A program made the position numbers and the translations under genes. Below, piece by piece: positions 1-64,000 of a DNA stretch of 64,000 bases. Position 1 is the first letter of the stretch; the number at the start of each line of letters is the position of its first letter. The DNA comes from Leifsonia sp. C5G2 (GTDB lineage: Bacteria; Actinomycetota; Actinomycetes; Actinomycetales; Microbacteriaceae). The notes beneath the pieces are model-generated. The model was not told the origin of the DNA. It saw only the letters and a program-made list of their open reading frames with translations, and did no database searches. The stretch spans positions 190,858-254,857 of the forward strand of contig NZ_JABFMV010000001.1 in assembly GCF_013359685.1 (NCBI RefSeq). Direction: 5' to 3'.

Positions 1-949
1 TGTCGGTGAGGCTGGTGGCCGCGGCGGACACGTTCTGCACGATCATGTCGACGTTGGCGTTGGCCTTCGCGACGATCTTGAAGATCTGCGCGGCCTTGCC
101 GGGCACGTCGGGGACGCCGACGACGGTGATCTTGGCCTCGCTCAGGTCGGTGGCCACGCCGGAGATGATGGGCTCTTCCACGGTTCCATCCTTCTTGGCG
201 GCCTGGGCGGCCGCGGCTTCGTTGAGGACGAGTGTGCCCTCTTTGTTCGAGAACGACGAGCGCACGTGCAGCGTCACGTTGTGGCGGCGGGCGTACTCCA
301 CGGCCCGGATGTGCAGCACCTTCGCGCCTGCCGCCGCAAGCTCCAGCATCTCCTCGCTGGTGATGCGGTCGATCTTGCGCGCGAGCGGCACCTGGCGCGG
401 GTCGGAGGTGAACACGCCGTCGACGTCGGTGTAGATCTCGCAGACCTCGGCGCCGAGCGCGGCGGCGAGGGCGACGGCCGTCGTGTCGGACCCGCCGCGC
501 CCGAGGGTCGTGATGTCGCGGGACTCGCGGCTGAAGCCCTGGAAGCCGGCGACGATCGCGATGGCGCCCTCGGTCAGGGCGTCCTGGATGCGGCCGGGCG
601 TCACGTCGACGATGCGGGCCGAGCCGTGCTGCGCGTCGGTGATCATGCCGGCCTGGCTGCCGGTGAACGACCGGGCGTCGTAGCCCATGCTCTTGATCGC
701 CATGGCGAGCAGGGCCATGGAGATGCGCTCCCCCGCCGTCAGCAGCATGTCGAGCTCGCGCGGCGCGGGGATCGGGGTGACCTCGTGCGCCAGATCGATC
801 AGCTCGTCGGTGGTGTCGCCCATGGCGGAGACGGCGACGACGACCTCGTTGCCGGCCTTCCGCGTCTCGACGATGCGCTTCGCGACGCGCTTGATGCTCT
901 CAGCTGTCGCGACGGACGAACCGCCGAACTTCTGGACGATGAGGGCCAC
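1..949 (-). CDS. lysC: Aspartate kinase, 3' end outside window
   Basis: Phosphorylates aspartate, the first step of the lysine/threonine/methionine (diaminopimelate) pathway. The N-terminus reads [18 protein letters not shown], carrying the aspartokinase KFGGSS signature. The last visible residues ([17 protein letters not shown]) are typical of the first ACT regulatory domain. About 316 codons are present and the C-terminus lies beyond base 1; the family usually has about 420. I chose the GTG at 949 because AGGAG sits just upstream and the signature begins within ten residues. recR lies upstream on the same strand, separated by about 110 bp that could hold a promoter (TAGGAT as a possible -10). 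The dnaX-recR-lysC order is common in Microbacteriaceae. Confidence 0.95.
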
Positions 950-1061
950 GGACACTCCTGAACTCACGGGCTTCCCATCCTACCGGCCGGGATATGACGG
1001 TTCCCTTATGTGACGGCCGCTGTGGACAGCGGGGGCCCGGTGTGGCAGAAGCGAGGACGCG

Positions 1062-1658
1062 TCAGGAGACCTGGCGGCGGCCCTCGAAGGCGCGGCCCAG
1101 CGTGACCTCGTCGGCGTACTCGAGGTCGCCGCCGACGGGGAGACCGGACGCGAGGCGCGTGACGCGGATGTCGAGCGTGACCAGCAGCCGGCTCAGGTAC
1201 GTGGCGGTCGCCTCGCCCTCCAGGTTCGGGTCGGTCGCGATGATGACCTCCTGGACCGTGCCGTCGGCGAGCCGCTGCATCAGCTGGCGGATGCGCAGGT
1301 CGTCGGGGCCGACGCCGTCGATCGGGCTGATCGCCCCGCCGAGCACGTGGTACAGGCCGCGGAACTCGCGCGTGCGCTCGATCGCGACGACGTCCTTCGC
1401 CTCCTCCACGACGCAGATCAGCGCGGGGTTGCGGCGCGGGTCGCGGCAGATGGAGCAGGTGGCCTCCTCGGAGACGTTGCCGCAGATCTCGCAGAACCGG
1501 ACCTTGTCGCGCACTTCGAGCAGCACCTCGGCGAGACGGGTCACGTCGAACGTCTCGGTCTGCAGGATGTGGAACGCGATGCGCTGCGCCGACTTCGGGC
1601 CGATGCCCGGAAGGCGCCCGAGCTCGTCGATCAGCTCCTGGACGATGCCTTCGTACAC
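1062..1658 (-). CDS. recR: Recombination mediator protein RecR
   Basis: RecR works with RecF/RecO to load RecA at gaps in damaged DNA. The 198-residue protein has the normal family length. It shows an N-terminal helix-hairpin-helix ([15 protein letters not shown], residues 16-30), a C4 zinc finger (Cys56, Cys59, Cys68, Cys71) and a Toprim domain starting at about residue 79 with the ALICVVEE strand. The start is GTG, preceded by a GAGG motif lying inside the end of dnaX. Only 3 nt separate it from the dnaX stop codon, so the two genes are translationally coupled, the classic dnaX-recR arrangement. Confidence 0.97.
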
Positions 1659-1661
1659 CGG

Positions 1662-4091
1662 CTACCTCATCCCCGGGGTCGGAGGGGCGGGCTGCTCCTC
1701 GAGGAAGGTGGCGCCGAGGATCTCGCGGACGACCGCCTCGCCGTACCGCTGCGGCTGCTGGAAGGTCGGGGTGCGCGACCCCGAAGCCGGAGCCGACGAC
1801 GGCCGCGCCGAGCGGGCGGGCTCGTCCGCGGCGCGCGGGGAGGCGGAAGACGGCGCCGCCGGGCGGGACGCGGCGTCGCCGGAGGGCGCGGCCGACCAGT
1901 CGCCCGCGGGCTCCTCCGGGACCGGCGGCTCGTAGGGCGGCTCGCTCTCGGGCGGCGGGACGTCGTCGAACGGCGGCTCGTCTGCCTCGGGCGCGGCCGG
2001 CGGCGCATCCGCGACGGTGGGCGCCGCCGCGACGGCGGCCGCAGCGGGGCGCTCGAGCGTGACGACGGCGGCCGTGGTCGATGCGGTGGTGACGGAGGCG
2101 TCGGCGGACGGCGCCGAGGGGATGGCGACGGTCGCCCACTCGGTGACGACGCCACCGGCGACGGCGGAGGCGCTCGGCGCCGCGCCGGAGCTCGCGGCCG
2201 GCGCCGCGCTCGACCGGGAGGGCGTGCCGCCGGCCGGGCCGGTCGCTGCCGGAGCGGACGCGCCGCCGTCGGGGGCCGCGGACGCGGGCGGTTCCGCGCC
2301 CTGCCAGGTCTCGGCGGTCGGCGCCGCCGGGGAGCCGCCGGACGGACGAGGCGAACCGCCGCCGCCCGGGGCGGAGTCGGCGCGGGCGATGAACTTCACG
2401 CGGATGCCGAGCACGTCGACGATCGCCTGGCGGAGGTACTCGCTGGTGCCGAGCGCTCCTCCGGCCTCGGGCTGGCGGAAGCTCTGCACGTCGTTGTCGC
2501 TCGGGAACGACAGGGTGAGCACGTCGCCGTTCAGCGAGCGGACCTGCGCGGTGAAGACGACCATCCACGCGCTGCGCTTCGCGCGCTGCACGGCCTCGAG
2601 GATCTGCGGCCAGGCGTCCTTCACCTGCTGCGTCGTGACCGGGCCGACCGGCGCTGCGGCCTGCGGCTCGGCCGCGGGTGCCGGCTCCGGTGACGGAGTC
2701 GCGGCGGTCGCGGGCACGGGCGCGGCGGACGGCGCCGGGGTGGACGGGGTCGCCGGGGCGGCGGCGGGCGTCGCAGTCGGCGTGGCCGCGGGCGCGGCTT
2801 CGGCGGGGGCGGCCGCTTCGGCCCGTGCGGGCTCGGGCGCCGCAGCCGCAGGGCGCACCGGTGCCGCAGGCGCCGCCGGACGCACCGGAGCCGCCGGCTC
2901 CGCGGACGAGCCGCCGACCGCGTCGCTGACGCCGACCCGGCGCTCCAGCCGCTCGACGCGGGCGAGGGCTCCGCGCTCGCTCTCGTCGCTCGACGGCACG
3001 AGCACGCGCGCGATCATGAGCTCCAGGTGGAGGCGCGGCGAGGTCGCACCGGTCATCTCGGTCAGGGCCGCGTTGACGATGTCGGCGGAGCGGCTGAGCT
3101 CGGCCGCGCCGAACTTCATCGCCTGCACGCCCATGCGGTCGAGCTCGTCCTGCGGGACGCCGCGGAGCACAGCCGCTGCACCCTCCACACTCGTCGCCGC
3201 GACGACGATGAGGTCGCGCAGGCGCTCGAGCAGGTCTTCGACGAACCGCCGGGGGTCCTGGCCGGTCTGGATGACGCGGTCGACCGCCGCGAAGGCTCCC
3301 GCCGCATCCCGCGCCGAGATGGCGTCGATGACCTCGTCGAGCAGAGCCGCGTGCGTGTACCCGAGCAGGGCCACCGCGCGCTCGTACTCGATGGCGCTGC
3401 CCTCGGACCCGGCCATCAGCTGGTCGAGCAGCGACAGGGTGTCTCGCGGCGAACCCCCGCCCGCGCGCACCACGAGCGGCAGCACGCCGGGGGCGACCGT
3501 CATGCCCTCGCTGTCGCACAGGCCCTGCATGTACTCCAGCATCTGCGCCGGCGGCACGAGCCGGAACGGGTAGTGGTGGGTGCGCGACCGGATGGTGCCG
3601 ATCACCTTCTCGGGCTCGGTCGTCGCGAAGATGAACTTCACGTGCTCCGGCGGCTCCTCCACGATCTTGAGCAGCGCATTGAAGCCCTGCGGCGTCACCA
3701 TGTGCGCCTCGTCGAGGATGAAGATCTTGTAGCGGTCGCGCGCCGGGGCGAAGATCGCCCGCTCGCGGATGTCTCGGGCGTCGTCGACGCCGTTGTGGCT
3801 CGCGGCGTCGATCTCGACGACGTCGAGCGACCCTCCTCCGTCGCGGCTCAGCTCGATGCAGCTGGAGCATTTTCCGCACGGGGTGTCGGTCGGGCCCTCT
3901 GCACAGTTGAGGCAGCGGGCGAGGATGCGCGCCGACGTGGTCTTCCCGCAGCCGCGCGGACCCGAGAACAGGTAGGCGTGGTTGACCCGGTTGGTGCGCA
4001 GTGCCGTCATCAACGGCTCGGTCACCTGGGACTGGCCGATCATCTCGGCGAAGGTGTCGGGCCGATAGCGGCGATACAGGGCGGTTACCAC
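1662..4091 (-). CDS. dnaX: DNA polymerase III subunits gamma/tau
   Basis: Clamp-loader ATPase of the replisome. The N-terminus (VTALYRRYRPDTFAEMIGQ) is diagnostic. The Walker A motif GPRGCGKT lies at about residues 44-51, a zinc-binding set follows (Cys63, Cys72, Cys75, Cys78), and the Walker B LDEAH lies near residue 128. At 809 residues it is long: roughly residues 385-490 and 570-780 are Ala/Pro-rich low-complexity sequence around a conserved tau-like segment, as usual in actinobacteria. The start is a GTG. No programmed-frameshift slippery sequence was recognised. It is the last large gene before recR in a long co-oriented run, 50 bp after a lipoprotein gene. Confidence 0.96.
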   Translation of the reverse strand: MVTALYRRYRPDTFAEMIGQSQVTEPLMTALRTNRVNHAYLFSGPRGCGKTTSARILARCLNCAEGPTDTPCGKCSSCIELSRDGGGSLDVVEIDAASHNGVDDARDIRERAIFAPARDRYKIFILDEAHMVTPQGFNALLKIVEEPPEHVKFIFATTEPEKVIGTIRSRTHHYPFRLVPPAQMLEYMQGLCDSEGMTVAPGVLPLVVRAGGGSPRDTLSLLDQLMAGSEGSAIEYERAVALLGYTHAALLDEVIDAISARDAAGAFAAVDRVIQTGQDPRRFVEDLLERLRDLIVVAATSVEGAAAVLRGVPQDELDRMGVQAMKFGAAELSRSADIVNAALTEMTGATSPRLHLELMIARVLVPSSDESERGALARVERLERRVGVSDAVGGSSAEPAAPVRPAAPAAPVRPAAAAPEPARAEAAAPAEAAPAATPTATPAAAPATPSTPAPSAAPVPATAATPSPEPAPAAEPQAAAPVGPVTTQQVKDAWPQILEAVQRAKRSAWMVVFTAQVRSLNGDVLTLSFPSDNDVQSFRQPEAGGALGTSEYLRQAIVDVLGIRVKFIARADSAPGGGGSPRPSGGSPAAPTAETWQGAEPPASAAPDGGASAPAATGPAGGTPSRSSAAPAASSGAAPSASAVAGGVVTEWATVAIPSAPSADASVTTASTTAAVVTLERPAAAAVAAAPTVADAPPAAPEADEPPFDDVPPPESEPPYEPPVPEEPAGDWSAAPSGDAASRPAAPSSASPRAADEPARSARPSSAPASGSRTPTFQQPQRYGEAVVREILGATFLEEQPAPPTPGMR

Positions 4092-4141
4092 TCACACATG
4101 GTACTCACCGCCGCCGACATTCGGCTGGGCTCCGCCGTGGG

Positions 4142-5371
4142 TCACGGCCCCCGCACGTTCAGCGCCCGGGCGATGGCCGACCACAGCGCGACCCGGGCGT
4201 CCTCCGTCGCCTGCGCGGCGGGCGGCGGCGGCAGGTACAGCGGCGTGTACGGCGGCACGTAGAAGAGGTGCGTGGCCTGGGGTGCACGCACGTAGGCATC
4301 GCCGCCGTGCGGCGGCCGGATGGTCGCGGCGGCGTCCATCCAGCCGCACGCCGTCTCCAGCTGCTCGTCCTGTCCGGCGCAGCCGAGGACGACGGGTCCG
4401 GGGATGCGGTTCAACTCCAGCACCGCGGCGGTGCTCGGGTCGCGGTTCCCGCTCAGGCAGGGCACCCAGTCCCCGCCCACGGTCACCGCCGGTCCCGGGA
4501 CGGGCGACGGGCAGACGAGCCCGGTCGTCCCGGCCGGGGCGATGGCGCCGTACACCAGCTCGGGATGCGCGACCGCCGCCCACAGCGCCAGCTGCGCGCC
4601 GCGCGAGGTCCCGAAGACGAAGATGCGCCGCGCATCCACCCCGGGCTGCGAGCGGAGCCAGGTGAGCGCGGCGACCACCCGCTCCCCTGCCAACGTGCGC
4701 ACCACGTCGAGCCGGCCCTCCGCCCCGTAGGTCGACAGCATGAGGGCCGGATAGCCCATCGCGGACAGCGTGGAGGCGGCGAGCACCCCGGTCGGGGTGC
4801 CGGGGTCGGTGTCGTCGAACACCAGCACCGCCGGGCGCGGCGCCGGCGACGACGCGGCCGGGCGGAAGTAGTCGCCCAGGACCTCGCCGTCGGAGACCGC
4901 CGTCGACGGCGCGACCGAGATGAGACCTACGCGGTGCAGCCGCCGCGCGGCCACGCGCCTGCCGTCGATCGTCGCGGCGAGGTCGACGGCCACCGTCGTC
5001 CCGCCCCACTGCTCCGGCGAGGTGGCCGCGGCACCGCCGGCATTGCTCAGAGACCAGAACAGGCCCATCCCGTCGGCGCCGGTGAAGGGCGCCTCGACCG
5101 GCACGTCGTGGTCGAGGTCGACGATGCCCGACGAGGGCACCGAGTACTCCGCCCGCGACGTCCACCTGCCGCCGGTCAGCGCATCCGCCGTGATCGTGAC
5201 CCGCGCACCGGGGGGAAGGGAGACCAGCCGGAGGTGCACCGGCTCCCACACGCCGCTCGGCTCCTCGCTCACCTCGAACCGCGGGCCTGCCGCCGAGGGC
5301 ACGGCCCCGCAGCCGGCGAGGAGCGCCGTGACGAGACCGAGCAGGGCGGCGAGCGCCCCTCCGCGCTTCAC
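4142..5371 (-). CDS. BAAT-like alpha/beta-hydrolase lipoprotein (catalytic residues intact)
   Basis: Predicted exported lipoprotein of 409 residues with lipobox LLAGC (Cys21). The N-terminal half resembles the acyl-CoA thioesterase/bile-acid-CoA:amino-acid N-acyltransferase N-domain (SRAEYSVPSSG, then GADGMGLFWSL, residues 72-108). The C-terminal half resembles a BAAT-type alpha/beta hydrolase with nucleophile elbow GTSRG (Ser256), Asp335 and His368. Substrate unknown; extracytoplasmic acyl hydrolysis or transfer is inference. It starts with a GTG overlapping the upstream paralogue's stop by 4 bp (GTGA). It is the third of three tandem paralogues and the only one with a canonical nucleophile motif. 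Confidence 0.85.
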   Translation of the reverse strand: MKRGGALAALLGLVTALLAGCGAVPSAAGPRFEVSEEPSGVWEPVHLRLVSLPPGARVTITADALTGGRWTSRAEYSVPSSGIVDLDHDVPVEAPFTGADGMGLFWSLSNAGGAAATSPEQWGGTTVAVDLAATIDGRRVAARRLHRVGLISVAPSTAVSDGEVLGDYFRPAASSPAPRPAVLVFDDTDPGTPTGVLAASTLSAMGYPALMLSTYGAEGRLDVVRTLAGERVVAALTWLRSQPGVDARRIFVFGTSRGAQLALWAAVAHPELVYGAIAPAGTTGLVCPSPVPGPAVTVGGDWVPCLSGNRDPSTAAVLELNRIPGPVVLGCAGQDEQLETACGWMDAAATIRPPHGGDAYVRAPQATHLFYVPPYTPLYLPPPPAAQATEDARVALWSAIARALNVRGP

Positions 5372-6654
5372 GGCCGCATCGCCCCCGCCAGCCGGGCGAG
5401 CACCACCTGCCAGAAGGCGACCCTGGCGTCCTCCGTCGCCTGCGCCGTCGCGGGCGGCAGGTCGCTCAGCCCGACCGGCAGCTCCGGCGGCGTGGAGATC
5501 TCGTGACCGGCGCCGTCGGAGTAGAGGAATGCATCCCCGTCCTTCTCGCCCCGCACCCGCTCGCCGGCCCGGGTCCAGTCGCACGCGGTGGGCAGCAGCC
5601 GGTCGGCGGTCCCGCATGCCAGCACGACGGGGCCGGGGATGCGCTGCAGCGGGAGGATGTCGGTGCCCGCGATCGTGCGCTCCGGGTTCGCGCAGGGCAG
5701 CGGGAGGTTGTGCTGGATCAGCAGTGGGCTCCCCGCCTCCGACGTGCACTGCAGCGCCGTCGCACCGCTCGCGGCGAAGACCCCGTGCACCCGTTCCGGG
5801 TCGTGCGAGGCGAACCATAGCGCGAGCGAGGACGACGGGCCGGTGCCGTAGACGAAGACGCGGGCCTCGTCGACGATCGGGAGCGAGGAGAACCAGGTCA
5901 GCGCCGCGTCGAACGTCTCGACCGACAGCGCGGCGGACCCGGCGATGCGCCCCTCCGGCACGAACGCCGGCAGCACGAAGACAGGGAAGCCGGCCGCGGC
6001 GATCTGGTGGGCGGCGAAGGCGCCGGCGCCTCCGTCGTCGTCGCCGTCGATCACGATGACGCCGGGGCGCAGGTCGACCGGCGTGGGAACCGACTCGACC
6101 AGCAGTCCGACCTTCTCAGGCGCGGCGAGTCCGGCGGCCTCCGGGTCTCCCGTCGCGATCAGGTCGCTGCCGAGCACGTCCCGGTCGCTGGTGCCCGCGG
6201 CGAGCGGTGCACGGTGCAGGACGGCGGTGGCGACCGAGAGACCGGCCTGCTCGGCACGGAATTGGAGGTCGAGACCGCCGTAGACCCATTGCTGCTCGAG
6301 CTGCCGCTGGCTGAGCGACGGTCCGGCGAGGCTCCAGAGCAGCCCGGAGCCGTCCGGCCGGGGGTAGGGACCGGAGATCGGCTCCTGCGACCACAGCTGC
6401 ACGCGGCCGTCCGGCGGCACCGCATACACCGCTCGCGACGACAGCCAGCCGGCGCCGGTGCGCGCCCGGACGGACACGACCACCGGCTCGCCCGGTTGCA
6501 GACCGGTCAGCCGCACGCCGAACGGCTGCGACATCCCGTCGCCGAACAGGCTGAACCGGATGCGCGCACCCCCGCCGCCGGCCGCCGCGCACCCCGACAG
6601 CACGGCCACCAGGGCGGCGACGGCGACCACCGCCCTGAGCATCCGGCGCCTCAT
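5368..6654 (-). CDS. BAAT-like lipoprotein, nucleophile lost
   Basis: Second of three tandem paralogues, 428 residues, lipobox VLSGC (Cys22). The N-domain keeps the family signature (SSRAVYAVPPDG, DGSGLLWSLAG). In the hydrolase domain the gap-free alignment with its neighbour places Gly272 where the nucleophile serine should be (GTGPS instead of GTSRG), while Asp351 and His384 are retained. It is therefore probably not a conventional Ser hydrolase; it may be a binding or scaffold protein, or use another residue. The ATG start overlaps the preceding stop (ATGA) and its own stop overlaps the next GTG, so all three genes are translationally coupled. Confidence 0.83.
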   Translation of the reverse strand: MRRRMLRAVVAVAALVAVLSGCAAAGGGGARIRFSLFGDGMSQPFGVRLTGLQPGEPVVVSVRARTGAGWLSSRAVYAVPPDGRVQLWSQEPISGPYPRPDGSGLLWSLAGPSLSQRQLEQQWVYGGLDLQFRAEQAGLSVATAVLHRAPLAAGTSDRDVLGSDLIATGDPEAAGLAAPEKVGLLVESVPTPVDLRPGVIVIDGDDDGGAGAFAAHQIAAAGFPVFVLPAFVPEGRIAGSAALSVETFDAALTWFSSLPIVDEARVFVYGTGPSSSLALWFASHDPERVHGVFAASGATALQCTSEAGSPLLIQHNLPLPCANPERTIAGTDILPLQRIPGPVVLACGTADRLLPTACDWTRAGERVRGEKDGDAFLYSDGAGHEISTPPELPVGLSDLPPATAQATEDARVAFWQVVLARLAGAMRP

Positions 6655-7994
6655 CCCAGCACCGCCTTGAGCACGGCACGCCCCACCGCGTCCCAGAAGG
6701 CCACGCGCGCCCTCTCGGTCGGCTGCCCGCCCGAGGCGGGGAGGTCGATCGGCAGTCCGGGCGGAACGGAGACCGAGTGCGAGGAGCCCGCGGCATAGAT
6801 CGTCGCGTCGCCCGCGCGGTGCCCCCGCGTCGCGGCGAGGGCGCGCTGCCAGTCGCAGGCGTTCGGCAGAACCGTGTCGCCCTCGCCGCACGCGATCACG
6901 ACCGGGCCCGCGATGCCGTCGATGCTCGGGATGGCGTCGGGCACGACCGCCCCCGAGCGGGGCAGGCAGCGCAGGCCGTCCTCGTCTTCGTACGCCGGCG
7001 CGACCTGGGCGGCCGGCAGGCAGAGGAGGGCGGGCGACCCGGAGGCGACGAACAGGCCGTAGGTCCGAGAGGGGAACCGGGTGGCGGCCCAGACGGCGAG
7101 CTGCTCGGCGACGCCCGACCCGTAGACGAAGATCCGGTCGTGCTGGATGTCGGGCCGCTGCTCGAGCCAGTCGAACACCGCCGACACGGTGGTCGCCGAG
7201 ATGATGCCCGTCGAGCGGACGCCGTCGGCCGACGCCGCGACCGGGATGCTCAAAACCGAGGCGCCGAGCTGGGCGATCAGCGGAGCGGTGAACTCGGAGG
7301 ACGCCCCCTCCGACGGATCGTCGAGCATGAGCACGGCCGGCGTCTGCGGCCGCTCCAGCGACGCGGCGCTGTAGAACGTGCCGAGCGGCACGTCCTCGTG
7401 CGTCTGCCGCGGCAGCCGCAGGTCGATCGCCGGCCGCAGGTCGCGCGTGTACAGCGTGCGGACCGCGATCCCGGAGGCCAGCCCGATCAGGTCGAACCGG
7501 CGCGAGGCCACCACACGGCCGTCCGCGGAGGCCGTGAGGGTCACGGCGATCGAGTCGCGCATCCACTGCCGGGCAGCCGCCTGAGCGCCGAGCTTCGGGC
7601 CGCGGAGGGACCAGAACAGACCGGCGGAGTCCGCGTCGGCGAAGGGGGCAAGCTGAGGTCGGGCCCGCGCCAGGTCGAGGACGCCGGACGCCGGCACCGT
7701 GTAGGTGGCCCCCGAGGTCCACGTGCCGCGGCCGGTGACGAGGTCCGCCGTCACCCGGAGGCGCGCTCCCGGCTCTGCGCCGACCAGCTGCAGCGGCACC
7801 GGCCAGAGCACCGCGCTGTACCGCACCAGGGGTGGGGTGACGAAGCGCGGACCGGCCGCCCCGGCGTCGGATGCGCTGCAGGCGGCCAGGGCGGACACGG
7901 CGAGTACGCCCGCCGCGACCACCGCGGCGACGCGCGCGAGCAGCGACCGCCGGGGGCTCCGCCCCGTTCCGTCCCCGCCGCGCCGTCGCCGCAT
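6651..7994 (-). CDS. BAAT-like lipoprotein, nucleophile lost
   Basis: First of three tandem paralogues, 447 residues. An Arg-rich N-terminus is followed by a hydrophobic stretch and lipobox ALAAC (Cys39). The N-domain motifs are TWTSGATYTVPASG and DSAGLFWSL. The hydrolase nucleophile elbow reads GSGVA, with Gly294 in place of serine, but Asp373 and His406 align with the catalytic acid and base of the family. It lies 13 nt after the ackA stop, so it is very likely co-transcribed with pta-ackA, an unusual partner for such proteins. It could act in envelope acyl-group handling; nothing in the sequence fixes the substrate. Confidence 0.83.
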   Translation of the reverse strand: MRRRRGGDGTGRSPRRSLLARVAAVVAAGVLAVSALAACSASDAGAAGPRFVTPPLVRYSAVLWPVPLQLVGAEPGARLRVTADLVTGRGTWTSGATYTVPASGVLDLARARPQLAPFADADSAGLFWSLRGPKLGAQAAARQWMRDSIAVTLTASADGRVVASRRFDLIGLASGIAVRTLYTRDLRPAIDLRLPRQTHEDVPLGTFYSAASLERPQTPAVLMLDDPSEGASSEFTAPLIAQLGASVLSIPVAASADGVRSTGIISATTVSAVFDWLEQRPDIQHDRIFVYGSGVAEQLAVWAATRFPSRTYGLFVASGSPALLCLPAAQVAPAYEDEDGLRCLPRSGAVVPDAIPSIDGIAGPVVIACGEGDTVLPNACDWQRALAATRGHRAGDATIYAAGSSHSVSVPPGLPIDLPASGGQPTERARVAFWDAVGRAVLKAVLG

Positions 7995-8007
7995 GGCCGT
8001 GCTCCCG

Positions 8008-9210
8008 TCAGCTCCCGGTCGACTCCCGAACGGCCTGCAACGATTGCCGGGCGATCTCGCGCTCCTCGTTCGTCGGCACGACGAGCACGGTCACCGCCGA
8101 CCCGTCGGCCGAGATGACCCGCGCATCGTGCGAGGGATCGGCGTTGCGCTCCGGATCGAGCCGGATGCCGAGCACGTCCAGCCCGGTCAGGACCTCCGCG
8201 CGCAGGGCGGCGTCGTTCTCGCCGACGCCGGCCGTGAAGGTGAGGACGTCCAGGCCGCCGAGCAGAGCCGTGTACGCGCCGATGTAGTGCTTGAGGCGGT
8301 GCACGGCGACATCCAGCGCCAGCCGCGCCTCCTCGTCGCCGCCGCTTGCCGCCTGACGCACATCGCGCATGTCGCCGCGGCCGGAGAGGCCGAGCAGACC
8401 GCTGCGCCGGTTGAGGAGCTCGTCGAGCTCGTCGGTCGACAGGTGCGCGCGCCGGGCGAGGTGGACGAGCACCGCCGGGTCCAGGTCGCCCGACCGCGTG
8501 CCCATCACGAGCCCTTCGAGCGGCGTCATGCCCATCGACGTGTCGACCGAACGGCCGCCGTCGATGGCCGCGGCCGACGCGCCGTTGCCGAGATGCAGCA
8601 CGATCTGCCGCAGCTCGCCGAGCGGGCGGCCGACGAACTCGGCCGCCGCCTCCGAGACGAACTTGTGCGAGGTCCCGTGGAACCCGTACCGGCGCACCCG
8701 GTGGCGCTCGGCGAGGCCGGCGTCGATCGCGTAGGTATACGCGGCGGGCGGGAGGGTCTGGTGGAACGCCGTATCGAAGACCGCGACGTGCGGCACGTCC
8801 GGGAACGCCTTCTTCGCGGCCCGGATGCCCTGCAGGTTCGCCGGGTTGTGCAGCGGTGCGAGGTCGGAGAGGTCCTCGATGTTGATCTCGACGAGCGGGG
8901 TGACGATGGTCGGCTCGAAGAAGCGCTTGCCGCCGTGCACCACGCGGTGGCCGACGGCGTCGAGCGGGTTGTCCGCGAGGCTCGGTCCCTCCGCCTCGAA
9001 GGCCTCGAGCATGGCCCGGAAGCCGGCGGTGTGATCCGGGATGGCGAGCGTGCGCTCCGTGCTCCCGTTCGGACCGCGGTGGGTCGTGTGCCCGCTCGGC
9101 TCGCCGATCCGCTCGACCAGCCCGGAGGCGAGCGACTCCTCCGTCTCGCTGTCGATCAGCTGGTACTTGAACGACGACGATCCGCTGTTGACGACGAGGA
9201 CGGCGCTCAC
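8008..9210 (-). CDS. ackA: Acetate kinase
   Basis: Interconverts acetyl phosphate + ADP and acetate + ATP in the cytoplasm. The 400-residue protein shows the family signatures VNSGSSSFK at the N-terminus, HRVVHGG, GFHGTSHKFVSE, HLGNGAS and MGTRSGDLDP. The GTG start overlaps the pta stop codon by 4 bp (GTGA), the usual pta-ackA coupling. The neighbouring three lipoprotein genes follow after 13 nt. Length and motifs are normal. Confidence 0.97.
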   Translation of the reverse strand: MSAVLVVNSGSSSFKYQLIDSETEESLASGLVERIGEPSGHTTHRGPNGSTERTLAIPDHTAGFRAMLEAFEAEGPSLADNPLDAVGHRVVHGGKRFFEPTIVTPLVEINIEDLSDLAPLHNPANLQGIRAAKKAFPDVPHVAVFDTAFHQTLPPAAYTYAIDAGLAERHRVRRYGFHGTSHKFVSEAAAEFVGRPLGELRQIVLHLGNGASAAAIDGGRSVDTSMGMTPLEGLVMGTRSGDLDPAVLVHLARRAHLSTDELDELLNRRSGLLGLSGRGDMRDVRQAASGGDEEARLALDVAVHRLKHYIGAYTALLGGLDVLTFTAGVGENDAALRAEVLTGLDVLGIRLDPERNADPSHDARVISADGSAVTVLVVPTNEEREIARQSLQAVRESTGS

Positions 9211-11342
9211 GACAGGGCCGCCTGGATCGCCGTGATGGCCACCGTGTTGACGATGTCGTCGACGGTCGCACCCCGCGAGAGGTCGTTGATGGGCTTGCGG
9301 AGACCCTGCAGCACCGGCCCGATCGCGACGGCACCGGCGCTGCGCTGCACGGCCTTGTAGGTGTTGTTGCCGGTGTTGAGGTCGGGGAAGATGAACACCG
9401 TCGCCCGCCCGGCCACCTCCGACCCGGGCATCTTCGCGGCGCCGACCGCCGCGTCCGCCGCCGCGTCGTACTGGATGGGACCGGCCACCGCGAGCTCCGG
9501 CGCGCGCTCGCGCACCAGGGCGGTCGCGGTCCGCACCTTCTCCACGTCGGCACCCGCGCCGGAGTCGCCGGTCGAGTACGACAGCATCGCGACGCGCGGC
9601 TCGATGCCGAACTGAGCGGCCGTCGTCGCCGACGAGATCGCGATGTCGGCGAGCTGCTCGGCCGTCGGGTCCGGGATGACGGCGCAGTCGCCGTAGACGA
9701 GGACGCGGTCGGCGAGCGCCATCAGGAACACGCTGGAGACGACGGACACACCCGGGGTCGTCTTGATGATCTCGAACGCCGGGCGGATGGTGTGCGCCGT
9801 CGTGTGGGCGGCGCCAGACACCATCCCGTCGGCGAGCCCGAGGTGCACCATCATCGTCCCGAAGTACGAGGCATCGGTCACCGTGTCCGCGGCCTGGTCG
9901 ACGGTGATGCCCTTGTGTGCCCGGAGGCGGGCGTACTCCTCCGCGAACCGCACCCGCAGCACGTCGTCGAACGGGCTGAGCACCTCGGCGCCGGTCAGAT
10001 CGAGGCCCAGCTCGATCGCGCGGGATCGCACCTCGAACGGCTCGCCGAGGATGGTCAGGCGGGCGACCCCGCGAGCGAGCAGGGTGTGGGCGGCGCGCAG
10101 GATGCGGTCGTCCTCGCCCTCCGGCAGCACGATGTGCTTCTTCGCGGCGCGGGCCCGCTCGATCAGGTCGTACTCGAACATCAGCGGCGTGACGACCTCG
10201 TGCCGGGAGACGTTGAGCCGCGCGAGCAGCGCGCCCGCATCCACGTGCCGTTCGAACAGGGCGAGCGCGGTGTCGTACTTGCGCTGCGAGTCGGCGGCGA
10301 GCCGCCCGCGGGCGTGCGTGATGCGGACCACCGTCTCGTACGTGTCGAGGCCCGTGCGCACGATCGGGAGGGGCGACCGCAGGCCGGCGAGCAGCCGCTC
10401 GATCGGCTCCGGCAGCTCGAAGCCGCCGTTCAGCACGATGCCCGCGATCGAGGGGAAGGTACCGGAGGCGTTCGCCATGAGCACCGCGAGCAGCACCTCG
10501 GTCCGGTCGCCGGGCACGACGACCACGGAGCCCTCGACCAGACGCGGGAGCACGTTGTTCATCGACATCCCGGCGACGACGACGCCGAGCGCCTCGCGCG
10601 AGAGCAGGGTCTCCTCGCCCGAGATCAGCGTGGCCCCGGTCTCCTCCATGATCGACCGGATGCTCGGGGCGACGAGGAACGGGTCCTCCGGGATGGCCCA
10701 CACCGGCGGGCGGTCGGAGGTGCCCGCGGCCGCCGCCGCGGCGCCGACCACGGAGGCGACCGCCGCGACGATCGGCTCCAGCTTCTCGGCGTCGGCCCGG
10801 TTCGCGATCACCGCGAGCAGGCTCGCGTGCTCGGTGCGCAGCTCGGCGACGGCGATCTCGGCCAACTGGCGGAGATCCTCCGGCGAGCGCGGGTCCGCCT
10901 GGCCGAGCCGCTCGCCGAGGCCCTGCCCCACGCGGCCGCCGAGCACCAGCAGCACCGGGGCGCCGAGGTTCGCCGCGATGCGCGCGTTGTAGCCGAGCTC
11001 GGTCGGGCTGCCGACGTCGGTGTAGTCGGAGCCGAGGATCACGACCGTGTCGCACTGCGCCTCGACCGCGCGGAACCGCCGCACGATCTCGCCGAGAGCG
11101 GCATCCGCGTCCGCGTGCACATCCTCGTAGCCGACGCCGACCGCATCCTCGTACGCGATGCCCGCGGTGGTGCGCTGCAGCAGGAGCTCGAGCACGTAGT
11201 CCCGCTCGGCGGTCGAACGGGCGATCGGGCGGAAGACGCCGACCCGGCCGACCGAATGGCGCAGGGCCTCCAGCACGCCGAGAGCGACGGTCGACTTGCC
11301 GGTGTGCCCCTCCGCCGAGGTGATGTAGAGCGATCGCGCCAC
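9207..11342 (-). CDS. pta: Phosphate acetyltransferase (long form)
   Basis: Converts acetyl-CoA and phosphate to acetyl phosphate, upstream of AckA. The 711-residue protein is the long class: an N-terminal P-loop/dethiobiotin-synthetase-like domain (SAEGHTGKS at residues 9-17), a central DRTGG-type domain (about 220-330) and the C-terminal catalytic PTA_PTB domain (about 385-705, including LPEGEDDRILRAAHTLL and the GPVLQGLRKPINDLSRG end). The GTG start lies 1 nt after the stop of the DUF1254 gene. Translational coupling suggests one operon. Confidence 0.96.
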   Translation of the reverse strand: MARSLYITSAEGHTGKSTVALGVLEALRHSVGRVGVFRPIARSTAERDYVLELLLQRTTAGIAYEDAVGVGYEDVHADADAALGEIVRRFRAVEAQCDTVVILGSDYTDVGSPTELGYNARIAANLGAPVLLVLGGRVGQGLGERLGQADPRSPEDLRQLAEIAVAELRTEHASLLAVIANRADAEKLEPIVAAVASVVGAAAAAAGTSDRPPVWAIPEDPFLVAPSIRSIMEETGATLISGEETLLSREALGVVVAGMSMNNVLPRLVEGSVVVVPGDRTEVLLAVLMANASGTFPSIAGIVLNGGFELPEPIERLLAGLRSPLPIVRTGLDTYETVVRITHARGRLAADSQRKYDTALALFERHVDAGALLARLNVSRHEVVTPLMFEYDLIERARAAKKHIVLPEGEDDRILRAAHTLLARGVARLTILGEPFEVRSRAIELGLDLTGAEVLSPFDDVLRVRFAEEYARLRAHKGITVDQAADTVTDASYFGTMMVHLGLADGMVSGAAHTTAHTIRPAFEIIKTTPGVSVVSSVFLMALADRVLVYGDCAVIPDPTAEQLADIAISSATTAAQFGIEPRVAMLSYSTGDSGAGADVEKVRTATALVRERAPELAVAGPIQYDAAADAAVGAAKMPGSEVAGRATVFIFPDLNTGNNTYKAVQRSAGAVAIGPVLQGLRKPINDLSRGATVDDIVNTVAITAIQAALS

Positions 11343-11343
11343 G

Positions 11344-12681
11344 TCAGCCGACCCGCTCGATCGCCGGGATCGTGTACGTTCCGTCGAGCACCTCCGCGCC
11401 CGGCTGGTACAGGCGCAGGATGGGGCGGAAGCGCCCGGTGGGCGCCGGCAGCCAGTTGGCCGCCGCTTTCTCGTCGGCCGGTCGGGTGGCGCTCATCGTG
11501 ATGGTCAGTCCTCCGTCGTCGTCGTACACGAGCCCGCGCGTCCTGTCGCCGATCGAGTAGCGCCCGATGGGGTTGGCGACGAGGTAGTAGTGCGGGAGGT
11601 CGTACATGGTCAGCGACCAGAACGCACCGACGGGCGGGGTCGGGCTCAGTCGCAGGCGGTAGGTGCGGTCGCCGCTGAGCGGATCGCCCGCGGCATCCTC
11701 GTAGGTCATGATGTAGGCCGCCTCGTAGGCGTGGTTGCCCCACAGGCCGCCGAGCGCGGCGCCGGCGCGGTGGGCGTACCGGGTGCGCGGGTCGCTCAGC
11801 TTCCACTCCGGGGCGTCGATGGCGCCGACCTCGAAGAAGTCGAGGTTGTAGTCGAAGACGTGCAGGTTCACCTGCCAGTGATCGACGAGGGTGCCGGCCG
11901 TGCGCAGGGCCGACTCGAGCGCCTCCTTGCCGAGGGCGTATCCGGTGGCGAGCGCCGTCCGCACGGACTCCGGCTGATCGGCGATCGGGTAGGGGCTGAG
12001 CAGCCCGAGCGGCGCGTACGACTCCAGTGCCGGCCGGTCGCGCAGGGCCGGCGGGAACGCCTGCGACCAGACGCGCAGCTTCTCGAAGAAGTCGAGGGCC
12101 TCGCCCTGCCCGGTGGGGGCGGCGGGCACGCCCTCCGGCGGCACGAGGGTCTGATGCAGCGGGGTCAGCGTGAGGGCGTCCTGGAGGGCGTGCACGGCCG
12201 GGAGGTCGTCCTCGCCGTCGACGGCCCAGCGGCCGACGATCGTGCCGACGCGGGTCGAGAAGCGGATGGTGCGGACGCCGGTCCCCGTGTCGTCGCTGGT
12301 CTCGTCGGCGCCCGGCGGCAGCAGCAGGTACTCTCCGCCGGAGCCGCCGGTCGCGCGCGTCCCGACGTACGCGAAGTTGTCCGTCCACGCGTCCACGAAC
12401 TGGAGGACGTGATAGCGGTCACCCGCCGCCGGGACGGAGAGCCGGACGGGGCCGACGCTCAGGTCGACCTGCGCGATCGAGTAGACGGTGTCGTTGTTGA
12501 TCGAGACGAACGTGTCGTCCGGGCCGGCGAGCTCGCGCGCGTGACCGAAGACGTTGAACGGTGTGGGCGGGACGCCGCCGATGCCCTCCTCGACGAACCG
12601 GACCACCTGCTCCAGGTCGAACACCAGAGGGAAGCCCACGACGTAGGCCTCGGTCGCGAGCTCGGTCAGCTCCTCGGTCAC
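11344..12681 (-). CDS. DUF1254/DUF1214 domain protein
   Basis: A 445-residue protein matching the DUF1254 (N-terminal) plus DUF1214 (C-terminal) architecture: GFPLVFDLEQ, then FNVFGHARELAGPDDTFVS and NNDTVYSIAQVDLS, and at the C-terminus GAFWSLTMYDLPHYYLV. Biochemical role unknown. No signal peptide is visible, so it is probably cytoplasmic, unlike many proteobacterial members. Being 1 nt from pta, it heads the pta-ackA-lipoprotein operon. A palindrome lies about 30 bp upstream, where an operator would sit. Confidence 0.88.
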   Translation of the reverse strand: MTEELTELATEAYVVGFPLVFDLEQVVRFVEEGIGGVPPTPFNVFGHARELAGPDDTFVSINNDTVYSIAQVDLSVGPVRLSVPAAGDRYHVLQFVDAWTDNFAYVGTRATGGSGGEYLLLPPGADETSDDTGTGVRTIRFSTRVGTIVGRWAVDGEDDLPAVHALQDALTLTPLHQTLVPPEGVPAAPTGQGEALDFFEKLRVWSQAFPPALRDRPALESYAPLGLLSPYPIADQPESVRTALATGYALGKEALESALRTAGTLVDHWQVNLHVFDYNLDFFEVGAIDAPEWKLSDPRTRYAHRAGAALGGLWGNHAYEAAYIMTYEDAAGDPLSGDRTYRLRLSPTPPVGAFWSLTMYDLPHYYLVANPIGRYSIGDRTRGLVYDDDGGLTITMSATRPADEKAAANWLPAPTGRFRPILRLYQPGAEVLDGTYTIPAIERVG

Positions 12682-12712
12682 TGCGCACCCCGTCCGTCCA
12701 ACTCGGCAGCTA

Positions 12713-12729
12713 TTCTACAAGCTGTAGAA
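12713..12729. promoter_or_regulatory. Operator-like palindrome before the DUF1254-pta-ackA operon
   Basis: A perfect 7-bp inverted repeat, TTCTACA-AGC-TGTAGAA, ends 32 bp upstream of the DUF1254 start. On the minus strand it overlaps TAGAAT, a plausible -10 hexamer (12712-12717), so bound protein would block the promoter. CTACA/TGTAG half-sites recall BlaI/CopY-type operators, but no such regulator is encoded in the window. Confidence 0.5.
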
Positions 12730-12782
12730 GCCCGGCGCTCCTGGCCACAGGATACGCGGAGCAGGTGACACGCGGCTGGACG

Positions 12783-12790
12783 AAAAAAGA
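12783..12790 (-). terminator. ffs: T-tract terminator of SRP RNA
   Basis: On the minus strand TCTTTTTT directly follows the terminal G-rich stem of the SRP RNA, a canonical intrinsic terminator and one of few U-tracts in the window. Confidence 0.7.
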
Positions 12791-12907
12791 CCCCCCACGC
12801 ACCCGCCAGAGCCCGGTTACCCTTGCTGCGTTTCCGCCCTGGGGGAGTTGGCCTGGATGGCGCCACGTGGGGAGCCGGGAACCAGTGTAGCGGGTGCGGC
12901 TGGGAGG
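12789..12907 (-). ncRNA. ffs: Signal recognition particle RNA, small bacterial type
   Basis: 4.5S-like RNA that binds Ffh in the SRP. The minus strand carries the conserved domain IV (AGGGCGGAAACGCAGCAAGG, about 12827-12846), the most conserved part of actinobacterial SRP RNA. The ends pair: CGCACCCGC at the 5' side with GCGGGTGCG at the 3' side, extended by CCTCCC/GGGGGG. Six T residues (12783-12788, minus strand) follow the 3' stem as a terminator. Exact ends are estimates. It is divergent from tRNA-Ser and upstream of the dnaX run, a common actinobacterial order. Confidence 0.92.
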
Positions 12908-12981
12908 CGTGTGCGTCGGGGCCTTCGCGGATCAAGTAAGATACTGTGAGCCGCCGGCCGCGAGAGCGGAAGGCAGCGCCA

Positions 12982-13069
12982 GGAGAATTCGCCTAGTGGC
13001 CTATGGCGCACGCTTGGAAAGCGTGTTGGGTGCAAGCCCTCGGGGGTTCGAATCCCCCATTCTCCGCCA
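12982..13069 (+). tRNA. tRNA-Ser (anticodon GGA)
   Basis: The acceptor stem GGAGAAT (12982-12988) pairs with ATTCTCC (13059-13065), followed by a G discriminator and an encoded CCA. The anticodon stem CACGCT/AGCGTG surrounds loop TTGGAAA with anticodon GGA, reading UCC/UCU. A long variable arm and the T-loop GGTTCGAATCC are present, as expected for a class II serine tRNA of 88 nt. It is divergent from the SRP RNA gene. Confidence 0.97.
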
Positions 13070-13113
13070 TTTCCCCGTTCGACGAGCGCCGCCGAGCTGA
13101 GCAGTCGAACGTT

Positions 13114-13150
13114 CGAATCTCCGGCTGGGCTGCCTCCCGCCGGAGATTCG
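13114..13150. terminator. Bidirectional hairpin after tRNA-Ser
   Basis: Perfect 11-bp inverted repeat CGAATCTCCGG (13114-13124) and CCGGAGATTCG (13140-13150) with a 15-nt loop. It lies between tRNA-Ser and the convergent membrane-protein gene. It has no T-tract, but its position and strength fit a shared terminator. Confidence 0.6.
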
Positions 13151-13176
13151 CACCGAGTGCGGCCGGATCCCCGACG

Positions 13177-13563
13177 CTAGAGCAGGATGACCGCGGTGCC
13201 GAGCAGCGCGAGCAGCCCGGAGAGCGGCGCCATCGCGTAGCGTTCCGGCCGGCTGCGCGACAGCGCGTTCATGACGGTCCCGAGGGCGAGGTAGGCGACG
13301 ATCACCCACGCCAGCACCCTGACGACGACATCGGGGAGGCCCGAGGCGATCATCCCGGCCACGGCCAGAAAGACCGCTGCGAAGAGGGCGTAGAGCACGA
13401 TCGCGACTGCGCTCGCGACGCGGCGGCGTGCGGGGAGCACGCGATCGGCTCCGCCCCACGCGAGCCGCCCCCACGGCGCGCCGGCGACGAGCGCCAGTTG
13501 GAACAGGGCGAGGGCGGCGAGCAGCACGCACAGGAGCAGCAGCGCGGCGGAGGCGACGGTCAC
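13177..13563 (-). CDS. Conserved small membrane protein (four TM)
   Basis: A 128-residue protein of unknown function with about four hydrophobic segments (near residues 5-28, 48-72, 78-97 and 110-128). A conserved-looking loop reads APWGRLAWGGADRVLP (residues 29-44), a pattern seen in a recurring actinobacterial hypothetical membrane family. The protein ends in the last membrane segment without a cytoplasmic tail. It is convergent with tRNA-Ser and co-oriented with the DUF1737 gene 50 bp upstream. Confidence 0.75.
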   Translation of the reverse strand: MTVASAALLLLCVLLAALALFQLALVAGAPWGRLAWGGADRVLPARRRVASAVAIVLYALFAAVFLAVAGMIASGLPDVVVRVLAWVIVAYLALGTVMNALSRSRPERYAMAPLSGLLALLGTAVILL

Positions 13564-13613
13564 CCGAGGAAGGTATCAGGCGACATGCCGACCGACGCAC
13601 TGCGTACCGAGGG

Positions 13614-13823
13614 TCACGACTCCGGCGTCGGACCGTCCTGCCGCCAGATCACGGCCTGAGCCACGTAGCCGGTCGTCCCGTTCCAGGTCAGCGCCGGGCC
13701 GCCGTGCAGTTCGTAGCCGAGGTCCAGCGCCTCCGACACTCGCTCGCAGAACACCGAGTCGTCGATGCCGGTCAGCAGACGGTAGCGGGGCAGGCGTCCC
13801 TTCGTGGTCTCCATGGCACCCAT
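13614..13823 (-). CDS. DUF1737 domain protein
   Basis: Small 69-residue protein. PRYRLLTGIDDSVFCERVSE followed by ALDLGYELHGGPALTWNG matches the DUF1737 pattern (YxLLTGxDD...F...V..AL..GxxLxGxPA). Function unknown. The start may be the ATG at 13823 or the in-frame ATG at 13814 (METTKGRL); neither has a strong ribosome site. It begins 10 nt after the stop of the LCP gene, so the two are probably co-transcribed. Confidence 0.8.
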   Translation of the reverse strand: MGAMETTKGRLPRYRLLTGIDDSVFCERVSEALDLGYELHGGPALTWNGTTGYVAQAVIWRQDGPTPES

Positions 13824-13833
13824 CGTGACACGC

Positions 13834-14865
13834 TCAGCCGCCGAAGGAGGCGAGCGTGTCGTCGGCGAGCGCCGCCCGCAGCCGGGCCACCGCGCCCTGG
13901 TCCACGTTGACGATCGACTGGCCGTCCGCCGAGGTGCCGGTCCCGGCCGTCGGGAGGGTGAACGAGTGGATGCTCGACGCCCCCGACAGGCGCATGCTCG
14001 CGGCCAGCTGGAGCATGTCCTGCGTCCCGAAGTTCTGGTCGACCTTCACCGAGGAGCCGGCGGCTGCGGCGAACGAGGTGACCTTGCCGGGGTCGGCCAG
14101 CACGTCGAGGCTCATCAGCTTGGCCGCGAAGCCGCGCATCAGGGCCTGCTGGTCGGCGACGCGCTGGTAGTCGGCCGTCGGGAAGGCGTAGCGCTCGCGG
14201 GCGAAGGCGAGCGCCTGCGCTCCGTCGAGGTGGTTCATGCCCTTCACGAAGCTGTAGTGCGGCGACTTCACCGTGGTGAACGCGACCGGACTGTCCACAT
14301 CCACTCCCCCGAGCGCGTTCGTCATGTCGGTCAGGCCGGCGAAGTCGACGATCGCGACGTGGTCGATGCGGGCACCGAGCAGGTGTTCGACCGTCTGCAC
14401 CACGAGCGGCGTTCCGCCCCAGGCGAGGGCCGCGTTGATCTTCGCCGTCCCATTTCCGGGGATGGGCACCCAGAGGTCGCGCATGATCGAGATCAGGTAG
14501 ACGTTGCGGCGGTCGGCGTCGATGTGCACGAGCATCATGGTGTCCGCGCGCTGGTTCGAGACGCCGGTCTGCCCGACTTCCGTCGGGGCGCCGCGCGAAT
14601 CCGAACCGAGCAGCAGGATGTTCATCGCCCCGGTCGAGGTCGCAGCGGGCCGCACGGCGTCGGCGGGGAAGGCGCGCTGGATATGGGAGACGTGGGAGTC
14701 GAACGTCGAGGCGACGGAGCCGACGTAGACGGCACCGCCTCCCGCGGCGACGACGACCGCGACCGCCACAGCAACGACGACCGCCGCCAGCGCGACGAAC
14801 CACGCATGGTGCGGCCGTCGGGCCGCCGGGTGGTGATGGTGGTGGTGAACCGAATAGGAGACCAA
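13834..14865 (-). CDS. LytR-CpsA-Psr (LCP) family cell-wall ligase
   Basis: LCP enzymes attach secondary wall polymers to peptidoglycan on the outer face of the membrane. The 343-residue protein has a cytoplasmic N-terminus, one TM segment (about residues 22-45) and an LCP domain with NILLLGSDSRG, RADTMMLVHID, ISIMRDLWVPIPG, KINAALAWGG and ALAFARERYAF. The TTG start (14865) is supported by AGGAGGG upstream. The N-terminus contains six consecutive histidines (residues 7-12) plus another HH pair, a natural hexahistidine run on the cytoplasmic side. Its role is unknown; metal binding is possible. Confidence 0.92.
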   Translation of the reverse strand: MVSYSVHHHHHHPAARRPHHAWFVALAAVVVAVAVAVVVAAGGGAVYVGSVASTFDSHVSHIQRAFPADAVRPAATSTGAMNILLLGSDSRGAPTEVGQTGVSNQRADTMMLVHIDADRRNVYLISIMRDLWVPIPGNGTAKINAALAWGGTPLVVQTVEHLLGARIDHVAIVDFAGLTDMTNALGGVDVDSPVAFTTVKSPHYSFVKGMNHLDGAQALAFARERYAFPTADYQRVADQQALMRGFAAKLMSLDVLADPGKVTSFAAAAGSSVKVDQNFGTQDMLQLAASMRLSGASSIHSFTLPTAGTGTSADGQSIVNVDQGAVARLRAALADDTLASFGG

Positions 14866-14970
14866 GGCCCCATCCCTCCTTCGCGTCTGATCGGGGACGC
14901 ATCGTCGGGTTCTTGGAGGTGAGCTTTGCTCATCTATTCGTCAGGCTACCTCGGGATTCCTGAATTGTCC

Positions 14971-15561
14971 TCACTTTGGAGGACTCTTTTGTACCCCAGT
15001 TCGGGGGCGAAGGGCGTCGATGATCAGTTCGAGCAGCCGATCCGCCTGCGCGAGGCCTGTCTCGCCGTCGGGCACGCGCCACAGGGCGCTGAGCAGCAGG
15101 ATGACGTCGTCCGGATCCACACCCTCGCGCACCTCCCCGCGCTCGGCGGCCGCGGCGAGCAGCCGGGCGATGGCGCGGCTCACCGGTGACCAGGTGGCCC
15201 CGATGACCTCCTGCGCCTCTGGACTCGTGAGCGCCTCGCCGATCCCGTGCTTGATCCGGGCGTAGGCGGCGAGCTTCCTCGCCCAGGAGCGGAACGCGTC
15301 GAGCGGCTCCTCCTCCTCGAGCATCCGGTCGACCGAGCCAACCAGCTGCTCCACCTCCTCCTGATAGACCGCCAGGAGAAGCGCCTCGCGCGTCGGGAAG
15401 TGCCGGTACAGGGTGCCGGCGCCGACGCCGACCAGCTTGGCGATGGAATTGAGTGAGACGTCCGGGTCGTCGGAGAACGCCCGGTACGCGACCTCCAGGA
15501 TGCGGGACCGATTGCGCTGCGCGTCCGATCGGCGGCCTCCCGACGACGATTCCGTGGCCAT
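14971..15561 (-). CDS. TetR family transcriptional regulator
   Basis: A 196-residue repressor-type regulator. The N-terminal HTH (about residues 15-60) includes RNRSRILEVAYRAF and the recognition helix region LVGVGAGTLYRHFPTREAL; the rest is a ligand-binding helical domain. I chose the ATG at 15561 (MATESSSGG) because AGAGGA lies 6 nt upstream, rather than a longer in-frame ATG that would run through the operators. It is divergent from an aldo/keto reductase, with two identical-core palindromes between them, so it probably controls itself and that enzyme. Confidence 0.92.
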   Translation of the reverse strand: MATESSSGGRRSDAQRNRSRILEVAYRAFSDDPDVSLNSIAKLVGVGAGTLYRHFPTREALLLAVYQEEVEQLVGSVDRMLEEEEPLDAFRSWARKLAAYARIKHGIGEALTSPEAQEVIGATWSPVSRAIARLLAAAAERGEVREGVDPDDVILLLSALWRVPDGETGLAQADRLLELIIDALRPRTGVQKSPPK

Positions 15562-15582
15562 GCGCCATCCTCTCTTGCAAAA

Positions 15583-15629
15583 CGGAGAAGTCTCCGGTAA
15601 CGTCCCTCCCACAAACGGAGAACTCTCCG
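15583..15629. promoter_or_regulatory. Two tandem TetR operators
   Basis: Two 14-bp palindromes, CGGAGAAGTCTCCG (15583-15596) and CGGAGAACTCTCCG (15616-15629), each with arms CGGAGA/TCTCCG and a 2-bp centre, lie in the 90-bp gap between the TetR gene and the aldo/keto reductase gene. Their spacing is 33 bp, about three helical turns, so dimers would bind the same face. The adjacent TetR protein is the obvious binder. Confidence 0.8.
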
Positions 15630-15651
15630 ACTATACCCGCGAGGAGATCCC

Positions 15652-16701
<1,050 letters not shown>

Positions 16702-16849
16702 TCGCATGGGGCCGCGCGGCCTCGTGGCCGAGCAGAAAGACACCGACGGGGCGTCGCTCGGCTGGGGGATACCGTCCGCCCCGCCGGCGTCATGCTCCAA
16801 TTGTCCGCCGAACGCACCGAAAAGCCAACGAACGCATTCGCTTCGACCG

Positions 16850-17470
16850 TCAGCGCAGGATGCCGAGCCCCCGCGCCTCCGCCACCGCCGCCGTCCGCGA
16901 CCCGACGCCCAGCTTCGAGAACACGTGCACGAGGTGCGACTTCACCGTCGCGTCCGTGACGTGCAGCCGCGCGCCGATCTCGCCGTTGGACGCGCCCTCC
17001 GCGACCAACTGCAGCACCTCGATCTCGCGCGCCGACAGGCTCACCTGCGGAGCGCGCATCCGGGCGAGGAGCCGGCCGGCGATCGCGGGGGCGAGGGCGC
17101 TCTCCCCGCGCGCCGCCGCCCGAACCGCCGCCACCAGCTCGTGCGGCGGCGCGTCCTTGAGCAGGTAGCCGCTCGCCCCGGCCTCGACCGCGCCGAGGAT
17201 GTCGCCGTCGGTGTCGTAGTTGGTGAGGACGAGCACGTATGGCGCCGCATCCAGCGCCCGGATGCGGCGGGTCGCGTCCGCTCCGGTGTCGGCCTCGCCG
17301 AACTGCAGGTCCATCAGGACCAGCTCCGGCGTGAGCTGCTCCGCCAGGGCGACCGCCTCTTCCGGCGTCGCCGCCTCGCCGACCACCGTCACGTCGTCGG
17401 CCGCCGTCAGCAGGGCGCGCAGGCCGGCGCGCACGACCGGATGGTCGTCGGCGATGAGGACGTGGATCAT
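16850..17470 (-). CDS. NarL/FixJ-type response regulator
   Basis: A 206-residue response regulator. The receiver domain has DDH at residues 8-10, the phosphoacceptor Asp54 in VLMDLQF and the switch threonine in VLTNYD. The C-terminal LuxR-type HTH is LSAREIEVLQLVAEGASNGE to TVKSHLVHVFSKLGV. The ATG start overlaps the histidine-kinase stop (ATGA), so kinase and regulator are made together. A divergent ABC transporter next door is the likely target, by analogy with kinase-transporter modules; no operator was identified. Confidence 0.93.
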   Translation of the reverse strand: MIHVLIADDHPVVRAGLRALLTAADDVTVVGEAATPEEAVALAEQLTPELVLMDLQFGEADTGADATRRIRALDAAPYVLVLTNYDTDGDILGAVEAGASGYLLKDAPPHELVAAVRAAARGESALAPAIAGRLLARMRAPQVSLSAREIEVLQLVAEGASNGEIGARLHVTDATVKSHLVHVFSKLGVGSRTAAVAEARGLGILR

Positions 17471-18642
17471 CGCTCCCCCTTCCCGAGCGTCACCGCGAGC
17501 GTCGTGCCGCGGCCCGGTGCGCTGTCGATGCGGAGCTCTCCCCCGAGCTGGTCCACGCGCTCCTGGATGGCCCGCAGCCCGAACGAGTCGGTCGAGGCGG
17601 CCACAGCACGCGCGACGGCGGGATCGAAGCCGGACCCGTCGTCGGCCACCACCAGGCGGGCGCGGGACGCGTCGGCGTCGAGCTCGATGCGGACGTTCGC
17701 GGCGCCCGCGTGCTGCGCGACATTCGCCAGCGCCCCCTGGGCGATCCTGAGCAGGGCGGTCTGCGCGTCCATCGGGATGCGGTCGTCGCCCGCCGCGGTG
17801 ACCGTCACGGTCAGCCCGTCGCGCGTCCACTGGTCGCCGAGCCGCCGAAGCGCCGAGCCGAGGCCCTGGTCGAGCGACGGCGGCGTCAGCTCGCGGATGA
17901 AGCGGCGCGTCTCTGAGAGAGCGTCCGCCGCCGTCTCGCGCGCCAGCCGGACATGCTCGATCCCGGGCCGGTCCTCATCGGCCTGCTCCGCGGCGAACAG
18001 CAGCAGCCGGATGCTCGACAGGCTCTGCGCCACGGTGTCGTGCAGCTCCCGCGCCAGGCGGGAGCGCTCCGCCAGCATGCCCTGCTCCCGCTCGGACGCG
18101 GCCAGCCGGTCCCTGGTCGCCAGCAGCTCGGCGAGCAGCGCCTCCCGCTCGGCCGCCTCCCGGGCGAGCGCGCGGTAGCCCAGACCGATCAGCAGGGCGA
18201 CGCCGGCGCCGACCAGCGGCCCGATCACCCCGCCGAGGGTGAAGCCGGAGTGCAGGCCGAGCGCGACGATGGCGACGACGGTCGCCGCCACCACCGCGAC
18301 CGGGCCGATCCTCGGCGGCAGCACGTGCAGGTAGAGGAAGAACAGCGGGAAGACCAGGTAGGCCGCCTCGGGCACGAGGAAGACGAGGGCCACCCACACC
18401 AGGGTGAGCGCCGAGATCCACAGCACGCCGCCCACCCGGCGGCGGCCCGCGGGCTGACGGGCGACGACGGCGCCCGCGACGTAGACGACGGCGAACAGGA
18501 GGGCCAGCAGCAGCGCGACCCAGCCGAGCGGCGACGGCACGAGCAGCACGCGCAGCACCACGAGCGCGAGGAGGGCGGCGACCAGCACGTGCAGGCCGAT
18601 GCGCAGGCCGACGAACACGGGGGTCAGAGGGGTGTGCGGCAT
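17467..18642 (-). CDS. NarL-type sensor histidine kinase
   Basis: A 391-residue membrane kinase. The N-terminus has about five TM segments (residues 12-155), with almost no extracellular domain, so it probably senses within or near the membrane. A short coiled segment (156-190) leads to a HisKA_3 domain with phosphoacceptor His201 (RELHDTVAQSLSSIRLLL) and a HATPase_c domain containing ADDGSGFD and the G2 loop GRGTTLAV. The start at 18642 is set by GAGGA upstream. It is divergent from an ABC exporter with 148 bp between. Confidence 0.92.
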   Translation of the reverse strand: MPHTPLTPVFVGLRIGLHVLVAALLALVVLRVLLVPSPLGWVALLLALLFAVVYVAGAVVARQPAGRRRVGGVLWISALTLVWVALVFLVPEAAYLVFPLFFLYLHVLPPRIGPVAVVAATVVAIVALGLHSGFTLGGVIGPLVGAGVALLIGLGYRALAREAAEREALLAELLATRDRLAASEREQGMLAERSRLARELHDTVAQSLSSIRLLLFAAEQADEDRPGIEHVRLARETAADALSETRRFIRELTPPSLDQGLGSALRRLGDQWTRDGLTVTVTAAGDDRIPMDAQTALLRIAQGALANVAQHAGAANVRIELDADASRARLVVADDGSGFDPAVARAVAASTDSFGLRAIQERVDQLGGELRIDSAPGRGTTLAVTLGKGER

Positions 18643-18790
18643 GTCGTCCTCAGGATACGGAACGTGCGTCCGGAGCGGATCAACCGAAAGTTCGATCGCA
18701 GGACCCATCCGGCTGGCGATGACCCGCCGGCCGCGCGACGGGAGGCTGGAGAAGGCGTCGCGGAGGGTCCGCGGCCCGGAAAGGACCAAC

Positions 18791-19879
18791 GTGTTCGTCG
18801 CCTGGCGCGACCTCCGGCACGCCCGTGGCCGGTTCCTCCTGATCGGCGCGGTCGTCGCCCTCATCACCCTCCTCGTCGGCTTCCTCGCCGGCCTCGCCGG
18901 CGGGCTCGCCGCGCAGAACGTCTCCGCCGTCCTGAACCTGCCGGGCGACCGGCTCGTGCTGCAGACCTCGGCCGGCGCGCGACCGTCGTTCTCCGAGTCG
19001 ACGCTCTCGCCCGAGACGGTCTCCGCGTGGCGGGACGCCGACGGCGTCCGCGACGCCACCGCCATCGGCATCGTGCAGGGCAGGGCCTCCGACACCGCGT
19101 CCGGCGGCTCGACCTCGGTCGGGGTCGCGCTGTTCGGGATGCCCGACGACGCTCCCGCCTCCGCCGTCACCGACCTCGCCCCGCGGCGCGACGGCGAGAT
19201 CGGCCTGTCGGCCGGGGCCGCGAAGGACCTCGGGGTGGGCGTCGGCGGCCACGTGTCGATCGCCGGCACGAGCTACCGGGTGACCGCCGTGGGCGGCGAC
19301 CTCTGGTACAGCCACACCCCCGTCGTCGCGCTGACCCCCGCCGCCTGGGCCGCCGCGGACGGCCGGCTGGGCGGAACCGGCGAGCCGACCGTGCTCGCCG
19401 TCAGCGGCTCCCCCGACTGGGACGCCGTCGCCTCCGCCACCGGCACGATCGCGAACCCGCCGCTGCTGAGCCTCACCGCGCTGGAGACCTTCACCTCGGA
19501 GATCGGATCGCTCGGGCTCATGATCGCGCTGCTGTTCGGCGTGTCCGCCCTCGTCGTCGGCGCGTTCTTCACCGTGTGGACGATGCAGCGCTCCGCCGAC
19601 ATCGCCGTGCTCAAGGCGCTCGGCGCATCCACCGCCGCTCTGGTCCGGGATGCCCTCGGCCAGGCCCTCGTCGTCCTGGTCGCCGGCATCGGCGTCGGGA
19701 TGGCCGCGGTCGTCGGGCTCGGACTGCTGGCCGGCGGCGCGCTGCCGTTCCTGCCGAGCCCGCTCACCTCCGCCCTCCCCGCCGCCGCCATGGCGCTGCT
19801 GGGCCTCGCCGGCGCGGCCGTCGCGCTGCGCTCCGTCACCTCCGCCGACCCCCTCACCGCACTCGGGAGCAACCGATGA
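18791..19879 (+). CDS. ABC transporter permease, FtsX/MacB type
   Basis: A 362-residue permease: one N-terminal TM (about residues 18-42), a large extracytoplasmic domain (about 45-240) and three C-terminal TMs (about 245-350) with the FtsX-like IAVLKALGASTAALVRD coupling segment. The GTG start at 18791 has AAAGGA upstream. Its stop overlaps the ATPase start (ATGA). Such transporters export peptides or lipids or act on envelope proteins rather than importing nutrients. The divergent two-component system suggests induction by envelope stress or an antimicrobial; this is inference. Confidence 0.9.
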   Translation: MFVAWRDLRHARGRFLLIGAVVALITLLVGFLAGLAGGLAAQNVSAVLNLPGDRLVLQTSAGARPSFSESTLSPETVSAWRDADGVRDATAIGIVQGRASDTASGGSTSVGVALFGMPDDAPASAVTDLAPRRDGEIGLSAGAAKDLGVGVGGHVSIAGTSYRVTAVGGDLWYSHTPVVALTPAAWAAADGRLGGTGEPTVLAVSGSPDWDAVASATGTIANPPLLSLTALETFTSEIGSLGLMIALLFGVSALVVGAFFTVWTMQRSADIAVLKALGASTAALVRDALGQALVVLVAGIGVGMAAVVGLGLLAGGALPFLPSPLTSALPAAAMALLGLAGAAVALRSVTSADPLTALGSNR

Positions 19880-20568
19880 TCACCCTCGACGACGTCACCC
19901 TCACCTTCCCGGACGGGGACGCGCGCATCACCGCCGTCGACCACGTCTCGCTCACCGCCCGCCCGGGCGTCGTGACCGGCATCACCGGGCCGTCCGGCTC
20001 CGGCAAGTCCTCGCTCCTCGCCGTCGCGGCGACGCTGATCCGGCCGGACTCCGGCCGCGTCCTGGTCGACGACGTGGATGCCGCCGGCCTGACCCGCCGC
20101 GAGGCGACGGCTCTGCGCCGCGACCGCATCGGCATCGTGTTCCAGCAGTCGAACCTCCTGCCCGCGCTGACCGCCCGGGAGCAGCTGCTCGTCATGGCCG
20201 AGCTCGGCGGGCGGCGCGACCGGCGCGGCGACGTACGGCGGCGCGCCGACGAGCTCCTGGACGCCGTGGGACTCGCCGCGCACGCCGGCAAGCGCCCCGC
20301 GCAGCTCTCCGGCGGCCAGCGCCAGCGGGTGGCGATCGCCCGCGCGCTGGTGCACGAGCCGTCGGTGCTGCTCGTCGACGAACCGACCAGCGCACTCGAC
20401 CAGGAGCGCGGCGCCGCCATCATGCAGCTCATCCAGGACCTCAGCCGCGACCGCGGGACCGCCACCCTGCTGGTGACGCACGACCTCGTGCACCGCGGAG
20501 CGCTGGACGAACTGGTCACGATGGTCGACGGCCGGGCGGAGGTGCCGGAGGCGGCGCGAGTGTCGTGA
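19876..20568 (+). CDS. ABC transporter ATPase, MacB/LolD type
   Basis: A 230-residue nucleotide-binding subunit partnering the preceding permease. Walker A is GPSGSGKSS (about residues 38-46), the Q-loop is VFQQSNLLPALT, the signature is LSGGQRQRVAIARAL, Walker B is VLLVDEPTSALD and the switch histidine is in VTHD. LPALTAREQL after the Q-loop is typical of the LolD/MacB exporter subfamily. It is translationally coupled to the permease by a 4-bp overlap. Confidence 0.94.
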   Translation: MITLDDVTLTFPDGDARITAVDHVSLTARPGVVTGITGPSGSGKSSLLAVAATLIRPDSGRVLVDDVDAAGLTRREATALRRDRIGIVFQQSNLLPALTAREQLLVMAELGGRRDRRGDVRRRADELLDAVGLAAHAGKRPAQLSGGQRQRVAIARALVHEPSVLLVDEPTSALDQERGAAIMQLIQDLSRDRGTATLLVTHDLVHRGALDELVTMVDGRAEVPEAARVS

Positions 20569-20697
20569 TCGGTGTTCGCTGAGCGCTCGTCGGCACCTGG
20601 CAAACGCCTGGGCGAGACTGGACCGGGCCGCTGAACGCGTCTACCGTCCGATGTCGGTCTGTGCCGTCTCCGTGCACGGGCCGCGGAAGGAACCACC

Positions 20698-21921
20698 GTG
20701 ATCGACCTGACCTCATCGCCGCACCTGAGCGCGCGGCTCTCGCCGGACGCGACCGGCGAGCTGACCGGCGACGGCGTCCACGAGAGCTTCGCCGAGGACA
20801 GCACGCAGCGCCTGCGCGAGGCCGTGTTCGGCCGCGTCGGCGAACTCGCGGCGGCCGCCGGCCGCCCGGTGCGGCTCACCGTCTCCGACGAGGAGGGCGA
20901 CTGGCTCCTCGCCGTCCAGCCCGACGGCAGCATCGGCGACGAGGAGGCCCTCTCGGTCGGTTCCGCCGACGCCCCCACGCCCGTCGCCTCCACCGAGCCG
21001 CCGTCGCGCGAGTCGTTCCTGTACGTCGAACGGCCGCGTCCGGACCGCGCGAAGCAGGGCCTCCGCGGCGCCCTCGCCCGGGCCGGGATGCCCCTCGCGC
21101 CCTCCGCCGCCGAGCTCCGGGAGCGTGCGGAGCTGGATGCGGTGAGCCGCCACTGGGCCGGACCCCGCACCATTGCGATCGTCAACGGCAAGGGCGGAGC
21201 CAACAAGACGCCGACCACGGCCCTCCTGTCGGCCGTGTTCGCCCGCAACGGCGGCTCCGGCGTGCTCGCGTGGGACAACAACGAGACCCGCGGCACGCTC
21301 GGCTGGCGCACCGAGAAGGACGAGCACGACGCGACCGTGCAGTCGCTCCTCCCGGCGACCGACGCGCTCATGTCGGCCGGCGCCAGAACCGCCGACATCG
21401 GCCACTACGTGCACCACCAGAACGCCGACAAGTACGACGTGCTGCGCTCGAACCCGACGATGCTCGCCACCGAGCAGCGGATCTCCAGCGCCGACTTCGA
21501 CCGTCTCCACACCGTCGCCACGAAGTTCTACCGGCTGGTCATCATCGACAGCGGGAACGACGAGTCGGCCGAGCGCTGGCTGCGGATGATCGACCACACC
21601 GACCAGCTCGTCATCGCCACGACCGCGCTCGGCGAGCACGCCGAGGCCGGGGCGCTGCTGCTGGAGGCTCTGCTGCAGCGCGACGCGCACTCGGCGCGGC
21701 TCGCGCGCGAGGCGGTCGCGATCGTGTCGCAGTCCGAGCGCACCGGACCGGCCTCCGAAGTCGGGCGGGTCGCCAAGGGGTTCGAGCCGCTCGCGCGGCG
21801 GGCGGTCACCATCCCGTTCGACCCGGAGATGCACGGCGGCCGGCTCTCATTCGAGTCGCTGGCGCCGCGGACGCGCCGCGCCTGGCTGCACGCGGCCGCC
21901 GCGGTCGCCGAAGGGCTCTAG
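20698..21921 (+). CDS. ParA/MinD-like ATPase with degenerate P-loop
   Basis: A 407-residue protein. The N-terminal 150 residues are unfamiliar and partly acidic. The C-terminal part is a SIMIBI-class (ParA/MinD) domain: IAIVNGKGGANKTPTT (residues 159-174), AWDNNETRGTLGWR, then RLVIIDSGNDES as Walker B. The deviant Walker A would normally read KGGxGKT; here it is KGGANKT with Asn169 at the last glycine, while the signature Lys165 and Lys170 remain. No ParB or parS partner is adjacent, so a partitioning role is unproven. The GTG start has AAGGAA upstream. Its TAG stop shares CTAG with the convergent lipoprotein gene. Confidence 0.85.
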   Translation: MIDLTSSPHLSARLSPDATGELTGDGVHESFAEDSTQRLREAVFGRVGELAAAAGRPVRLTVSDEEGDWLLAVQPDGSIGDEEALSVGSADAPTPVASTEPPSRESFLYVERPRPDRAKQGLRGALARAGMPLAPSAAELRERAELDAVSRHWAGPRTIAIVNGKGGANKTPTTALLSAVFARNGGSGVLAWDNNETRGTLGWRTEKDEHDATVQSLLPATDALMSAGARTADIGHYVHHQNADKYDVLRSNPTMLATEQRISSADFDRLHTVATKFYRLVIIDSGNDESAERWLRMIDHTDQLVIATTALGEHAEAGALLLEALLQRDAHSARLAREAVAIVSQSERTGPASEVGRVAKGFEPLARRAVTIPFDPEMHGGRLSFESLAPRTRRAWLHAAAAVAEGL

Positions 21922-22283
21922 CGGCGGTCGAGCGTGCCGACCTGCTTCCCGCCCGTGCGGTAGACGACGAGCGTGCCGCCGTCCACCTTCGCGGTGTCGG
22001 CGAGGTTCAGCCACGGCGTGACGCCGGGGCATGCCTTGGCGATCGAGGCGAACGGCCCGAACGTGAACGTGTCGCCCGAGATCGAGCCCTTCCCCTCCAC
22101 CGGATTGCAGCCGTCGGTGCCGGAGAACGAGCCGTCGGACGAGATGGTGAGGGACGGCTGTCCTGAGGCGACCGTGCCCCAGTCGCCGACGAACGGGGAA
22201 CCGGAGGACGTGCATCCGGTGAGCGCGAGGAGTGCCACCACCACGGTCGCCGTCAGGGCGCCGCGAGCCGATCGGCTTGTCAT
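21918..22283 (-). CDS. META-domain lipoprotein
   Basis: A 121-residue lipoprotein. The signal peptide ends in lipobox LALTGC (Cys24). The mature part fits a META/HslJ-like domain: FVGDWGTV, then SFSGTDGCNPVEGKGSISGD and FGPFASIAKACPG, with the conserved GTDGCN and final Cys. Function in the family is poorly defined (stress, motility or secretion roles have been proposed). I chose the ATG at 22283 because the hydrophobic signal begins a few residues later. It is convergent with the ParA-like gene, with which it shares CTAG at the stop. Confidence 0.8.
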   Translation of the reverse strand: MTSRSARGALTATVVVALLALTGCTSSGSPFVGDWGTVASGQPSLTISSDGSFSGTDGCNPVEGKGSISGDTFTFGPFASIAKACPGVTPWLNLADTAKVDGGTLVVYRTGGKQVGTLDRR

Positions 22284-22384
22284 GGCTCGACCGTAGTGGG
22301 CGCGCACGCCCCCGGCCAGCCCTGTCGTGCGGAGAGCAGTTTCGGAGAAGCGCGACCTGCAGCCGACCCTCTACGGTCGGAGGC

Positions 22385-22834
22385 ATGACGAAGACCACCG
22401 AGACCGCATCCACGTCCGCCGCCTTCACCGAGGAGGAGCGCGCCGCCATGAAGGAGCGCTCGAAGGAGGTCAAGGGCGCCCGCCGCGGCAAGGCGACGCG
22501 CGAGGAGGACACGCAGGACGTCCTCGACAAGATCGCCGAGCTGCCGGACCACGACAGGCGGCTCGCCGAGCGCGTCCACGCGATCGTGACAGAGACCGTG
22601 CCGGACGCCTGGCCGAAGACCTGGTACGGGCAGCCGGCGTACGCCATCGGCGGCAAGACGTTCTGCTTCTTCCAGCCGTCGTCGAAGTTCAAGACCCGGT
22701 ACTCCACTCTCGGCTTCAACGACCCCGCCCAGCTGGACGACGGCACGATGTGGCCGGTCGCCTTCGCAATCGTCGACCTGACGGCGGAGGACGAGGAGCG
22801 CATCCGGGAGCTCGTGAAGACGGCCGCCGGCTGA
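22385..22834 (+). CDS. DUF1801-like (YdhG-type) protein
   Basis: A 149-residue cytoplasmic protein. A charged helical N-terminus (EEERAAMKERSKEVKGARRG) precedes a domain with WPKTWYGQPAYAIGGKTFCF and RYSTLGFNDPAQLDDGTMWP, typical of the DUF1801/YdhG family sometimes annotated as iron chaperones. The biochemical role is not established and I would not claim iron binding. The ATG has GGAGG unusually close (1 nt), so real initiation spacing is atypical. It stands alone between two unrelated genes. Confidence 0.82.
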   Translation: MTKTTETASTSAAFTEEERAAMKERSKEVKGARRGKATREEDTQDVLDKIAELPDHDRRLAERVHAIVTETVPDAWPKTWYGQPAYAIGGKTFCFFQPSSKFKTRYSTLGFNDPAQLDDGTMWPVAFAIVDLTAEDEERIRELVKTAAG

Positions 22835-22898
22835 CGGACCTGCACCGGGGGCACCGACCCACCACCCCCGCATGGGTGTCCCCCAAAATGCCGCTACC

Positions 22899-22909
22899 GG
22901 GAGCGCTCC
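22899..22909. promoter_or_regulatory. CebR/BxlR-like LacI half-consensus palindrome
   Basis: GGGAGCGCTCC contains the 10-bp palindrome GGAGCGCTCC and matches the core of the actinobacterial CebR operator TGGGAGCGCTCCCA at 11 central positions. It lies 21 bp before the GTG of the PH-like membrane protein. The flanking bases differ from the consensus, so this is tentative. Confidence 0.35.
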
Positions 22910-22929
22910 GATTCCTAGAGGCTCATGGA

Positions 22930-23496
22930 GTGAACGAGCAGACCGGGGTGCACAGGGACGCGGGACCGACCCGCGAGATCGTCCTGCGCCCGCACCGCCA
23001 CCTGTTCCTCCGCGGCATCGTCGCGGTGCTGGCCCTGACGACGCCCGTCTTCGCGGTGCTCTACTGGCTGACCATCCCGGGCGAGGGGTGGCCGGTCGTG
23101 CTCGTCGCGCACCTGATCGTGATCGCGGCGACGATCGTGGGCGTCGCGTCGTTCCTCAACACGACCATCGCCGTCGGGCCCGGCGGGGTGCGGGAGCGGG
23201 GCTTCTTCGGCCGCACGGTACGGGTGGCCCCCGGCGAACCCGGTGCCGTCATCATGGTGAAGGTGTACGAGGGCAGTACCCTCGACGTGCTGCCCCAGCT
23301 CTTCGTCGCGTCGGCCGAGGGCCGGCTCCTCATCCGGATGCGCGGCCAGTTCTGGTCGTCGGAGGACATGGAGCGCGTCGCCGAGGAGCTCGACGTGCCG
23401 GTCACCCGTCCCGCCGAGCCGATGACGCCCGCGCAGCTGCGGCAGACGTGGCCGCGGCTGCTGTACTGGTTCGAGCGCGTGCGCTTCGGGCGCTGA
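22930..23496 (+). CDS. Two-TM membrane protein with PH-like domain
   Basis: A 188-residue hypothetical protein. Two hydrophobic helices (about residues 26-45 and 52-75) are followed by a soluble region (VGPGGVRERGFFGRTVRVA onwards) whose pattern of beta strands resembles bacterial PH domains found after paired TMs. Residues 140-188 are Arg-rich and amphipathic. The GTG at 22930 is the only start that places the first TM sensibly. Function unknown. A CebR-like palindrome sits upstream. Confidence 0.7.
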   Translation: MNEQTGVHRDAGPTREIVLRPHRHLFLRGIVAVLALTTPVFAVLYWLTIPGEGWPVVLVAHLIVIAATIVGVASFLNTTIAVGPGGVRERGFFGRTVRVAPGEPGAVIMVKVYEGSTLDVLPQLFVASAEGRLLIRMRGQFWSSEDMERVAEELDVPVTRPAEPMTPAQLRQTWPRLLYWFERVRFGR

Positions 23497-23547
23497 CCGT
23501 CGCCGCCGCCGCGGCGCGGTGTCCCCGGTCCGTGCCAGGATGACAGC

Positions 23548-24354
23548 GTGACCGCGCGCACCGATGCCGAGCCGCGAAGCAAGGGGCTGCTCACACCGGG
23601 GGCGCCCGTACGGATCGCGCGCCTGTTCCCCGGCGACCGCGCGGCGCTCTTCGTGCGCCACTACTGGCTCCCGCGATGGGAGCTGCCGGCCGTAGCGCGC
23701 ATCCGGCAGGACGTGCTCGAGTACCCGACGGCGAACCTCGTCGTCGAGCCCGAGGGCGCTGCGCTGTTCCGCGCGCACCGCGGGCTCACCTCGCGCACGC
23801 TGGAGGACTCGGGATGGGCGTTCGGCGTGCTGCTGCACCCGGGTGCCGCGCGCGGCTGGGGCGGCGCGTCGCTCCGCGCTCTGCCGCCGGTCGTCCCGCT
23901 CCCCCGCCTCCGGGTCGACGGCACGGGCGGCATGGCAGAGGCGGTGCGCGCCGGGATGGCTCGCGGCGACGACCGCGCGGCCGTGGCCGCCTTCGAGGCC
24001 TGGCTCGACACCCTTCCCGAGCCGGACGACGATGCCCGGCTGGTCGACCGGATCGTGGCGGCCGTCGAGGACGACCGCGACCTGCTCCGGGTCGAGCAGC
24101 TGGCCGAGCGGTTCGGACTGGGCGTGCGGCACCTCCAGCGCCTGGTCGCCGGTCACATCGGCTTCGGCCCGAAGTGGCTCATCCAGAGGTACCGGCTCCA
24201 GGAGGCCGCGGCCGCGCTGCGATCGGCGGAGCCGCCGCAGCTCGCCGGCCTCGCTGCCGCGCTCGGCTACGCCGACCAGGCGCACTTCAGCCGCGAGTTC
24301 AAGGCGGTCGTCGGTTCCGCGCCCGGTGCCTACGCGGCCGCGGTGCGGGGATGA
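23548..24354 (+). CDS. AraC family regulator with DUF6597-like N-domain
   Basis: A 268-residue regulator. The N-terminal half (VRHYWLPRWELP, then RQDVLEYPTANLVVEPEG) resembles the cupin-like DUF6597 domain. The C-terminal double HTH spans about residues 170-265 (VEQLAERFGLGVRHLQRLV and LAALGYADQAHFSREFKAVV, ending with GSAPGAY). The start is a GTG at 23548. Its stop overlaps the APH gene start (ATGA), so it is co-translated with the kinase, which it may regulate. Confidence 0.9.
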   Translation: MTARTDAEPRSKGLLTPGAPVRIARLFPGDRAALFVRHYWLPRWELPAVARIRQDVLEYPTANLVVEPEGAALFRAHRGLTSRTLEDSGWAFGVLLHPGAARGWGGASLRALPPVVPLPRLRVDGTGGMAEAVRAGMARGDDRAAVAAFEAWLDTLPEPDDDARLVDRIVAAVEDDRDLLRVEQLAERFGLGVRHLQRLVAGHIGFGPKWLIQRYRLQEAAAALRSAEPPQLAGLAAALGYADQAHFSREFKAVVGSAPGAYAAAVRG

Positions 24355-25196
24355 GCGGCACCGGACGCGACCACGACGCGGCCCTCGCGCCCTGGCGCGA
24401 GCGCTGGGGCCTGCGGCCGGACGGGGAGGCGTTCTCGACCCCGTCCAGCGTGCTGCAGCCGGTCCGCCGCGGCGACGAGCGGCTGTTCCTCAAGCGGGCC
24501 GTGTCCGGCGAGGAGCGCGCAGGCGGCGACGTGCTCGCCTGGTGGCACGGCGAGGGGGCGGTGCGCGTGCTCGTCGCCGACGACGGCGTGCAGCTGCTGG
24601 AGCGGGCCGGCGGTCCGCGCGACCTGGCGGCGCTGGCGCGGAGCGGACCGGACGGCGACGACGAGGCGACCCGCATCCTCTGCCGAGCCGGTCTTCGCCT
24701 GCACGCGGCCGGAACGCCGCCCAGGCCGGCCGGACTGATCCCGCTGCGCCGCTGGTTCCGCGACCTGGTCGACCGCGAGCACGACGACGACCTCCTGGCA
24801 GACGCCCAGGACACCGCGCTCGACCTGCTCGCTCATCCCGTGGGGGATGTCGTGCTCCACGGCGACCTCCACCACGGCAACGTGCTCGACGGCGGCGAGC
24901 GCGGGTGGCTCGCGATCGACCCCAAGCCGCTGCACGGCGATCCCGGGTTCGACGTGGCGAACGTGCTCTGCAACCCGGACGCGGCGGTCGCGCTGGCGGC
25001 GGGACGGCTCGAGCGCGCGGTGGGCGTGATCGCGTCGGAGACCGGGATGGGCGAGCGCCGCATCCTGTGCTGGGCGCTGGCCTGGGGCGGGCTCTCGGCG
25101 GTGTGGTCGGAGGCCGACGGCGGCGACGCGACCGCCGCGCGCGGCGTCGCCCACCGAGCACGGGCGCTGCTCGGGGAGGGCACGCGCGCTCGCTAG
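24351..25196 (+). CDS. APH(6)/hydroxyurea-type phosphotransferase
   Basis: A 281-residue kinase of the streptomycin 6-phosphotransferase/hydroxyurea phosphotransferase family. The catalytic loop is VVLHGDLHHGNVL (Asp172, Asn177), followed by AIDPKPLHGDPGFDVANVL, where Asp190 is the Mg-binding residue and the DPKP form is typical of the APH(6) group. Upstream, RLFLKRA supplies the ATP-site lysine. Whether it confers resistance cannot be told from sequence; many chromosomal members have unknown substrates. It is translationally coupled to the AraC gene and convergent with a HerA-like ATPase, sharing a CTAG at the stops. Confidence 0.88.
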   Translation: MSGTGRDHDAALAPWRERWGLRPDGEAFSTPSSVLQPVRRGDERLFLKRAVSGEERAGGDVLAWWHGEGAVRVLVADDGVQLLERAGGPRDLAALARSGPDGDDEATRILCRAGLRLHAAGTPPRPAGLIPLRRWFRDLVDREHDDDLLADAQDTALDLLAHPVGDVVLHGDLHHGNVLDGGERGWLAIDPKPLHGDPGFDVANVLCNPDAAVALAAGRLERAVGVIASETGMGERRILCWALAWGGLSAVWSEADGGDATAARGVAHRARALLGEGTRAR

Positions 25197-27037
25197 CGCC
25201 GGCGTCGCGTACCGAAGATCCCCTCCACCACGCTGCCCAGGATGTCGCGCGTCGCCTTCGATCCCAGCACCTGCTCCAGCACGGTCCTGTCGCCGCGGGA
25301 AGTACTGCGGGAGGAGCTTCGCCGCGTGGTCTGACGCGGCGAGGTCTGCCGCAGGATGCGCTCGTACTCCTTCTGCGCCGCGCGGTCCGCCGCCTCGCGG
25401 GCCTTCGCGTCCGCCTTGGCCTGCGCCTCCGCGTCCGTGTGGGCCTGCTCAGCCGCCTTCGCCGCGGCCGCCTCCGTCTCCGCCTGGGCAGCAGCGGCCG
25501 CGGCCGCATCGAGCTTCCGGCCGAGCATCTCCCTCGCCGAGTCGCGGTCGAGCGGCGTGCCGTACTTCTGCTGCAGCGGCGAGGCCGCGACGGAAGCCTC
25601 CACCCGGTCGTCCGGGGTCGGCGACATGGAGCCCTGTGGTGCGCGCAGCCGCGTCCAGGCGACCGGGGTCGGTGCGCCCTTCTCGTTCATCACCGTGACG
25701 ACCGCCTCGCCGGTGCCGAGCGACTGCAGCACCTGCGCCAGGTCGTAGCCGGAGGTGGGATAGGTCGAGACCGTCGCCTTCAGGGCCTTCGCGTCGTCGG
25801 GAGTGAACGCCCGCAGCTGGTGCTGCACGCGCGAGCCGAGCTGGGCGAGCACGTCCGACGGCACGTCTTTCGGCGTCTGGGTGACGAAGAAGATGCCGAC
25901 ACCCTTCGAGCGGATGAGGCGGACGGTCTGCGTGATGGACGCCAGGAAGTCCTTCGACGCGTCCCGGAACAGCAGGTGCGCCTCGTCGAAGAAGAAGACC
26001 AGTTTCGGCTTGTCGAGATCGCCGACCTCCGGAAGGTCGTTGAACAGGTCGGCGAGCAGCCACATCAGGAACGTGGAGAACACGGCGGGCTTGTCCTGCA
26101 CGCCCGGGACCTCCAGCAGGCTGACCACGCCGGTCCCGTCAGGGGCGACGCGGAGGAACTCGGCCGTGTCGATCTCGGGCTCGCCGAAGAACGCCTCGGC
26201 GCCCTGGTCGGCGAACGCGATGAGCTCGCGCAGGATGACGCCGACGGTCGCACTGGAGAGCCCGCCCAGCCCGGTGAGCTCGTCCTTGCCGTCGTCGCTG
26301 GTCAGATACGTGAGCACCGCACGCAGGTCGGCGAGGTCGAGCAGCGGGAGACCGGCCTGCTCGGCGTAGTGGAACACCAGGCCGAGGCTCGACTCCTGCG
26401 TCGCGTTGAGGCCGAGCACCTTCGACAGCAGGAGCGGCCCGAAGCCGGCGACGGTCGCACGCAGCGGGACACCACGTCCCACCCCGCCGAGCGAGAAGAA
26501 CTCCGTGGCGGCTGCCCGCGGCGCCCAGTCCTGCCCGATGCCCCGGGTGCGCTCCAGGAGCTTGTCGTTCGGCTCGCCGGGTGTCGCGATCCCGGACAGG
26601 TCGCCCTTGATGTCGGCCGCGAAGACCGGGACACCGGCCGCGGAGAGCTGCTCGGCGAGCACCTGCAGCGTCTTCGTCTTGCCGGTTCCGGTGGCTCCCG
26701 CGACCAGCCCGTGACGGTTCGTCATGGCGATCGGGAGGCGGACCGGGACGTCGGGACGGGCGTCGCCGTTCACCAGGGCGCCCAGCTCGAGCACGGCTCC
26801 GTCGAAGGCGTACCCGGCGCGGACCGCGTCAACGGCAGTGACGTCGAGCGGCCCGGGTGCCGGATCCGCCGGGTCGGGTGACGGGGCCGTGGCGGCCGCC
26901 CGCGCCGCCTCCGCCGCGGCGGACGCCTCCTGAGCCCGCCGCACCGCTTCCGCCGCCTCCGCCTGCAGCCGTTCGGCCTCCTGCGCCGCCGCCTCGGCTT
27001 CCGCCTGCGCCTTCGCCAGCGCGTCCGCGTCGCTCAT
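25193..27037 (-). CDS. HerA-like ATPase, DUF853 family
   Basis: A 614-residue P-loop ATPase of the YjgR/DUF853 type. An Ala/Glu-rich coiled coil occupies about residues 2-48. Walker A is AGATGTGKTKTL and Walker B is KLVFFFDEAHLLF, followed by RLIRSKGVGIFFVTQTPKD, typical of HerA/VirB4-like ATPases. A second Ala-rich charged coiled coil (about 515-585) precedes a basic C-terminus ending RRRR. Role unknown. I chose the ATG at 27037; an in-frame GTG nine bases upstream is possible. Its stop lies within the CTAG shared with the APH gene. Confidence 0.88.
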   Translation of the reverse strand: MSDADALAKAQAEAEAAAQEAERLQAEAAEAVRRAQEASAAAEAARAAATAPSPDPADPAPGPLDVTAVDAVRAGYAFDGAVLELGALVNGDARPDVPVRLPIAMTNRHGLVAGATGTGKTKTLQVLAEQLSAAGVPVFAADIKGDLSGIATPGEPNDKLLERTRGIGQDWAPRAAATEFFSLGGVGRGVPLRATVAGFGPLLLSKVLGLNATQESSLGLVFHYAEQAGLPLLDLADLRAVLTYLTSDDGKDELTGLGGLSSATVGVILRELIAFADQGAEAFFGEPEIDTAEFLRVAPDGTGVVSLLEVPGVQDKPAVFSTFLMWLLADLFNDLPEVGDLDKPKLVFFFDEAHLLFRDASKDFLASITQTVRLIRSKGVGIFFVTQTPKDVPSDVLAQLGSRVQHQLRAFTPDDAKALKATVSTYPTSGYDLAQVLQSLGTGEAVVTVMNEKGAPTPVAWTRLRAPQGSMSPTPDDRVEASVAASPLQQKYGTPLDRDSAREMLGRKLDAAAAAAAQAETEAAAAKAAEQAHTDAEAQAKADAKAREAADRAAQKEYERILRQTSPRQTTRRSSSRSTSRGDRTVLEQVLGSKATRDILGSVVEGIFGTRRRR

Positions 27038-27047
27038 GCGGCACACT

Positions 27048-27761
27048 CTACTGGCGGCGGTGCGCCAGGAAGAAGGGATGCGGCTGCGTCGCCTCGAGGG
27101 CGAGCTTGTGCGCCAGCGGCGTCCACACGATGACGGCGACGGCGGAGCCGAGCAGCAGGCCGCCGACGGTGTCGCTGATCCAGTGCGCCCCGAGGTACGT
27201 GCGACTGACCGCCATCAGCACGGCCCACGCCACGCCGAGGCACCACACCCAGACCCGCGGGAACAGGATGCCGAGCACGACCACCATGGTCGCCGCGTTG
27301 GCCGTATGCCCGGAAGGGAATGAACCCGTGTCGGCGTGCACGAGGATGTCCGTCGGCCGCGCCCGGTCGACGGTGTGCTTGAGGATCTGGACACAGATCA
27401 CCGACACCGCACTCGCGATGGCGAAGTAGCCGGCGCCCCACGGCCTGCGAAAGGCCAGCAGCAGCAGGACGATCACGACGGGCACGACGACCGAGCCCAC
27501 GATGCCGCCGCCGGCGTAGTTGAAGAACAGAGCGGGACCGAGCCAGAACGGCGAGCGGTGCTCCACGATCTCGCCCATCCACTCGGTGTCGAGCTCGAAC
27601 GGCAGCTTCGGGCGCAGCGCGATGATGATGCCGAGCCCGACGACCAGGGCGACCGCGACCGACCCCGCCACCACCGGCCAGCGCCGAGTGACCTGGGCCG
27701 CCTTCGCGACGTCGTGGCCCTCGGCGTCGGGCTTCGGCGAGTCGCTGTGCTGCACGGTCAT
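27048..27761 (-). CDS. PAP2-family phosphatase
   Basis: A 237-residue integral membrane phosphatase with six TM segments. The three PAP2 motifs are complete: KHTVDRARP, FPSGHT and SRTYLGAHWISD. Members hydrolyse phosphatidic acid, undecaprenyl pyrophosphate or related lipid phosphates on the outer membrane face. The long cytoplasmic N-terminus and the extracellular insert after TM1 (about residues 50-75) do not fix the substrate. The ATG at 27761 is preferred over a GTG nine bases upstream. It lies 10 nt before the HerA-like gene on the same strand. Confidence 0.92.
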   Translation of the reverse strand: MTVQHSDSPKPDAEGHDVAKAAQVTRRWPVVAGSVAVALVVGLGIIIALRPKLPFELDTEWMGEIVEHRSPFWLGPALFFNYAGGGIVGSVVVPVVIVLLLLAFRRPWGAGYFAIASAVSVICVQILKHTVDRARPTDILVHADTGSFPSGHTANAATMVVVLGILFPRVWVWCLGVAWAVLMAVSRTYLGAHWISDTVGGLLLGSAVAVIVWTPLAHKLALEATQPHPFFLAHRRQ

Positions 27762-27805
27762 GCCCGCCACCGTACCCGGAGCGGCATGTGTCGCCTAGCG
27801 GTGCG

Positions 27806-29035
27806 TCAGTGCGCGAGTTCGGGAACCGTCCGCGGACGCACCACCAACCAGAGCGACGCGATCGAGACGAGCGCGCAGATCGCCATGACGGCGCCCATCG
27901 GCGCCGCGCTTCCGACCCCGAGGATGCCGACGATCGGCGAGACGATCCCCGCGGTGCCGAAGTTGAGCGCGCCGAGCAGGCTCGCGGCCGTCCCGGCCTC
28001 GTGGCCGTGGCCGTTGAGCGCGAGCACCTGGACGCACGGGAAGCCGAAGCCGCACGCCGCGATGAAGAACCAGAGCGGGATGGCGATGCCCCACAGCCCG
28101 ACGTGGGCCTGGTCGAGCACGACGATCGTCACCGACGCGAGGAACATCACGACGGTCGAGCAGGCGAGGATCCACTGCGGGCCGACGTACTTGGTCAGCC
28201 GGGACGCCGACTGCACGCCGATGATGATGCCGATCGAGTTGACGGCGAACAGGAGGCCGTACTCCTGGGCGTTGAACTTGTAGATCTCCTGGAAGATGAA
28301 CGAGCTCGACGACAGGTACGAGAACAGTCCGGTGAAGTTCGCGGCCCCCACGATCGCGATGCCGACGAACACGCGGTCGCTGAGCACGGCCCGGTAGCGC
28401 TGCCCCACGGTGGAGTGGCCGGCGTCGTGGCGACGCGCCTTGGGAAGCGTCTCCACGATCCACAGGGCGACGCAGGTCACCACGAACAGGCCGTACACCG
28501 CGAGCACGACGAAGATGCCGCGCCACGGCATGACGAGCAGCAGCCACGACCCGATGACGGGCGCGAGCACCGGCGCGAGCCCGTTGACCAGGGCGAGGCG
28601 GCTGAGCATCCGCACCAGCGGGCGTCCGCCGAACAGGTCGCGGACCATCGCCATCGCGACCACACCGCCCGCCGCAGCGCCGATGCCCTGCAGGGCGCGC
28701 GCGACGCCGAGCAGCTCGACGTTCGGGGCGATCGCGGCGGCGAGGCAGGCGATGATGTGCACGCCCGTCGCGACCATGAGCGGAGTGCGGCGGCCGATCT
28801 TGTCGGACCACGGCCCGACTAGCAGCTGCCCGACTCCGAAGCCGATCGTCGTGGCGGTCAGGGTCAGCTGGATCGCCGCCGTCGAGACGCCGAAGTCGTC
28901 CTGCAGCGTCGGCAGCGCCGGCAGGTAGGTGTCGATGGTGAACGGTCCCAGTGCGGTCAGCGCACCCAGGATGAGGATGTAGGCGAGGCGCTGGCGGCCG
29001 GAGAGCGAGTCCCCGGGATGCACGACGGTGGTCAC
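27806..29035 (-). CDS. Bcr/CflA-type MFS drug exporter
   Basis: A 409-residue, 12-TM major facilitator of the Bcr/CflA family. TM1 contains GPFTIDTYLPALP, the family signature. Motif A between TM2 and TM3 is GPWSDKIGRRTPLM. TM5 contains GLAPVLAPVIGSWLL, motif C of the proton-drug antiporters. The GTG at 29035 is supported by AAGGA 7 nt upstream. The reading frame stays open through the leader, but the codons before 29035 do not look like protein of this family. The leader carries two strong palindromes after a plausible promoter, suggesting regulated expression. Confidence 0.92.
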   Translation of the reverse strand: MTTVVHPGDSLSGRQRLAYILILGALTALGPFTIDTYLPALPTLQDDFGVSTAAIQLTLTATTIGFGVGQLLVGPWSDKIGRRTPLMVATGVHIIACLAAAIAPNVELLGVARALQGIGAAAGGVVAMAMVRDLFGGRPLVRMLSRLALVNGLAPVLAPVIGSWLLLVMPWRGIFVVLAVYGLFVVTCVALWIVETLPKARRHDAGHSTVGQRYRAVLSDRVFVGIAIVGAANFTGLFSYLSSSSFIFQEIYKFNAQEYGLLFAVNSIGIIIGVQSASRLTKYVGPQWILACSTVVMFLASVTIVVLDQAHVGLWGIAIPLWFFIAACGFGFPCVQVLALNGHGHEAGTAASLLGALNFGTAGIVSPIVGILGVGSAAPMGAVMAICALVSIASLWLVVRPRTVPELAH

Positions 29036-29099
29036 GAGACGTCCTTGACGGGTCGGAGGTGGGAGGAGGAGCCGCGCCCGCCGTCGGACGCACGAGAAC

Positions 29100-29122
29100 A
29101 GCACCGCGGGATCCGCGGTGCT
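29100..29122 (-). promoter_or_regulatory. Leader hairpin of the MFS gene
   Basis: 10-bp perfect inverted repeat AGCACCGCGG / CCGCGGTGCT with a 3-nt loop, in the untranslated leader 65 nt before the GTG. A short T-containing stretch (GTTCTC) follows on the minus strand. It could be an RNA attenuator or a protein site; the sequence alone does not decide. Confidence 0.5.
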
Positions 29123-29133
29123 GGAGGACCGCC

Positions 29134-29155
29134 CCGGTCGAATCGATTCGACCGG
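29134..29155 (-). promoter_or_regulatory. 22-bp perfect palindrome in MFS leader
   Basis: Arms CCGGTCGAATC and GATTCGACCGG abut without a spacer, giving 22 bp of exact dyad symmetry. It lies just downstream of the predicted transcription start for the MFS gene, a classical position for a repressor that blocks elongation. A TetR- or MarR-type regulator would fit but none is adjacent. Confidence 0.65.
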
Positions 29156-29170
29156 ACGGGTACGACCAAT

Positions 29171-29198
29171 GCTATACCCAGGGCAACGAAAATGTGAA
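29171..29198 (-). promoter_or_regulatory. Predicted promoter of MFS gene
   Basis: On the minus strand TTCACA (29193-29198) and TATAGC (29171-29176) are separated by 16 bp, a fair sigma-70 match (5/6 and 4/6). The start would be near 29164, giving a leader of about 130 nt that contains both palindromes. Confidence 0.5.
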
Positions 29199-29297
29199 CG
29201 TGCGCATGAGCGCATTCGAAAACCGAATGAGCCCTCCCGTCACGTCTGCGGCCGCTCGCGCACCCGCGGTCGTGACAGGCGCCCGCAGTCGCCGCGG

Positions 29298-30476
29298 TCA
29301 GCCCGCCGGGTCGGCCAGCAGGGGGCGGAAGGCCAGCTCCGCGGCGCCGATCATCAGGATGTCGGACCCGAGCTCCGAGCGGACGATCGAGAGCCGCTCG
29401 GCGCTCGCGGCGAGCGCCTGCTCCCCCACCAGGCGCGGAAGCCGCTCCGGGTCGAGGCCGTGCAGCGCACCGAGGAACCCGCCGAGCACGATCAGCTGCG
29501 GGTCGAAGACGTTCGTCGCAGTGCGCAGCGCGGTCGCGAGGAAACCGGTCTGCCGTTCGACCTCCGCGACCACTGCCGGATCGCCCGCTGCGACGGCAGC
29601 GGACAGCGCCCGCTCCAGCTCGTCGGCGTCGGCGGCGTCCATCCCGAGCACCCGCAGCAGCGCGCCCTGGCTGACCTCGGTCTCCAGGCAGCCGATCGCG
29701 CCGCAGTGGCAGCGCACGCCCGCCGAGTTCACGAGGGTGTGACCGAGCTCGCCGGCGTACCCGCTGATGCCGGTGAGCGGCGCCCCACTGACGATGACGC
29801 CGGCGCCGATACCCGACGCGCCTCCGTTGAGGTAGACCAGGTCGCTCGCGCCGCGGCCGGCGCCGAACAGGCGTTCCGCGTTGGCGCCGAGGCTGGCGTC
29901 GTTCGCGGCGAGCACGGGATAGCCGGTGGCGGCGGAGAGCTCGGCGGCGAACGGCTCCTCGCGCCACTGCAGGTGCGGGGCCAGCCGCACGACCCCGTCC
30001 TCCTCGCGAACGAGACCGGGGACGGCGACACCGATCCCGGCCACGCGGGTCGCGGCCCCGAGGGATGGCCGCAGCCCGTCGATCACCGCACCCGCCACGG
30101 CGACGGCCTCTGCCGCGGTCGGGATGTGCCCGATCGGATACCGCACCCGGCGGTGCACGACGGCGTCGAGCCCGACGACGCCCACCGTCACGGCGTCGAT
30201 CTCCGGGTTCACGGCGATCGCGACGACCCGCCCGTCGGCGGCGACCACCGGCGACGGGCGCCCGACGCGGTTGCTCAGCTCCGGCTCCCGCTCCTGCACC
30301 AGCCCCAGCTCGGCCAGCTCGCCGACGAGGGCTCCGACCGTCGAGCGGTTCAGCCCCGTCGCCTGGGTGAGCGCCGAGCGCGCCAGCGGACCGTCCCGGT
30401 GCACGATCCCGAGCACGGTGGAGAGGTTGTGCCGTCGCACCGTGTCGAGGTTCGTCCCCGTCGCCCTGCCTTTCAT
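29298..30476 (-). CDS. ROK family transcriptional repressor (XylR-type)
   Basis: A 392-residue ROK protein with an N-terminal wHTH (about residues 12-65: TQATGLNRSTVGALVGELAELG) fused to a sugar-kinase-like domain. The ROK zinc motif CHCGAIGCLE is present, and the ligand-site sequence SGYAGELGH is intact. It lies downstream of the alpha-xylosidase gene and is probably the repressor of that unit, with xylose or a xyloside as effector. The ATG at 30476 has GGGGA just upstream. It is a paralogue of the ROK protein at 36332-37534 with the same domain order. Confidence 0.92.
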   Translation of the reverse strand: MKGRATGTNLDTVRRHNLSTVLGIVHRDGPLARSALTQATGLNRSTVGALVGELAELGLVQEREPELSNRVGRPSPVVAADGRVVAIAVNPEIDAVTVGVVGLDAVVHRRVRYPIGHIPTAAEAVAVAGAVIDGLRPSLGAATRVAGIGVAVPGLVREEDGVVRLAPHLQWREEPFAAELSAATGYPVLAANDASLGANAERLFGAGRGASDLVYLNGGASGIGAGVIVSGAPLTGISGYAGELGHTLVNSAGVRCHCGAIGCLETEVSQGALLRVLGMDAADADELERALSAAVAAGDPAVVAEVERQTGFLATALRTATNVFDPQLIVLGGFLGALHGLDPERLPRLVGEQALAASAERLSIVRSELGSDILMIGAAELAFRPLLADPAG

Positions 30477-30505
30477 TTTCCCCGTAACCCTACCGTCGTA
30501 CAGGA

Positions 30506-30546
30506 CACGGTGGCGCGGGCGCCAGGCGAGCACCCGCGCCACCGTG
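30506..30546 (-). terminator. Hairpin downstream of alpha-xylosidase gene
   Basis: Perfect 14-bp arms CACGGTGGCGCGGG (30506-30519) and CCCGCGCCACCGTG (30533-30546) around a 13-nt loop, 28 nt after the GH31 stop. There is no T-tract. It would end the importer-xylosidase transcript before the ROK gene. Confidence 0.65.
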
Positions 30547-30574
30547 CGGCCAGGCCGAGAGGCCCGGCCCAGGC

Positions 30575-32821
30575 TCAGCCGAGGGTCGCCGTCCCCGACT
30601 CCGCCTCCGCGGTGCGGCCGGTCGCCGCATCCCGCAGTGTGAAGGGATGCCCCGCCGGACCCGTCGCGGTGAGCGCATCGCCCCGGCGGCTCACCGTGTA
30701 CTCCGCGACCTCGCCGGAGGGCGTCGTCACGGTCACCTGCCGGTCCCCGTCCGGTCCCGGGTAGACCGCCAGCGTCAGGCCGTCGCGGTAGTCGTAGTCG
30801 GGCCGGTCGTCGCGCGCACCCAGCGGCAGCACTGCACCCTCGCGCACGTACAGCGGAAGGCTGTCGAACCCGTGCGTCTCGCGCAGCCAGCGGCCGCCCT
30901 CGACCCGGCGGCCGGAGAAGAACTCGGTCCAGACGCCCTCCGGCAGGTAGAACTCCACCTGGTCGGGCGAGAAGACCGGCGCGACCAGGAGGTCGGCGCC
31001 GAGCATGTACTGCCGGTCGAGGTGGTCGACCGCCGGGTCGCCGGCGAACTCCAGCTGCATCGGCCGCATCACCGGGGTGCCGGCGGTGTGCGCCTCCTGG
31101 CCCGCGGCGAACAGGTACGGCATGAGCCGCAGCTTCAGCTTCGTGAAGCGGCGAGTGACCTCCACCGCCTCCTCGTCGAACGCCCACGGCACCCGGTACG
31201 AGTCGCTGCCGTGCAGCCGGGAGTGGCTGGAGAGCAGGCCGAACGCGGTCCAGCGCTTGAACACGCCGGGGTCGGGCGTTCCCTCGAAGCCGCCGATGTC
31301 GTGGCTCCAGAAGCCGAACCCGCTGAACGCGAGCGACAGTCCGCCACGCAGCGTCTCGGCCATCGACTCGTAGCTGGAGGTGTTGTCGCCGCCCCAGTGC
31401 ACCGGGAGCTGCTGGCCGCCGGTGGTCGCCGAGCGGGCGAACAGCACCGCCTCGCCCTCGCCACGCGCCTCCTGCAGCACCTCGAACACGGCCTCGTTGT
31501 AGAGCTGCGTGTAGTAGTTGTGCATGCGCTCCGGCGACGATCCGTCGAAGTACTCGACCTCCAGCGGGATGCGCTCGCCGAAGTCGGTCTTGAAGCAGTC
31601 GACGCCTTGGGCGACGAGCCCGCGCAGCTTGTCCTGGTACCAGCGCGTGGCGTCCGGGTTGGTGAAGTCGACCAGGCCCATCCCGGCCTGCCAGAGGTCC
31701 CACTGCCAGACGTCGCCGTTCGGGCGCTTGACCAGGAACCCGGCGGCCGCCGCCTCGGCGAACAGCGGGGAGCGCTGCCCGATGTAGGGGTTGAGCCACA
31801 CGCAGACGCGGAGGTCCTTGTCGTGCAGGCGCGCGAGCATCCCCTCCGGGTCCGGGAAGGTGCGCGGGTCCCACTCGAAGTCGCACCAGTTGAACTCGCG
31901 CATCCAGAAGCAGTCGAAGTGGAAAACCGACAGCGGCAGGTCGCGCTCGGCCATGCCGTCGATGAACGAGGTGACCGTCTCCTCGTCGTACGCGGTCGTG
32001 AAGCTGGTCGACAGCCACAGCCCGTACGACCAGGCCGGCACCGACGCCGGGCGTCCGGTGAGGGCGGTGTACCGCTCCAGGATCTCCTTCGGCGTCGGGC
32101 CGTAGATCAGGAAGTACTCCAGGCTCTCGCCCGGCACGGAGAACTGCACGCGCTCGACCGACTCCGACCCGACCTCGTACGAGACGTGACCCGGGTGGTT
32201 GACGAGCACGCCGTAACCGCGATTCGTCAAGTAGAAGGGGATGTTCTTGTACGCCTGCTCGCTGGAGGTGCCGCCGTCCGCATTCCAGATGTCGACGACC
32301 TGGCCGTTCTTCACCAGCGGTCCGAAGCGCTCCCCCAGGCCGTAGACGAGCTCGCCGACGCCCAGCGCCAGCTGCTCGTGCACGTACGTTCCGTCGCCCG
32401 CCACGGTCATGTGGCCGAGCGACTTGTGACCGCTCGAGGTGAGGACGCGGTCCCCGGCCGAGAAGGTCAGCGACCAGGGGGCGCCGCGCTTCACGGTGGC
32501 GGTCAGGCCGCCGGTGGTGAGCACGCCCGCGGCGGCCTCGACCGAAACCTCCGCGTGGCCCTCCTCGACGTGCAGGTCGAAGCCGCGCTGCGGGCGGACG
32601 CCCTGCCAGTGCTCGACGCGCACCCCGACGATGCCGGGAAGCGGCGAGCTCAAGGTGACCGTCAGGGTCGGGCGGTTGAGGGTGTCGCCACGGCGCTCGA
32701 TGACCTTGCCTGGCGCGGTGATCGTCAGGGTGCCGTCTCCGGCCGTCACGTCGTACGCCTCCTGGGCGTAGACCGGTGTGACGCCGTCGCGCAGCATCCA
32801 GAAACCATCGGTGAACTTCAT
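30575..32821 (-). CDS. yicI: GH31 alpha-xylosidase, YicI type
   Basis: Releases xylose from alpha-xylosides such as isoprimeverose and xyloglucan oligosaccharides; cytoplasmic, with no signal peptide. 748 residues against 772 in E. coli YicI. The catalytic nucleophile is Asp413 in KTDFGERIP, and the acid/base is Asp479 in VHWGGDNTSSYESMAETLRG. The substrate-site segment SVFHFDCFWMREFNWCDFEW matches YicI closely and separates it from alpha-glucosidases. It lies 19 nt after the second permease gene of a sugar importer and would act on the imported oligosaccharide. The repressor-like ROK gene follows. Confidence 0.95.
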   Translation of the reverse strand: MKFTDGFWMLRDGVTPVYAQEAYDVTAGDGTLTITAPGKVIERRGDTLNRPTLTVTLSSPLPGIVGVRVEHWQGVRPQRGFDLHVEEGHAEVSVEAAAGVLTTGGLTATVKRGAPWSLTFSAGDRVLTSSGHKSLGHMTVAGDGTYVHEQLALGVGELVYGLGERFGPLVKNGQVVDIWNADGGTSSEQAYKNIPFYLTNRGYGVLVNHPGHVSYEVGSESVERVQFSVPGESLEYFLIYGPTPKEILERYTALTGRPASVPAWSYGLWLSTSFTTAYDEETVTSFIDGMAERDLPLSVFHFDCFWMREFNWCDFEWDPRTFPDPEGMLARLHDKDLRVCVWLNPYIGQRSPLFAEAAAAGFLVKRPNGDVWQWDLWQAGMGLVDFTNPDATRWYQDKLRGLVAQGVDCFKTDFGERIPLEVEYFDGSSPERMHNYYTQLYNEAVFEVLQEARGEGEAVLFARSATTGGQQLPVHWGGDNTSSYESMAETLRGGLSLAFSGFGFWSHDIGGFEGTPDPGVFKRWTAFGLLSSHSRLHGSDSYRVPWAFDEEAVEVTRRFTKLKLRLMPYLFAAGQEAHTAGTPVMRPMQLEFAGDPAVDHLDRQYMLGADLLVAPVFSPDQVEFYLPEGVWTEFFSGRRVEGGRWLRETHGFDSLPLYVREGAVLPLGARDDRPDYDYRDGLTLAVYPGPDGDRQVTVTTPSGEVAEYTVSRRGDALTATGPAGHPFTLRDAATGRTAEAESGTATLG

Positions 32822-32840
32822 GCGGGAGGGGTGCTTTCGG

Positions 32841-33737
32841 TTACTTGACCGCGCCGGCGGTGATGCCGCGGGTCAGGGTGCGCTGGAAGATGAGGAAGAA
32901 GATGAGCGTGGGGATGAGGCCCAGCAGCGCCGACGCGGACGTGGTCGTCACATCCATCAGCCGGTCGCCCTGCAGCACGCTGATCGCCACGGGCACCGTC
33001 TGGTTGTCGTTCGACACCAGGAAGGTGAGCGGGATCAGGAACTCGTTCCACGTCCAGATGAAGAAGAAGATGAGCAGCACGCTCAGTGTGGGCCGGGAGA
33101 TCGGCACGACGACCCGCCACAGGATGCGCCAGCGGCCGGCGCCGTCGAGCGACGCGGCCTCCAGCACCTCCTTCGGGAAGGTGCCGTACACGCTAGACAG
33201 CAGGTACGTGCCGAAGGCGCTCTGAATCACCGTGAAGATGATGATGACAGCCCACACGTTGTCGTACAGCCCGACCTGCTTGAACATGAAGTAGAGCGGG
33301 TAGAGCAGCGCCTCCTGCGGGAGCATGTTGGCGAGCAGGAAGAGGACGATGATCCACGTCCGGGCCTTCACCCGGCCGATGCCGAGGGCGTACGCGTTGA
33401 GCACCGAGAGCACGACCGAGAGGATCGCGACCATTCCGGCGATGAAGAACGAGTTCCACAGCTTCTCGGGGAAGTCCACCCGGTTCCAGAAGTTGACGAT
33501 GCCGTCCGTGTAGAACGACGTCGGCAGCTGGAGCGGGCCGCCCGAGTTGTAGTCCGCCGGGCTCTTGAACGAGTTCAGCAGGATGAGCAGGAACGGGAAG
33601 GCGATCGCGACCCCGATGACGATGGCGACGACCAGGATGACCCAGTCGGTCGCGGTCTTGCGCGGCTTCTGCCGCTTCAGCCGGCGGGGTGCTTCCTGGC
33701 CCGCGTCGGCGCGCGGGCGTTCGAGGGTGGTCGACAT
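32841..33737 (-). CDS. Sugar ABC importer permease (MsmG/MalG type)
   Basis: A 298-residue inner-membrane permease with six TMs. The N-terminal 25 residues are basic and cytoplasmic. The EAA loop that docks the ATPase reads LEAASLDGAGRWRILWRVVVPISRP. It forms a pair with the permease encoded upstream; TGATG couples their stop and start. No ATPase gene lies in the cluster. Together with the binding protein at 34823-36133 it should import the substrate of the GH31 xylosidase. Confidence 0.94.
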   Translation of the reverse strand: MSTTLERPRADAGQEAPRRLKRQKPRKTATDWVILVVAIVIGVAIAFPFLLILLNSFKSPADYNSGGPLQLPTSFYTDGIVNFWNRVDFPEKLWNSFFIAGMVAILSVVLSVLNAYALGIGRVKARTWIIVLFLLANMLPQEALLYPLYFMFKQVGLYDNVWAVIIIFTVIQSAFGTYLLSSVYGTFPKEVLEAASLDGAGRWRILWRVVVPISRPTLSVLLIFFFIWTWNEFLIPLTFLVSNDNQTVPVAISVLQGDRLMDVTTTSASALLGLIPTLIFFLIFQRTLTRGITAGAVK

Positions 33738-34705
33738 CAGATCTGGTTCTCCCTGCGCTCTGCACGGTTCTGGGCGACGATGAAGAGGATCGACACGGCG
33801 ACGATGACGACGGTGAGCGCCGTCGCGATCGTGGCGCCGTATCCCACCTGCTGGCTCTGGAAGAACTCGCTGTACGAGTAGACGCTCGGCACCATGGTCG
33901 AGTTGCCGGGGCCGCCGCGGGTCAGCGTGTAGACCGGGCCGAACACCTTCAGCGCGGCGATCGTGCAGGTCAGGGTGACGACGAAGATCTCCGGCCGGAT
34001 GATGGAGACGGTGATCGAGCGGAACCGCTGGAACCAGTTGGCCCCGTCCAGCTCCGCCGCCTCGTACAGTTCGGGGTCGACCCGCTGCAGCGCGGCCATG
34101 AAGATGACGACCGGGTAACCGATCTGCACCCAGACCATGACCGCCATGATCGACAGCAGCGCCGTGTCCGGGCTGCCCAGCCAGTTGTGCGCGAACTGGC
34201 CGAGGCCGACCGTCTCGAGCATGGTGTTGAGCGCGCCGTTGTCGGGGCGCAGGATCCAGCCGATGACGATCGCGGCGATGACGACCGGCAGGATCTGCGG
34301 CAGGTAGTAGGTGGCGCGGAGGAAGCTGGCGATCCGGCCGCCGAACTTCTTGCCGATCAGGTCGAACAGCATGGCCGCGAGGATGAGGCCGACCACGGTC
34401 GGGATGACCACCATCGCGACGACCATGGCGATCGAGTTGCCGAACGAGGTCCAGAACTTGTCGTCGCCGAACAGCCGGACCCAGTTGTTCAGCCCGATGA
34501 ACTTCGGCGGGCGGATGCCGCGGTAGCTGGTGAAGCTGAGGTAGATGTTCCACACCAGCGGCACCAGGACGATGACCGTCAGCAGCACGAACCCCGGCAG
34601 CAGGTACCACCAGAACCGCCCGTGCCCTCCTCCCGGCACGAGTGCCTCACTGCCCGGTCGCTGCTGCTTGCGCCGTCCCGGCGCGCGCACGCTCACGTCG
34701 ACCAT
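33737..34705 (-). CDS. Sugar ABC importer permease (MsmF/MalF type)
   Basis: A 322-residue permease with six TMs and a cytoplasmic basic N-terminus. The EAA motif is YEAAELDGANWFQRFRSITV. AAGGAG lies upstream of the ATG. It is separated from the binding-protein gene by 117 bp containing a palindromic repeat, and overlaps the next permease gene by 1 bp. The partner and substrate inference follow from the operon: binding protein, two permeases, alpha-xylosidase. Confidence 0.94.
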   Translation of the reverse strand: MVDVSVRAPGRRKQQRPGSEALVPGGGHGRFWWYLLPGFVLLTVIVLVPLVWNIYLSFTSYRGIRPPKFIGLNNWVRLFGDDKFWTSFGNSIAMVVAMVVIPTVVGLILAAMLFDLIGKKFGGRIASFLRATYYLPQILPVVIAAIVIGWILRPDNGALNTMLETVGLGQFAHNWLGSPDTALLSIMAVMVWVQIGYPVVIFMAALQRVDPELYEAAELDGANWFQRFRSITVSIIRPEIFVVTLTCTIAALKVFGPVYTLTRGGPGNSTMVPSVYSYSEFFQSQQVGYGATIATALTVVIVAVSILFIVAQNRAERRENQI

Positions 34706-34743
34706 GCGTTCTCCTTACGTTCTCAGCGTCACGTTCTCCCGTC

Positions 34744-34811
34744 GCCATCCGCTCCGGAGTTCTTCGCCCCGACACGCCGGTCGGAGGTCGAAAAACTCAG
34801 GAGCGGATGGC
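34744..34811. repeat. Palindromic intergenic repeat, copy 1 of 3
   Basis: Two 23-bp arms (34744-34766 and 34789-34811, 21/23 complementary) with a 22-nt loop. Arm consensus: GCCAnnnGCTCCTGAGTT then nTTCG. The copy ends 11 nt from the substrate-binding-protein stop codon (minus strand), inside the operon, where it could protect the 3' end of the binding-protein mRNA or lower permease expression. Copies 2 and 3 lie at 39372 and 52474. Confidence 0.85.
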
Positions 34812-34822
34812 TTGGGAGCGGG

Positions 34823-36133
34823 TTACTGGTTCTTGATCTGGTCGACGCCGTCCTGGTACTCGGAGCCGAGCTCCTTGTTGACGGCGGCGGGATCCTTCGT
34901 GCCGTTGATGAGCTCCTGCAGGCCGGCGTTCAGCTGGTCGTAGAAGGTCGGCGTGGGCCAGTCGGGGTAGAAGGCGATGCCGTCCTCACCGGTGAGGGTG
35001 TTGAAGTTCGCGATCAGCTCCTTCGACTTCTCGTCGGTGATGTCGCTGGTCTTCGCCGCCACGGGGACGCCGCCGTTGTTGCCGATCAGCGCCTGGACCT
35101 TCGGCGTCATCGTGATGTCGATGAACTTCTCCGCGAGTCCCTTGTTCTTGGCGTTCTCCGGGATGACCCACATGTTGCCGGCCGAGCCGGGCGACAGCTT
35201 CGCGCCGGGGAAGAGGAACGTGCCCCACTGGTAGTCCTTGATCTCCGTCTGGAACCGGCCGTACCACCAGCTGCCGGAGAAGAAGATCGGGTACTTGCCG
35301 GCGATGAACGAGGTGCCCGCATCCTCGGCCTTGAGGCCCGACGCGTCCTTGGAGATGTAGCCCTTCTGCACCCAGTCGTCGACGGTCTTGGTGGCGTAGG
35401 AGAGCTCGCTGCCCTGCCAGTCCACCTTGCCCTTGTAGAGCTGGTAGTCGTCGACGAACTTCCGGTCGGCCTTGGTGAGCGCGAGCTGGTACCAGAGCTG
35501 GCCGAGCGGGTACTCGGCGGCCGACTCGGCGAGCGGGGTGACGCCGTTGTCCTTGAAGGTCTGCATCGCCTTCACCAGGTCGTCGAAGGTCTTGGGGACC
35601 TCGACGCCGTACTTCGCGAACATGTCCTTGTTGTAGTAGACCTCGACGTACTCGCCGTAGTTCGGGACGCCGTACCAGGAGCCGGAGCCCATGATGCCCT
35701 TGTCGTCGTACCGGGCGGTGGTCTGGAGGCTCGTCGCGAGCTTCTTGTCCCAGCCGTACTTCTTCACGGCGTCGTCGAGGTTGGTGAGCAGGCCCTGGCT
35801 GGCGAGGAGGCCGGCGGTGGCGTTGCCCTTGTTGTACTCGAGGATGTCGGGCGCCTGGTTGGAGTTGAGCACCTGCGAGGCGGTGGAGCGGATCTGCTCG
35901 AAGGCCTTCGCCTCGAACTTGACCTTGGCGCCGGTCTCGGACTCGAACTCCTTGATGGCCTCGTTCCAGGCCTTGCCCATGGCGGAGTCTTCGCCCTCGT
36001 AGTGCCACAGGGTGAGGGTCTTGCCCTTGCCGTCGGTGCTGTCGTCCGACGATCCGGACGAGCCGGAGCAGCCGGCCAGCATCAGCGCACCGGCGGCCAG
36101 GACGGCGCCGATCGCGAGGTGCTTCTTGCGCAT
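34823..36133 (-). CDS. Sugar-binding lipoprotein of ABC importer
   Basis: A 436-residue extracytoplasmic solute-binding protein (family 1). Lipobox MLAGC gives Cys22, followed by a Ser/Gly/Asp linker. Mature features are TLTLWHYEGEDSAMGKAWNE, PDILEYNKGN and FFSGSWWYGRF. AAGGAGG before the ATG is near perfect. The strong promoter (36211-36239) and an overlapping ROK-type operator precede it. It is the first gene of the importer-xylosidase transcript. The substrate is inferred from the downstream alpha-xylosidase. Confidence 0.94.
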   Translation of the reverse strand: MRKKHLAIGAVLAAGALMLAGCSGSSGSSDDSTDGKGKTLTLWHYEGEDSAMGKAWNEAIKEFESETGAKVKFEAKAFEQIRSTASQVLNSNQAPDILEYNKGNATAGLLASQGLLTNLDDAVKKYGWDKKLATSLQTTARYDDKGIMGSGSWYGVPNYGEYVEVYYNKDMFAKYGVEVPKTFDDLVKAMQTFKDNGVTPLAESAAEYPLGQLWYQLALTKADRKFVDDYQLYKGKVDWQGSELSYATKTVDDWVQKGYISKDASGLKAEDAGTSFIAGKYPIFFSGSWWYGRFQTEIKDYQWGTFLFPGAKLSPGSAGNMWVIPENAKNKGLAEKFIDITMTPKVQALIGNNGGVPVAAKTSDITDEKSKELIANFNTLTGEDGIAFYPDWPTPTFYDQLNAGLQELINGTKDPAAVNKELGSEYQDGVDQIKNQ

Positions 36134-36195
36134 CTGTTACCTCCTTGTAGTGGAGTGGACGCGCGTTTGCAGGCCTCGCAGCCACTCCGATGCAT

Positions 36196-36216
36196 TTTGT
36201 TGACGAACACAACATA
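36196..36216. promoter_or_regulatory. ROK/XylR-like operator of the importer operon
   Basis: Half-sites TTTGTTG (36196-36202) and CAACATA (36210-36216) form an inverted repeat with a 7-bp spacer and 6/7 arm match. The right half covers the -10 hexamer of the importer promoter. The same half-site occurs at xylA (49672-49688). Two ROK repressors are encoded within 7 kb. Confidence 0.55.
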
Positions 36217-36239
36217 AGCGACGTCCGAGGCGATTGCAA
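36211..36239 (-). promoter_or_regulatory. Promoter of the importer-xylosidase operon
   Basis: On the minus strand TTGCAA (36234-36239), 17 bp, then TATGTT (36211-36216), a good sigma-70 promoter about 80 bp upstream of the binding-protein ATG. This is one of the few AT-rich patches in the window. Confidence 0.7.
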
Positions 36240-36331
36240 GTTCGTTTTTCGATGCAGAACCGCATGTTTGAAAGGGAAGGAAGTTAGTTCTCGGCAACAA
36301 CAATCGCCGCACCAGCGCGGCAGGCGAGGTG

Positions 36332-37534
36332 TCAGGCGGCGGCGAGAGCGCGCGCCGGGTCCGCGATCAGCTCGGAGAAGACCAGCTCGGCCGCCCCGAT
36401 GAGCAGCTGGTCCGCGCCGAGCGCCGCCTCCGCCACCACGACCCCCTCGCGCGAGGAGTGCACCACCTCGGCGAGCAGGTCCGCAGCTCCGTGGGCCCGG
36501 GCGCCGCGGTACAGCGCGGCCAGGAATCCGCCGAGCACCAGCAGCGACGGGTTGAAGACATTCACGGCGTTCCTGGCCGCGATCTGCAGCATCCGGTAGT
36601 CCCGCTCGATCACGGCGAGCGCACCGGCGTCGCCGGTCGCCACCAGCCGGTCGGCGAGGGCCGACGCGTCGGGGGAGGCAAGACCTACGGAGGCCAGCAG
36701 CTCCGCCTGGGTGACCTCGGCCTCCAGACAGCCGTACGACCCGCAGGAGCAGTGCCGGCCGTCGGTGCGCACCAGGGTGTGGCCGAACTCCCCCGCGTAG
36801 CCCGCCGCGCCGGTCAGCAGCCGGCCGCCGCCGACCGCGCCGCCGCCGATGCCCGAGGCGCCGCCGATCATGTACACCAAGTCGTCGACCCCGCGTCCCG
36901 CGCCGAAGGCGCTCTCGGCCCGCAGGCCCAGCACGGCGGCGTTCGCCGCCCACGCGCGATGGCCGGTCGCTTGCGACAGCATCGCGGCGAGCGGCTCGTC
37001 CACCCAGCCGAAGTGCGTCGCCTCCCGCACCATGCCGTCCGACAGGCGCACCTGCCCGGGAACGGCCACGCCGATGCCGGCGACGCGGATGCCGGTCTCG
37101 CCCGCGAGCATGCCCGCGATCCCGGCCGACGCCAGCGTGACGGTCTCCGCCGCGGAGCGGGCCGAGGCCGTCTCCACGCGGACCCGCTTCAGCACGCGGC
37201 CACCGAGCGCGACGAGTCCGACGATGACCGCATCCACCTCGGGGTTCACCGCGATCGCCGCGACCCCGTCGCTCGCCCGGACGACGGGGCTCGGCCGTCC
37301 GGCCCGCCCGCCGCCGGGCGTTTCGTCGACCTCGACGAGCCCAAGCCCGGCCAGCTCGGCGACCAGGTCGCCGACCGTCGAGCGGTTCAGCCCGGTCAGC
37401 CGGGTCAGGTCGCTGCGCGACAGGGCACCATCGCGGTGCACCAGCCCGAGCACGGTCGCCAGGTTGCTGCGGCGCAGCGCATCCGTGGCTCCGCCCGACG
37501 CCGGGCGCACCGTGCTCAGGTCGGAAGCGGTCAT
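36332..37534 (-). CDS. ROK family transcriptional repressor (XylR-type)
   Basis: A 400-residue paralogue of the ROK protein at 29298-30476. The wHTH spans about residues 22-75 (TRLTGLNRSTVGDLVAELAGLG); the ROK domain has AAGYAGEFGHTL and zinc motif CSCGSYGCLE. It lies upstream of the importer operon on the same strand with its own stop about 200 bp before the binding-protein start, so it could control that promoter. It could also serve the ThuA/oxidoreductase genes upstream of it, from which it is separated by only 34 bp. Confidence 0.92.
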   Translation of the reverse strand: MTASDLSTVRPASGGATDALRRSNLATVLGLVHRDGALSRSDLTRLTGLNRSTVGDLVAELAGLGLVEVDETPGGGRAGRPSPVVRASDGVAAIAVNPEVDAVIVGLVALGGRVLKRVRVETASARSAAETVTLASAGIAGMLAGETGIRVAGIGVAVPGQVRLSDGMVREATHFGWVDEPLAAMLSQATGHRAWAANAAVLGLRAESAFGAGRGVDDLVYMIGGASGIGGGAVGGGRLLTGAAGYAGEFGHTLVRTDGRHCSCGSYGCLEAEVTQAELLASVGLASPDASALADRLVATGDAGALAVIERDYRMLQIAARNAVNVFNPSLLVLGGFLAALYRGARAHGAADLLAEVVHSSREGVVVAEAALGADQLLIGAAELVFSELIADPARALAAA

Positions 37535-37568
37535 GGAATGACCATAACGTGCGCCGACAGGGCGGGCG

Positions 37569-38666
37569 TCACCACGTCTCGGGCCGCGCCCCCGCGGGCA
37601 CCGGCGCCGGTCGGTCGACCGTCGACGTCAACTCGACCACCGCGTGCGTCGACCCCGCACGGATCACGGACTCCATGATCTCGAGCACGTGGAAGGCCAC
37701 CTCGCCCGAGGCCCGGTGCGGCCGGTCCGTCTCGATCGCGCGCGCCAGATCGGCCAGGCCGTAGCCGCGGCCGGCGTCCGCGTAACCCGCCAGCGGGGCG
37801 ACCTCGCGGAACTCCCGGTCGTCGGCCGTCGCCAGGTGCACGGTGTCCGAGAACATGTTCGGGTCGGGAACGGCGATCGTGCCCGACGTCCCGTACACCT
37901 CGAACTTCGGCGTCTGCGTCGCCCAGACCTCGAACGACACGGTCACGGTCGAGATGACGCCGGAGGCGTGCTCCAGGATCGCGGTGACGTGCGTGTCCAC
38001 GTCCACCGGGATGGTGGAGCCGGCGAGCGGGCCCGTCGCGACCCGGCGCTCCCGAGTCGACCGGCCGGTCGCGCCGGAGACGCGGACGACCGGGCCGAAG
38101 AACTGCACCAGGCTGGTCAGGTAGTACGGGCCCATGTCGAACAGCGGACCTCCGCCCGGCTGGTAGTAGAACGCGGGGGCGGGATGCCACAGCTCGTGTC
38201 CCGGCGCGCTCCAGGCGACCGCGGCGGCCACCGGGTCGCCGATCCGCCCGTCGTCCAGCAGGGCGCGGGCGGTCTGCACGCCCGTCCCGAGCACGGTGTC
38301 GGGCGCGCAGCCCACCCGCAGTCCGCGCTCGGCGGCGTGCTGCAGCACGGGCGCCGCCTCCGCCGTCGAGAGGGCCAGCGGCTTCTCGCCGTAGACGTGC
38401 TTGCCCGCGGCGAGCGCGCGCAGGGCGACCTCGGCGTGGGCCTGCGGGATGGTCAGGTTGAGCACCGCGTCCACCCGCTCGTCGGTGAGGAGGTCGTCGA
38501 CGGAGAGGGCGACGACGCCCTGCTCGGCGGCCACCGCGGACGCGCGGTCGAGGTCCAGGTCGGCGACGGCCGTCAGCCGCAGGTTCGGCAGCTGCGGGAA
38601 GTGCTCGAAGTACTGGCGGCTGATGACGCCGACCCCGACGACTCCGATGTTCAGCGGGCGGCCCAC
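37569..38666 (-). CDS. Gfo/Idh/MocA family oxidoreductase
   Basis: A 365-residue NAD(P)-dependent sugar oxidoreductase. The Rossmann start is PLNIGVVGVGVISRQYFEHF, and the cofactor/catalytic motif is AGKHVYGEKPLAL. The C-terminal domain has GGGPLFDMGPYYLTSLVQFFG. The GTG at 38666 has GAGAGGGGG upstream and overlaps the end of the ThuA gene by 16 bp, so the two are coupled. The pairing with ThuA recalls ThuAB sugar-oxidation modules, in which 3-keto sugars are formed; applying that here is inference. Confidence 0.9.
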   Translation of the reverse strand: MGRPLNIGVVGVGVISRQYFEHFPQLPNLRLTAVADLDLDRASAVAAEQGVVALSVDDLLTDERVDAVLNLTIPQAHAEVALRALAAGKHVYGEKPLALSTAEAAPVLQHAAERGLRVGCAPDTVLGTGVQTARALLDDGRIGDPVAAAVAWSAPGHELWHPAPAFYYQPGGGPLFDMGPYYLTSLVQFFGPVVRVSGATGRSTRERRVATGPLAGSTIPVDVDTHVTAILEHASGVISTVTVSFEVWATQTPKFEVYGTSGTIAVPDPNMFSDTVHLATADDREFREVAPLAGYADAGRGYGLADLARAIETDRPHRASGEVAFHVLEIMESVIRAGSTHAVVELTSTVDRPAPVPAGARPETW

Positions 38667-39343
38667 AGCATCCCCCTCTCGATGATGGTGCGCACAGGCC
38701 GGCTCTCGACGATCTCCAGCCGGTGGCCGGGAGCCGAGACGAAGATGCGGCCCTTCCCCCACTGGCGGGTCCAGATCGCCGGGGCGGTGACCGGACGGTT
38801 CCACGCGTCCCACGGTCGCACCTCCTGGGTGGTCGTGGCGAGCACGTCGTTGTACTCGTCGCTCAGCACCCAGTACTGCTCGGTGACCAGGTCGAAGTCG
38901 TCGAGCCCTGAGGTGATGGGATGCGTCTTGCCGTACTCGGTGATGTGCACGGTGTACGGGATGTAGTTGTCGGACTGCTCGCCGACGCGCTCGGCCGGGT
39001 CCTTGCCCGCGTGGTGGGCGAACTGGCCGCCGATCATGTGCAGGTAGTCGGCGTTGTTGCGGTACGAGTCGGCGATGCCGCCGTGCCAGCCGGCCATGCC
39101 GGTGCCGTTCAGGACGGCCTTCTGGAGGCCGCGGAACTCGGCGTCCTCGATCGTGTTCATGGTGTTCACCTGCACGATGAGGTCGACCGTCGCCATGTAG
39201 TCCTCGTCGGCGTAGACGGCGGTCCCCTCCTCGACGCGCACGTCGAATCCGTTGTCGCGCAGGAAGGGGCGGAACAGGTCCGTCGTCTCCACGGGCATGT
39301 GCCCGTCCCATCCCCCGCGCACCATCACTGCCTGCCTGCTCAT
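38651..39343 (-). CDS. ThuA domain protein (trehalose-utilisation type)
   Basis: A 230-residue ThuA-like, class-I-glutamine-amidotransferase-fold protein. Visible family features are VRGGWDGHMP at the start, DLIVQVNTMN, GTGMAGWHGGIADSYRNN and the Thr/His-rich VTAPAIWTRQWGKGRIFVS. The ATG at 39343 is set by GGAAGGAAAGC; an upstream in-frame ATG lacks a site. It overlaps the next Gfo/Idh/MocA gene by 16 bp. In rhizobia ThuA works with the ThuB oxidoreductase on trehalose and related disaccharides; the substrate here is unknown. Confidence 0.88.
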   Translation of the reverse strand: MSRQAVMVRGGWDGHMPVETTDLFRPFLRDNGFDVRVEEGTAVYADEDYMATVDLIVQVNTMNTIEDAEFRGLQKAVLNGTGMAGWHGGIADSYRNNADYLHMIGGQFAHHAGKDPAERVGEQSDNYIPYTVHITEYGKTHPITSGLDDFDLVTEQYWVLSDEYNDVLATTTQEVRPWDAWNRPVTAPAIWTRQWGKGRIFVSAPGHRLEIVESRPVRTIIERGMLWAAR

Positions 39344-39371
39344 GCTTTCCTTCCGGTTGCTCACGTTCGAC

Positions 39372-39438
39372 GCCATCGCCTCCTGAGTTGTTCGCGTCCG
39401 CGACGGCGTGTCGCTCGAAGAACTCAGGAGCTGATGGC
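39372..39438. repeat. Palindromic intergenic repeat, copy 2 of 3
   Basis: Arms 39372-39394 and 39416-39438 (20/23 complementary) with a 21-nt loop. The copy ends 14 nt from the oxidoreductase stop codon and lies between that gene and ThuA, both on the minus strand. The core CTCCTGAGTT / AACTCAGGAG is identical to copies 1 and 3. Confidence 0.85.
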
Positions 39439-39452
39439 TTGGGGGTGGGGGG

Positions 39453-40640
39453 TTACGGGATCGGGGTCCAGGCGGACGAGGCGTCGGCGCTGCGCTCGAC
39501 GGCGTCCAGGACGCGCTGGATGTGGAGGCCGTCGGCGAAGGACGGCTCGGGATCGGCGTCCGCGGCGATCGCGGTGACGAAGTCGACCACTTCGTGGCTG
39601 AACGCGTGCTCGTAGCCGATGGCGTGGCCGGTGGGCCACCAGTTGGCCATGTACGGGTGCTCCGGCTCGGTGGCGATGATGCGCGTGAAGCCCTGCTCGC
39701 CCGCGGGGGCGGTCGCGTCGTAGAACTCGAGCTCGTTCATCCGCTCCAGGTCGAACGCGATGGCGCCGCGCGAGCCGCTCAGCTCGATGCGGAGCGCGTT
39801 CTTGCGTCCCGTCGCATAGCGGGTGGCCTCGAAGCCGCCGATCGCGCCGTCCGCCGCGCCGCCGGCGAGTCGCGCGGTGAACCAGGCGGCGTCGTCGACG
39901 GTGACCCGACCGCGCTCGGCGGAGGCGGTTCCCGAGAGCCCGACGCCCTCGGCGAGCAGCGGGCGCTCCTCGACGAAGGTGGCGAGTGTGCCCGAGACGC
40001 CGGTCAGGCGCGAGCCGGTCAGGTGCTCGACCAGGTCGACGGCGTGCGCGCCGATGTCGCCGAGGGAGCCGGACCCGGCGAGCGACTTGTCGAGCCGCCA
40101 GGTCATCGGGCCGTCCTCGTCGCGCAGCCAGTCCTGGAGGTAGAGGGCGCGCACCTGGCGGATCTCGCCGAGCCGCCCATCCCGCACCAGGGTCCGCGCC
40201 AGCCCGATCGCGGGGACGCGACGGTAGCTGAACCCGACCATCGAGCGGATGCCGCGCTCCGCGGCGCGCTCGGCGACGACGGTCATCGCCTCGGCCTCCT
40301 CGACCGTGTTGGCGAGCGGCTTCTCGCAGAGCACGTGCTTCCCGGCCTCCAGTGCGGCGATCGCGATCTCGGCGTGGCTGTCGCCGGGCGTGCAGATGTC
40401 GATCACGTCGATGTCCGGATCGCCGACGACGGTGCGCCAGTCGGTCTCGGCCCGCTGCCAGCCGAAGCGGACGCGGGCCTCCTCGACCCGGGCGGCGTCG
40501 CGCCCGACGATGACCGCGAGTTCCGGCTCGTACGGCAGGTCGAAGAAGCGGGGCGCGGTGCGCCAGCCCTGCGAGTGGGCAGCGCCCATGAACCCGTAGC
40601 CGATCGTCGCGACCCGCAGCCGCGGCTTGTCGTCGGTCAT
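39453..40640 (-). CDS. Gfo/Idh/MocA family oxidoreductase
   Basis: A 395-residue oxidoreductase, a distant relative of the one at 37569-38666. The Rossmann motif is VATIGYGFMGAAHSQGW, and EKP is in HVLCEKPLANTVEE. The substrate-domain segment is SGSLGDIGAHAVDLVEHLTG. It heads the minus-strand run oxidoreductase, ThuA, oxidoreductase and ROK. CGAAA-type direct repeats lie in its upstream region next to a LacI gene, which may regulate it. Substrate (a sugar or inositol-like polyol) not determined. Confidence 0.9.
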   Translation of the reverse strand: MTDDKPRLRVATIGYGFMGAAHSQGWRTAPRFFDLPYEPELAVIVGRDAARVEEARVRFGWQRAETDWRTVVGDPDIDVIDICTPGDSHAEIAIAALEAGKHVLCEKPLANTVEEAEAMTVVAERAAERGIRSMVGFSYRRVPAIGLARTLVRDGRLGEIRQVRALYLQDWLRDEDGPMTWRLDKSLAGSGSLGDIGAHAVDLVEHLTGSRLTGVSGTLATFVEERPLLAEGVGLSGTASAERGRVTVDDAAWFTARLAGGAADGAIGGFEATRYATGRKNALRIELSGSRGAIAFDLERMNELEFYDATAPAGEQGFTRIIATEPEHPYMANWWPTGHAIGYEHAFSHEVVDFVTAIAADADPEPSFADGLHIQRVLDAVERSADASSAWTPIP

Positions 40641-40696
40641 CCTCGCCCTCCGTCTCCGTCGATCCCGTGGCGACGCTAGTTCGCGTCGCGGAGGGC

Positions 40697-40730
40697 GGGC
40701 AAGTTTCGGGGGGAGGTTGGAAAACTTTCG
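40697..40730 (-). promoter_or_regulatory. Direct repeats before oxidoreductase gene
   Basis: On the minus strand CGAAAGTTTTCC (40719-40730) and CGAAACTTGCCC (40697-40708) repeat with a 22-bp period. CGAAA half-sites are typical of LacI-family sugar operators, and a LacI gene ends directly beside them at 40731. Confidence 0.35.
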
Positions 40731-41735
40731 TCAGGCGGGCGGCGCTGCGGTCGAGCCGCGCTCGATCAGCGTGGTCGCCAGCTCCAGCCGGGGGTTCTCG
40801 ACCTCCCCCGCACGAAGGCGCAACGCCAGTCGGGTCGCCTCCTCCGCCATCTCCTGCAGCGGCTGCCGCACCGTGGTCAGCGGCGGCCGCGCCCATGACG
40901 CTGACGGCGCGTCGTCGAACCCGACGACGGACACGTCGCGCGGAACGTCCAGCCCGAGCGCGAACGCGGCGTCGCAGACGCCGAGCGCCTGCATGTCGTT
41001 GCCGCACACGATCGCCGTGGGGCGGTCGGGGCCGGCCAGCAGCCTCCGTCCCTCCCGTTCGCCGTCGGCCCGCGAGAACCCGGCGGCACGGGCTCGGCCC
41101 GGGATGCGGACGCCCGCCTCGTTCAGCGCCGACTCGTACCCGGCGAGGCGCGCACGGGAGCAGAGCATGTCGGCCGGGCCGCCGATCGCCGCGATCCGGG
41201 TGTGGCCCAGCGCGAGCAGGTGCCGGGTCGCGGCGACGCCGCCCGCCCAGTTGGTCGCGCCGATGGCCGGGACGTCCGGCGGCGGATCGCCCGCCGGGTC
41301 CACGACCACGAACGGGATGTTCCGCGTGCGCAGCTGGCGGCGGTGGTCCGCGGTCAGGTTCGAGAACTGCAGCACGATCGCCACGGGCTTCCTGCGCAGG
41401 ACGCCGGTGATCAGCTCGTCCCCGACGGCGTGGTAGTCGCCGATCGTCGAGAGCGTCAGGGCGAGTCCGTTCTCGCGGCTCACCCGCTCCACCCCGCGGA
41501 TCACGGCGACGGACCACTCGCTCGCCAGGTTCTCGATCACGAGCTCGACGGTCTCGCCGCGCTCGGCATCCACACCCCGCCGGGCGTAGCCGGAGTCGTG
41601 CAGCAGCTCCTCCACGCGCCGCCGGGTCACGGCCGACACCCCCGGCCGGCCGTTCAGCACCTTGGACACCGTGGACAGCGAGACGGAGGCCTCGCGCGCG
41701 ATCGCCTCCAGCGTCGGACGGGTGGGAGCGGGCAT
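40731..41735 (-). CDS. LacI family regulator
   Basis: A 334-residue repressor. The HTH is LEAIAREASVSLSTVSKVLN (residues 8-27), and the periplasmic-binding-like domain ends with SVVGFDDAPSASWARPPLTT and RQPLQEM. The ATG at 41735 (MPAPTRPT) places the HTH at the usual distance. It is divergent from the CE7 esterase gene with 67 bp between, so it probably represses that gene, and perhaps the oxidoreductase on its other side. Confidence 0.93.
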   Translation of the reverse strand: MPAPTRPTLEAIAREASVSLSTVSKVLNGRPGVSAVTRRRVEELLHDSGYARRGVDAERGETVELVIENLASEWSVAVIRGVERVSRENGLALTLSTIGDYHAVGDELITGVLRRKPVAIVLQFSNLTADHRRQLRTRNIPFVVVDPAGDPPPDVPAIGATNWAGGVAATRHLLALGHTRIAAIGGPADMLCSRARLAGYESALNEAGVRIPGRARAAGFSRADGEREGRRLLAGPDRPTAIVCGNDMQALGVCDAAFALGLDVPRDVSVVGFDDAPSASWARPPLTTVRQPLQEMAEEATRLALRLRAGEVENPRLELATTLIERGSTAAPPA

Positions 41736-41802
41736 GCAGCCACTGTGCCACAATGACGCCCACGCTCCCCCACGAACGAAACCCCCTCCGAAAGCGAGAC
41801 CG

Positions 41803-42780
41803 ATGCCGCTCAGCGACCTCACCCACGACGAACTGCTGGCGTTCCGCCCGGACGTTCAGGAACCCGCCGACTTCGACGCCTTCTGGGAGCGGACCATCGC
41901 GTCGGCCCGGGAGGCCGGCGGCGTGCCGGAACTGACCCCGGCGGACACCCCGGTCACGCAGCTGCGGATCGACGACCTCGTGTTCCCCGGGTTCGGCGGC
42001 GAGCCGATCCGGGCATGGGTGTCGCGTCCGCTGAACGCCGACGGGCCGCTGCCCGCCGTCGTGCAGTACCAGGGCTACGGCGGCGGCCGCGGGCTCGCGG
42101 GCGAGAACGTGTCGTGGGCGCTCGCCGGCTACGTGCACGTCTTCGTCGACACGCGCGGGCAGGGCAGCGGCTGGGGCTCCGGCGGAGACACCGCCGACCC
42201 GCACGGCTCGGGGCCGGCGACGCCGGGCGTGATGACCCGCGGCATCCACTCGCCGGAGACCTACTACTACCGCCGCGTGTTCACGGACGCCGTGCGCGCC
42301 GTCGACGCGACCCGCGCGCTGCCGTTCGTGGACGCCTCCCGCGTGGCCGTGGCCGGCGGCAGCCAGGGCGGCGGCATCGCCCTGGCGGCCGCCGCGCTGT
42401 CGGGCGACGCCGTGTCGGCGGTCCTGCCGGACGTCGCGTTCCTGTGCGCCTTCCGCCGCGGCGTGGAGGTCGCCGTGGGGGGCCCCTACCAGGAGCTCGC
42501 CACGTACCTGTCGGTGCACCGCGACGAGGTCGCCGACGTGTTCCGGACCGTGTCGTACTTCGACGGGGTGAACTTCTCCCGCCGCATCCACGCGCCCTCG
42601 CTGTTCTCGGTGGCGCTGATGGACACCGTGGTGCCGCCGTCGACGACCTTCGCGGCCTACAACCACCTCGCCGCGGAGGACCGCACCATCGAGGTCTACC
42701 CGTTCAACGACCACGAGGGCGGCGGCGCCCTGCACTTCCGTACGCAGGCCGCCTGGCTCGCCGCGCGCTTCGCCCGCTGA
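41803..42780 (+). CDS. CE7 family acetyl-ester hydrolase (acetylxylan esterase/cephalosporin C deacetylase)
   Basis: A 325-residue cytoplasmic alpha/beta hydrolase. CE7 markers are FDAFWERT, the RGQ motif (DTRGQGSGW, residues 116-124), nucleophile Ser187 in AGGSQGGG, Asp274 in LMDTVVPPS, and His304-Glu305 in NDHEGGG. CE7 enzymes deacetylate short xylo-oligosaccharides after uptake, which fits the surrounding xyloside genes. It is divergent from its probable LacI regulator and convergent with a second LacI gene across a seven-unit repeat array. Confidence 0.94.
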   Translation: MPLSDLTHDELLAFRPDVQEPADFDAFWERTIASAREAGGVPELTPADTPVTQLRIDDLVFPGFGGEPIRAWVSRPLNADGPLPAVVQYQGYGGGRGLAGENVSWALAGYVHVFVDTRGQGSGWGSGGDTADPHGSGPATPGVMTRGIHSPETYYYRRVFTDAVRAVDATRALPFVDASRVAVAGGSQGGGIALAAAALSGDAVSAVLPDVAFLCAFRRGVEVAVGGPYQELATYLSVHRDEVADVFRTVSYFDGVNFSRRIHAPSLFSVALMDTVVPPSTTFAAYNHLAAEDRTIEVYPFNDHEGGGALHFRTQAAWLAARFAR

Positions 42781-42800
42781 CCCCCGCCCCGGCCCCGCCA

Positions 42801-42940
42801 CTCGTCACGAACCGCCTCCGTTCGTGACGAATCGCGCCCATTCGTCACGAATCGCGTGCACTCGTCACGAATCGGATCGCAGCCGTTCGTGACGAATCGC
42901 GTGCACTCGTGACGAATCGCGGGCGTTCGTGACGAATGGT
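42801..42940. repeat. Seven-unit array of TTCGTSACGAA palindromes
   Basis: Seven 15-bp units of consensus YTCGTSACGAATCGC start at 42801, 42821, 42841, 42861, 42886, 42906 and 42926, a 20-bp period broken once by 25. Each unit holds an 11-bp dyad TTCGT(C or G)ACGAA, and all keep ATCGC on the same side, so they are direct repeats of a palindrome. Spacers are 5 bp (one is 10). The array fills the gap between the convergent esterase and LacI genes. It could be a terminator, a protein-binding array or a REP-like cluster. Confidence 0.85.
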
Positions 42941-42945
42941 GCGGG

Positions 42946-43944
42946 TCAGGCGGGCGGGGCGGTGGTGGCGCGGCGTACGAGGCGGGTCGGCAGGCGCAGG
43001 TGGATGCGCTCGGGCGTCTCGCCGTTCATCAGCGAGATCAGCAGGTCGGCGGCCGCCGCTCCGAGTCCCTGCATCGGCTGCCGCACGGTGGTCAGCGGCG
43101 GGCTGAACTGCGACGCCTCCGGGATGTCGTCGAAGCCGATCACGCTGAGGTCGCGGGGCACGTCGAGGCCGAGCTCCGCCGCGACCTCGATCACCGCGAT
43201 CGCCGAGATGTCGTTGGCGGCGAACACCGCGGTCGGCCGGTCCGCGCGGCTCAGCAGCGGCAGCGCGACCCCGCGCACGGTGTCGTGCTCGAAGCGGCCG
43301 ACCGCGACCAGCGACGGATCGAACGGGATGCCAGCCTCGCCGAGCGCCCGCCGGTAGCCGGCGTCGCGCAGGTTGGACGAGCGCAGGTCGGGGCGGCCGG
43401 CGACGAAGGCGATCCGGCGGTGGCCCAGCGCGATGAGCGCCGCGGTGGCGTTGCGCGCGCCGCCGAAGCTGTCCGACTCGACCGTCGGCACGTCGGCTCG
43501 GCCGGTGTGCGGGTCGATCGCGACGATGGGCACCTCGGCGTTCGCGTTCACGACCGTCGGGGTCACCATGATGACGCCGTCGATGAGCGTCCCACTGAGC
43601 CGGCTGAGCGAGCGCCGCTCCCATCCCTCGCTCGACGGCTGGCGGGAGCCGCTGTAGGCGAGCAGGTCGTAGCGCGAGTCGTGCAGGGCCGCGCCGACGC
43701 CCTTCAGGATCTCGGCGGAGAACGGCTCGAAGTCGGCGACGAGCACCCCGATCACGCCCGTGCGCCGCGAGCGCATGCTCGATGCGACGAGGCTGGACTC
43801 GTACCCGAGCTCCTGGACGACCTGCAGCACGCGCTCCACGGTCTCCACCGCGACGCCGTAGCGGCCGTTCACCGCCTTGGACACGGTGGCGACCGAGACG
43901 CCGGCCGCCTCGGCCACGTCATTGATCGTCGGACGCCGTCCCAT
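42946..43944 (-). CDS. LacI family regulator of the xyloside operon
   Basis: A 332-residue repressor with HTH TINDVAEAAGVSVATVSKAV (residues 6-25), hinge YESSLVASSMRSRRTG and a sugar-binding domain ending IGFDDIPEASQFSPPLTTVRQ. It is divergent from the binding-protein gene of the second importer. A GTTTTCGAAAAC operator and TTGACA promoter lie in the 111-bp gap, so it most likely represses the importer-GH3 unit and itself. The inducer is inferred to be a xylo-oligosaccharide or xylose. Confidence 0.94.
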   Translation of the reverse strand: MGRRPTINDVAEAAGVSVATVSKAVNGRYGVAVETVERVLQVVQELGYESSLVASSMRSRRTGVIGVLVADFEPFSAEILKGVGAALHDSRYDLLAYSGSRQPSSEGWERRSLSRLSGTLIDGVIMVTPTVVNANAEVPIVAIDPHTGRADVPTVESDSFGGARNATAALIALGHRRIAFVAGRPDLRSSNLRDAGYRRALGEAGIPFDPSLVAVGRFEHDTVRGVALPLLSRADRPTAVFAANDISAIAVIEVAAELGLDVPRDLSVIGFDDIPEASQFSPPLTTVRQPMQGLGAAAADLLISLMNGETPERIHLRLPTRLVRRATTAPPA

Positions 43945-43969
43945 GGCGGTCGAGCATACAGTAGAAAAG

Positions 43970-43981
43970 GTTTTCGAAAAC
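43970..43981. promoter_or_regulatory. LacI operator
   Basis: Perfect 12-bp palindrome GTTTTCGAAAAC immediately upstream of the -35 of the importer promoter and about 25 bp from the LacI start. A central CG flanked by T and A runs is typical of LacI-family operators. Binding would repress both divergent genes. Confidence 0.75.
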
Positions 43982-43983
43982 GT

Positions 43984-44012
43984 TTGACACCGCTCCGGGC
44001 GCTTGCGACACT
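43984..44012 (+). promoter_or_regulatory. Promoter of second importer operon
   Basis: Consensus -35 TTGACA (43984-43989), 17-bp spacer, weak -10 GACACT (44007-44012). It lies 2 bp after the LacI operator and 43 bp before the ATG. Confidence 0.6.
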
Positions 44013-44055
44013 TCCGAGCGTCCCCACCTCAACGAAGAGAACAGGTTGGAATCAC

Positions 44056-45345
44056 ATGAAAGGCACCAAGCTCCTCACCGGGGCCGCCGTCGTGATGGCC
44101 GGCGCGCTCGCCCTCAGCGGGTGTAGCGGCGGCTCCGACAGCTCCAGCAGCAACGGCAAGGTCAGCATGACCCTCTGGCAGAACTCCACCACCGGCCCCG
44201 GCCAGGAGTTCTGGAAGAACGCCGTCGCCGCATTCGAGAAGGCGAACCCCAACGTCACCATCAAGGTCCAGTCCATCCAGAACGAGGACCTCGACGGAAA
44301 GCTCCAGACCGCGCTGAACTCCGGCGACGCTCCCGACATCTTCCTGCAGCGAGGCGGCGGCAAGATGGCGGCGATGGTCAACGCGGGCCAGCTCATGGAC
44401 ATCACCGGCAAGGTGTCGTCCGAGACCAAGAAGAACATCTCCGAGGGCTCCTTCAAGGCGGAGACCTACCAGGACAAGATCTGGGCCATGCCGATCGCCG
44501 TGCTCCCGGGCGGTCTGTTCTACAGCCAGGACCTGTTCAAGGCCGCCGGCATCACCGACGCTCCGAAGACGATCGACGACCTCAACGGCGACGTCACCAA
44601 GCTGAAGGCCACCGGCGTCGCGCCGATCGCCCTCGGCGCCAAGGACGCCTGGCCCGCCGCGCACTGGTTCTACTGGTTCGCGCTGCGCGAGTGCGCCGGC
44701 TCCACCATGGAGAAGACGGCCGACTCGAAGTCGTTCTCGGACGGCTGCTGGCTGAAGGCCGCGGAGGACCTGCAGAAGTTCGCCGACACCAAGCCCTTCA
44801 ACGACGGCTTCCTGACCACCTCCGCCCAGCAGGGCGCGGGCAGCTCGGCCGGCCTCGTCGCCAACCACAAGGCCGCCATGGAGCTCATGGGCGCGTGGGA
44901 CCCGGGCGTGATCGCGTCCCTGACCCCCGACCAGAAGCCCCTGCCCGACCTCGGCTTCTACCCGTTCCCGGAGGTTCCGGGCGGCAAGGGCGAGCCCGGC
45001 TCGATCATGGGCGGCGTCGACGGCTACTCGTGCTCGGTCAAGGCTCCCAAGGAGTGCGCCGACTTCCTCAACTTCGTGGCCACCACGGACCAGCAGGAGG
45101 CCTACTACAAGGCCTTCAACGCCCCGCCGGTGAACTCCGAGGCCCAGAAGGTCGTCACCGAGCCCTACCTGAAGGATGTGCTCAAGGCGTACAACGCGGC
45201 CCCGTTCGTCTCGCAGTGGCTCGACACCGTGCTCGGCCAGAACGTCGGCAACGCGCTGAACGTCGCGGTCGTCGACATGCTGGCGGGCAAGAGCGACCCG
45301 AAGCAGCTCATCCAGGCGGCCAACGACGCCGCGAAGAAGGGCTGA
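44056..45345 (+). CDS. Sugar-binding lipoprotein of second ABC importer
   Basis: A 429-residue family-1 solute-binding protein. Lipobox ALSGC gives Cys23, and a Ser-rich linker follows. Mature motifs are MTLWQNSTTGPGQEFW, PDIFLQRGGGKMAAMV and MGGVDGYSCSVKAPKECADF. It is the first gene of the operon running to the GH3 gene and is controlled by the LacI operator upstream. The organisation is like xylobiose (BxlE) importers of streptomycetes; the substrate is inferred from the downstream beta-xylosidase and xylose genes. Confidence 0.94.
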   Translation: MKGTKLLTGAAVVMAGALALSGCSGGSDSSSSNGKVSMTLWQNSTTGPGQEFWKNAVAAFEKANPNVTIKVQSIQNEDLDGKLQTALNSGDAPDIFLQRGGGKMAAMVNAGQLMDITGKVSSETKKNISEGSFKAETYQDKIWAMPIAVLPGGLFYSQDLFKAAGITDAPKTIDDLNGDVTKLKATGVAPIALGAKDAWPAAHWFYWFALRECAGSTMEKTADSKSFSDGCWLKAAEDLQKFADTKPFNDGFLTTSAQQGAGSSAGLVANHKAAMELMGAWDPGVIASLTPDQKPLPDLGFYPFPEVPGGKGEPGSIMGGVDGYSCSVKAPKECADFLNFVATTDQQEAYYKAFNAPPVNSEAQKVVTEPYLKDVLKAYNAAPFVSQWLDTVLGQNVGNALNVAVVDMLAGKSDPKQLIQAANDAAKKG

Positions 45346-45356
45346 GGTAGTCCGAC

Positions 45357-46403
45357 GTGACGAACATCCGCGAGAACACCACCGGCCTCGCGCCGGCCGC
45401 GGGTCTCGCGCAGCACGGCGGGGGCGACGCGATCGTGTCGCCCCCGTCGCGGCAGCGCCGCCCCCGCAAGGGCCGCTGGTCCGGCCGGCTCGAGATCCTC
45501 CTGCTCGCCGGGCCCGCAGTCGTCGTCTTCCTGGGCTTCGTGATCGCCCCGGTCGTGATGGCGGCCTACTACGGCTTCTTCCGCTGGGCGGGCTACGGCA
45601 CGCCGACCGACTTCGTCGGCCTGCAGAACTACATCACCATCCTGACCGACTCCGCGTTCCAGCAGGCGCTGGCGCACAACGCGTTCATCGTCGTCATGTC
45701 CCTCGTGCTGCAGGGACCGGTCGCGATCCTGCTCGCGCTGCTGCTCAACCGCAAGATGCGCGGCCAGTCCCTCATCCGCGTCCTGATCTTCGTGCCGTAC
45801 GTGATCGCCGAAGTCGTGGTCGGGACGGGCTGGAGCCTGATGCTCGCCACGAACGGCGCGCTGAACGGCATGCTCAAGAACCTCGGGCTCGACTTCCTCG
45901 TGCACGACTGGCTGTCCGACCCGAGCCTCGCCATCTGGACGCTGATGGGCATCCTGACCTGGAAGTACGTCGGTTTCGCCGTCATCCTCTTCCTCGCAGG
46001 CCTCCAGGGCATCCCGGAGGAGCTGTACGAGGCGGCGGCTCTGGACGGGGCCTCGTACTGGCAGATCCAGCGTCGCATCACGCTCCCGCTGCTGGGTCCG
46101 ACCCTCCGCATCTGGGCGTTCCTGTCGATCATCGGCGCACTGCAGCTGTTCGACCTCGTCTACATCATCTGGGGCCAGTACGTCGCATCGACGGCCGGCA
46201 CCTCCACCATGGCGACCTACATGGTCGCGAACGGCCGCAACGCCGGCAACTTCGGCTACGGCAACGCCGTCGCCGTCGTGATCTTCCTGATCTCGCTCGT
46301 CGTGGCCCTCGTCTACCAGCGGTTCGTGCTCCGGCGCGACACGGCGGGCGCCCTCACCGGCGACAGCCGGAAGGCGCAGCGCGCAGAAAGGAAGGGACGA
46401 TGA
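45357..46403 (+). CDS. Sugar ABC importer permease (BxlF/MalF type)
   Basis: A 348-residue permease with a long Pro/Arg-rich cytoplasmic N-terminus (about 40 residues) and six TMs. The EAA loop is YEAAALDGASYWQIQRRITL. It starts at a GTG 12 nt after the binding-protein stop, with GAGG upstream. Its stop overlaps the next permease start (ATGA). No ATPase is encoded in the operon, so an ATPase from elsewhere (MsiK-like) must power it. Confidence 0.94.
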   Translation: MTNIRENTTGLAPAAGLAQHGGGDAIVSPPSRQRRPRKGRWSGRLEILLLAGPAVVVFLGFVIAPVVMAAYYGFFRWAGYGTPTDFVGLQNYITILTDSAFQQALAHNAFIVVMSLVLQGPVAILLALLLNRKMRGQSLIRVLIFVPYVIAEVVVGTGWSLMLATNGALNGMLKNLGLDFLVHDWLSDPSLAIWTLMGILTWKYVGFAVILFLAGLQGIPEELYEAAALDGASYWQIQRRITLPLLGPTLRIWAFLSIIGALQLFDLVYIIWGQYVASTAGTSTMATYMVANGRNAGNFGYGNAVAVVIFLISLVVALVYQRFVLRRDTAGALTGDSRKAQRAERKGR

Positions 46404-47281
46404 CGACCCTCACCGCGACCCCCGAGCCGACGCTCCCCACCGAGACCCGCAAGAAGGAGAAGGGCCTCCCGTGGGGTTCCCCGGCGATCTACTTCGTGGC
46501 GCTCGTCGTCATCGCGCTGATGCTCGCCCCGATCGCGTACATCGTGATCGGCGGCTTCCGCACCAACTCGCAGATCACGGTCGACCCGGCGGGCTTCCCG
46601 AACCCCTGGAACGTCGCCAACTACCTGGACGTCCTCAGCGGCAGCACCTTCTGGCAGGAGGTGCTCAACTCCACGATCGTGGCGGTGGTCACCACGCTCG
46701 GCGTCATCGCGCTCGGCCTGATGGCGAGCTACGTGCTGGCGCGGTACCGCTTCCGCGGCCGCGGAGTGCTCTACGCACTGTTCGCGGCGGGCCTGATGTT
46801 CCCCATCACGGTCGCGATCACGCCGCTCTACATCGTGGTGCGCAACCTCGGCCTGATGAACTCGCTCGGCGGCGTCATCCTGCCGCAGATCGCGTTCGCG
46901 CTGCCGACGACGATCATCATCCTGGTGCCGTTCCTGCGGGCCATCCCGGACGAGATCGAGGAGGCCGCGTTCATCGACGGCTGCAGCCGGCTCGGCTTCT
47001 TCTGGCGGATGGTGCTCCGGCTGTCGCTGCCCGGCGTCATCACCGTCGGCATCCTCGCCTTCATCGCCAGCTGGAACAGCTACCTGCTGCCGCTCTTCCT
47101 CCTCAACAACGACGCGACATTCACCCTCCCGCTCGGCGTCCAGGCGTTCTCGTCGCAGTACTCCCAGGACACGGCGAAGGTGCTCGCCTTCACGTCGCTG
47201 TCCATGATCCCGGCGCTGGTGTTCTTCAGCCTGTTCGAGCGCCGCATCGTCGGCGGCCTGACCGGCGCCGTCAAGGGCTGA
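46400..47281 (+). CDS. Sugar ABC importer permease (BxlG/MalG type)
   Basis: A 293-residue permease with six TMs; the EAA loop is EEAAFIDGCSRLGFFWRMVL. AAAGGAAGGG precedes the ATG, which overlaps the previous stop. The GH3 beta-xylosidase gene begins 30 nt later, so uptake and hydrolysis are probably expressed together. Confidence 0.94.
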   Translation: MTTLTATPEPTLPTETRKKEKGLPWGSPAIYFVALVVIALMLAPIAYIVIGGFRTNSQITVDPAGFPNPWNVANYLDVLSGSTFWQEVLNSTIVAVVTTLGVIALGLMASYVLARYRFRGRGVLYALFAAGLMFPITVAITPLYIVVRNLGLMNSLGGVILPQIAFALPTTIIILVPFLRAIPDEIEEAAFIDGCSRLGFFWRMVLRLSLPGVITVGILAFIASWNSYLLPLFLLNNDATFTLPLGVQAFSSQYSQDTAKVLAFTSLSMIPALVFFSLFERRIVGGLTGAVKG

Positions 47282-47310
47282 CGCCCTCTCCATCAGAAGT
47301 GAGATCGAGA

Positions 47311-49635
47311 ATGACCGAAACCTCCACGGGGCCGACTGCGCCCTCCGAGCGCGTCCGAGCCCTGCTCGCCGACATGACCCTGGATGAGAAACTCGCCCAG
47401 CTGGTCGGCTTCTGGGTCGACAAGGGCGACGAGCTCGTCGCCCCGATGGCCGGCGAGATGGGCAACCCGGGGGCATACGAGGAGGTCACCGCCAACGGCC
47501 TCGGTCAGCTCACCCGCGTGTACGGCACGCGTCCGGTCGAGCCGGCGGAACGCGCCGCGTGGCTGTGGTCGGAGCAGCGGCGGCTGAAGGAGGAGACCCG
47601 GCTGGGCATCCCCGCGCTCGTGCACGAGGAGTGCCTCACGGGACTCGCCGCGTGGAAGGCGGCGACCTTCCCGACCCCGCTGGCGTGGGGCGCGTCGTTC
47701 GACCCCGAGCTGGTGGAGGAGATGGCCGGGCTGATCGGCGCCTCGATGCGCCAGCTGGGCATCCACCAGGGCCTCGCTCCGGTTCTGGATGTCATCCGCG
47801 ACCCGCGCTGGGGCCGCGTCGACGAGTGCATCGCCGAGGACCCGTACGTCGTCGGCACCCTCGGGACGGCCTACGTGCGCGGCCTGCAGGGCGCGGGCGT
47901 GCACGCCACCCTGAAGCACTTCGTCGGCTACTCCGCGTCGCAGGCGGGGCGCAACCACGCTCCCGTCCACGCCGGCCCGCGCGAGGTGCGCGACACCCTC
48001 CTCCCCCCGTTCGAGATGGCGGTGCGGGACGGCGGCGTGCGGTCGGTCATGAACTCGTACGCCGAGATCGACGGCGAGCCGGTCGCGGGAACACCCGCCT
48101 ACCTGACCGGCATCCTGCGCGACGAGTGGGGCTTCGACGGGACGGTTGTCTCCGACTACTTCTCCGTCGCGTTCCTGCACACCATGCACGCGGTGGCGGC
48201 CGACCTCGGCGAGGCGGCGGCGCTGGCTCTCGCCGCGGGGATCGACGTCGAGCTGCCGACCGGCGACGCCTTCCTCGGCCCGCTGGCCGACCTGGTCCGT
48301 TCCGGAGGGGTCGACGTCGGCCTGATCGACCGGTCCGTGCTCCGGGTGCTGGCGCAGAAGGAGGAGCTGGGCCTGCTCGACGCCACCTTCGACGAGCCGC
48401 CGACGGAGATCGACCTCGACACCCCGGCCCACCGCGACGTCGCGCTGCGGCTGGCCGAGGAGTCGCTCGTGCTGCTGACCAACGACGGCACGCTGCCGCT
48501 CGCCGGCTCCCCCGCGCGCATCGCGGTCCTCGGGCCGAACGCGGATGCGCCGGAGGCGCTCATGGGCTGCTACTCGTTCGCCAACCATGTGCTCGCCCAC
48601 CACCCCGAGGTGCCGCTCGGCTTCGAGCTGCCGTCGGTGCTGGACGCGGTCCGCGGCGAGTTTCCGGACGCGTCCGTCGCGCACGAGCGCGGCTGCGCCG
48701 TCGAGGGCGACGACCGCTCCGGGATCCCGGCGGCGGTGAACGCGGCGAGCGCCGCGGACGTCGCCGTGGTCGTCGTCGGCGACCGGGCCGGACTGTTCGG
48801 CCGCGGCACGGTCGGCGAGGGCAACGACGTTGAGAGCCTGGAGCTCCCGGGCATCCAGCGCGAGCTCGTGGAGCGGGTCGTCGCGACGGGAACGCCGGTC
48901 GTGCTCGTCGTGCTCTCCGGCCGGCCGTACGCGATCTCCTGGGCCGTCGAGGGCGTCACCGCACCGGCCGCCGTGCTGCAGGCGTTCTTCCCCGGCGAGG
49001 AGGGCGGCCGTGCTATCGCGGCCGTGCTGTCCGGCCGGGTCTCCCCCTCCGGGCACCTGCCGGTGTCGCTGCCCCGCTCCGCCGGGGCTCAGCCGTACTC
49101 GTACCTGCACCCGATCCTCGGCGGCCCGAACGAGATCACCAGCGCCGACAGCACCCCGGTGCTGCCGTTCGGTCACGGTCTGTCGTACACGTCGTTCGAG
49201 CGCTCCGGGCTCAGCGTCGACCGTGAGGTGGAGGCGGGCGACGCGTTCACCGCGACCGTGCGCATCCGGAACACCGGCGAGCGCGCGGGCACCGACCTCG
49301 TCCAGCTGTATGCGCGGGATGTGCACGCCAGCGTGACCCGCCCGGTCGCGCAGCTGCTCGGCTACCACCGGGTGGCGCTGCAGCCCGGCGAGGAGACCGT
49401 GGTGCGGTTCTCCGTGCCGACCTCGCGGCTCGCCTTCTCGGACCGCGCGATGCGCCGGATCGTCGAGCCGGGCGCGGTGGAGGTGTGGGTCGGACCGTCG
49501 TGCGCCGAGCGCGAGACGGCGGCAGAGCTGACGATCACCGGCGCCGTGCACGCGATCACCCCGGCCGACGCGCGGCTGGTGACGTCGACGGCCGAAGCGG
49601 CTACCGTGAGTGCCGTCTTCACCGACGCGCTCTGA
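47311..49635 (+). CDS. GH3 beta-xylosidase/beta-glucosidase
   Basis: A 774-residue cytoplasmic glycosidase with no signal peptide. GH3 N-domain: [21 protein letters not shown] (Lys202-His203) and the nucleophile Asp282 in TVVSDYFSV. The GH3 C-domain follows ([18 protein letters not shown]), then a fibronectin-III-like domain (about residues 680-750). The SDYF form and the xylose gene context favour beta-xylosidase over glucosidase, but GH3 specificity cannot be fixed by eye. It is the last gene of the LacI-controlled importer unit and is followed by xylA. Confidence 0.93.
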
Positions 49636-49665
49636 GACGGGGTCGCGCCGCGGGCGCACATCCTG

Positions 49666-49688
49666 TATAAGTTTATTGGAACAACAAA
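49666..49688 (+). promoter_or_regulatory. xylA -10 and XylR-type operator
   Basis: TATAAG (49666-49671) is a clear -10; no good -35 is visible. Directly after it comes TTTATTGGAACAACAAA (49672-49688), an inverted repeat TTTATTG-N3-CAACAAA with 6/7 arm match. CAACAAA/TTTGTTG half-sites are those of ROK-type XylR operators, and the site overlaps the start point, as for a repressor. Confidence 0.65.
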
Positions 49689-49714
49689 TCACCGACGAAG
49701 CTGAAGGAATCCCC

Positions 49715-50905
49715 ATGAGCCTCACCCCCACCCGCGCCGACAAGTTCTCGTTCGGACTGTGGACCATCGGCTACAACGGCACCGACCCGTTCGGCGGCCC
49801 GACCCGGCCGCAGCTCGACGTGGTCGAGGCGGTGCACAAGCTCGACGAGCTCGGCGCCTACGGCCTCACCTTCCACGACGACGACCTGTTCGCGTTCGGC
49901 TCGACCGACGCCGAGCGCCAGAAGCAGATCGACCGCCTCAAGCAGGCCCTGCAGGACACCGGCATCATCGTCCCGATGGTGACCACGAACCTGTTCTCGG
50001 CCCCCGTCTTCAAGGACGGCGGCTTCACCTCCAACGACCGCGCCGTCCGCCGCTTCGCGCTGCGCAAGGTGCTCCGCAACCTCGACCTCGCAGCCGAGCT
50101 CGGCGCCAAGACGTTCGTCATGTGGGGCGGCCGCGAGGGCGCCGAGTACGACGCCGCGAAGGACATCCGCTCGGCCCTCGAGCGCTACCGCGAGGCCGTC
50201 AACCTGCTCGGCGACTACGTCACCGACAAGGGCTACGACATCCGCTTCGCCATCGAGCCGAAGCCGAACGAGCCGCGCGGCGACATCCTGCTGCCGACCG
50301 TCGGTCACGCGCTCGCGTTCATCAACTCGCTGGAGCGCCCGGAGCTCGTCGGCCTCAACCCGGAGGTCGGCCACGAGCAGATGGCGGGCCTCAACTTCGC
50401 CGCCGGCATCGCCCAGGCGCTGTACCACGACAAGCTGTACCACATCGACCTCAACGGGCAGCGCGGCATCAAGTACGACCAGGACCTGGTCTTCGGCCAC
50501 GGCGACCTGCAGAACGCGTTCGCCCTCGTCGACCTGCTGGAGAACGGCGGCCCCGACGGCGGCCCGGCCTACGACGGCCCGCGCCACTTCGACTACAAGC
50601 CGTCGCGCACCGAGGACATCACCGGCGTGTGGGACTCGGCCGCGGCCAATATGCGCACCTACCTGCTGCTCAAGGAGCGGGCGCAGGCGTTCCGCGCCGA
50701 CCCCGAGGTGCAGGAGCAGCTGGAGGCGTCGCGTGTGATCGAGCTGTCGCGCCCCACCCTCGGCGAGGGCGAGTCGTACGACGACCTGCTGGCCGACCGC
50801 AGCGCCTACGAGGACTTCGACCCCAGCGCCTACTTCGGCGGCAAGGGCTTCGGCTTCGTCCGTCTGCAGCAGCTCGCCCTGGAGCACCTGCTCGGCGCCC
50901 GCTGA
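49715..50905 (+). CDS. xylA: Xylose isomerase
   Basis: Isomerises D-xylose to D-xylulose in the cytoplasm. The 396-residue protein is of the actinobacterial (class I) type. Active-site residues match the Streptomyces numbering: His54 and Asp57 (TFHDDDLF), Trp137 (VMWGGREG), Glu181 and Lys183 ([13 protein letters not shown]); metal-site residues in [12 protein letters not shown] and LFHIDLNGQ-like [15 protein letters not shown] are present. GAAGGA precedes the ATG. It has its own promoter and XylR-type operator and is followed by xylB. Confidence 0.98.
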
Positions 50906-50940
50906 GCCTCCCCCATCCCATCCCCATCCCCCATTTCCGT

Positions 50941-50996
50941 GAGGTGCTCGCAGTTGCTCGCCCGGCCCGCGTGTCGGCAGCATCTGCGAGCACCTC
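50941..50996. terminator. Long hairpin between xylA and xylB
   Basis: Arms GAGGTGCTCGCAGTTGCT (50941-50958) and AGCATCTGCGAGCACCTC (50979-50996) are complementary at 17 of 18 positions, with a 20-nt loop. The hairpin starts 35 nt after the xylA stop and ends 22 nt before the xylB GTG. It may attenuate xylB relative to xylA or stabilise xylA mRNA. Confidence 0.6.
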
Positions 50997-51018
50997 GCGT
51001 CGTTGAAAGGACGCCGGC

Positions 51019-52455
51019 GTGACGTTGGTCGCGGGAGTCGACTCGTCGACTCAGAGTTGCAAGGTCGTGGTTCGGAACCTCGAGACGGGAGGACTGGTGC
51101 GCTCCGGGCGCGCGGCGCACCCGGACGGGACCGAGGTCGACCCCGCCGCCTGGTGGTCGGCGCTGCAGGAGGCGCTGGCGGACGCGGGCGGGCTCGACGA
51201 CGTCGACGCGATCTCCATCGCCGGGCAGCAGCACGGGATGGTCGTGCTGGATGCGGAGGGCCGGGTCATCCGCGACGCCCTGCTCTGGAACGACACCCGC
51301 TCGGCGCAGGCCGCCCGCGACCTGATCGCCGAGGTCGGCGCCGAGGCCTACGCCGAGCGCGTGGGCGTCGTCCCCGTCGCCTCCTTCACCGCGACCAAGC
51401 TGCGCTGGCTGCGGGATGCGGAGCCCGCGAACGCCGCCCGCGTCGCGGCCGTCGCGCTCCCCCACGACTGGCTGACCTGGCGCCTGCTCGGCTACGGCCC
51501 CTCCGGCGAGAGCGAGCTCGGCCCGGACCTCGAGGCGCTCACCACCGACCGCTCCGACGCCAGCGGCACCGCGTACTGGAGCGCAGCGACCGGTGCGTAC
51601 GACCTCGACCTGTTCGAGCGCGCCCTCGGGCGCCCCGGCCGCGAGGCGGGAGCCGCCGACGCGGACACGAACGCCGTTGTGCTGCCGCGCGTGCTCGGCT
51701 CCGCCGAGTCCGCCGGCCGCACGCCCTCCGGGGTGCTCGTCGGCCCCGGCGCGGGCGACAACGCGGGAGCCGCGCTCGGGCTCGGCGCCGCCGAGGGCGA
51801 CGTGGTCGTCTCGATCGGGACCTCGGGCACGGTCTTCGCCGTCACCGACGGCCCCGTCTCGGACGCGTCCGGGACCGTCGCCGGCTTCGCCGACGCGTCC
51901 GGCGTCTCCCTCCCGCTCATCGCGACGCTCAACGCGGCGCGCGTGCTGGGGTCCATCGCGGGACTGCTGGGCGTCGACCACGACGGACTGGCGGAGTTGG
52001 CCCTGTCGGCCGAGCCCGGGTCCGGCGGGGTGGTGCTCGTGCCCTACTTCGAGGGCGAGCGCACGCCGAACCTGCCGGACGCGAAGGCCAGCATCCACGG
52101 CCTCACCCTCGCCTCGACGACGCCGGCCAACCTGGCGCGGGCGGCGATCGAGGGGATGCTGTGCGGGCTCGCCGACGGACTCGACGCGGTGCGGTCGGTC
52201 GGGGTGAAGGAGCGGCGCATCCTGCTGATCGGCGGCGCCGCGCAGAACCCGGCCGTCGCCCAGGTCGCCGCGCAGGTCTTCGACGCCCCGGTCGAGGTTC
52301 CCGCGCCGGGCGAGTACGTCGCCGACGGCGGAGCCGTGCAGGCCGCCTGGGCCCTGACCGGCTCCCGCCCCGCCTGGACCGTGGAGACCCTCACGACCCT
52401 CCCCGTCGACACCCGCCCCCTCATCCGCACCCAGTACGCCGCCGCCCGCCCCTGA
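51019..52455 (+). CDS. xylB: Xylulokinase
   Basis: Phosphorylates D-xylulose to xylulose 5-phosphate, feeding the pentose phosphate pathway. The 478-residue FGGY-family kinase has [15 protein letters not shown] at the N-terminus, [14 protein letters not shown] and the ALLWNDTRS segment of [18 protein letters not shown] and [19 protein letters not shown] lie in FGGY_C. AAAGGA lies upstream of the GTG. The gene is downstream of xylA and convergent with gntK across repeat copy 3. Confidence 0.96.
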
Positions 52456-52473
52456 TCCCGGGCCGGCTACGAC

Positions 52474-52541
52474 GCCAAGAGCTCCTGAGTTTTTCGAGCG
52501 ACTCGCCGCGTGGCGGGTGGAAGAACTCAGGAGCTCTTGGC
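52474..52541. repeat. Palindromic intergenic repeat, copy 3 of 3
   Basis: Arms 52474-52496 and 52519-52541 (21/23 complementary) with a 22-nt loop. It lies between the convergent xylB and gntK genes, 12 nt from the gntK stop. The outer stem reads CCAAGAG/CTCTTGG where copy 1 reads CCATCCG/CGGATGG, so both strands changed together. A terminator for both genes is plausible. Confidence 0.85.
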
Positions 52542-52553
52542 TTGGAGCGGGGG

Positions 52554-53048
52554 TCAGAGGGCGGCGGCGGCTTGGGCGGCGAGGGTTGCGGGAGGGGCGG
52601 CGATGTCGAGGGTGATGTGGCGCTCGTCGGGGGTGAGGGGCTCCAGGGTGGCGAGCTGGCTCTGCAGCATGCCCGCCTTCATGAAGTGGTGCTCGCGGGA
52701 GGCCAGCCGTTGTTCCAGGAGTTCGGGCGTGCCCGCCAGGTGCACGAACGTCACCTCGTCGCGCCGCAGCACGTCCCGGTAGCGCCGGGCGAGCGCGGAG
52801 CACGCGACCACGACCGACCGCCCCGCGGCCAGCCGCTCGTCCGTCCAGGCCGCGATCGCGGCGAGCCAGGGCGCACGGTCGTCGTCGGTGAGCGGGATGC
52901 CCGCGGCCATCCGTTCGACGTTCGCGACGGGGTGCAGCGCATCCCCCTCCAGGAGGTCCCAGCCGAGCCGCTCGGCGAGGAGCGCCGCCACGGTCGACTT
53001 GCCGCAGCCGGCGACCCCCATCACGACGACCGCGCGCCCGGCGCTCAT
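52554..53048 (-). CDS. gntK: Gluconokinase
   Basis: Phosphorylates gluconate to 6-phosphogluconate. The 164-residue protein has the compact GntK length, with P-loop VMGVAGCGKSTVAALLAERL (about residues 9-28), LLEGDALHPVANVERMAAG and PLTDDDRAPWL, and ASREHHFMKAGMLQSQLATLE, a GntK fingerprint. The ATG overlaps the gntP stop by 4 bp. Transport and phosphorylation are therefore coupled. Confidence 0.96.
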   Translation of the reverse strand: MSAGRAVVVMGVAGCGKSTVAALLAERLGWDLLEGDALHPVANVERMAAGIPLTDDDRAPWLAAIAAWTDERLAAGRSVVVACSALARRYRDVLRRDEVTFVHLAGTPELLEQRLASREHHFMKAGMLQSQLATLEPLTPDERHITLDIAAPPATLAAQAAAAL

Positions 53049-54460
53049 CCGAGGCCGCCGACGAACAGACTGAGGACGAGCACGCCCGCCAGGCCGACGA
53101 TCGAGACCAGGCATTCCAGCACCGTCCAGCTCTTCAGCGTCTGCGGGATGTCGAGCCCCAGGTACTCCTTCACCAGCCAGAACCCGGCGTCGTTGACGTG
53201 CGAGAGGAACACCGAACCCGCGCCGATCGCCAGCACCATCAGCGAGATCATCGGCGTCGACAGGTGCTCGGTGAGCGGCAGCAGGATGCCGGCAGCGGTC
53301 ACGGTCGCGACCGTCGCGGAACCGGTGGCGACGCGGATGAGCGCCGCCACCGTCCAGGCGAGCAGCAGCACCACGATGCCGCTGGCGCCGGTCGCCCAGC
53401 CGGCGATGACCTGGCCGATGCCCGTGTCCACGAGCACCTGCTTGAAGCCGCCGCCCGCGCCGACGATGAAGATGATGCCCGCGATGGGCGGCAGCGACGC
53501 GCTGAGGCTGGTCTGGATGGCCTTGCGGTCCATCCCGCCGCCGACGCCGAGCAGGAACAGCCCGGCGAGGACCGCGACCGTCAGGGCGATGACGGGAGTC
53601 CCCAGGAAGTCGACCGCGACCTTCCACACGGGCGCCGCGTCCGGCGACGCGATGTCGGCGACCGCCTTGGCCAGCATGAGCACGACCGGCAGCAGGATGC
53701 TGACGAGCGCCGCGGCGAACGACGGACGGCGACGGGTCTCGATCTCCTTCTCGTCGGCGACGAACAGGTCGGGCACGCCGACCGGCACCCAGCGGGCGGC
53801 GAGCTTGCTGAACAGCGGACCCGCGATCGCGATGGTCGGGATGGCGACCAGCACGCCGAACGCGAGGGTCAGGCCGAGGTTCGCACCGAGGGCGCCGATC
53901 GCGACGAGGGGGCCCGGGTGCGGCGGGACGAGGCCGTGCATGGCCGAGAGGCCGGCGATGGTCGGCAGGGCGATGCGCATCAGCGGCAGGCCGGAGCGGC
54001 GGGTCACCAGGATGATGACCGGCATGAGCAGCACGAGGCCCACCTCGAAGAACATCGGCAGGCCGATGATGGCGCCGACCGCGCCCATCGTCCACGGCAG
54101 CAGCCGCGCGCTCGTGCGGGAGACGAGGGTGTCGACGATGCGGTCGGCCCCGCCCGAGTCGGCGAGCAGCTTGCCGTACATCGCGCCGAGCCCGATGAGC
54201 ACGCCGACGCTGCCCATGGTGTTGCCGAAACCGGTGATGAAGCTGGCGACCACGGCATCCGCGGCCATGCCGCCGACCAGCCCGGCGACGAGCGAGCCGA
54301 GCAGCAGCGAGAGGAACGGGTGGAGCTTGAGCCAGGTGATGAGGATCACGATCACCGCGATGCCGACGATGGCGGCGAGGATCAGCTGTCCCTCGGGGGC
54401 GGTGGGGTGGGGCGCCGGAGCGGCGGCGGCCGCGAGGCGCGAGAGGGTGGTGTGGAGCAT
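53045..54460 (-). CDS. gntP: Gluconate:H+ symporter, GntP family
   Basis: A 471-residue permease with about 12-14 hydrophobic segments. Family features are LHPFLSLLLGSLVAGLVGG, GSVGVLIGLGAMYGKLLADSGGADRI, GLVPPHPGPLVAIGALGANLG and VATGSATVATVTAAGI. The mature start is preceded by an Ala/Pro-rich N-terminus of about 20 residues. It is the first gene of the gntP-gntK unit and divergent from a FadR-type regulator. Confidence 0.95.
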   Translation of the reverse strand: MLHTTLSRLAAAAAPAPHPTAPEGQLILAAIVGIAVIVILITWLKLHPFLSLLLGSLVAGLVGGMAADAVVASFITGFGNTMGSVGVLIGLGAMYGKLLADSGGADRIVDTLVSRTSARLLPWTMGAVGAIIGLPMFFEVGLVLLMPVIILVTRRSGLPLMRIALPTIAGLSAMHGLVPPHPGPLVAIGALGANLGLTLAFGVLVAIPTIAIAGPLFSKLAARWVPVGVPDLFVADEKEIETRRRPSFAAALVSILLPVVLMLAKAVADIASPDAAPVWKVAVDFLGTPVIALTVAVLAGLFLLGVGGGMDRKAIQTSLSASLPPIAGIIFIVGAGGGFKQVLVDTGIGQVIAGWATGASGIVVLLLAWTVAALIRVATGSATVATVTAAGILLPLTEHLSTPMISLMVLAIGAGSVFLSHVNDAGFWLVKEYLGLDIPQTLKSWTVLECLVSIVGLAGVLVLSLFVGGLG

Positions 54461-54505
54461 GAACGTCCTTGGTCAGTGCGGATAGGGCAGGAACACTCTA
54501 GGAAT

Positions 54506-54526
54506 AAATCAGATTTGTGTCTAATC
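54506..54526. promoter_or_regulatory. Palindromic elements between gntP and its regulator
   Basis: AAATCAGATTT (54506-54516) is an 11-bp dyad, and GATT-N7-AATC (54512-54526) overlaps it. On the minus strand this region falls between candidate -35 and -10 hexamers for gntP. The divergent FadR-type regulator is the likely binder. Confidence 0.45.
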
Positions 54527-54602
54527 AATGCCGGACAATACCGACATTACGCCGACCAACGACCGCTTTGACCGGATGAGTCTCCTCCGCGGATAATGAA
54601 GC

Positions 54603-55298
54603 GTGACCCAGCCAGCGCCCGGCTCCCGCCACGAGCAGACGATCGCGTCGCTCGGGGCCCGGATCGTCGCGGGCGACATCCCGGTCGGCACGGTGCTGAC
54701 GCCCGAGAGCCTCGGCAGCTCGCGCACCGTCCTGCGCGAGAGCATCCGCGTGCTCGAGTCGCTGGGCCTCGTGCAGGCGCGCCGCCGCCGCGGAACGATC
54801 GTCACCCCGTCGAGCGCCTGGCAGGCGCTCGACCCACGCGTGCTCGCCTGGCGGCTCGCCGGTCCCGACCGGCTGACCGCGCTCGGCGACCTCAGCGAGC
54901 TGCGCCTCGCGGTCGAGCCGGTCGCCGCGCGCCTCGCCAGCGCCCGGGCGACGCCGGCGCAGTGCGGCGAGCTCACGGCCGCCATCGTCGGCATGGCGGC
55001 GACGCAGCGGTCCGCAGATCACGACGAGTACCTGGCGCACGACCGCGACTTCCACCGCATCCTGCTGGAGGCCTCCGGCAACCCCACCTTCGCCGCCCTC
55101 AGCGGCGCGGTGGCGGAGGCCCTCAACGGCCGCACCGCGCACGACCTCATGCCGCACAACGCCAACCCCGAGGCGATCCGCCTGCACGAGGAGGTCGCCG
55201 CGGCGGTGCGTGGAGGCGACGCGGCGGCCGCGGAGGCGGCGATGCGGGCGATCGTCGAAGAGGCGGACGCCGCGGTGCAGCGCGTAGCGCGGGCGTAG
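54603..55298 (+). CDS. FadR-type GntR regulator (gluconate)
   Basis: A 231-residue regulator. The N-terminal wHTH (about residues 12-72) includes SRTVLRESIRVLESLGLVQARRRRG; the C-terminal FCD domain has EPVAARLASARAT and the metal-site region YLAHDRDFHRILLEASGN with later LHEEVAAAVRGGD. The start is a GTG at 54603. Divergence from gntP-gntK suggests it is the gluconate-responsive repressor. Confidence 0.93.
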   Translation: MTQPAPGSRHEQTIASLGARIVAGDIPVGTVLTPESLGSSRTVLRESIRVLESLGLVQARRRRGTIVTPSSAWQALDPRVLAWRLAGPDRLTALGDLSELRLAVEPVAARLASARATPAQCGELTAAIVGMAATQRSADHDEYLAHDRDFHRILLEASGNPTFAALSGAVAEALNGRTAHDLMPHNANPEAIRLHEEVAAAVRGGDAAAAEAAMRAIVEEADAAVQRVARA

Positions 55299-55325
55299 CG
55301 CGGGCGCGGCGCGGGCGTAGGGCCG

Positions 55326-56717
55326 CTACCGCCGCAGCAGCCGCGGCCCCACCGCCCAGGCGAGCCCGCACAGCACCACGGTCAGCGCGAAGGCGCCGAC
55401 GTACGGCCACCCGCCGTCGAGCAGCCGGAGCGCCGCGAACACGATCGCCGTGGCCGCCAGGGCGATCGCCGAGCCGGTGGCATCCGCGATCGAGAGGGCC
55501 GAGCTGTTGAAGCCCTGGTTCTCCGGGGTCGAGTACTTCAGCGTGAGCACGCCGAGACGCGGGTACAGGATGCCCATCCCGCCGCCGGCGAACGCCCAGC
55601 CGACCACGACGACCGTGGGGTGGAGGTGCCACACCGCGGTCGAGATCAGGCAGGCGAGCGCGATCGTCAGCCCCAGTGCGCCGAAACGTGCCGCGGCGAG
55701 GTCGGTGATCGACGGGAACCGGCCCTGCAGCCACGAGGCCGCCGACCAGGTCAGGCCCGCCGCCGTGAGCGCGAGGCCCGCCACCGCCGCCGACAGGCCG
55801 TACTCGGTGACCATGATGCGCGGCACGTACACCTCTGCTGCAAAGAAGGTGCCGGCCACGAGCGCGCGCATCAGGATGACGCTGGGCAGCCCGGCCCGCG
55901 CCAGCAGCGTGCCCCGCGGGATCAGCGGCCGGATCGCGAACGCGGCGACGGCGGCGGCCACGACCGGGACGATCCACTGCACCGGTCCGGAGGCCTCGGC
56001 GGCGAGCGTGAGCGCGAGCACGGCGACGGCGAGGAGCACCGCCCAGAGCAGGCGGGAGACCCGGATCGGCGTCGTCTCCTGCGGGGTGGTGAGCGCTCCA
56101 CGCATCACGGGCACCACCATGAGCATCGCGAGCGCGACCAGCGTGACGACGCCGAGGAACACCCAGCGCCAGCCGACCGTCTCCGCCAGCACCCCGGCGA
56201 TGAACGGGCCGATCAGCGACGGGATCACCCAGGCCGCGGCGAAGCCCGCGAAGATCCGGGCGTGCAGCACGGGCGGGTACACCCTCGCCACGATCACGTA
56301 CAGCACGACGGTCAGGCCACCGCCGCCGAGGCCGTGCACCAGCCGGCCGACGACGAAGACCGGCATCGTGGAGGCCGTTCCGGCGATCAGCAGGCCGGCC
56401 GCGAACAGCACGACGGATGCGATCAGGGCGTTGCGCGGGTTCCCCCGGTCGGCCCAGGCCCCTGCGGACACCATCCCGACCACGCTGACCGCCAGCGGCC
56501 CCGCGAAGGCGAACGCGTACAGGGCGTCGCCGTGCAGCTCCCGGCTCACCTCGGGCATGATCGTGGTGACCGCGAGCGCCTCGAACGCGGCCAGCATGAT
56601 CAGCAGGCACATCCCGATGCTGGTCCAGCGGAAGCGCGGGCCGAGCACGCCGCCGGGAGGGGCGACATCGCCGGGTGCGGAGCCTGCAGTCACCGAGTCC
56701 AGGTCGCGCGAGCTCAT
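55326..56717 (-). CDS. MFS transporter, EmrB/drug-exporter-like
   Basis: A 463-residue major facilitator. TM1 is CLLIMLAAFEALAVTTIMPE, typical of drug:H+ antiporters. GAWADRGNPRNALI corresponds to a weak motif A, and LVHGLGGGGLTVVLYVIVAR follows. About 12-14 TMs are expected; the count is uncertain. No regulator is coupled directly; the LacI gene 33 bp upstream points the same way and could be co-transcribed, but a drug or sugar role cannot be decided. Confidence 0.88.
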   Translation of the reverse strand: MSSRDLDSVTAGSAPGDVAPPGGVLGPRFRWTSIGMCLLIMLAAFEALAVTTIMPEVSRELHGDALYAFAFAGPLAVSVVGMVSAGAWADRGNPRNALIASVVLFAAGLLIAGTASTMPVFVVGRLVHGLGGGGLTVVLYVIVARVYPPVLHARIFAGFAAAWVIPSLIGPFIAGVLAETVGWRWVFLGVVTLVALAMLMVVPVMRGALTTPQETTPIRVSRLLWAVLLAVAVLALTLAAEASGPVQWIVPVVAAAVAAFAIRPLIPRGTLLARAGLPSVILMRALVAGTFFAAEVYVPRIMVTEYGLSAAVAGLALTAAGLTWSAASWLQGRFPSITDLAAARFGALGLTIALACLISTAVWHLHPTVVVVGWAFAGGGMGILYPRLGVLTLKYSTPENQGFNSSALSIADATGSAIALAATAIVFAALRLLDGGWPYVGAFALTVVLCGLAWAVGPRLLRR

Positions 56718-56750
56718 AGGGGCCAGCCTAGGCCCGACCGCCGACGCCGG

Positions 56751-57767
56751 TCAGGCCGTGCGCGGAGGCGCGGTCGACGAGCGCACGATGAGCTCCGGCT
56801 GCAGGCTCACCGCCGTCGCCTCCGCTCCCCCCTCGATCTCGGCGACCAGGCTCTCGACGCTCCGCCGGCCGAGGTCGGTGAAGTCCTGCAGCACGGTCGT
56901 CAGCGGCGGCCAGAAGTGCGCGGCCTCCGGGATGTCGTCGAAGCCGACGACGCTCAGTTGCTCCGGGATGCCGAGCCCCCGTTCGCGGGCCGCGTGGTAG
57001 ACCCCGAGCGCCATCTGATCGTTCGAGGCGAACACGGCCGTGACGCCCGGGTCGTCCAGCACCCGGCGGCCGAGCCGGTAGCCGGACTCCGCCGTCCAGT
57101 CGCCCTCCAGGACCGGCTCCGGAGCCAGCCCGGCCTCCTCGAGCTCGGCGCGGTAGCCGTGCACGCGCGCCTCCGCCTCGAACCACTCGAGCGGTCCCGA
57201 CAGGTGCACGATCCGGGTGTGCCCCAGGCGGATGAGGTGCCCCGTGGCCGCGCGGGCTCCGGCCACCTGGTCGACCGTCAGCTCGCGCTGCACGGCCGAG
57301 GGACCGCCGAGCAGGGTCACATAGGGCACGCCGAGCCGCGCGCGGCTCAACCGGTCGAGCACCACCTCCTGCGGGGCGATCACCACGATGCCCTCGACAG
57401 ACTGCGCGAGCAGGTGGTCGAGCCCTGCGGAGATCGCGTCGGCGCTCAGGTCGGGCAGCTGCGCGACCGCGACCGAGTAGCCGGCGGCCCGCCCGGCATC
57501 CTGGATCGCGTTGATGCTCGACACCGGCCCGTAGAGGGCGGCGGCCGAGGTGGAGAGCACGCCGATGGTCCGCGACCGGGCGGTGACGAGCGCCCGCGCG
57601 GCGCGGTTGGGACGGTAGTGCAGCTGGTCCATCGCGGCGCGGACCCGCTGCCGCGTCGACTCCCGGATGCTGGGGTGCCCGTTCACGACCCGGGAGACGG
57701 TCTGGTGCGACACCCCCGCGAGGGCGGCGACGTCGCGCATGCTGGCGGCGCGCTGGTGCTCGGTCAC
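56751..57767 (-). CDS. LacI family regulator
   Basis: A 338-residue repressor. The HTH is MRDVAALAGVSHQTVSRVVN (residues 10-29), and the hinge YRPNRAARALVTARSRTIGV is canonical. The ligand domain ends with GFDDIPEAAHFWPPLTTVLQ, a sugar-type signature. The GTG at 57767 has AGGGAGGGG upstream. The MFS gene follows on the same strand after 33 bp and may be its target. Confidence 0.93.
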   Translation of the reverse strand: MTEHQRAASMRDVAALAGVSHQTVSRVVNGHPSIRESTRQRVRAAMDQLHYRPNRAARALVTARSRTIGVLSTSAAALYGPVSSINAIQDAGRAAGYSVAVAQLPDLSADAISAGLDHLLAQSVEGIVVIAPQEVVLDRLSRARLGVPYVTLLGGPSAVQRELTVDQVAGARAATGHLIRLGHTRIVHLSGPLEWFEAEARVHGYRAELEEAGLAPEPVLEGDWTAESGYRLGRRVLDDPGVTAVFASNDQMALGVYHAARERGLGIPEQLSVVGFDDIPEAAHFWPPLTTVLQDFTDLGRRSVESLVAEIEGGAEATAVSLQPELIVRSSTAPPRTA

Positions 57768-57833
57768 GCGTCCCCTCCCTGCGTCCGCGGCCCGCGCGGG
57801 TGCCCCCATTATGCGCGCTCGCGGTCGCGGCGC

Positions 57834-57905
57834 CGCGACTGCTGCCGTTCGGAACGTCCGCGCCGCGGCGAGCACCCGCCCTCGTTCCGAACGGCAGCAG
57901 TCGCG
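57834..57905. terminator. Perfect 23-bp stem hairpin after the APC permease gene
   Basis: Arms 57834-57856 and 57883-57905 are exact reverse complements (core GCTGCCGTTCGGAACG) around a 26-nt loop. The hairpin begins 7 nt after the permease stop (minus strand) and ends 66 bp before the LacI GTG. It has no T-tract. It is a distinct sequence from the three-copy repeat but occupies the same stop-proximal position. Confidence 0.7.
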
Positions 57906-57912
57906 AGCGGGC

Positions 57913-59229
57913 TCAGCGTCGCGCGCGCTGCACGGCGCCGACGGCGAGCGCCACGAGCGCCACGACGGCCGGGAAGACCAGGTGCCAGCCGGCCAGCACG
58001 AGCAGGCCCGCGGCGAGCACGCACGAGAGCAACGCCATCCACCAGCCGAGCGACCGCCGGGGCAGCAGCCGGAGGGCGGATGCGACGCCGAGGCCGTAGA
58101 CGGCCGCGGCGATGCTGGTGTGCACGAGGATGAACGGCGGGAGGTCGCCGCTCGCGAGCACCACGACGGAGTACAGCGCCATGACGACGGCGGAGAGCAG
58201 CAGGCCGCGGCGCGCGACCGCGCCGTTCTCGACGCCGCGGCCGAACCAGGCCGGGAGGTCGCCGTCTCGGCCCATGGCGGCGCCGAGCTTGCTGAAGGCG
58301 GCGAGGTATGCATTGAAGACACCGGTGACCACGATCGCCGCGATCACCGCGACGACCACGCCGCCTCCGGAGCCGGTCGCCACCTCGACGAGGTCGAGCA
58401 GCGGCACGGCGCTCGTCGCGGCGCGCTCCCCGAGCACGACGACGGTCACGGTCTGGATCGCCAGATAGGCGACCGACACGATCACCAGCGCCAGGGCGGT
58501 GGCGCGTGGGATGTCGCGCCGCGGGTTGCGGAACTCTCCCCCGATGCCGGCCACGGCCTCCCAGCCCGCGAACGCCCAGATGTACAGGCTCATCGCGAGC
58601 CCGACGCCCGCCCAGCCGTGCGGGAGCAGCGGCTGCAGGTTCTCCGGCCTTGCGTGGGGCGCGGCGGCCGCGAGCACGAAGATCAGCACCGCGATGAGGG
58701 CGCCGGAGAGGACCAGTTGCACAGAGGCGGCGAACCGCACACCGAACGCCGTCACGATTACCGGGACGATCATGAGCGCGACCGCGATCAGGGTCGTCGT
58801 CGCTGTGTCGCCGCCGATCACGGCGACGACGTACCGCGCGGTCATGAGCGCGGCGATGGGAGCGCCGATCGGGGTGACGAAGAAGAACCAGTAGCCGATC
58901 ACCCGCGCCGCGCCCGGCCCGAACGCGCGGCGCGCGAACGTGGCGACGCCGCCCGCATCAGGATGACGCCGGGCGAGCGCCGCGAAGGTGGCCGCCAGCG
59001 GCACGGAGATGAGCGCGAGCGCCGCGACCGCCACGATCGCGCCAGGACCGGCCGCCGCCGCGGCGAGCGCCGGCAGGACGAGGATGCCCGTCCCGAGCAC
59101 CGCCGCGATGTACAGGGCCGTGCCGCCCGCCACTCCGAGACGACCGTGGGGCGTCGCGGGGACCCGTGGATCGGGGAGCTCCGGCTCCTCGCCCCGGGCG
59201 TGCGCGGTCGAGGGCGCCCGTTCAGTCAT
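57913..59229 (-). CDS. APC superfamily amino-acid/amine permease
   Basis: A 438-residue transporter with 12 predicted TMs. TM1 is GGTALYIAAVLGTGILVLPALAA, with the GTGI unwound-helix motif of LeuT-fold APC proteins (YjeH/YfnA-like). TM6 contains SLYIWAFAGWEAVAGIGGEF, followed by the RNPRRDIPRA loop typical of the family. Substrate unknown; exporters and importers both occur in this group. It stands alone between two terminator-like hairpins, so it is probably monocistronic. Confidence 0.9.
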   Translation of the reverse strand: MTERAPSTAHARGEEPELPDPRVPATPHGRLGVAGGTALYIAAVLGTGILVLPALAAAAAGPGAIVAVAALALISVPLAATFAALARRHPDAGGVATFARRAFGPGAARVIGYWFFFVTPIGAPIAALMTARYVVAVIGGDTATTTLIAVALMIVPVIVTAFGVRFAASVQLVLSGALIAVLIFVLAAAAPHARPENLQPLLPHGWAGVGLAMSLYIWAFAGWEAVAGIGGEFRNPRRDIPRATALALVIVSVAYLAIQTVTVVVLGERAATSAVPLLDLVEVATGSGGGVVVAVIAAIVVTGVFNAYLAAFSKLGAAMGRDGDLPAWFGRGVENGAVARRGLLLSAVVMALYSVVVLASGDLPPFILVHTSIAAAVYGLGVASALRLLPRRSLGWWMALLSCVLAAGLLVLAGWHLVFPAVVALVALAVGAVQRARR

Positions 59230-59260
59230 GCGTCCATCCTGGCGGACACCACCGACAGCG

Positions 59261-59291
59261 GATGAGGGGCCGGCGGTCCCGGCCCCTCATC
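59261..59291. terminator. Terminator hairpin after CU044_5270 gene
   Basis: Perfect 13-bp stem GATGAGGGGCCGG (59261-59273) / CCGGCCCCTCATC (59279-59291) with a 5-nt loop, 9 nt after the stop codon of the CU044_5270 gene on the minus strand. It is a strong GC hairpin without a T-tract. Confidence 0.7.
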
Positions 59292-59300
59292 GTCAGCTGC

Positions 59301-60395
59301 TCACCGTTGAGCCGGCGCGGAGTCGACCACCTGCTGCGTGATGACGTACGTGACATCGAACCGGTCGCCGAAGAACGCCGGCCGGGTTCCATCCGGGTTC
59401 GCACGCGAGTCATAGCGCTCCTCGACCTTCCGGACCTCACCGGTGGCGTTGTCGATGCTCACCCGGTACGTGAGCTCGACGTCGGAGTCGTACTCGAGCA
59501 CGCTGAACTCGCCGCTGGTGCCGATGATCCGGGTTCCCGGCGCCAGCGCGAGGGCCTTGAGGAAGGTGGCGCGGTACTCCGCCGGCGCGGAGTGGAACTC
59601 TTCACGCGTGAGCTTGCCCCACATCCGGATACCGGTGAGTTCGGGCAGCTTCTCCTCGTTGCGTTCCAGACCCGTCAGTTCGACGAACTCGCGAGTGCGC
59701 TGGAGCTGCGCGTCGAAGAACGCCTGCGGGTCACGGGAGTACTCGCCGACGGACGACGCGGGCCCGAGGTTCTCCACGGTCGCCGCGGGAGCCGGTCCGC
59801 CGATCGCCGGGACACCGTTCCGCTCGTAGTAGCCGTTCCAGGCCGCCTCGGCCGCTGCCGTGTCTCCCAGGGCCTCGATCCCGTGGAACGGCGTCTGCTC
59901 TCCGATCACATCGGCGGCGGGGTCGGCGGGCCGATACTGGGTCTCGATCGACGACGAGCGTACGACCGCGACCACCTCCCCGCTGCTCTCCTGGAAGGGG
60001 TCTTCCGACGTCTCCCAGCCCGTTCGCAGGTCGACCATCTGCTCCATGTCGATCGACGTCCGCAGGTACTGCCCGGGCTGAAGGGCGACGTCCGCCGTCT
60101 TGAGCTGCAGCTCCGCCGCCCGGTTGAGCACCGCCGAGGCGAGCTCCATCTTCGGGGCGGCCTCCGCCGTGCCGGCGAGGCGCGGGGCCTCCACCGCAGC
60201 CGGTTCACCGCCCACGACGAACGCCGTCACGACGCCTCCGACGGTCAGCACGCCGGCCGCCGCGAGCGTCGCACCCGCGACCCGTCGCCTCCGCGAACGG
60301 TGAACCGCCATCTCGCTCTCCAGCGCCGCCCGCGCAGCGCTCAGGTCGCTGGCCGATTCGGGGCGCGCCTCACGCACCCTGTCGAAGGTATCCAT
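59301..60395 (-). CDS. CU044_5270 family membrane protein
   Basis: A 364-residue protein. A cytoplasmic N-terminus of about 38 residues is followed by one TM (about residues 39-63) and a large extracytoplasmic domain with QPGQYLRTSIDMEQM, ELPELTGIRMWGK-like sequence and TYRVSIDNATGEVRKVEERY. Family and placement (second gene after a sigma factor) are typical of actinobacterial CU044_5270 proteins, which may act as membrane partners or anti-sigma factors; that role is inference. GAAAGGAAG precedes the ATG, which lies 26 bp inside the sigma-factor gene. Confidence 0.85.
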   Translation of the reverse strand: MDTFDRVREARPESASDLSAARAALESEMAVHRSRRRRVAGATLAAAGVLTVGGVVTAFVVGGEPAAVEAPRLAGTAEAAPKMELASAVLNRAAELQLKTADVALQPGQYLRTSIDMEQMVDLRTGWETSEDPFQESSGEVVAVVRSSSIETQYRPADPAADVIGEQTPFHGIEALGDTAAAEAAWNGYYERNGVPAIGGPAPAATVENLGPASSVGEYSRDPQAFFDAQLQRTREFVELTGLERNEEKLPELTGIRMWGKLTREEFHSAPAEYRATFLKALALAPGTRIIGTSGEFSVLEYDSDVELTYRVSIDNATGEVRKVEERYDSRANPDGTRPAFFGDRFDVTYVITQQVVDSAPAQR

Positions 60396-60978
60396 CGTCT
60401 CTCTTCCTTTCGTCGGTTCTCTCTGCGAGCACTCGCGCCGGTCGGGGCGGCGACGCGAGGCGGGAACGGATGCGGTTCAGCCGCGAGCGCACGGTGCCCA
60501 CCGGGACACGCAACGCCGCGGCGACCTGCTCGTACGTCAGGTCGCCCCAGGCGTAGAGCAACAGGGTGTCGCGATCGCGCTGGGACAGCCCCGCGATGAC
60601 CGGCGCGAGCTCTCGCACCGCCGCCGTCGCGTCCACGCGGTCCCCCGCGCACTGGACCTCGTCCGCCGTGCTGAGCTCCGCGCTCCCGGCCCCGGCGGCC
60701 CACGCGCGCCAGTGCGCGGCCTCGGCGGACCGGTGACGGCGGATCATCCGCACCGCGATCCCCAGCAGCCACGGGCGGGCAGACTCCTTCGACAGGTCGA
60801 ACCGTCGACGAACGCGGAACGCCGCGAGGAACGTCTCGCTGAGGATGTCGTCTTTGGCGGCCGCGCCCACCCGGGACGCGACGAACGCCTCCACGCAGGC
60901 CGCATGCCGCTCGAAGATCTCCGCGAACCGTTCAGGCGCGCGGAGCGACTCCCGGATCACATCGCTATCAGTACTCAC
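60370..60978 (-). CDS. ECF-type RNA polymerase sigma factor
   Basis: A 202-residue sigma-70 family factor with region 2 (FAEIFERHAACVEAFVASRV, then DILSETFLAAFRVRRRFD) and region 4 (LSQRDRDTLLLYAWGDLTYE, then VPVGTVRSRLNRIRSRL). No region 3, so ECF class. I prefer the GTG at 60978 (VSTDSDVIRESL), as relatives begin MSTDSx; an in-frame ATG further upstream lacks a ribosome site. Its 3' end overlaps the CU044_5270 gene by 26 bp, a frequent pairing. Confidence 0.9.
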   Translation of the reverse strand: MSTDSDVIRESLRAPERFAEIFERHAACVEAFVASRVGAAAKDDILSETFLAAFRVRRRFDLSKESARPWLLGIAVRMIRRHRSAEAAHWRAWAAGAGSAELSTADEVQCAGDRVDATAAVRELAPVIAGLSQRDRDTLLLYAWGDLTYEQVAAALRVPVGTVRSRLNRIRSRLASPPRPARVLAERTDERKRDDGYLRQGA

Positions 60979-61114
60979 ACTGTGTATTGCTTCTCTTGGT
61001 ACGAAAGGTTCGATATCCGTCATCGGAGAAGACGCATCCGCGGGGGAATCATGATCCGCTGGGAGGGTTCCCCGCCGCCCTCCGCCGCGGGAACATGGGC
61101 GACAAGGAGGTCTG

Positions 61115-62701
61115 TTGCTCGGACTCGAACTCGTCGTCGTCATCGGCGTCACCACCCTGCTGACCAAGGTCATCGCCCGCAAGACCGGGATCGCCCAACC
61201 CCTGCTGCTCGTCGGCATCGGCGTGCTCCTGGGGCTCGTGCCGCTGTTCCGCGGCATCGAGCTCGCCCCCGAGGTCGTGCTCTTCCTCTTCCTCCCGGCG
61301 ATCCTGTACTGGGAGAGCCTCACCACCTCCCTGCGCGAGATCCGGAGCAACCTGCGCAGCATCGCCCTGATGAGCACCGCCCTCGTCGTGCTGACCGCGG
61401 CCGCCGTCGCTGTGCTCGCGCACGCGATGGGCCTGCCGTGGGGGCCGGCCTGGGTGCTCGGGGCCGCCGTCGCGCCGACCGACGCCACCGCCGTCGTGTC
61501 GTTCACGCACTCGCTGCCGCGGCGGAACGTCACCATCCTCCGCGCCGAGAGCCTGGTGAACGACGGGACGGCGCTCGTCCTCTGGTCGCTCGCCGTCGGG
61601 TTCACGATCGGCGACGCCGACGTGAGCCTCGGCGGCGTCACGGTGACGTTCCTGATCGCGTACCTCGGTGCGGCGGCCATCGGCGCCCTCGTCGCCTGGC
61701 TGGCGATCCTCGCCCGGCGTCGGCTGCGCGACGCCATCACCCAGAACATCGCCATGCTGCTGACGCCGTTCGTCGCCTACCTGCTGGCCGAGCTCATCCA
61801 CGCCTCCGGGGTGCTCGCCGTGGTCGTCGCAGGGCTCATCATCAGCCAGGCCGGCCCGCGCATCGGCGTCGCGGAGGGCCGGCGCCAGTCCGACGCCTTC
61901 TGGACCTTCTCGACCTTCCTGCTCAACGCCAGCCTGTTCGTGCTCGTCGGCATCGAGCTCCCCCGCTCGACCACGGACCCGGGCACACGCGACATCGGGA
62001 TGGGCCTCCTCGCGATCGTGGCGGTCACCCTGATGGTCGTGGCCGTGCGCTTCGTCTTCCAGTTCGGCTCGGTGTTCCTGATCCGCCTGCTCGACCGCCG
62101 CCCGGAGCAGAGGGCACGACGGATGAGCAGCCGCTGGCGTGTGGTCAGCAGCCTCTCCGGCTTCCGCGGGGCGGTCTCCCTCGCGGCCGCGCTTGCGGTG
62201 CCGGCGGCCCTCGACAACGGCCACCCGTTTCCGAACCGCGACTTCATCGTCTTCGTCACGACGGGCGTCATCATCGTGACCCTCGTCGTGCAGGGACTCA
62301 TCCTGCCGAAGGTCGTGCGCTGGGCGAAGCTGCCTGGCGACGAGGCCGTCGGCCACGAGCGGCGGCTGGCGGAGACCAGCGCGACGCGCGCGGCGCTCGA
62401 CGAGCTGCCGGAGCTGGCTCGGCGGCTCGGCGTGGACGAGGAGGTGAGCGAGCGCATCCAGAACGAGTTCGAGGAGCATCTGGAGCTGCTGGAGGCCGAG
62501 GACGAATCCGAGGGCGGGGAGGAGGCCGTCGAGCGCAGCCGTCAGGACACCGAGCTCCGGCTGGCGCTCCTGCACTGCAAGCGCGAGGAGGTCGTCCGCC
62601 TCCGCGACGAGGGCGACATCGACGACATCGTGCTCCGGGACGTGCAGCGCCGGCTCGATGTGGAGGAGGTCCGGCTCACGGGCCGCGAACCCGGCGAGTG
62701 A
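61115..62701 (+). CDS. Na+/H+ antiporter, CPA1 (NhaP/YjcE) type
   Basis: A 528-residue antiporter. About 12 TMs fill residues 1-395; ion-site motifs are APTDATAVVSF and RAESLVNDGTALVLWS. The region FRGAVSLAAALAVPAAL is the usual late-TM arginine motif. Residues 400-528 form a charged cytoplasmic tail with strong coiled-coil character (EEHLELLEAEDESEGGEEAVE). The start is a TTG at 61115 behind AAGGAGG. It is divergent from the sigma factor with 136 bp between. Confidence 0.94.
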   Translation: MLGLELVVVIGVTTLLTKVIARKTGIAQPLLLVGIGVLLGLVPLFRGIELAPEVVLFLFLPAILYWESLTTSLREIRSNLRSIALMSTALVVLTAAAVAVLAHAMGLPWGPAWVLGAAVAPTDATAVVSFTHSLPRRNVTILRAESLVNDGTALVLWSLAVGFTIGDADVSLGGVTVTFLIAYLGAAAIGALVAWLAILARRRLRDAITQNIAMLLTPFVAYLLAELIHASGVLAVVVAGLIISQAGPRIGVAEGRRQSDAFWTFSTFLLNASLFVLVGIELPRSTTDPGTRDIGMGLLAIVAVTLMVVAVRFVFQFGSVFLIRLLDRRPEQRARRMSSRWRVVSSLSGFRGAVSLAAALAVPAALDNGHPFPNRDFIVFVTTGVIIVTLVVQGLILPKVVRWAKLPGDEAVGHERRLAETSATRAALDELPELARRLGVDEEVSERIQNEFEEHLELLEAEDESEGGEEAVERSRQDTELRLALLHCKREEVVRLRDEGDIDDIVLRDVQRRLDVEEVRLTGREPGE

Positions 62702-62780
62702 CCCCTATCCGGCGTGCGGGAGCCCGTCTACCATCGCCGTCAGAGCATCCGGAAGTCCGGCATCCAGGAAGGGAGCGGCC

Positions 62781-62945
62781 ATGACCGACGCGAAGGAGAA
62801 CTGGCCGGAGACGCCGTCGGGGGAGCCGATCGACGTCGACGCCATCGCCGAAGGCGGGGATGGCGTGGGTCCGTACGACGCGGACGGCTTCGTCGAGCCG
62901 GAGCACGACGAGTACGATCCGCTGGAGGACGACGGCGGGAATTGA
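62781..62945 (+). CDS. Small acidic hypothetical protein
   Basis: A 54-residue protein, about one third Asp/Glu, with no Cys and no hydrophobic segment, hence probably soluble and disordered. GGAAGGGAGC lies upstream of the ATG. I do not recognise the family. It lies 79 bp after the antiporter and 77 bp before another small gene, in the same direction. Confidence 0.6.
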   Translation: MTDAKENWPETPSGEPIDVDAIAEGGDGVGPYDADGFVEPEHDEYDPLEDDGGN

Positions 62946-63022
62946 CTGCCGCGGCTCTTGTCCCCCGGTCATGTACCCCGATAGGGTCGCCTTGGAAGGC
63001 CGCCCAAGGGGAGGGGTGCAGC

Positions 63023-63229
63023 ATGACCACGTTCGAATCATCCATCGGGAACATCCCGAAACCGGGGCAGGATCTCCATCTGGTCCGGTGGGTCCACTCG
63101 GCGGACGGCTGGAGGAGCCAGACGCTGCTCTGCACCTATGTGGGCTGCACGCCGGAGCACTGGATCGTCGACGAGCACGGCGAGCAGGTCTCGCTCGAGC
63201 GCGCCGAGTGGTCGCAGTTCGCGTTCTGA
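63023..63229 (+). CDS. Small hypothetical protein
   Basis: A 68-residue protein with HLVRWVHSADGWRSQTLLCT and PEHWIVDEHGEQVSLERAEW, a pattern of beta strands and aromatic residues but no known signature. GGGAGGGG precedes the ATG. It is followed by an AraC regulator gene 74 bp later. Function unknown. Confidence 0.6.
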   Translation: MTTFESSIGNIPKPGQDLHLVRWVHSADGWRSQTLLCTYVGCTPEHWIVDEHGEQVSLERAEWSQFAF

Positions 63230-63303
63230 CGGAACGCGGGGGCTTACACTCCAGGCAGGGATGACCGGCCCTCAGCGTGAGAGCCGGCCCGGCGAGGAGC
63301 GAT

Positions 63304-64000
63304 GTGCCCGACACCTTCCACACCCGCGAGCAGGCCGCCGGTCCCGATGCCGCCGAGGAGATCCTGCGCCGCAGCTACGGCGATGTCTCACTCGGCCCGG
63401 GCGTGCGCGAGAGCGGCCTCAGCTACGGAGAGGAGCTGCGGGGCGACGACCGCCTGCTGCTGGGGCGCCACCGCTTCGGCGGCGACCTCTCGCTGGCGTT
63501 CGAGCTGCCATTCCTCGCGGTGGGCCTCGCCTCCGGCCGCTACCGCTGGCAGGCGGGGGACGAGGAGGGCGACCTGGCGGCGGAGCCCGCGCTGTTCCAG
63601 CCGTCCGCGACGGCCCGCGGGTCCATGGACCACGCCGACGTCACCGTCGTCGCGTTCGACCCCGCGGCCCTGACGACGACCGCCCGGGGTCTGTTCGGCG
63701 AGGAGCGACTGGAGGCGTCGTTCCTCTCCGCCGCCCCTGTGTCGGCGGCCGCCGCCCGCCACTGGCGCTCTGTGCACGACAACGTCTGGCGGCAGGTGGA
63801 CGCCGGCGCGTTCGAGAGCCCGCTGCTGCGGGCCTCGCTGTACCGCCAGCTCGCCGTCGCGACTCTGGAGACCTTCCCGCTGCCCGGGGACCACGAGGCG
63901 CGCCGGACCACCGTCGCCTCTCGCGGGCTGGCCTTCAAGCACGCGGTGAGCTTCATCGACGAGCACGCGTCGCTGCCGATCACTCCGGAGGACATCGCGC
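63304..64000 (+). CDS. AraC family regulator, truncated by window end
   Basis: An open frame of 232 codons runs to the window end without a stop. The GTG at 63304 has AGGAG 5 nt upstream. The N-terminal part (about residues 35-180, with ESGLSYGEELRGDD and FDPAALTTTARGLFGEERL) resembles the ligand-sensing domain of AraC/TetR-like AraC-binding proteins. The last residues (FIDEHASLPITPEDIA) are the usual start of an AraC HTH, so the DNA-binding domain lies beyond 64000. Confidence 0.85.
   Translation, partial: MPDTFHTREQAAGPDAAEEILRRSYGDVSLGPGVRESGLSYGEELRGDDRLLLGRHRFGGDLSLAFELPFLAVGLASGRYRWQAGDEEGDLAAEPALFQPSATARGSMDHADVTVVAFDPAALTTTARGLFGEERLEASFLSAAPVSAAAARHWRSVHDNVWRQVDAGAFESPLLRASLYRQLAVATLETFPLPGDHEARRTTVASRGLAFKHAVSFIDEHASLPITPEDIA

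Follow-up and report, generated by a model that had tools for sequence, protein, structure and literature searches.

A seven-palindrome array between convergent genes of Leifsonia sp. C5G2 and its relation to dispersed repeats associated with nuclease-like genes

In the window examined here, a stretch of 64,000 nucleotides of Leifsonia sp. C5G2 DNA, seven short palindromes are set one behind another between two convergent genes, which raises the question of what these palindromes are and how they came to be multiplied. An earlier note had considered a multivalent site for an abundant DNA-binding protein, a decoy for a regulator, an expanding satellite and a repeated terminator. We compared the array within its own genome (G000) and with other genomes (G001-G027). 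The reading that we judge to be probable is that the array is a locally multiplied copy of a Leifsonia REP-like element, the partner of which is a Vsr-like nuclease, and that the element is spread by cutting and repair. The features within the window are collected in Table 1.

Table 1. Positions of the array, its neighboring genes and two further elements in the window
Feature	Position	Strand	Basis and remarks
Array of seven palindromic cores TCGTSACGA; expanded family-1 element of the 20-bp type	42801..42940	.	Sequence reading and genome-wide family
Acetyl xylan esterase (AXE1) gene, convergent neighbor; stop codon 20 bp before the array	41803..42780	+	Pfam PF05448, 2e-96; no specific role inferred
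LacI-type regulator gene, convergent neighbor; stop codon 5 bp after the array	42946..43944	-	Pfam PF00356 and PF13377; no specific role inferred
Family-2 hairpin GCCAAGAGCTCCTGAGTTTTTCG...GAAGAACTCAGGAGCTCTTGGC between convergent genes with ends at 52455 (+) and 52554 (-)	52474..52541	.	Family frames a paralogous nuclease gene on G000 contig C18
Second family-2 element with approximate ends, flanked by genes 38651-39376 and 39453-40640 on the minus strand	39378..39438	.	Sequence

Direct reading placed the starts of the 9-mer TCGTSACGA at 42802, 42822, 42842, 42862, 42887, 42907 and 42927 (span 42802-42935); the intervals of 20, 20, 20, 25, 20 and 20 bp bear out the seven palindromes with a 20-bp period and a single interval of 25 that had been described, as do the 5-bp spacers in which GTGCA occurs twice. 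The full 15-mer YTCGTSACGAATCGC is exact in four of the seven units, the remaining three having one, one and two mismatches. With up to two mismatches allowed, the window holds 11 matches against 1.24 expected from shuffles, and 10 of these lie inside the array, three of them on the reverse strand. A strong folding potential of the array was confirmed by prediction (-91.8 kcal/mol for 42791-42950). The supposed link to sugar metabolism through the LacI and esterase genes found no support: G000 has at least 33 clusters of this kind, the array among them (33 were examined and further ones lie on other contigs), and other palindromes occur at the same gene pair in other species. An operator of a sugar operon for the LacI gene was ruled out on the same grounds, the array type being genome-wide. 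No Rfam match above the gathering score was present in window positions 38000-56000. As a separate observation, about 1.8 kb of the window (59264-61063) is present in G000 and missing from G001 at the equivalent place.

The array was found to belong to a real genome-wide intergenic repeat, and array length varies between relatives. The genome-wide count that the earlier note had proposed gave 66 copies of the 14-mer TCGTSACGAATCGC in G000 (35 + 31) and none of the reversed control. The family-1 core ATTCG-NNN-CGAAT is present in 26 of the 28 genus genomes, with 0-459 copies each and 0-1 for the reversed control. The 15-mer was detected in 17 of 60 genomes, G000 included, every one of them Leifsonia, and a stricter doublet pattern was found in 7 of 398 genomes of the bacterial family (85 genera; 10 genomes Leifsonia), all 7 again Leifsonia. 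Spread to other phyla was considered and rejected, the 20-bp triples in Halobellus, Labilithrix, a Rickettsiales MAG and an Actinomycetota MAG being different tandem repeats that share the 9-mer. Viral copies were likewise rejected: a 29-bp doublet pattern occurs in seven viral stretches, yet these contain no ATTYG-NNN-CRAAT core and their contexts are unrelated. All of these TCGTSACGA repeats outside the genus consist of different units or single chance-like pairs and were taken as coincidence.

A typical cluster in G000 consists of three cores spaced 20 bp. In most species sampled, the element comprises two 13-bp palindromes, ATTYG-NNN-CRAAT, exactly 40 bp apart from center to center, and G000 adds a third in the middle. 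Among consecutive intervals of up to 130 bp, at loci selected for containing the 15-mer and not for spacing, exactly 40 bp was found in 40 of 64 cases in G020, 23 of 37 in G023 and 32 of 51 in G026; across the three genomes together an interval of 39 bp never occurred and one of 41 bp occurred once, and G020 had neither. The 20-bp doublet was confined to G000, G001, G005, G009 and G014 (5/28), and a sister family, GATTTG-NNN-CAAATC, which often occurs in pairs at a distance of 40 bp, was present in 11 of the 28 genomes. The idea that all dyads face nearly the same side of the DNA thus retains its basis in a regular spacing of 20 or 40 bp, but strict one-face phasing is doubtful because intervals of 25, 35 and 45 bp between adjacent cores also occur.

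Orthologous arrays of G000 and G001 were compared at six loci, three further loci being unalignable across the array. The central base was swapped between C and G in 8 of 21 units (by eye), and just 7 changes were found over 168 arm positions; that is, arms are conserved and centers flip. It seems likely that these flips result from an inversion or conversion process. The central base varies as the earlier note had described, but the flank that it took to be constant is not so: ATCGC, ACGGC, ATGGC and GTCGC alternate over the arrays of the genome, in both orientations. At another locus of G000 (L046, G000:C22:227200-233400), at about 2987-3200, identical 20-bp units are broken by a run of N, and the tandem array there is probably longer than assembled. 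Family-1 or family-2 elements were also observed within about 100 bp of several G000 contig ends (C4:23, C14:68, C34:13, C9:62773 of 62858, C9:27, C10:35, C18:36, C30:60, C31:33 and C32:63), as if hairpins break short-read assembly, and element counts in draft genomes may be too low.

A spacing that is fixed at 20 or 40 bp, with sequence between the cores that varies and, in G020, no interval of 39 or 41 bp, is consistent with cores that serve as binding sites, either for a protein of the nuclease family or for some other abundant protein with the role of a regulator or chromosome organizer, the array then being a multivalent site or a decoy. Paired triplets in G017, which are equal in 9 of 18 cases and complementary in 2 of 18, as in direct repeats, point the same way, as does the presence of an element upstream of the nuclease gene described below. 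Elements lie mostly at 3' ends and not at promoters, however, and several other element families appear by eye as plain hairpins with no two-core layout; we regard binding sites as quite an unlikely explanation.

Elements of family 1 occupy a distinct position relative to genes. By gene calls from a simple codon-position caller, 18 of the 33 G000 clusters lie between convergent genes, as compared with 11 of 133 other adjacent gene pairs at the same loci, and for 28 of the 33 a called stop codon is no more than 26 bp away. Long inverted repeats of several sequence families showed a similar distribution in five segments (from G000, G001, G009, G005 and G019), being present in 10 of 14 convergent gaps, 15 of 120 tandem gaps and 1 of 25 divergent gaps. 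This enrichment fits terminators, or a niche that tolerates insertions. Both distributions, together with the very stable predicted fold, are in keeping with palindromes that serve as bidirectional terminators or 3'-end stem-loops of convergent genes and are alike through recombination, with nuclease genes merely lying at convergent ends. We hold this explanation to be rather unlikely, for reasons that lie partly in the hairpins and partly in the nuclease gene. The strong fold suits the suggestion that the array is a repeated terminator, but no hairpin followed by a U-tract was found in window positions 42700-43040. When the halves of the elements were swapped 200 times among copies within a genome, native pairs folded best in G021, with 0 of 200 swaps as good. 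The test showed no effect in G000, G020, G023 and the ATTCG set of G025 (166, 84, 100 and 169 of 200 swaps as good, respectively), and native folds were worse than swapped ones in G026 (200 of 200), the ATTTG set of G025 (199) and G017 (195). The long stem is therefore not generally maintained base by base; core and spacing are kept. One long RNA hairpin selected in all species was accordingly rejected, the half-swap results backing it only in G021.

The gap behind the esterase gene differs in content from genome to genome. In place of the seven-core array of G000, it contains one 53-bp element in G001, three cores in G005, an ATTTG-type element in G009 and G019, both types in G013 and G025, one 40-bp pair in G015, a tandem variant in G017, and other palindromes in G016/G021, G002/G011 and G003. 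No palindrome was seen here in genomes with a non-convergent next gene (G020, G023, G027, G026, G010, G024 and G008) or with a gap shorter than 20 bp (G007 and G004). The palindromes of G002 (locus L152) and G011 (L149) belong to another repeated family, around TTCGGGACGAACGCGGTAGCGACCGCTGCGG. G013 and G019 are 94-96% identical over the some 150 kb compared, and the one element-bearing difference found between them is at this gap, where G013 carries 74 bp with one 53-bp element that G019 does not have; no clear target duplication was seen there.

A candidate partner of the element was found at locus L068 of G000, outside the window, where two arrays enclose a gene whose 311-aa product has a Vsr/MTES_1575-like domain; homologues are also present in array loci of G020, G021 and G023. 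Homologues were detected in 27 of the 28 Leifsonia genomes, with up to 8 match rows per genome, and 24 of the 28 possess an orthologue as judged by flanking genes; these 24 are not independent because they represent one syntenic locus. In 23 of the 24 genomes, allowing one mismatch, one or more ATTYG-NNN-CRAAT cores stand on each side of the orthologue within 700 bp of the matched stretch; these genomes include G015, where the gene is at a contig end and was checked separately. The nearest upstream core lies within 230 bp of the match in 22 of these 23, and in G011 the match itself begins at residue 81. Among 251 ordinary genes, none had cores on both sides within 300 bp, and 23 had them on one side only; terminators leave unexplained why the same palindrome should stand on both sides of the nuclease gene. 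The exception is G012, which has the orthologue with other palindromes on its flanks and contains only 3 cores in its genome. The genomes without the orthologue contain 0 (G004 and G018) or 1 core (G007 and G022), and those with it contain, apart from G012, 4 (G006) or at least 22 (all others); with four genomes lacking the orthologue and kinship uncorrected, this is only supportive. In G006 the four cores that flank the nuclease gene are mixed ATTYG..CRAAT forms, and the 4 counted in the genome are exact ATTCG..CGAAT forms. The order A-> N-> <-B, in which the nuclease gene (N) precedes a convergent gene, was found for 66 of 69 Leifsonia homologues, 33 of 251 ordinary genes and 12 of 30 homologues in other genera; the Leifsonia nuclease gene sits at a convergent boundary, the same niche as the elements.

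The C-terminal part of the 311-aa protein matched the Pfam MTES_1575 model (E 1.8e-07) with 31.5 bits, below the curated cut-off of 38.2, and DUF559 with 20.6 bits, at the cut-off of 20.6. Of 20 aligned members, all matched MTES_1575 and 16 matched DUF559 at E up to 1; the Vsr model was matched by 5, with a best E of 0.0082. Six residues (H110, D231, Y243, R249, D257 and R260) are invariant in 65 homologues, and H248 and E242 are conserved in 64 and 63 of them. Such nearly invariant acidic and histidine residues are what we take to be expected of a Vsr-like PD-(D/E)XK site. A search against solved structures returned four matches, none of them significant: gamma-tubulin complex entries (E 0.059 to 1.2) and the 'mobile intron protein' 3r3p (E 0.57). 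The first approximately 190 residues gave no meaningful Pfam or NCBIfam match, and no DNA-binding domain was recognized in them, which also counts against cores as binding sites of this protein; that this N-terminal region nevertheless binds DNA is a guess.

Many other members of the nuclease family are framed by palindromes of their own. From 108 match rows in Leifsonia, flanks were taken for 70, and G015 was left out of the scoring, leaving 69 (46 paralogues and 23 orthologues), in which upstream and downstream flanks were compared by local alignment. The scores of 251 ordinary genes had a median of 15, a 99% value of 26 and a maximum of 39. Of the paralogues, 36 of 46 scored above 26 and 27 above 39, and 13 of the 23 orthologues scored above 26. 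Measured against the 99% value of flanks swapped within the genome (n = 186), 42 of the 69 Leifsonia homologues were above and 27 failed. In other genera, homologues are present in 20 of 22 genomes, with up to 11 match rows each, and 30 loci were taken from 83 match rows; 20 of the 30 exceeded the 99% value of swapped flanks (n = 870) and 10 failed, the passes including genomes of families f5, f6, f8, f9 and f18. The sequence of the shared flank palindrome varies from gene to gene. No nuclease homologue was confirmed in viral contigs.

The two family-2 elements in the window belong to such a pair. A paralogue on contig C18 of G000 is flanked on both sides by AGCTCCTGAGTTNTTCG hairpins, and the half-site AGCTCCTGAGTTNTTC occurs 101 times in G000 (48 + 53; control 0) and is found in 5 of the 28 genomes. 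Family-2 flanks are present on nuclease genes of G000, G013 and G019; G001 and G014 contain family-2 copies, but on none of the nuclease genes examined (4 of 5 and 4 of 4 match rows, respectively). Copies without a cognate nuclease among those examined, and tandem growth as seen in the seven units of the window array and in the array broken by a run of N, are the features to be expected of a selfish satellite that has no partner, in which case the nuclease would be a passenger in convergent gaps and the shared flanks would result from duplication at insertion. We consider such a satellite highly improbable, as palindromes common to both flanks turn up at several loci and in further families of the order and, within the orthologue set, follow the nuclease clade.

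This last relation was examined on a tree of 25 nuclease proteins (24 orthologues and the G007 homologue) labeled by flank element. The tree requires 5 label changes, the least possible number being 4 and the mean of shuffled labels 15.0, and none of 200 shuffles gave as few as 5. The three-core type and the ATTTG type each form a single clade (support 99/97 each), as does the type of G026, G010, G008 and G024 (90/79); scored one at a time, the TGC type and the rest require 3 changes apiece. G001 is the sister of G000, with 97% identity in the esterase and 95-96% in the DNA beside the nuclease gene. Its nuclease is just 61% identical to that of G000 and groups with the ATTTG clade, and its flanks are ATTTG-like; this suggests a joint exchange of enzyme and element in G001, at odds with species kinship. 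Across 83 of the 99 homologues, similarity of nucleases correlated with that of elements (rho 0.234; 0/1000 permutations), which is not independent proof because the correlation is carried by syntenic pairs; across non-syntenic loci the relation was weak.

Taken together, the association of palindromes with nuclease-like genes is well supported, and it suggests an unrecognized partnership between a DNA-cutting enzyme and dispersed repeats; cutting and mobility, like any terminator function, are what we infer from it. In the mechanism that we propose, the nuclease would recognize the palindrome that belongs to it, possibly in the form of an extruded hairpin, and cut or nick there. Repair from other copies would then spread, convert and multiply the element, in the manner of a homing nuclease or a RAYT/REP pair, arrays growing by unequal repair and centers flipping by inversion or conversion. 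Copies would persist where they are harmless, that is, behind stop codons, where a long RNA hairpin may secondarily end or separate two convergent transcripts, and the unit of palindrome, nuclease and palindrome could be swapped between strains as a cassette. More tentatively, and with somewhat less confidence than would tip the balance in its favor, we propose that Actinobacteria carry a whole class of nuclease-palindrome pairs, with several Vsr-like nuclease genes per genome, each of which would carry its private palindrome to the 3' ends of genes through cutting and repair. Such enzymes might then have produced much of what punctuates the space between convergent genes, with cassettes swapped between strains and old palindromes overwritten by those of a new enzyme.

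Among known systems, REP/REPIN sequences with their RAYT enzymes (REPtrons) resemble the Leifsonia element in being short, high-copy extragenic palindromes that lie behind genes or between convergent genes, are often paired, and frame the gene of an enzyme (the RAYT side in part after PMC3733652). They differ in that the Leifsonia partner is a Vsr-like protein, that family-1 spacing is 20 or 40 bp, and that nuclease paralogues have palindromes of their own. A RAYT-driven REP was ruled out, since the RAYT-type domain Y1_Tnp (PF01797) was found in 0 of the 28 genus genomes, 5 of 14 control genomes being positive. The CGTC-tagged REPs of Di Nocera et al. (2013) are REP-like palindromes for which, according to passages of PMC3733652, the authors found no dedicated transposase. 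The four CGTC families, as these passages describe them, have stems of 8-9 bp and loops of 4-5 nt and occur mostly in alpha-Proteobacteria; the words Actinobacteria, Leifsonia and Streptomyces are absent from the main text of that paper. By eye, CGTC in the Leifsonia element lies within the palindrome and not as an unpaired end tag. On the side of the enzyme, passages of PMC3710099 describe the MTES_1575-type domain as part of a large fused conflict protein, and the word palindrome is absent from its main text. A pairing of palindromes with a Vsr-like nuclease was not found described in the open-access literature among the matches listed, nor in the passages of PMC3733652, PMC12306157, PMC3710099 and PMC7319586 that were considered.

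REP-like palindromes that lack a RAYT have so far had no known partner (for CGTC REPs, according to passages of PMC3733652). If the proposed partnership is real, it would assign a substrate and a role to a nuclease family that is common in Actinobacteria but unexplained, and a single protein with a single DNA fragment would suffice to test where the hairpins between convergent genes of these bacteria come from. If the enzyme places short palindromes at chosen sites, it could become a new kind of DNA-inserting tool. The likeness of the protein to the MTES_1575-type Vsr REase domain and to DUF559 proteins lies in its C-terminal domain, with the matches at E up to 1 given above. Finally, Vsr-like homing endonucleases are represented by 'Mobile intron protein' (PDB 3r3p), which we take to have a Vsr-type fold. 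The sequence match to it is not significant (E 0.57), and no intron is involved in the Leifsonia case, but spread by cutting and repair is common to these endonucleases and to the model proposed here for the Leifsonia element.
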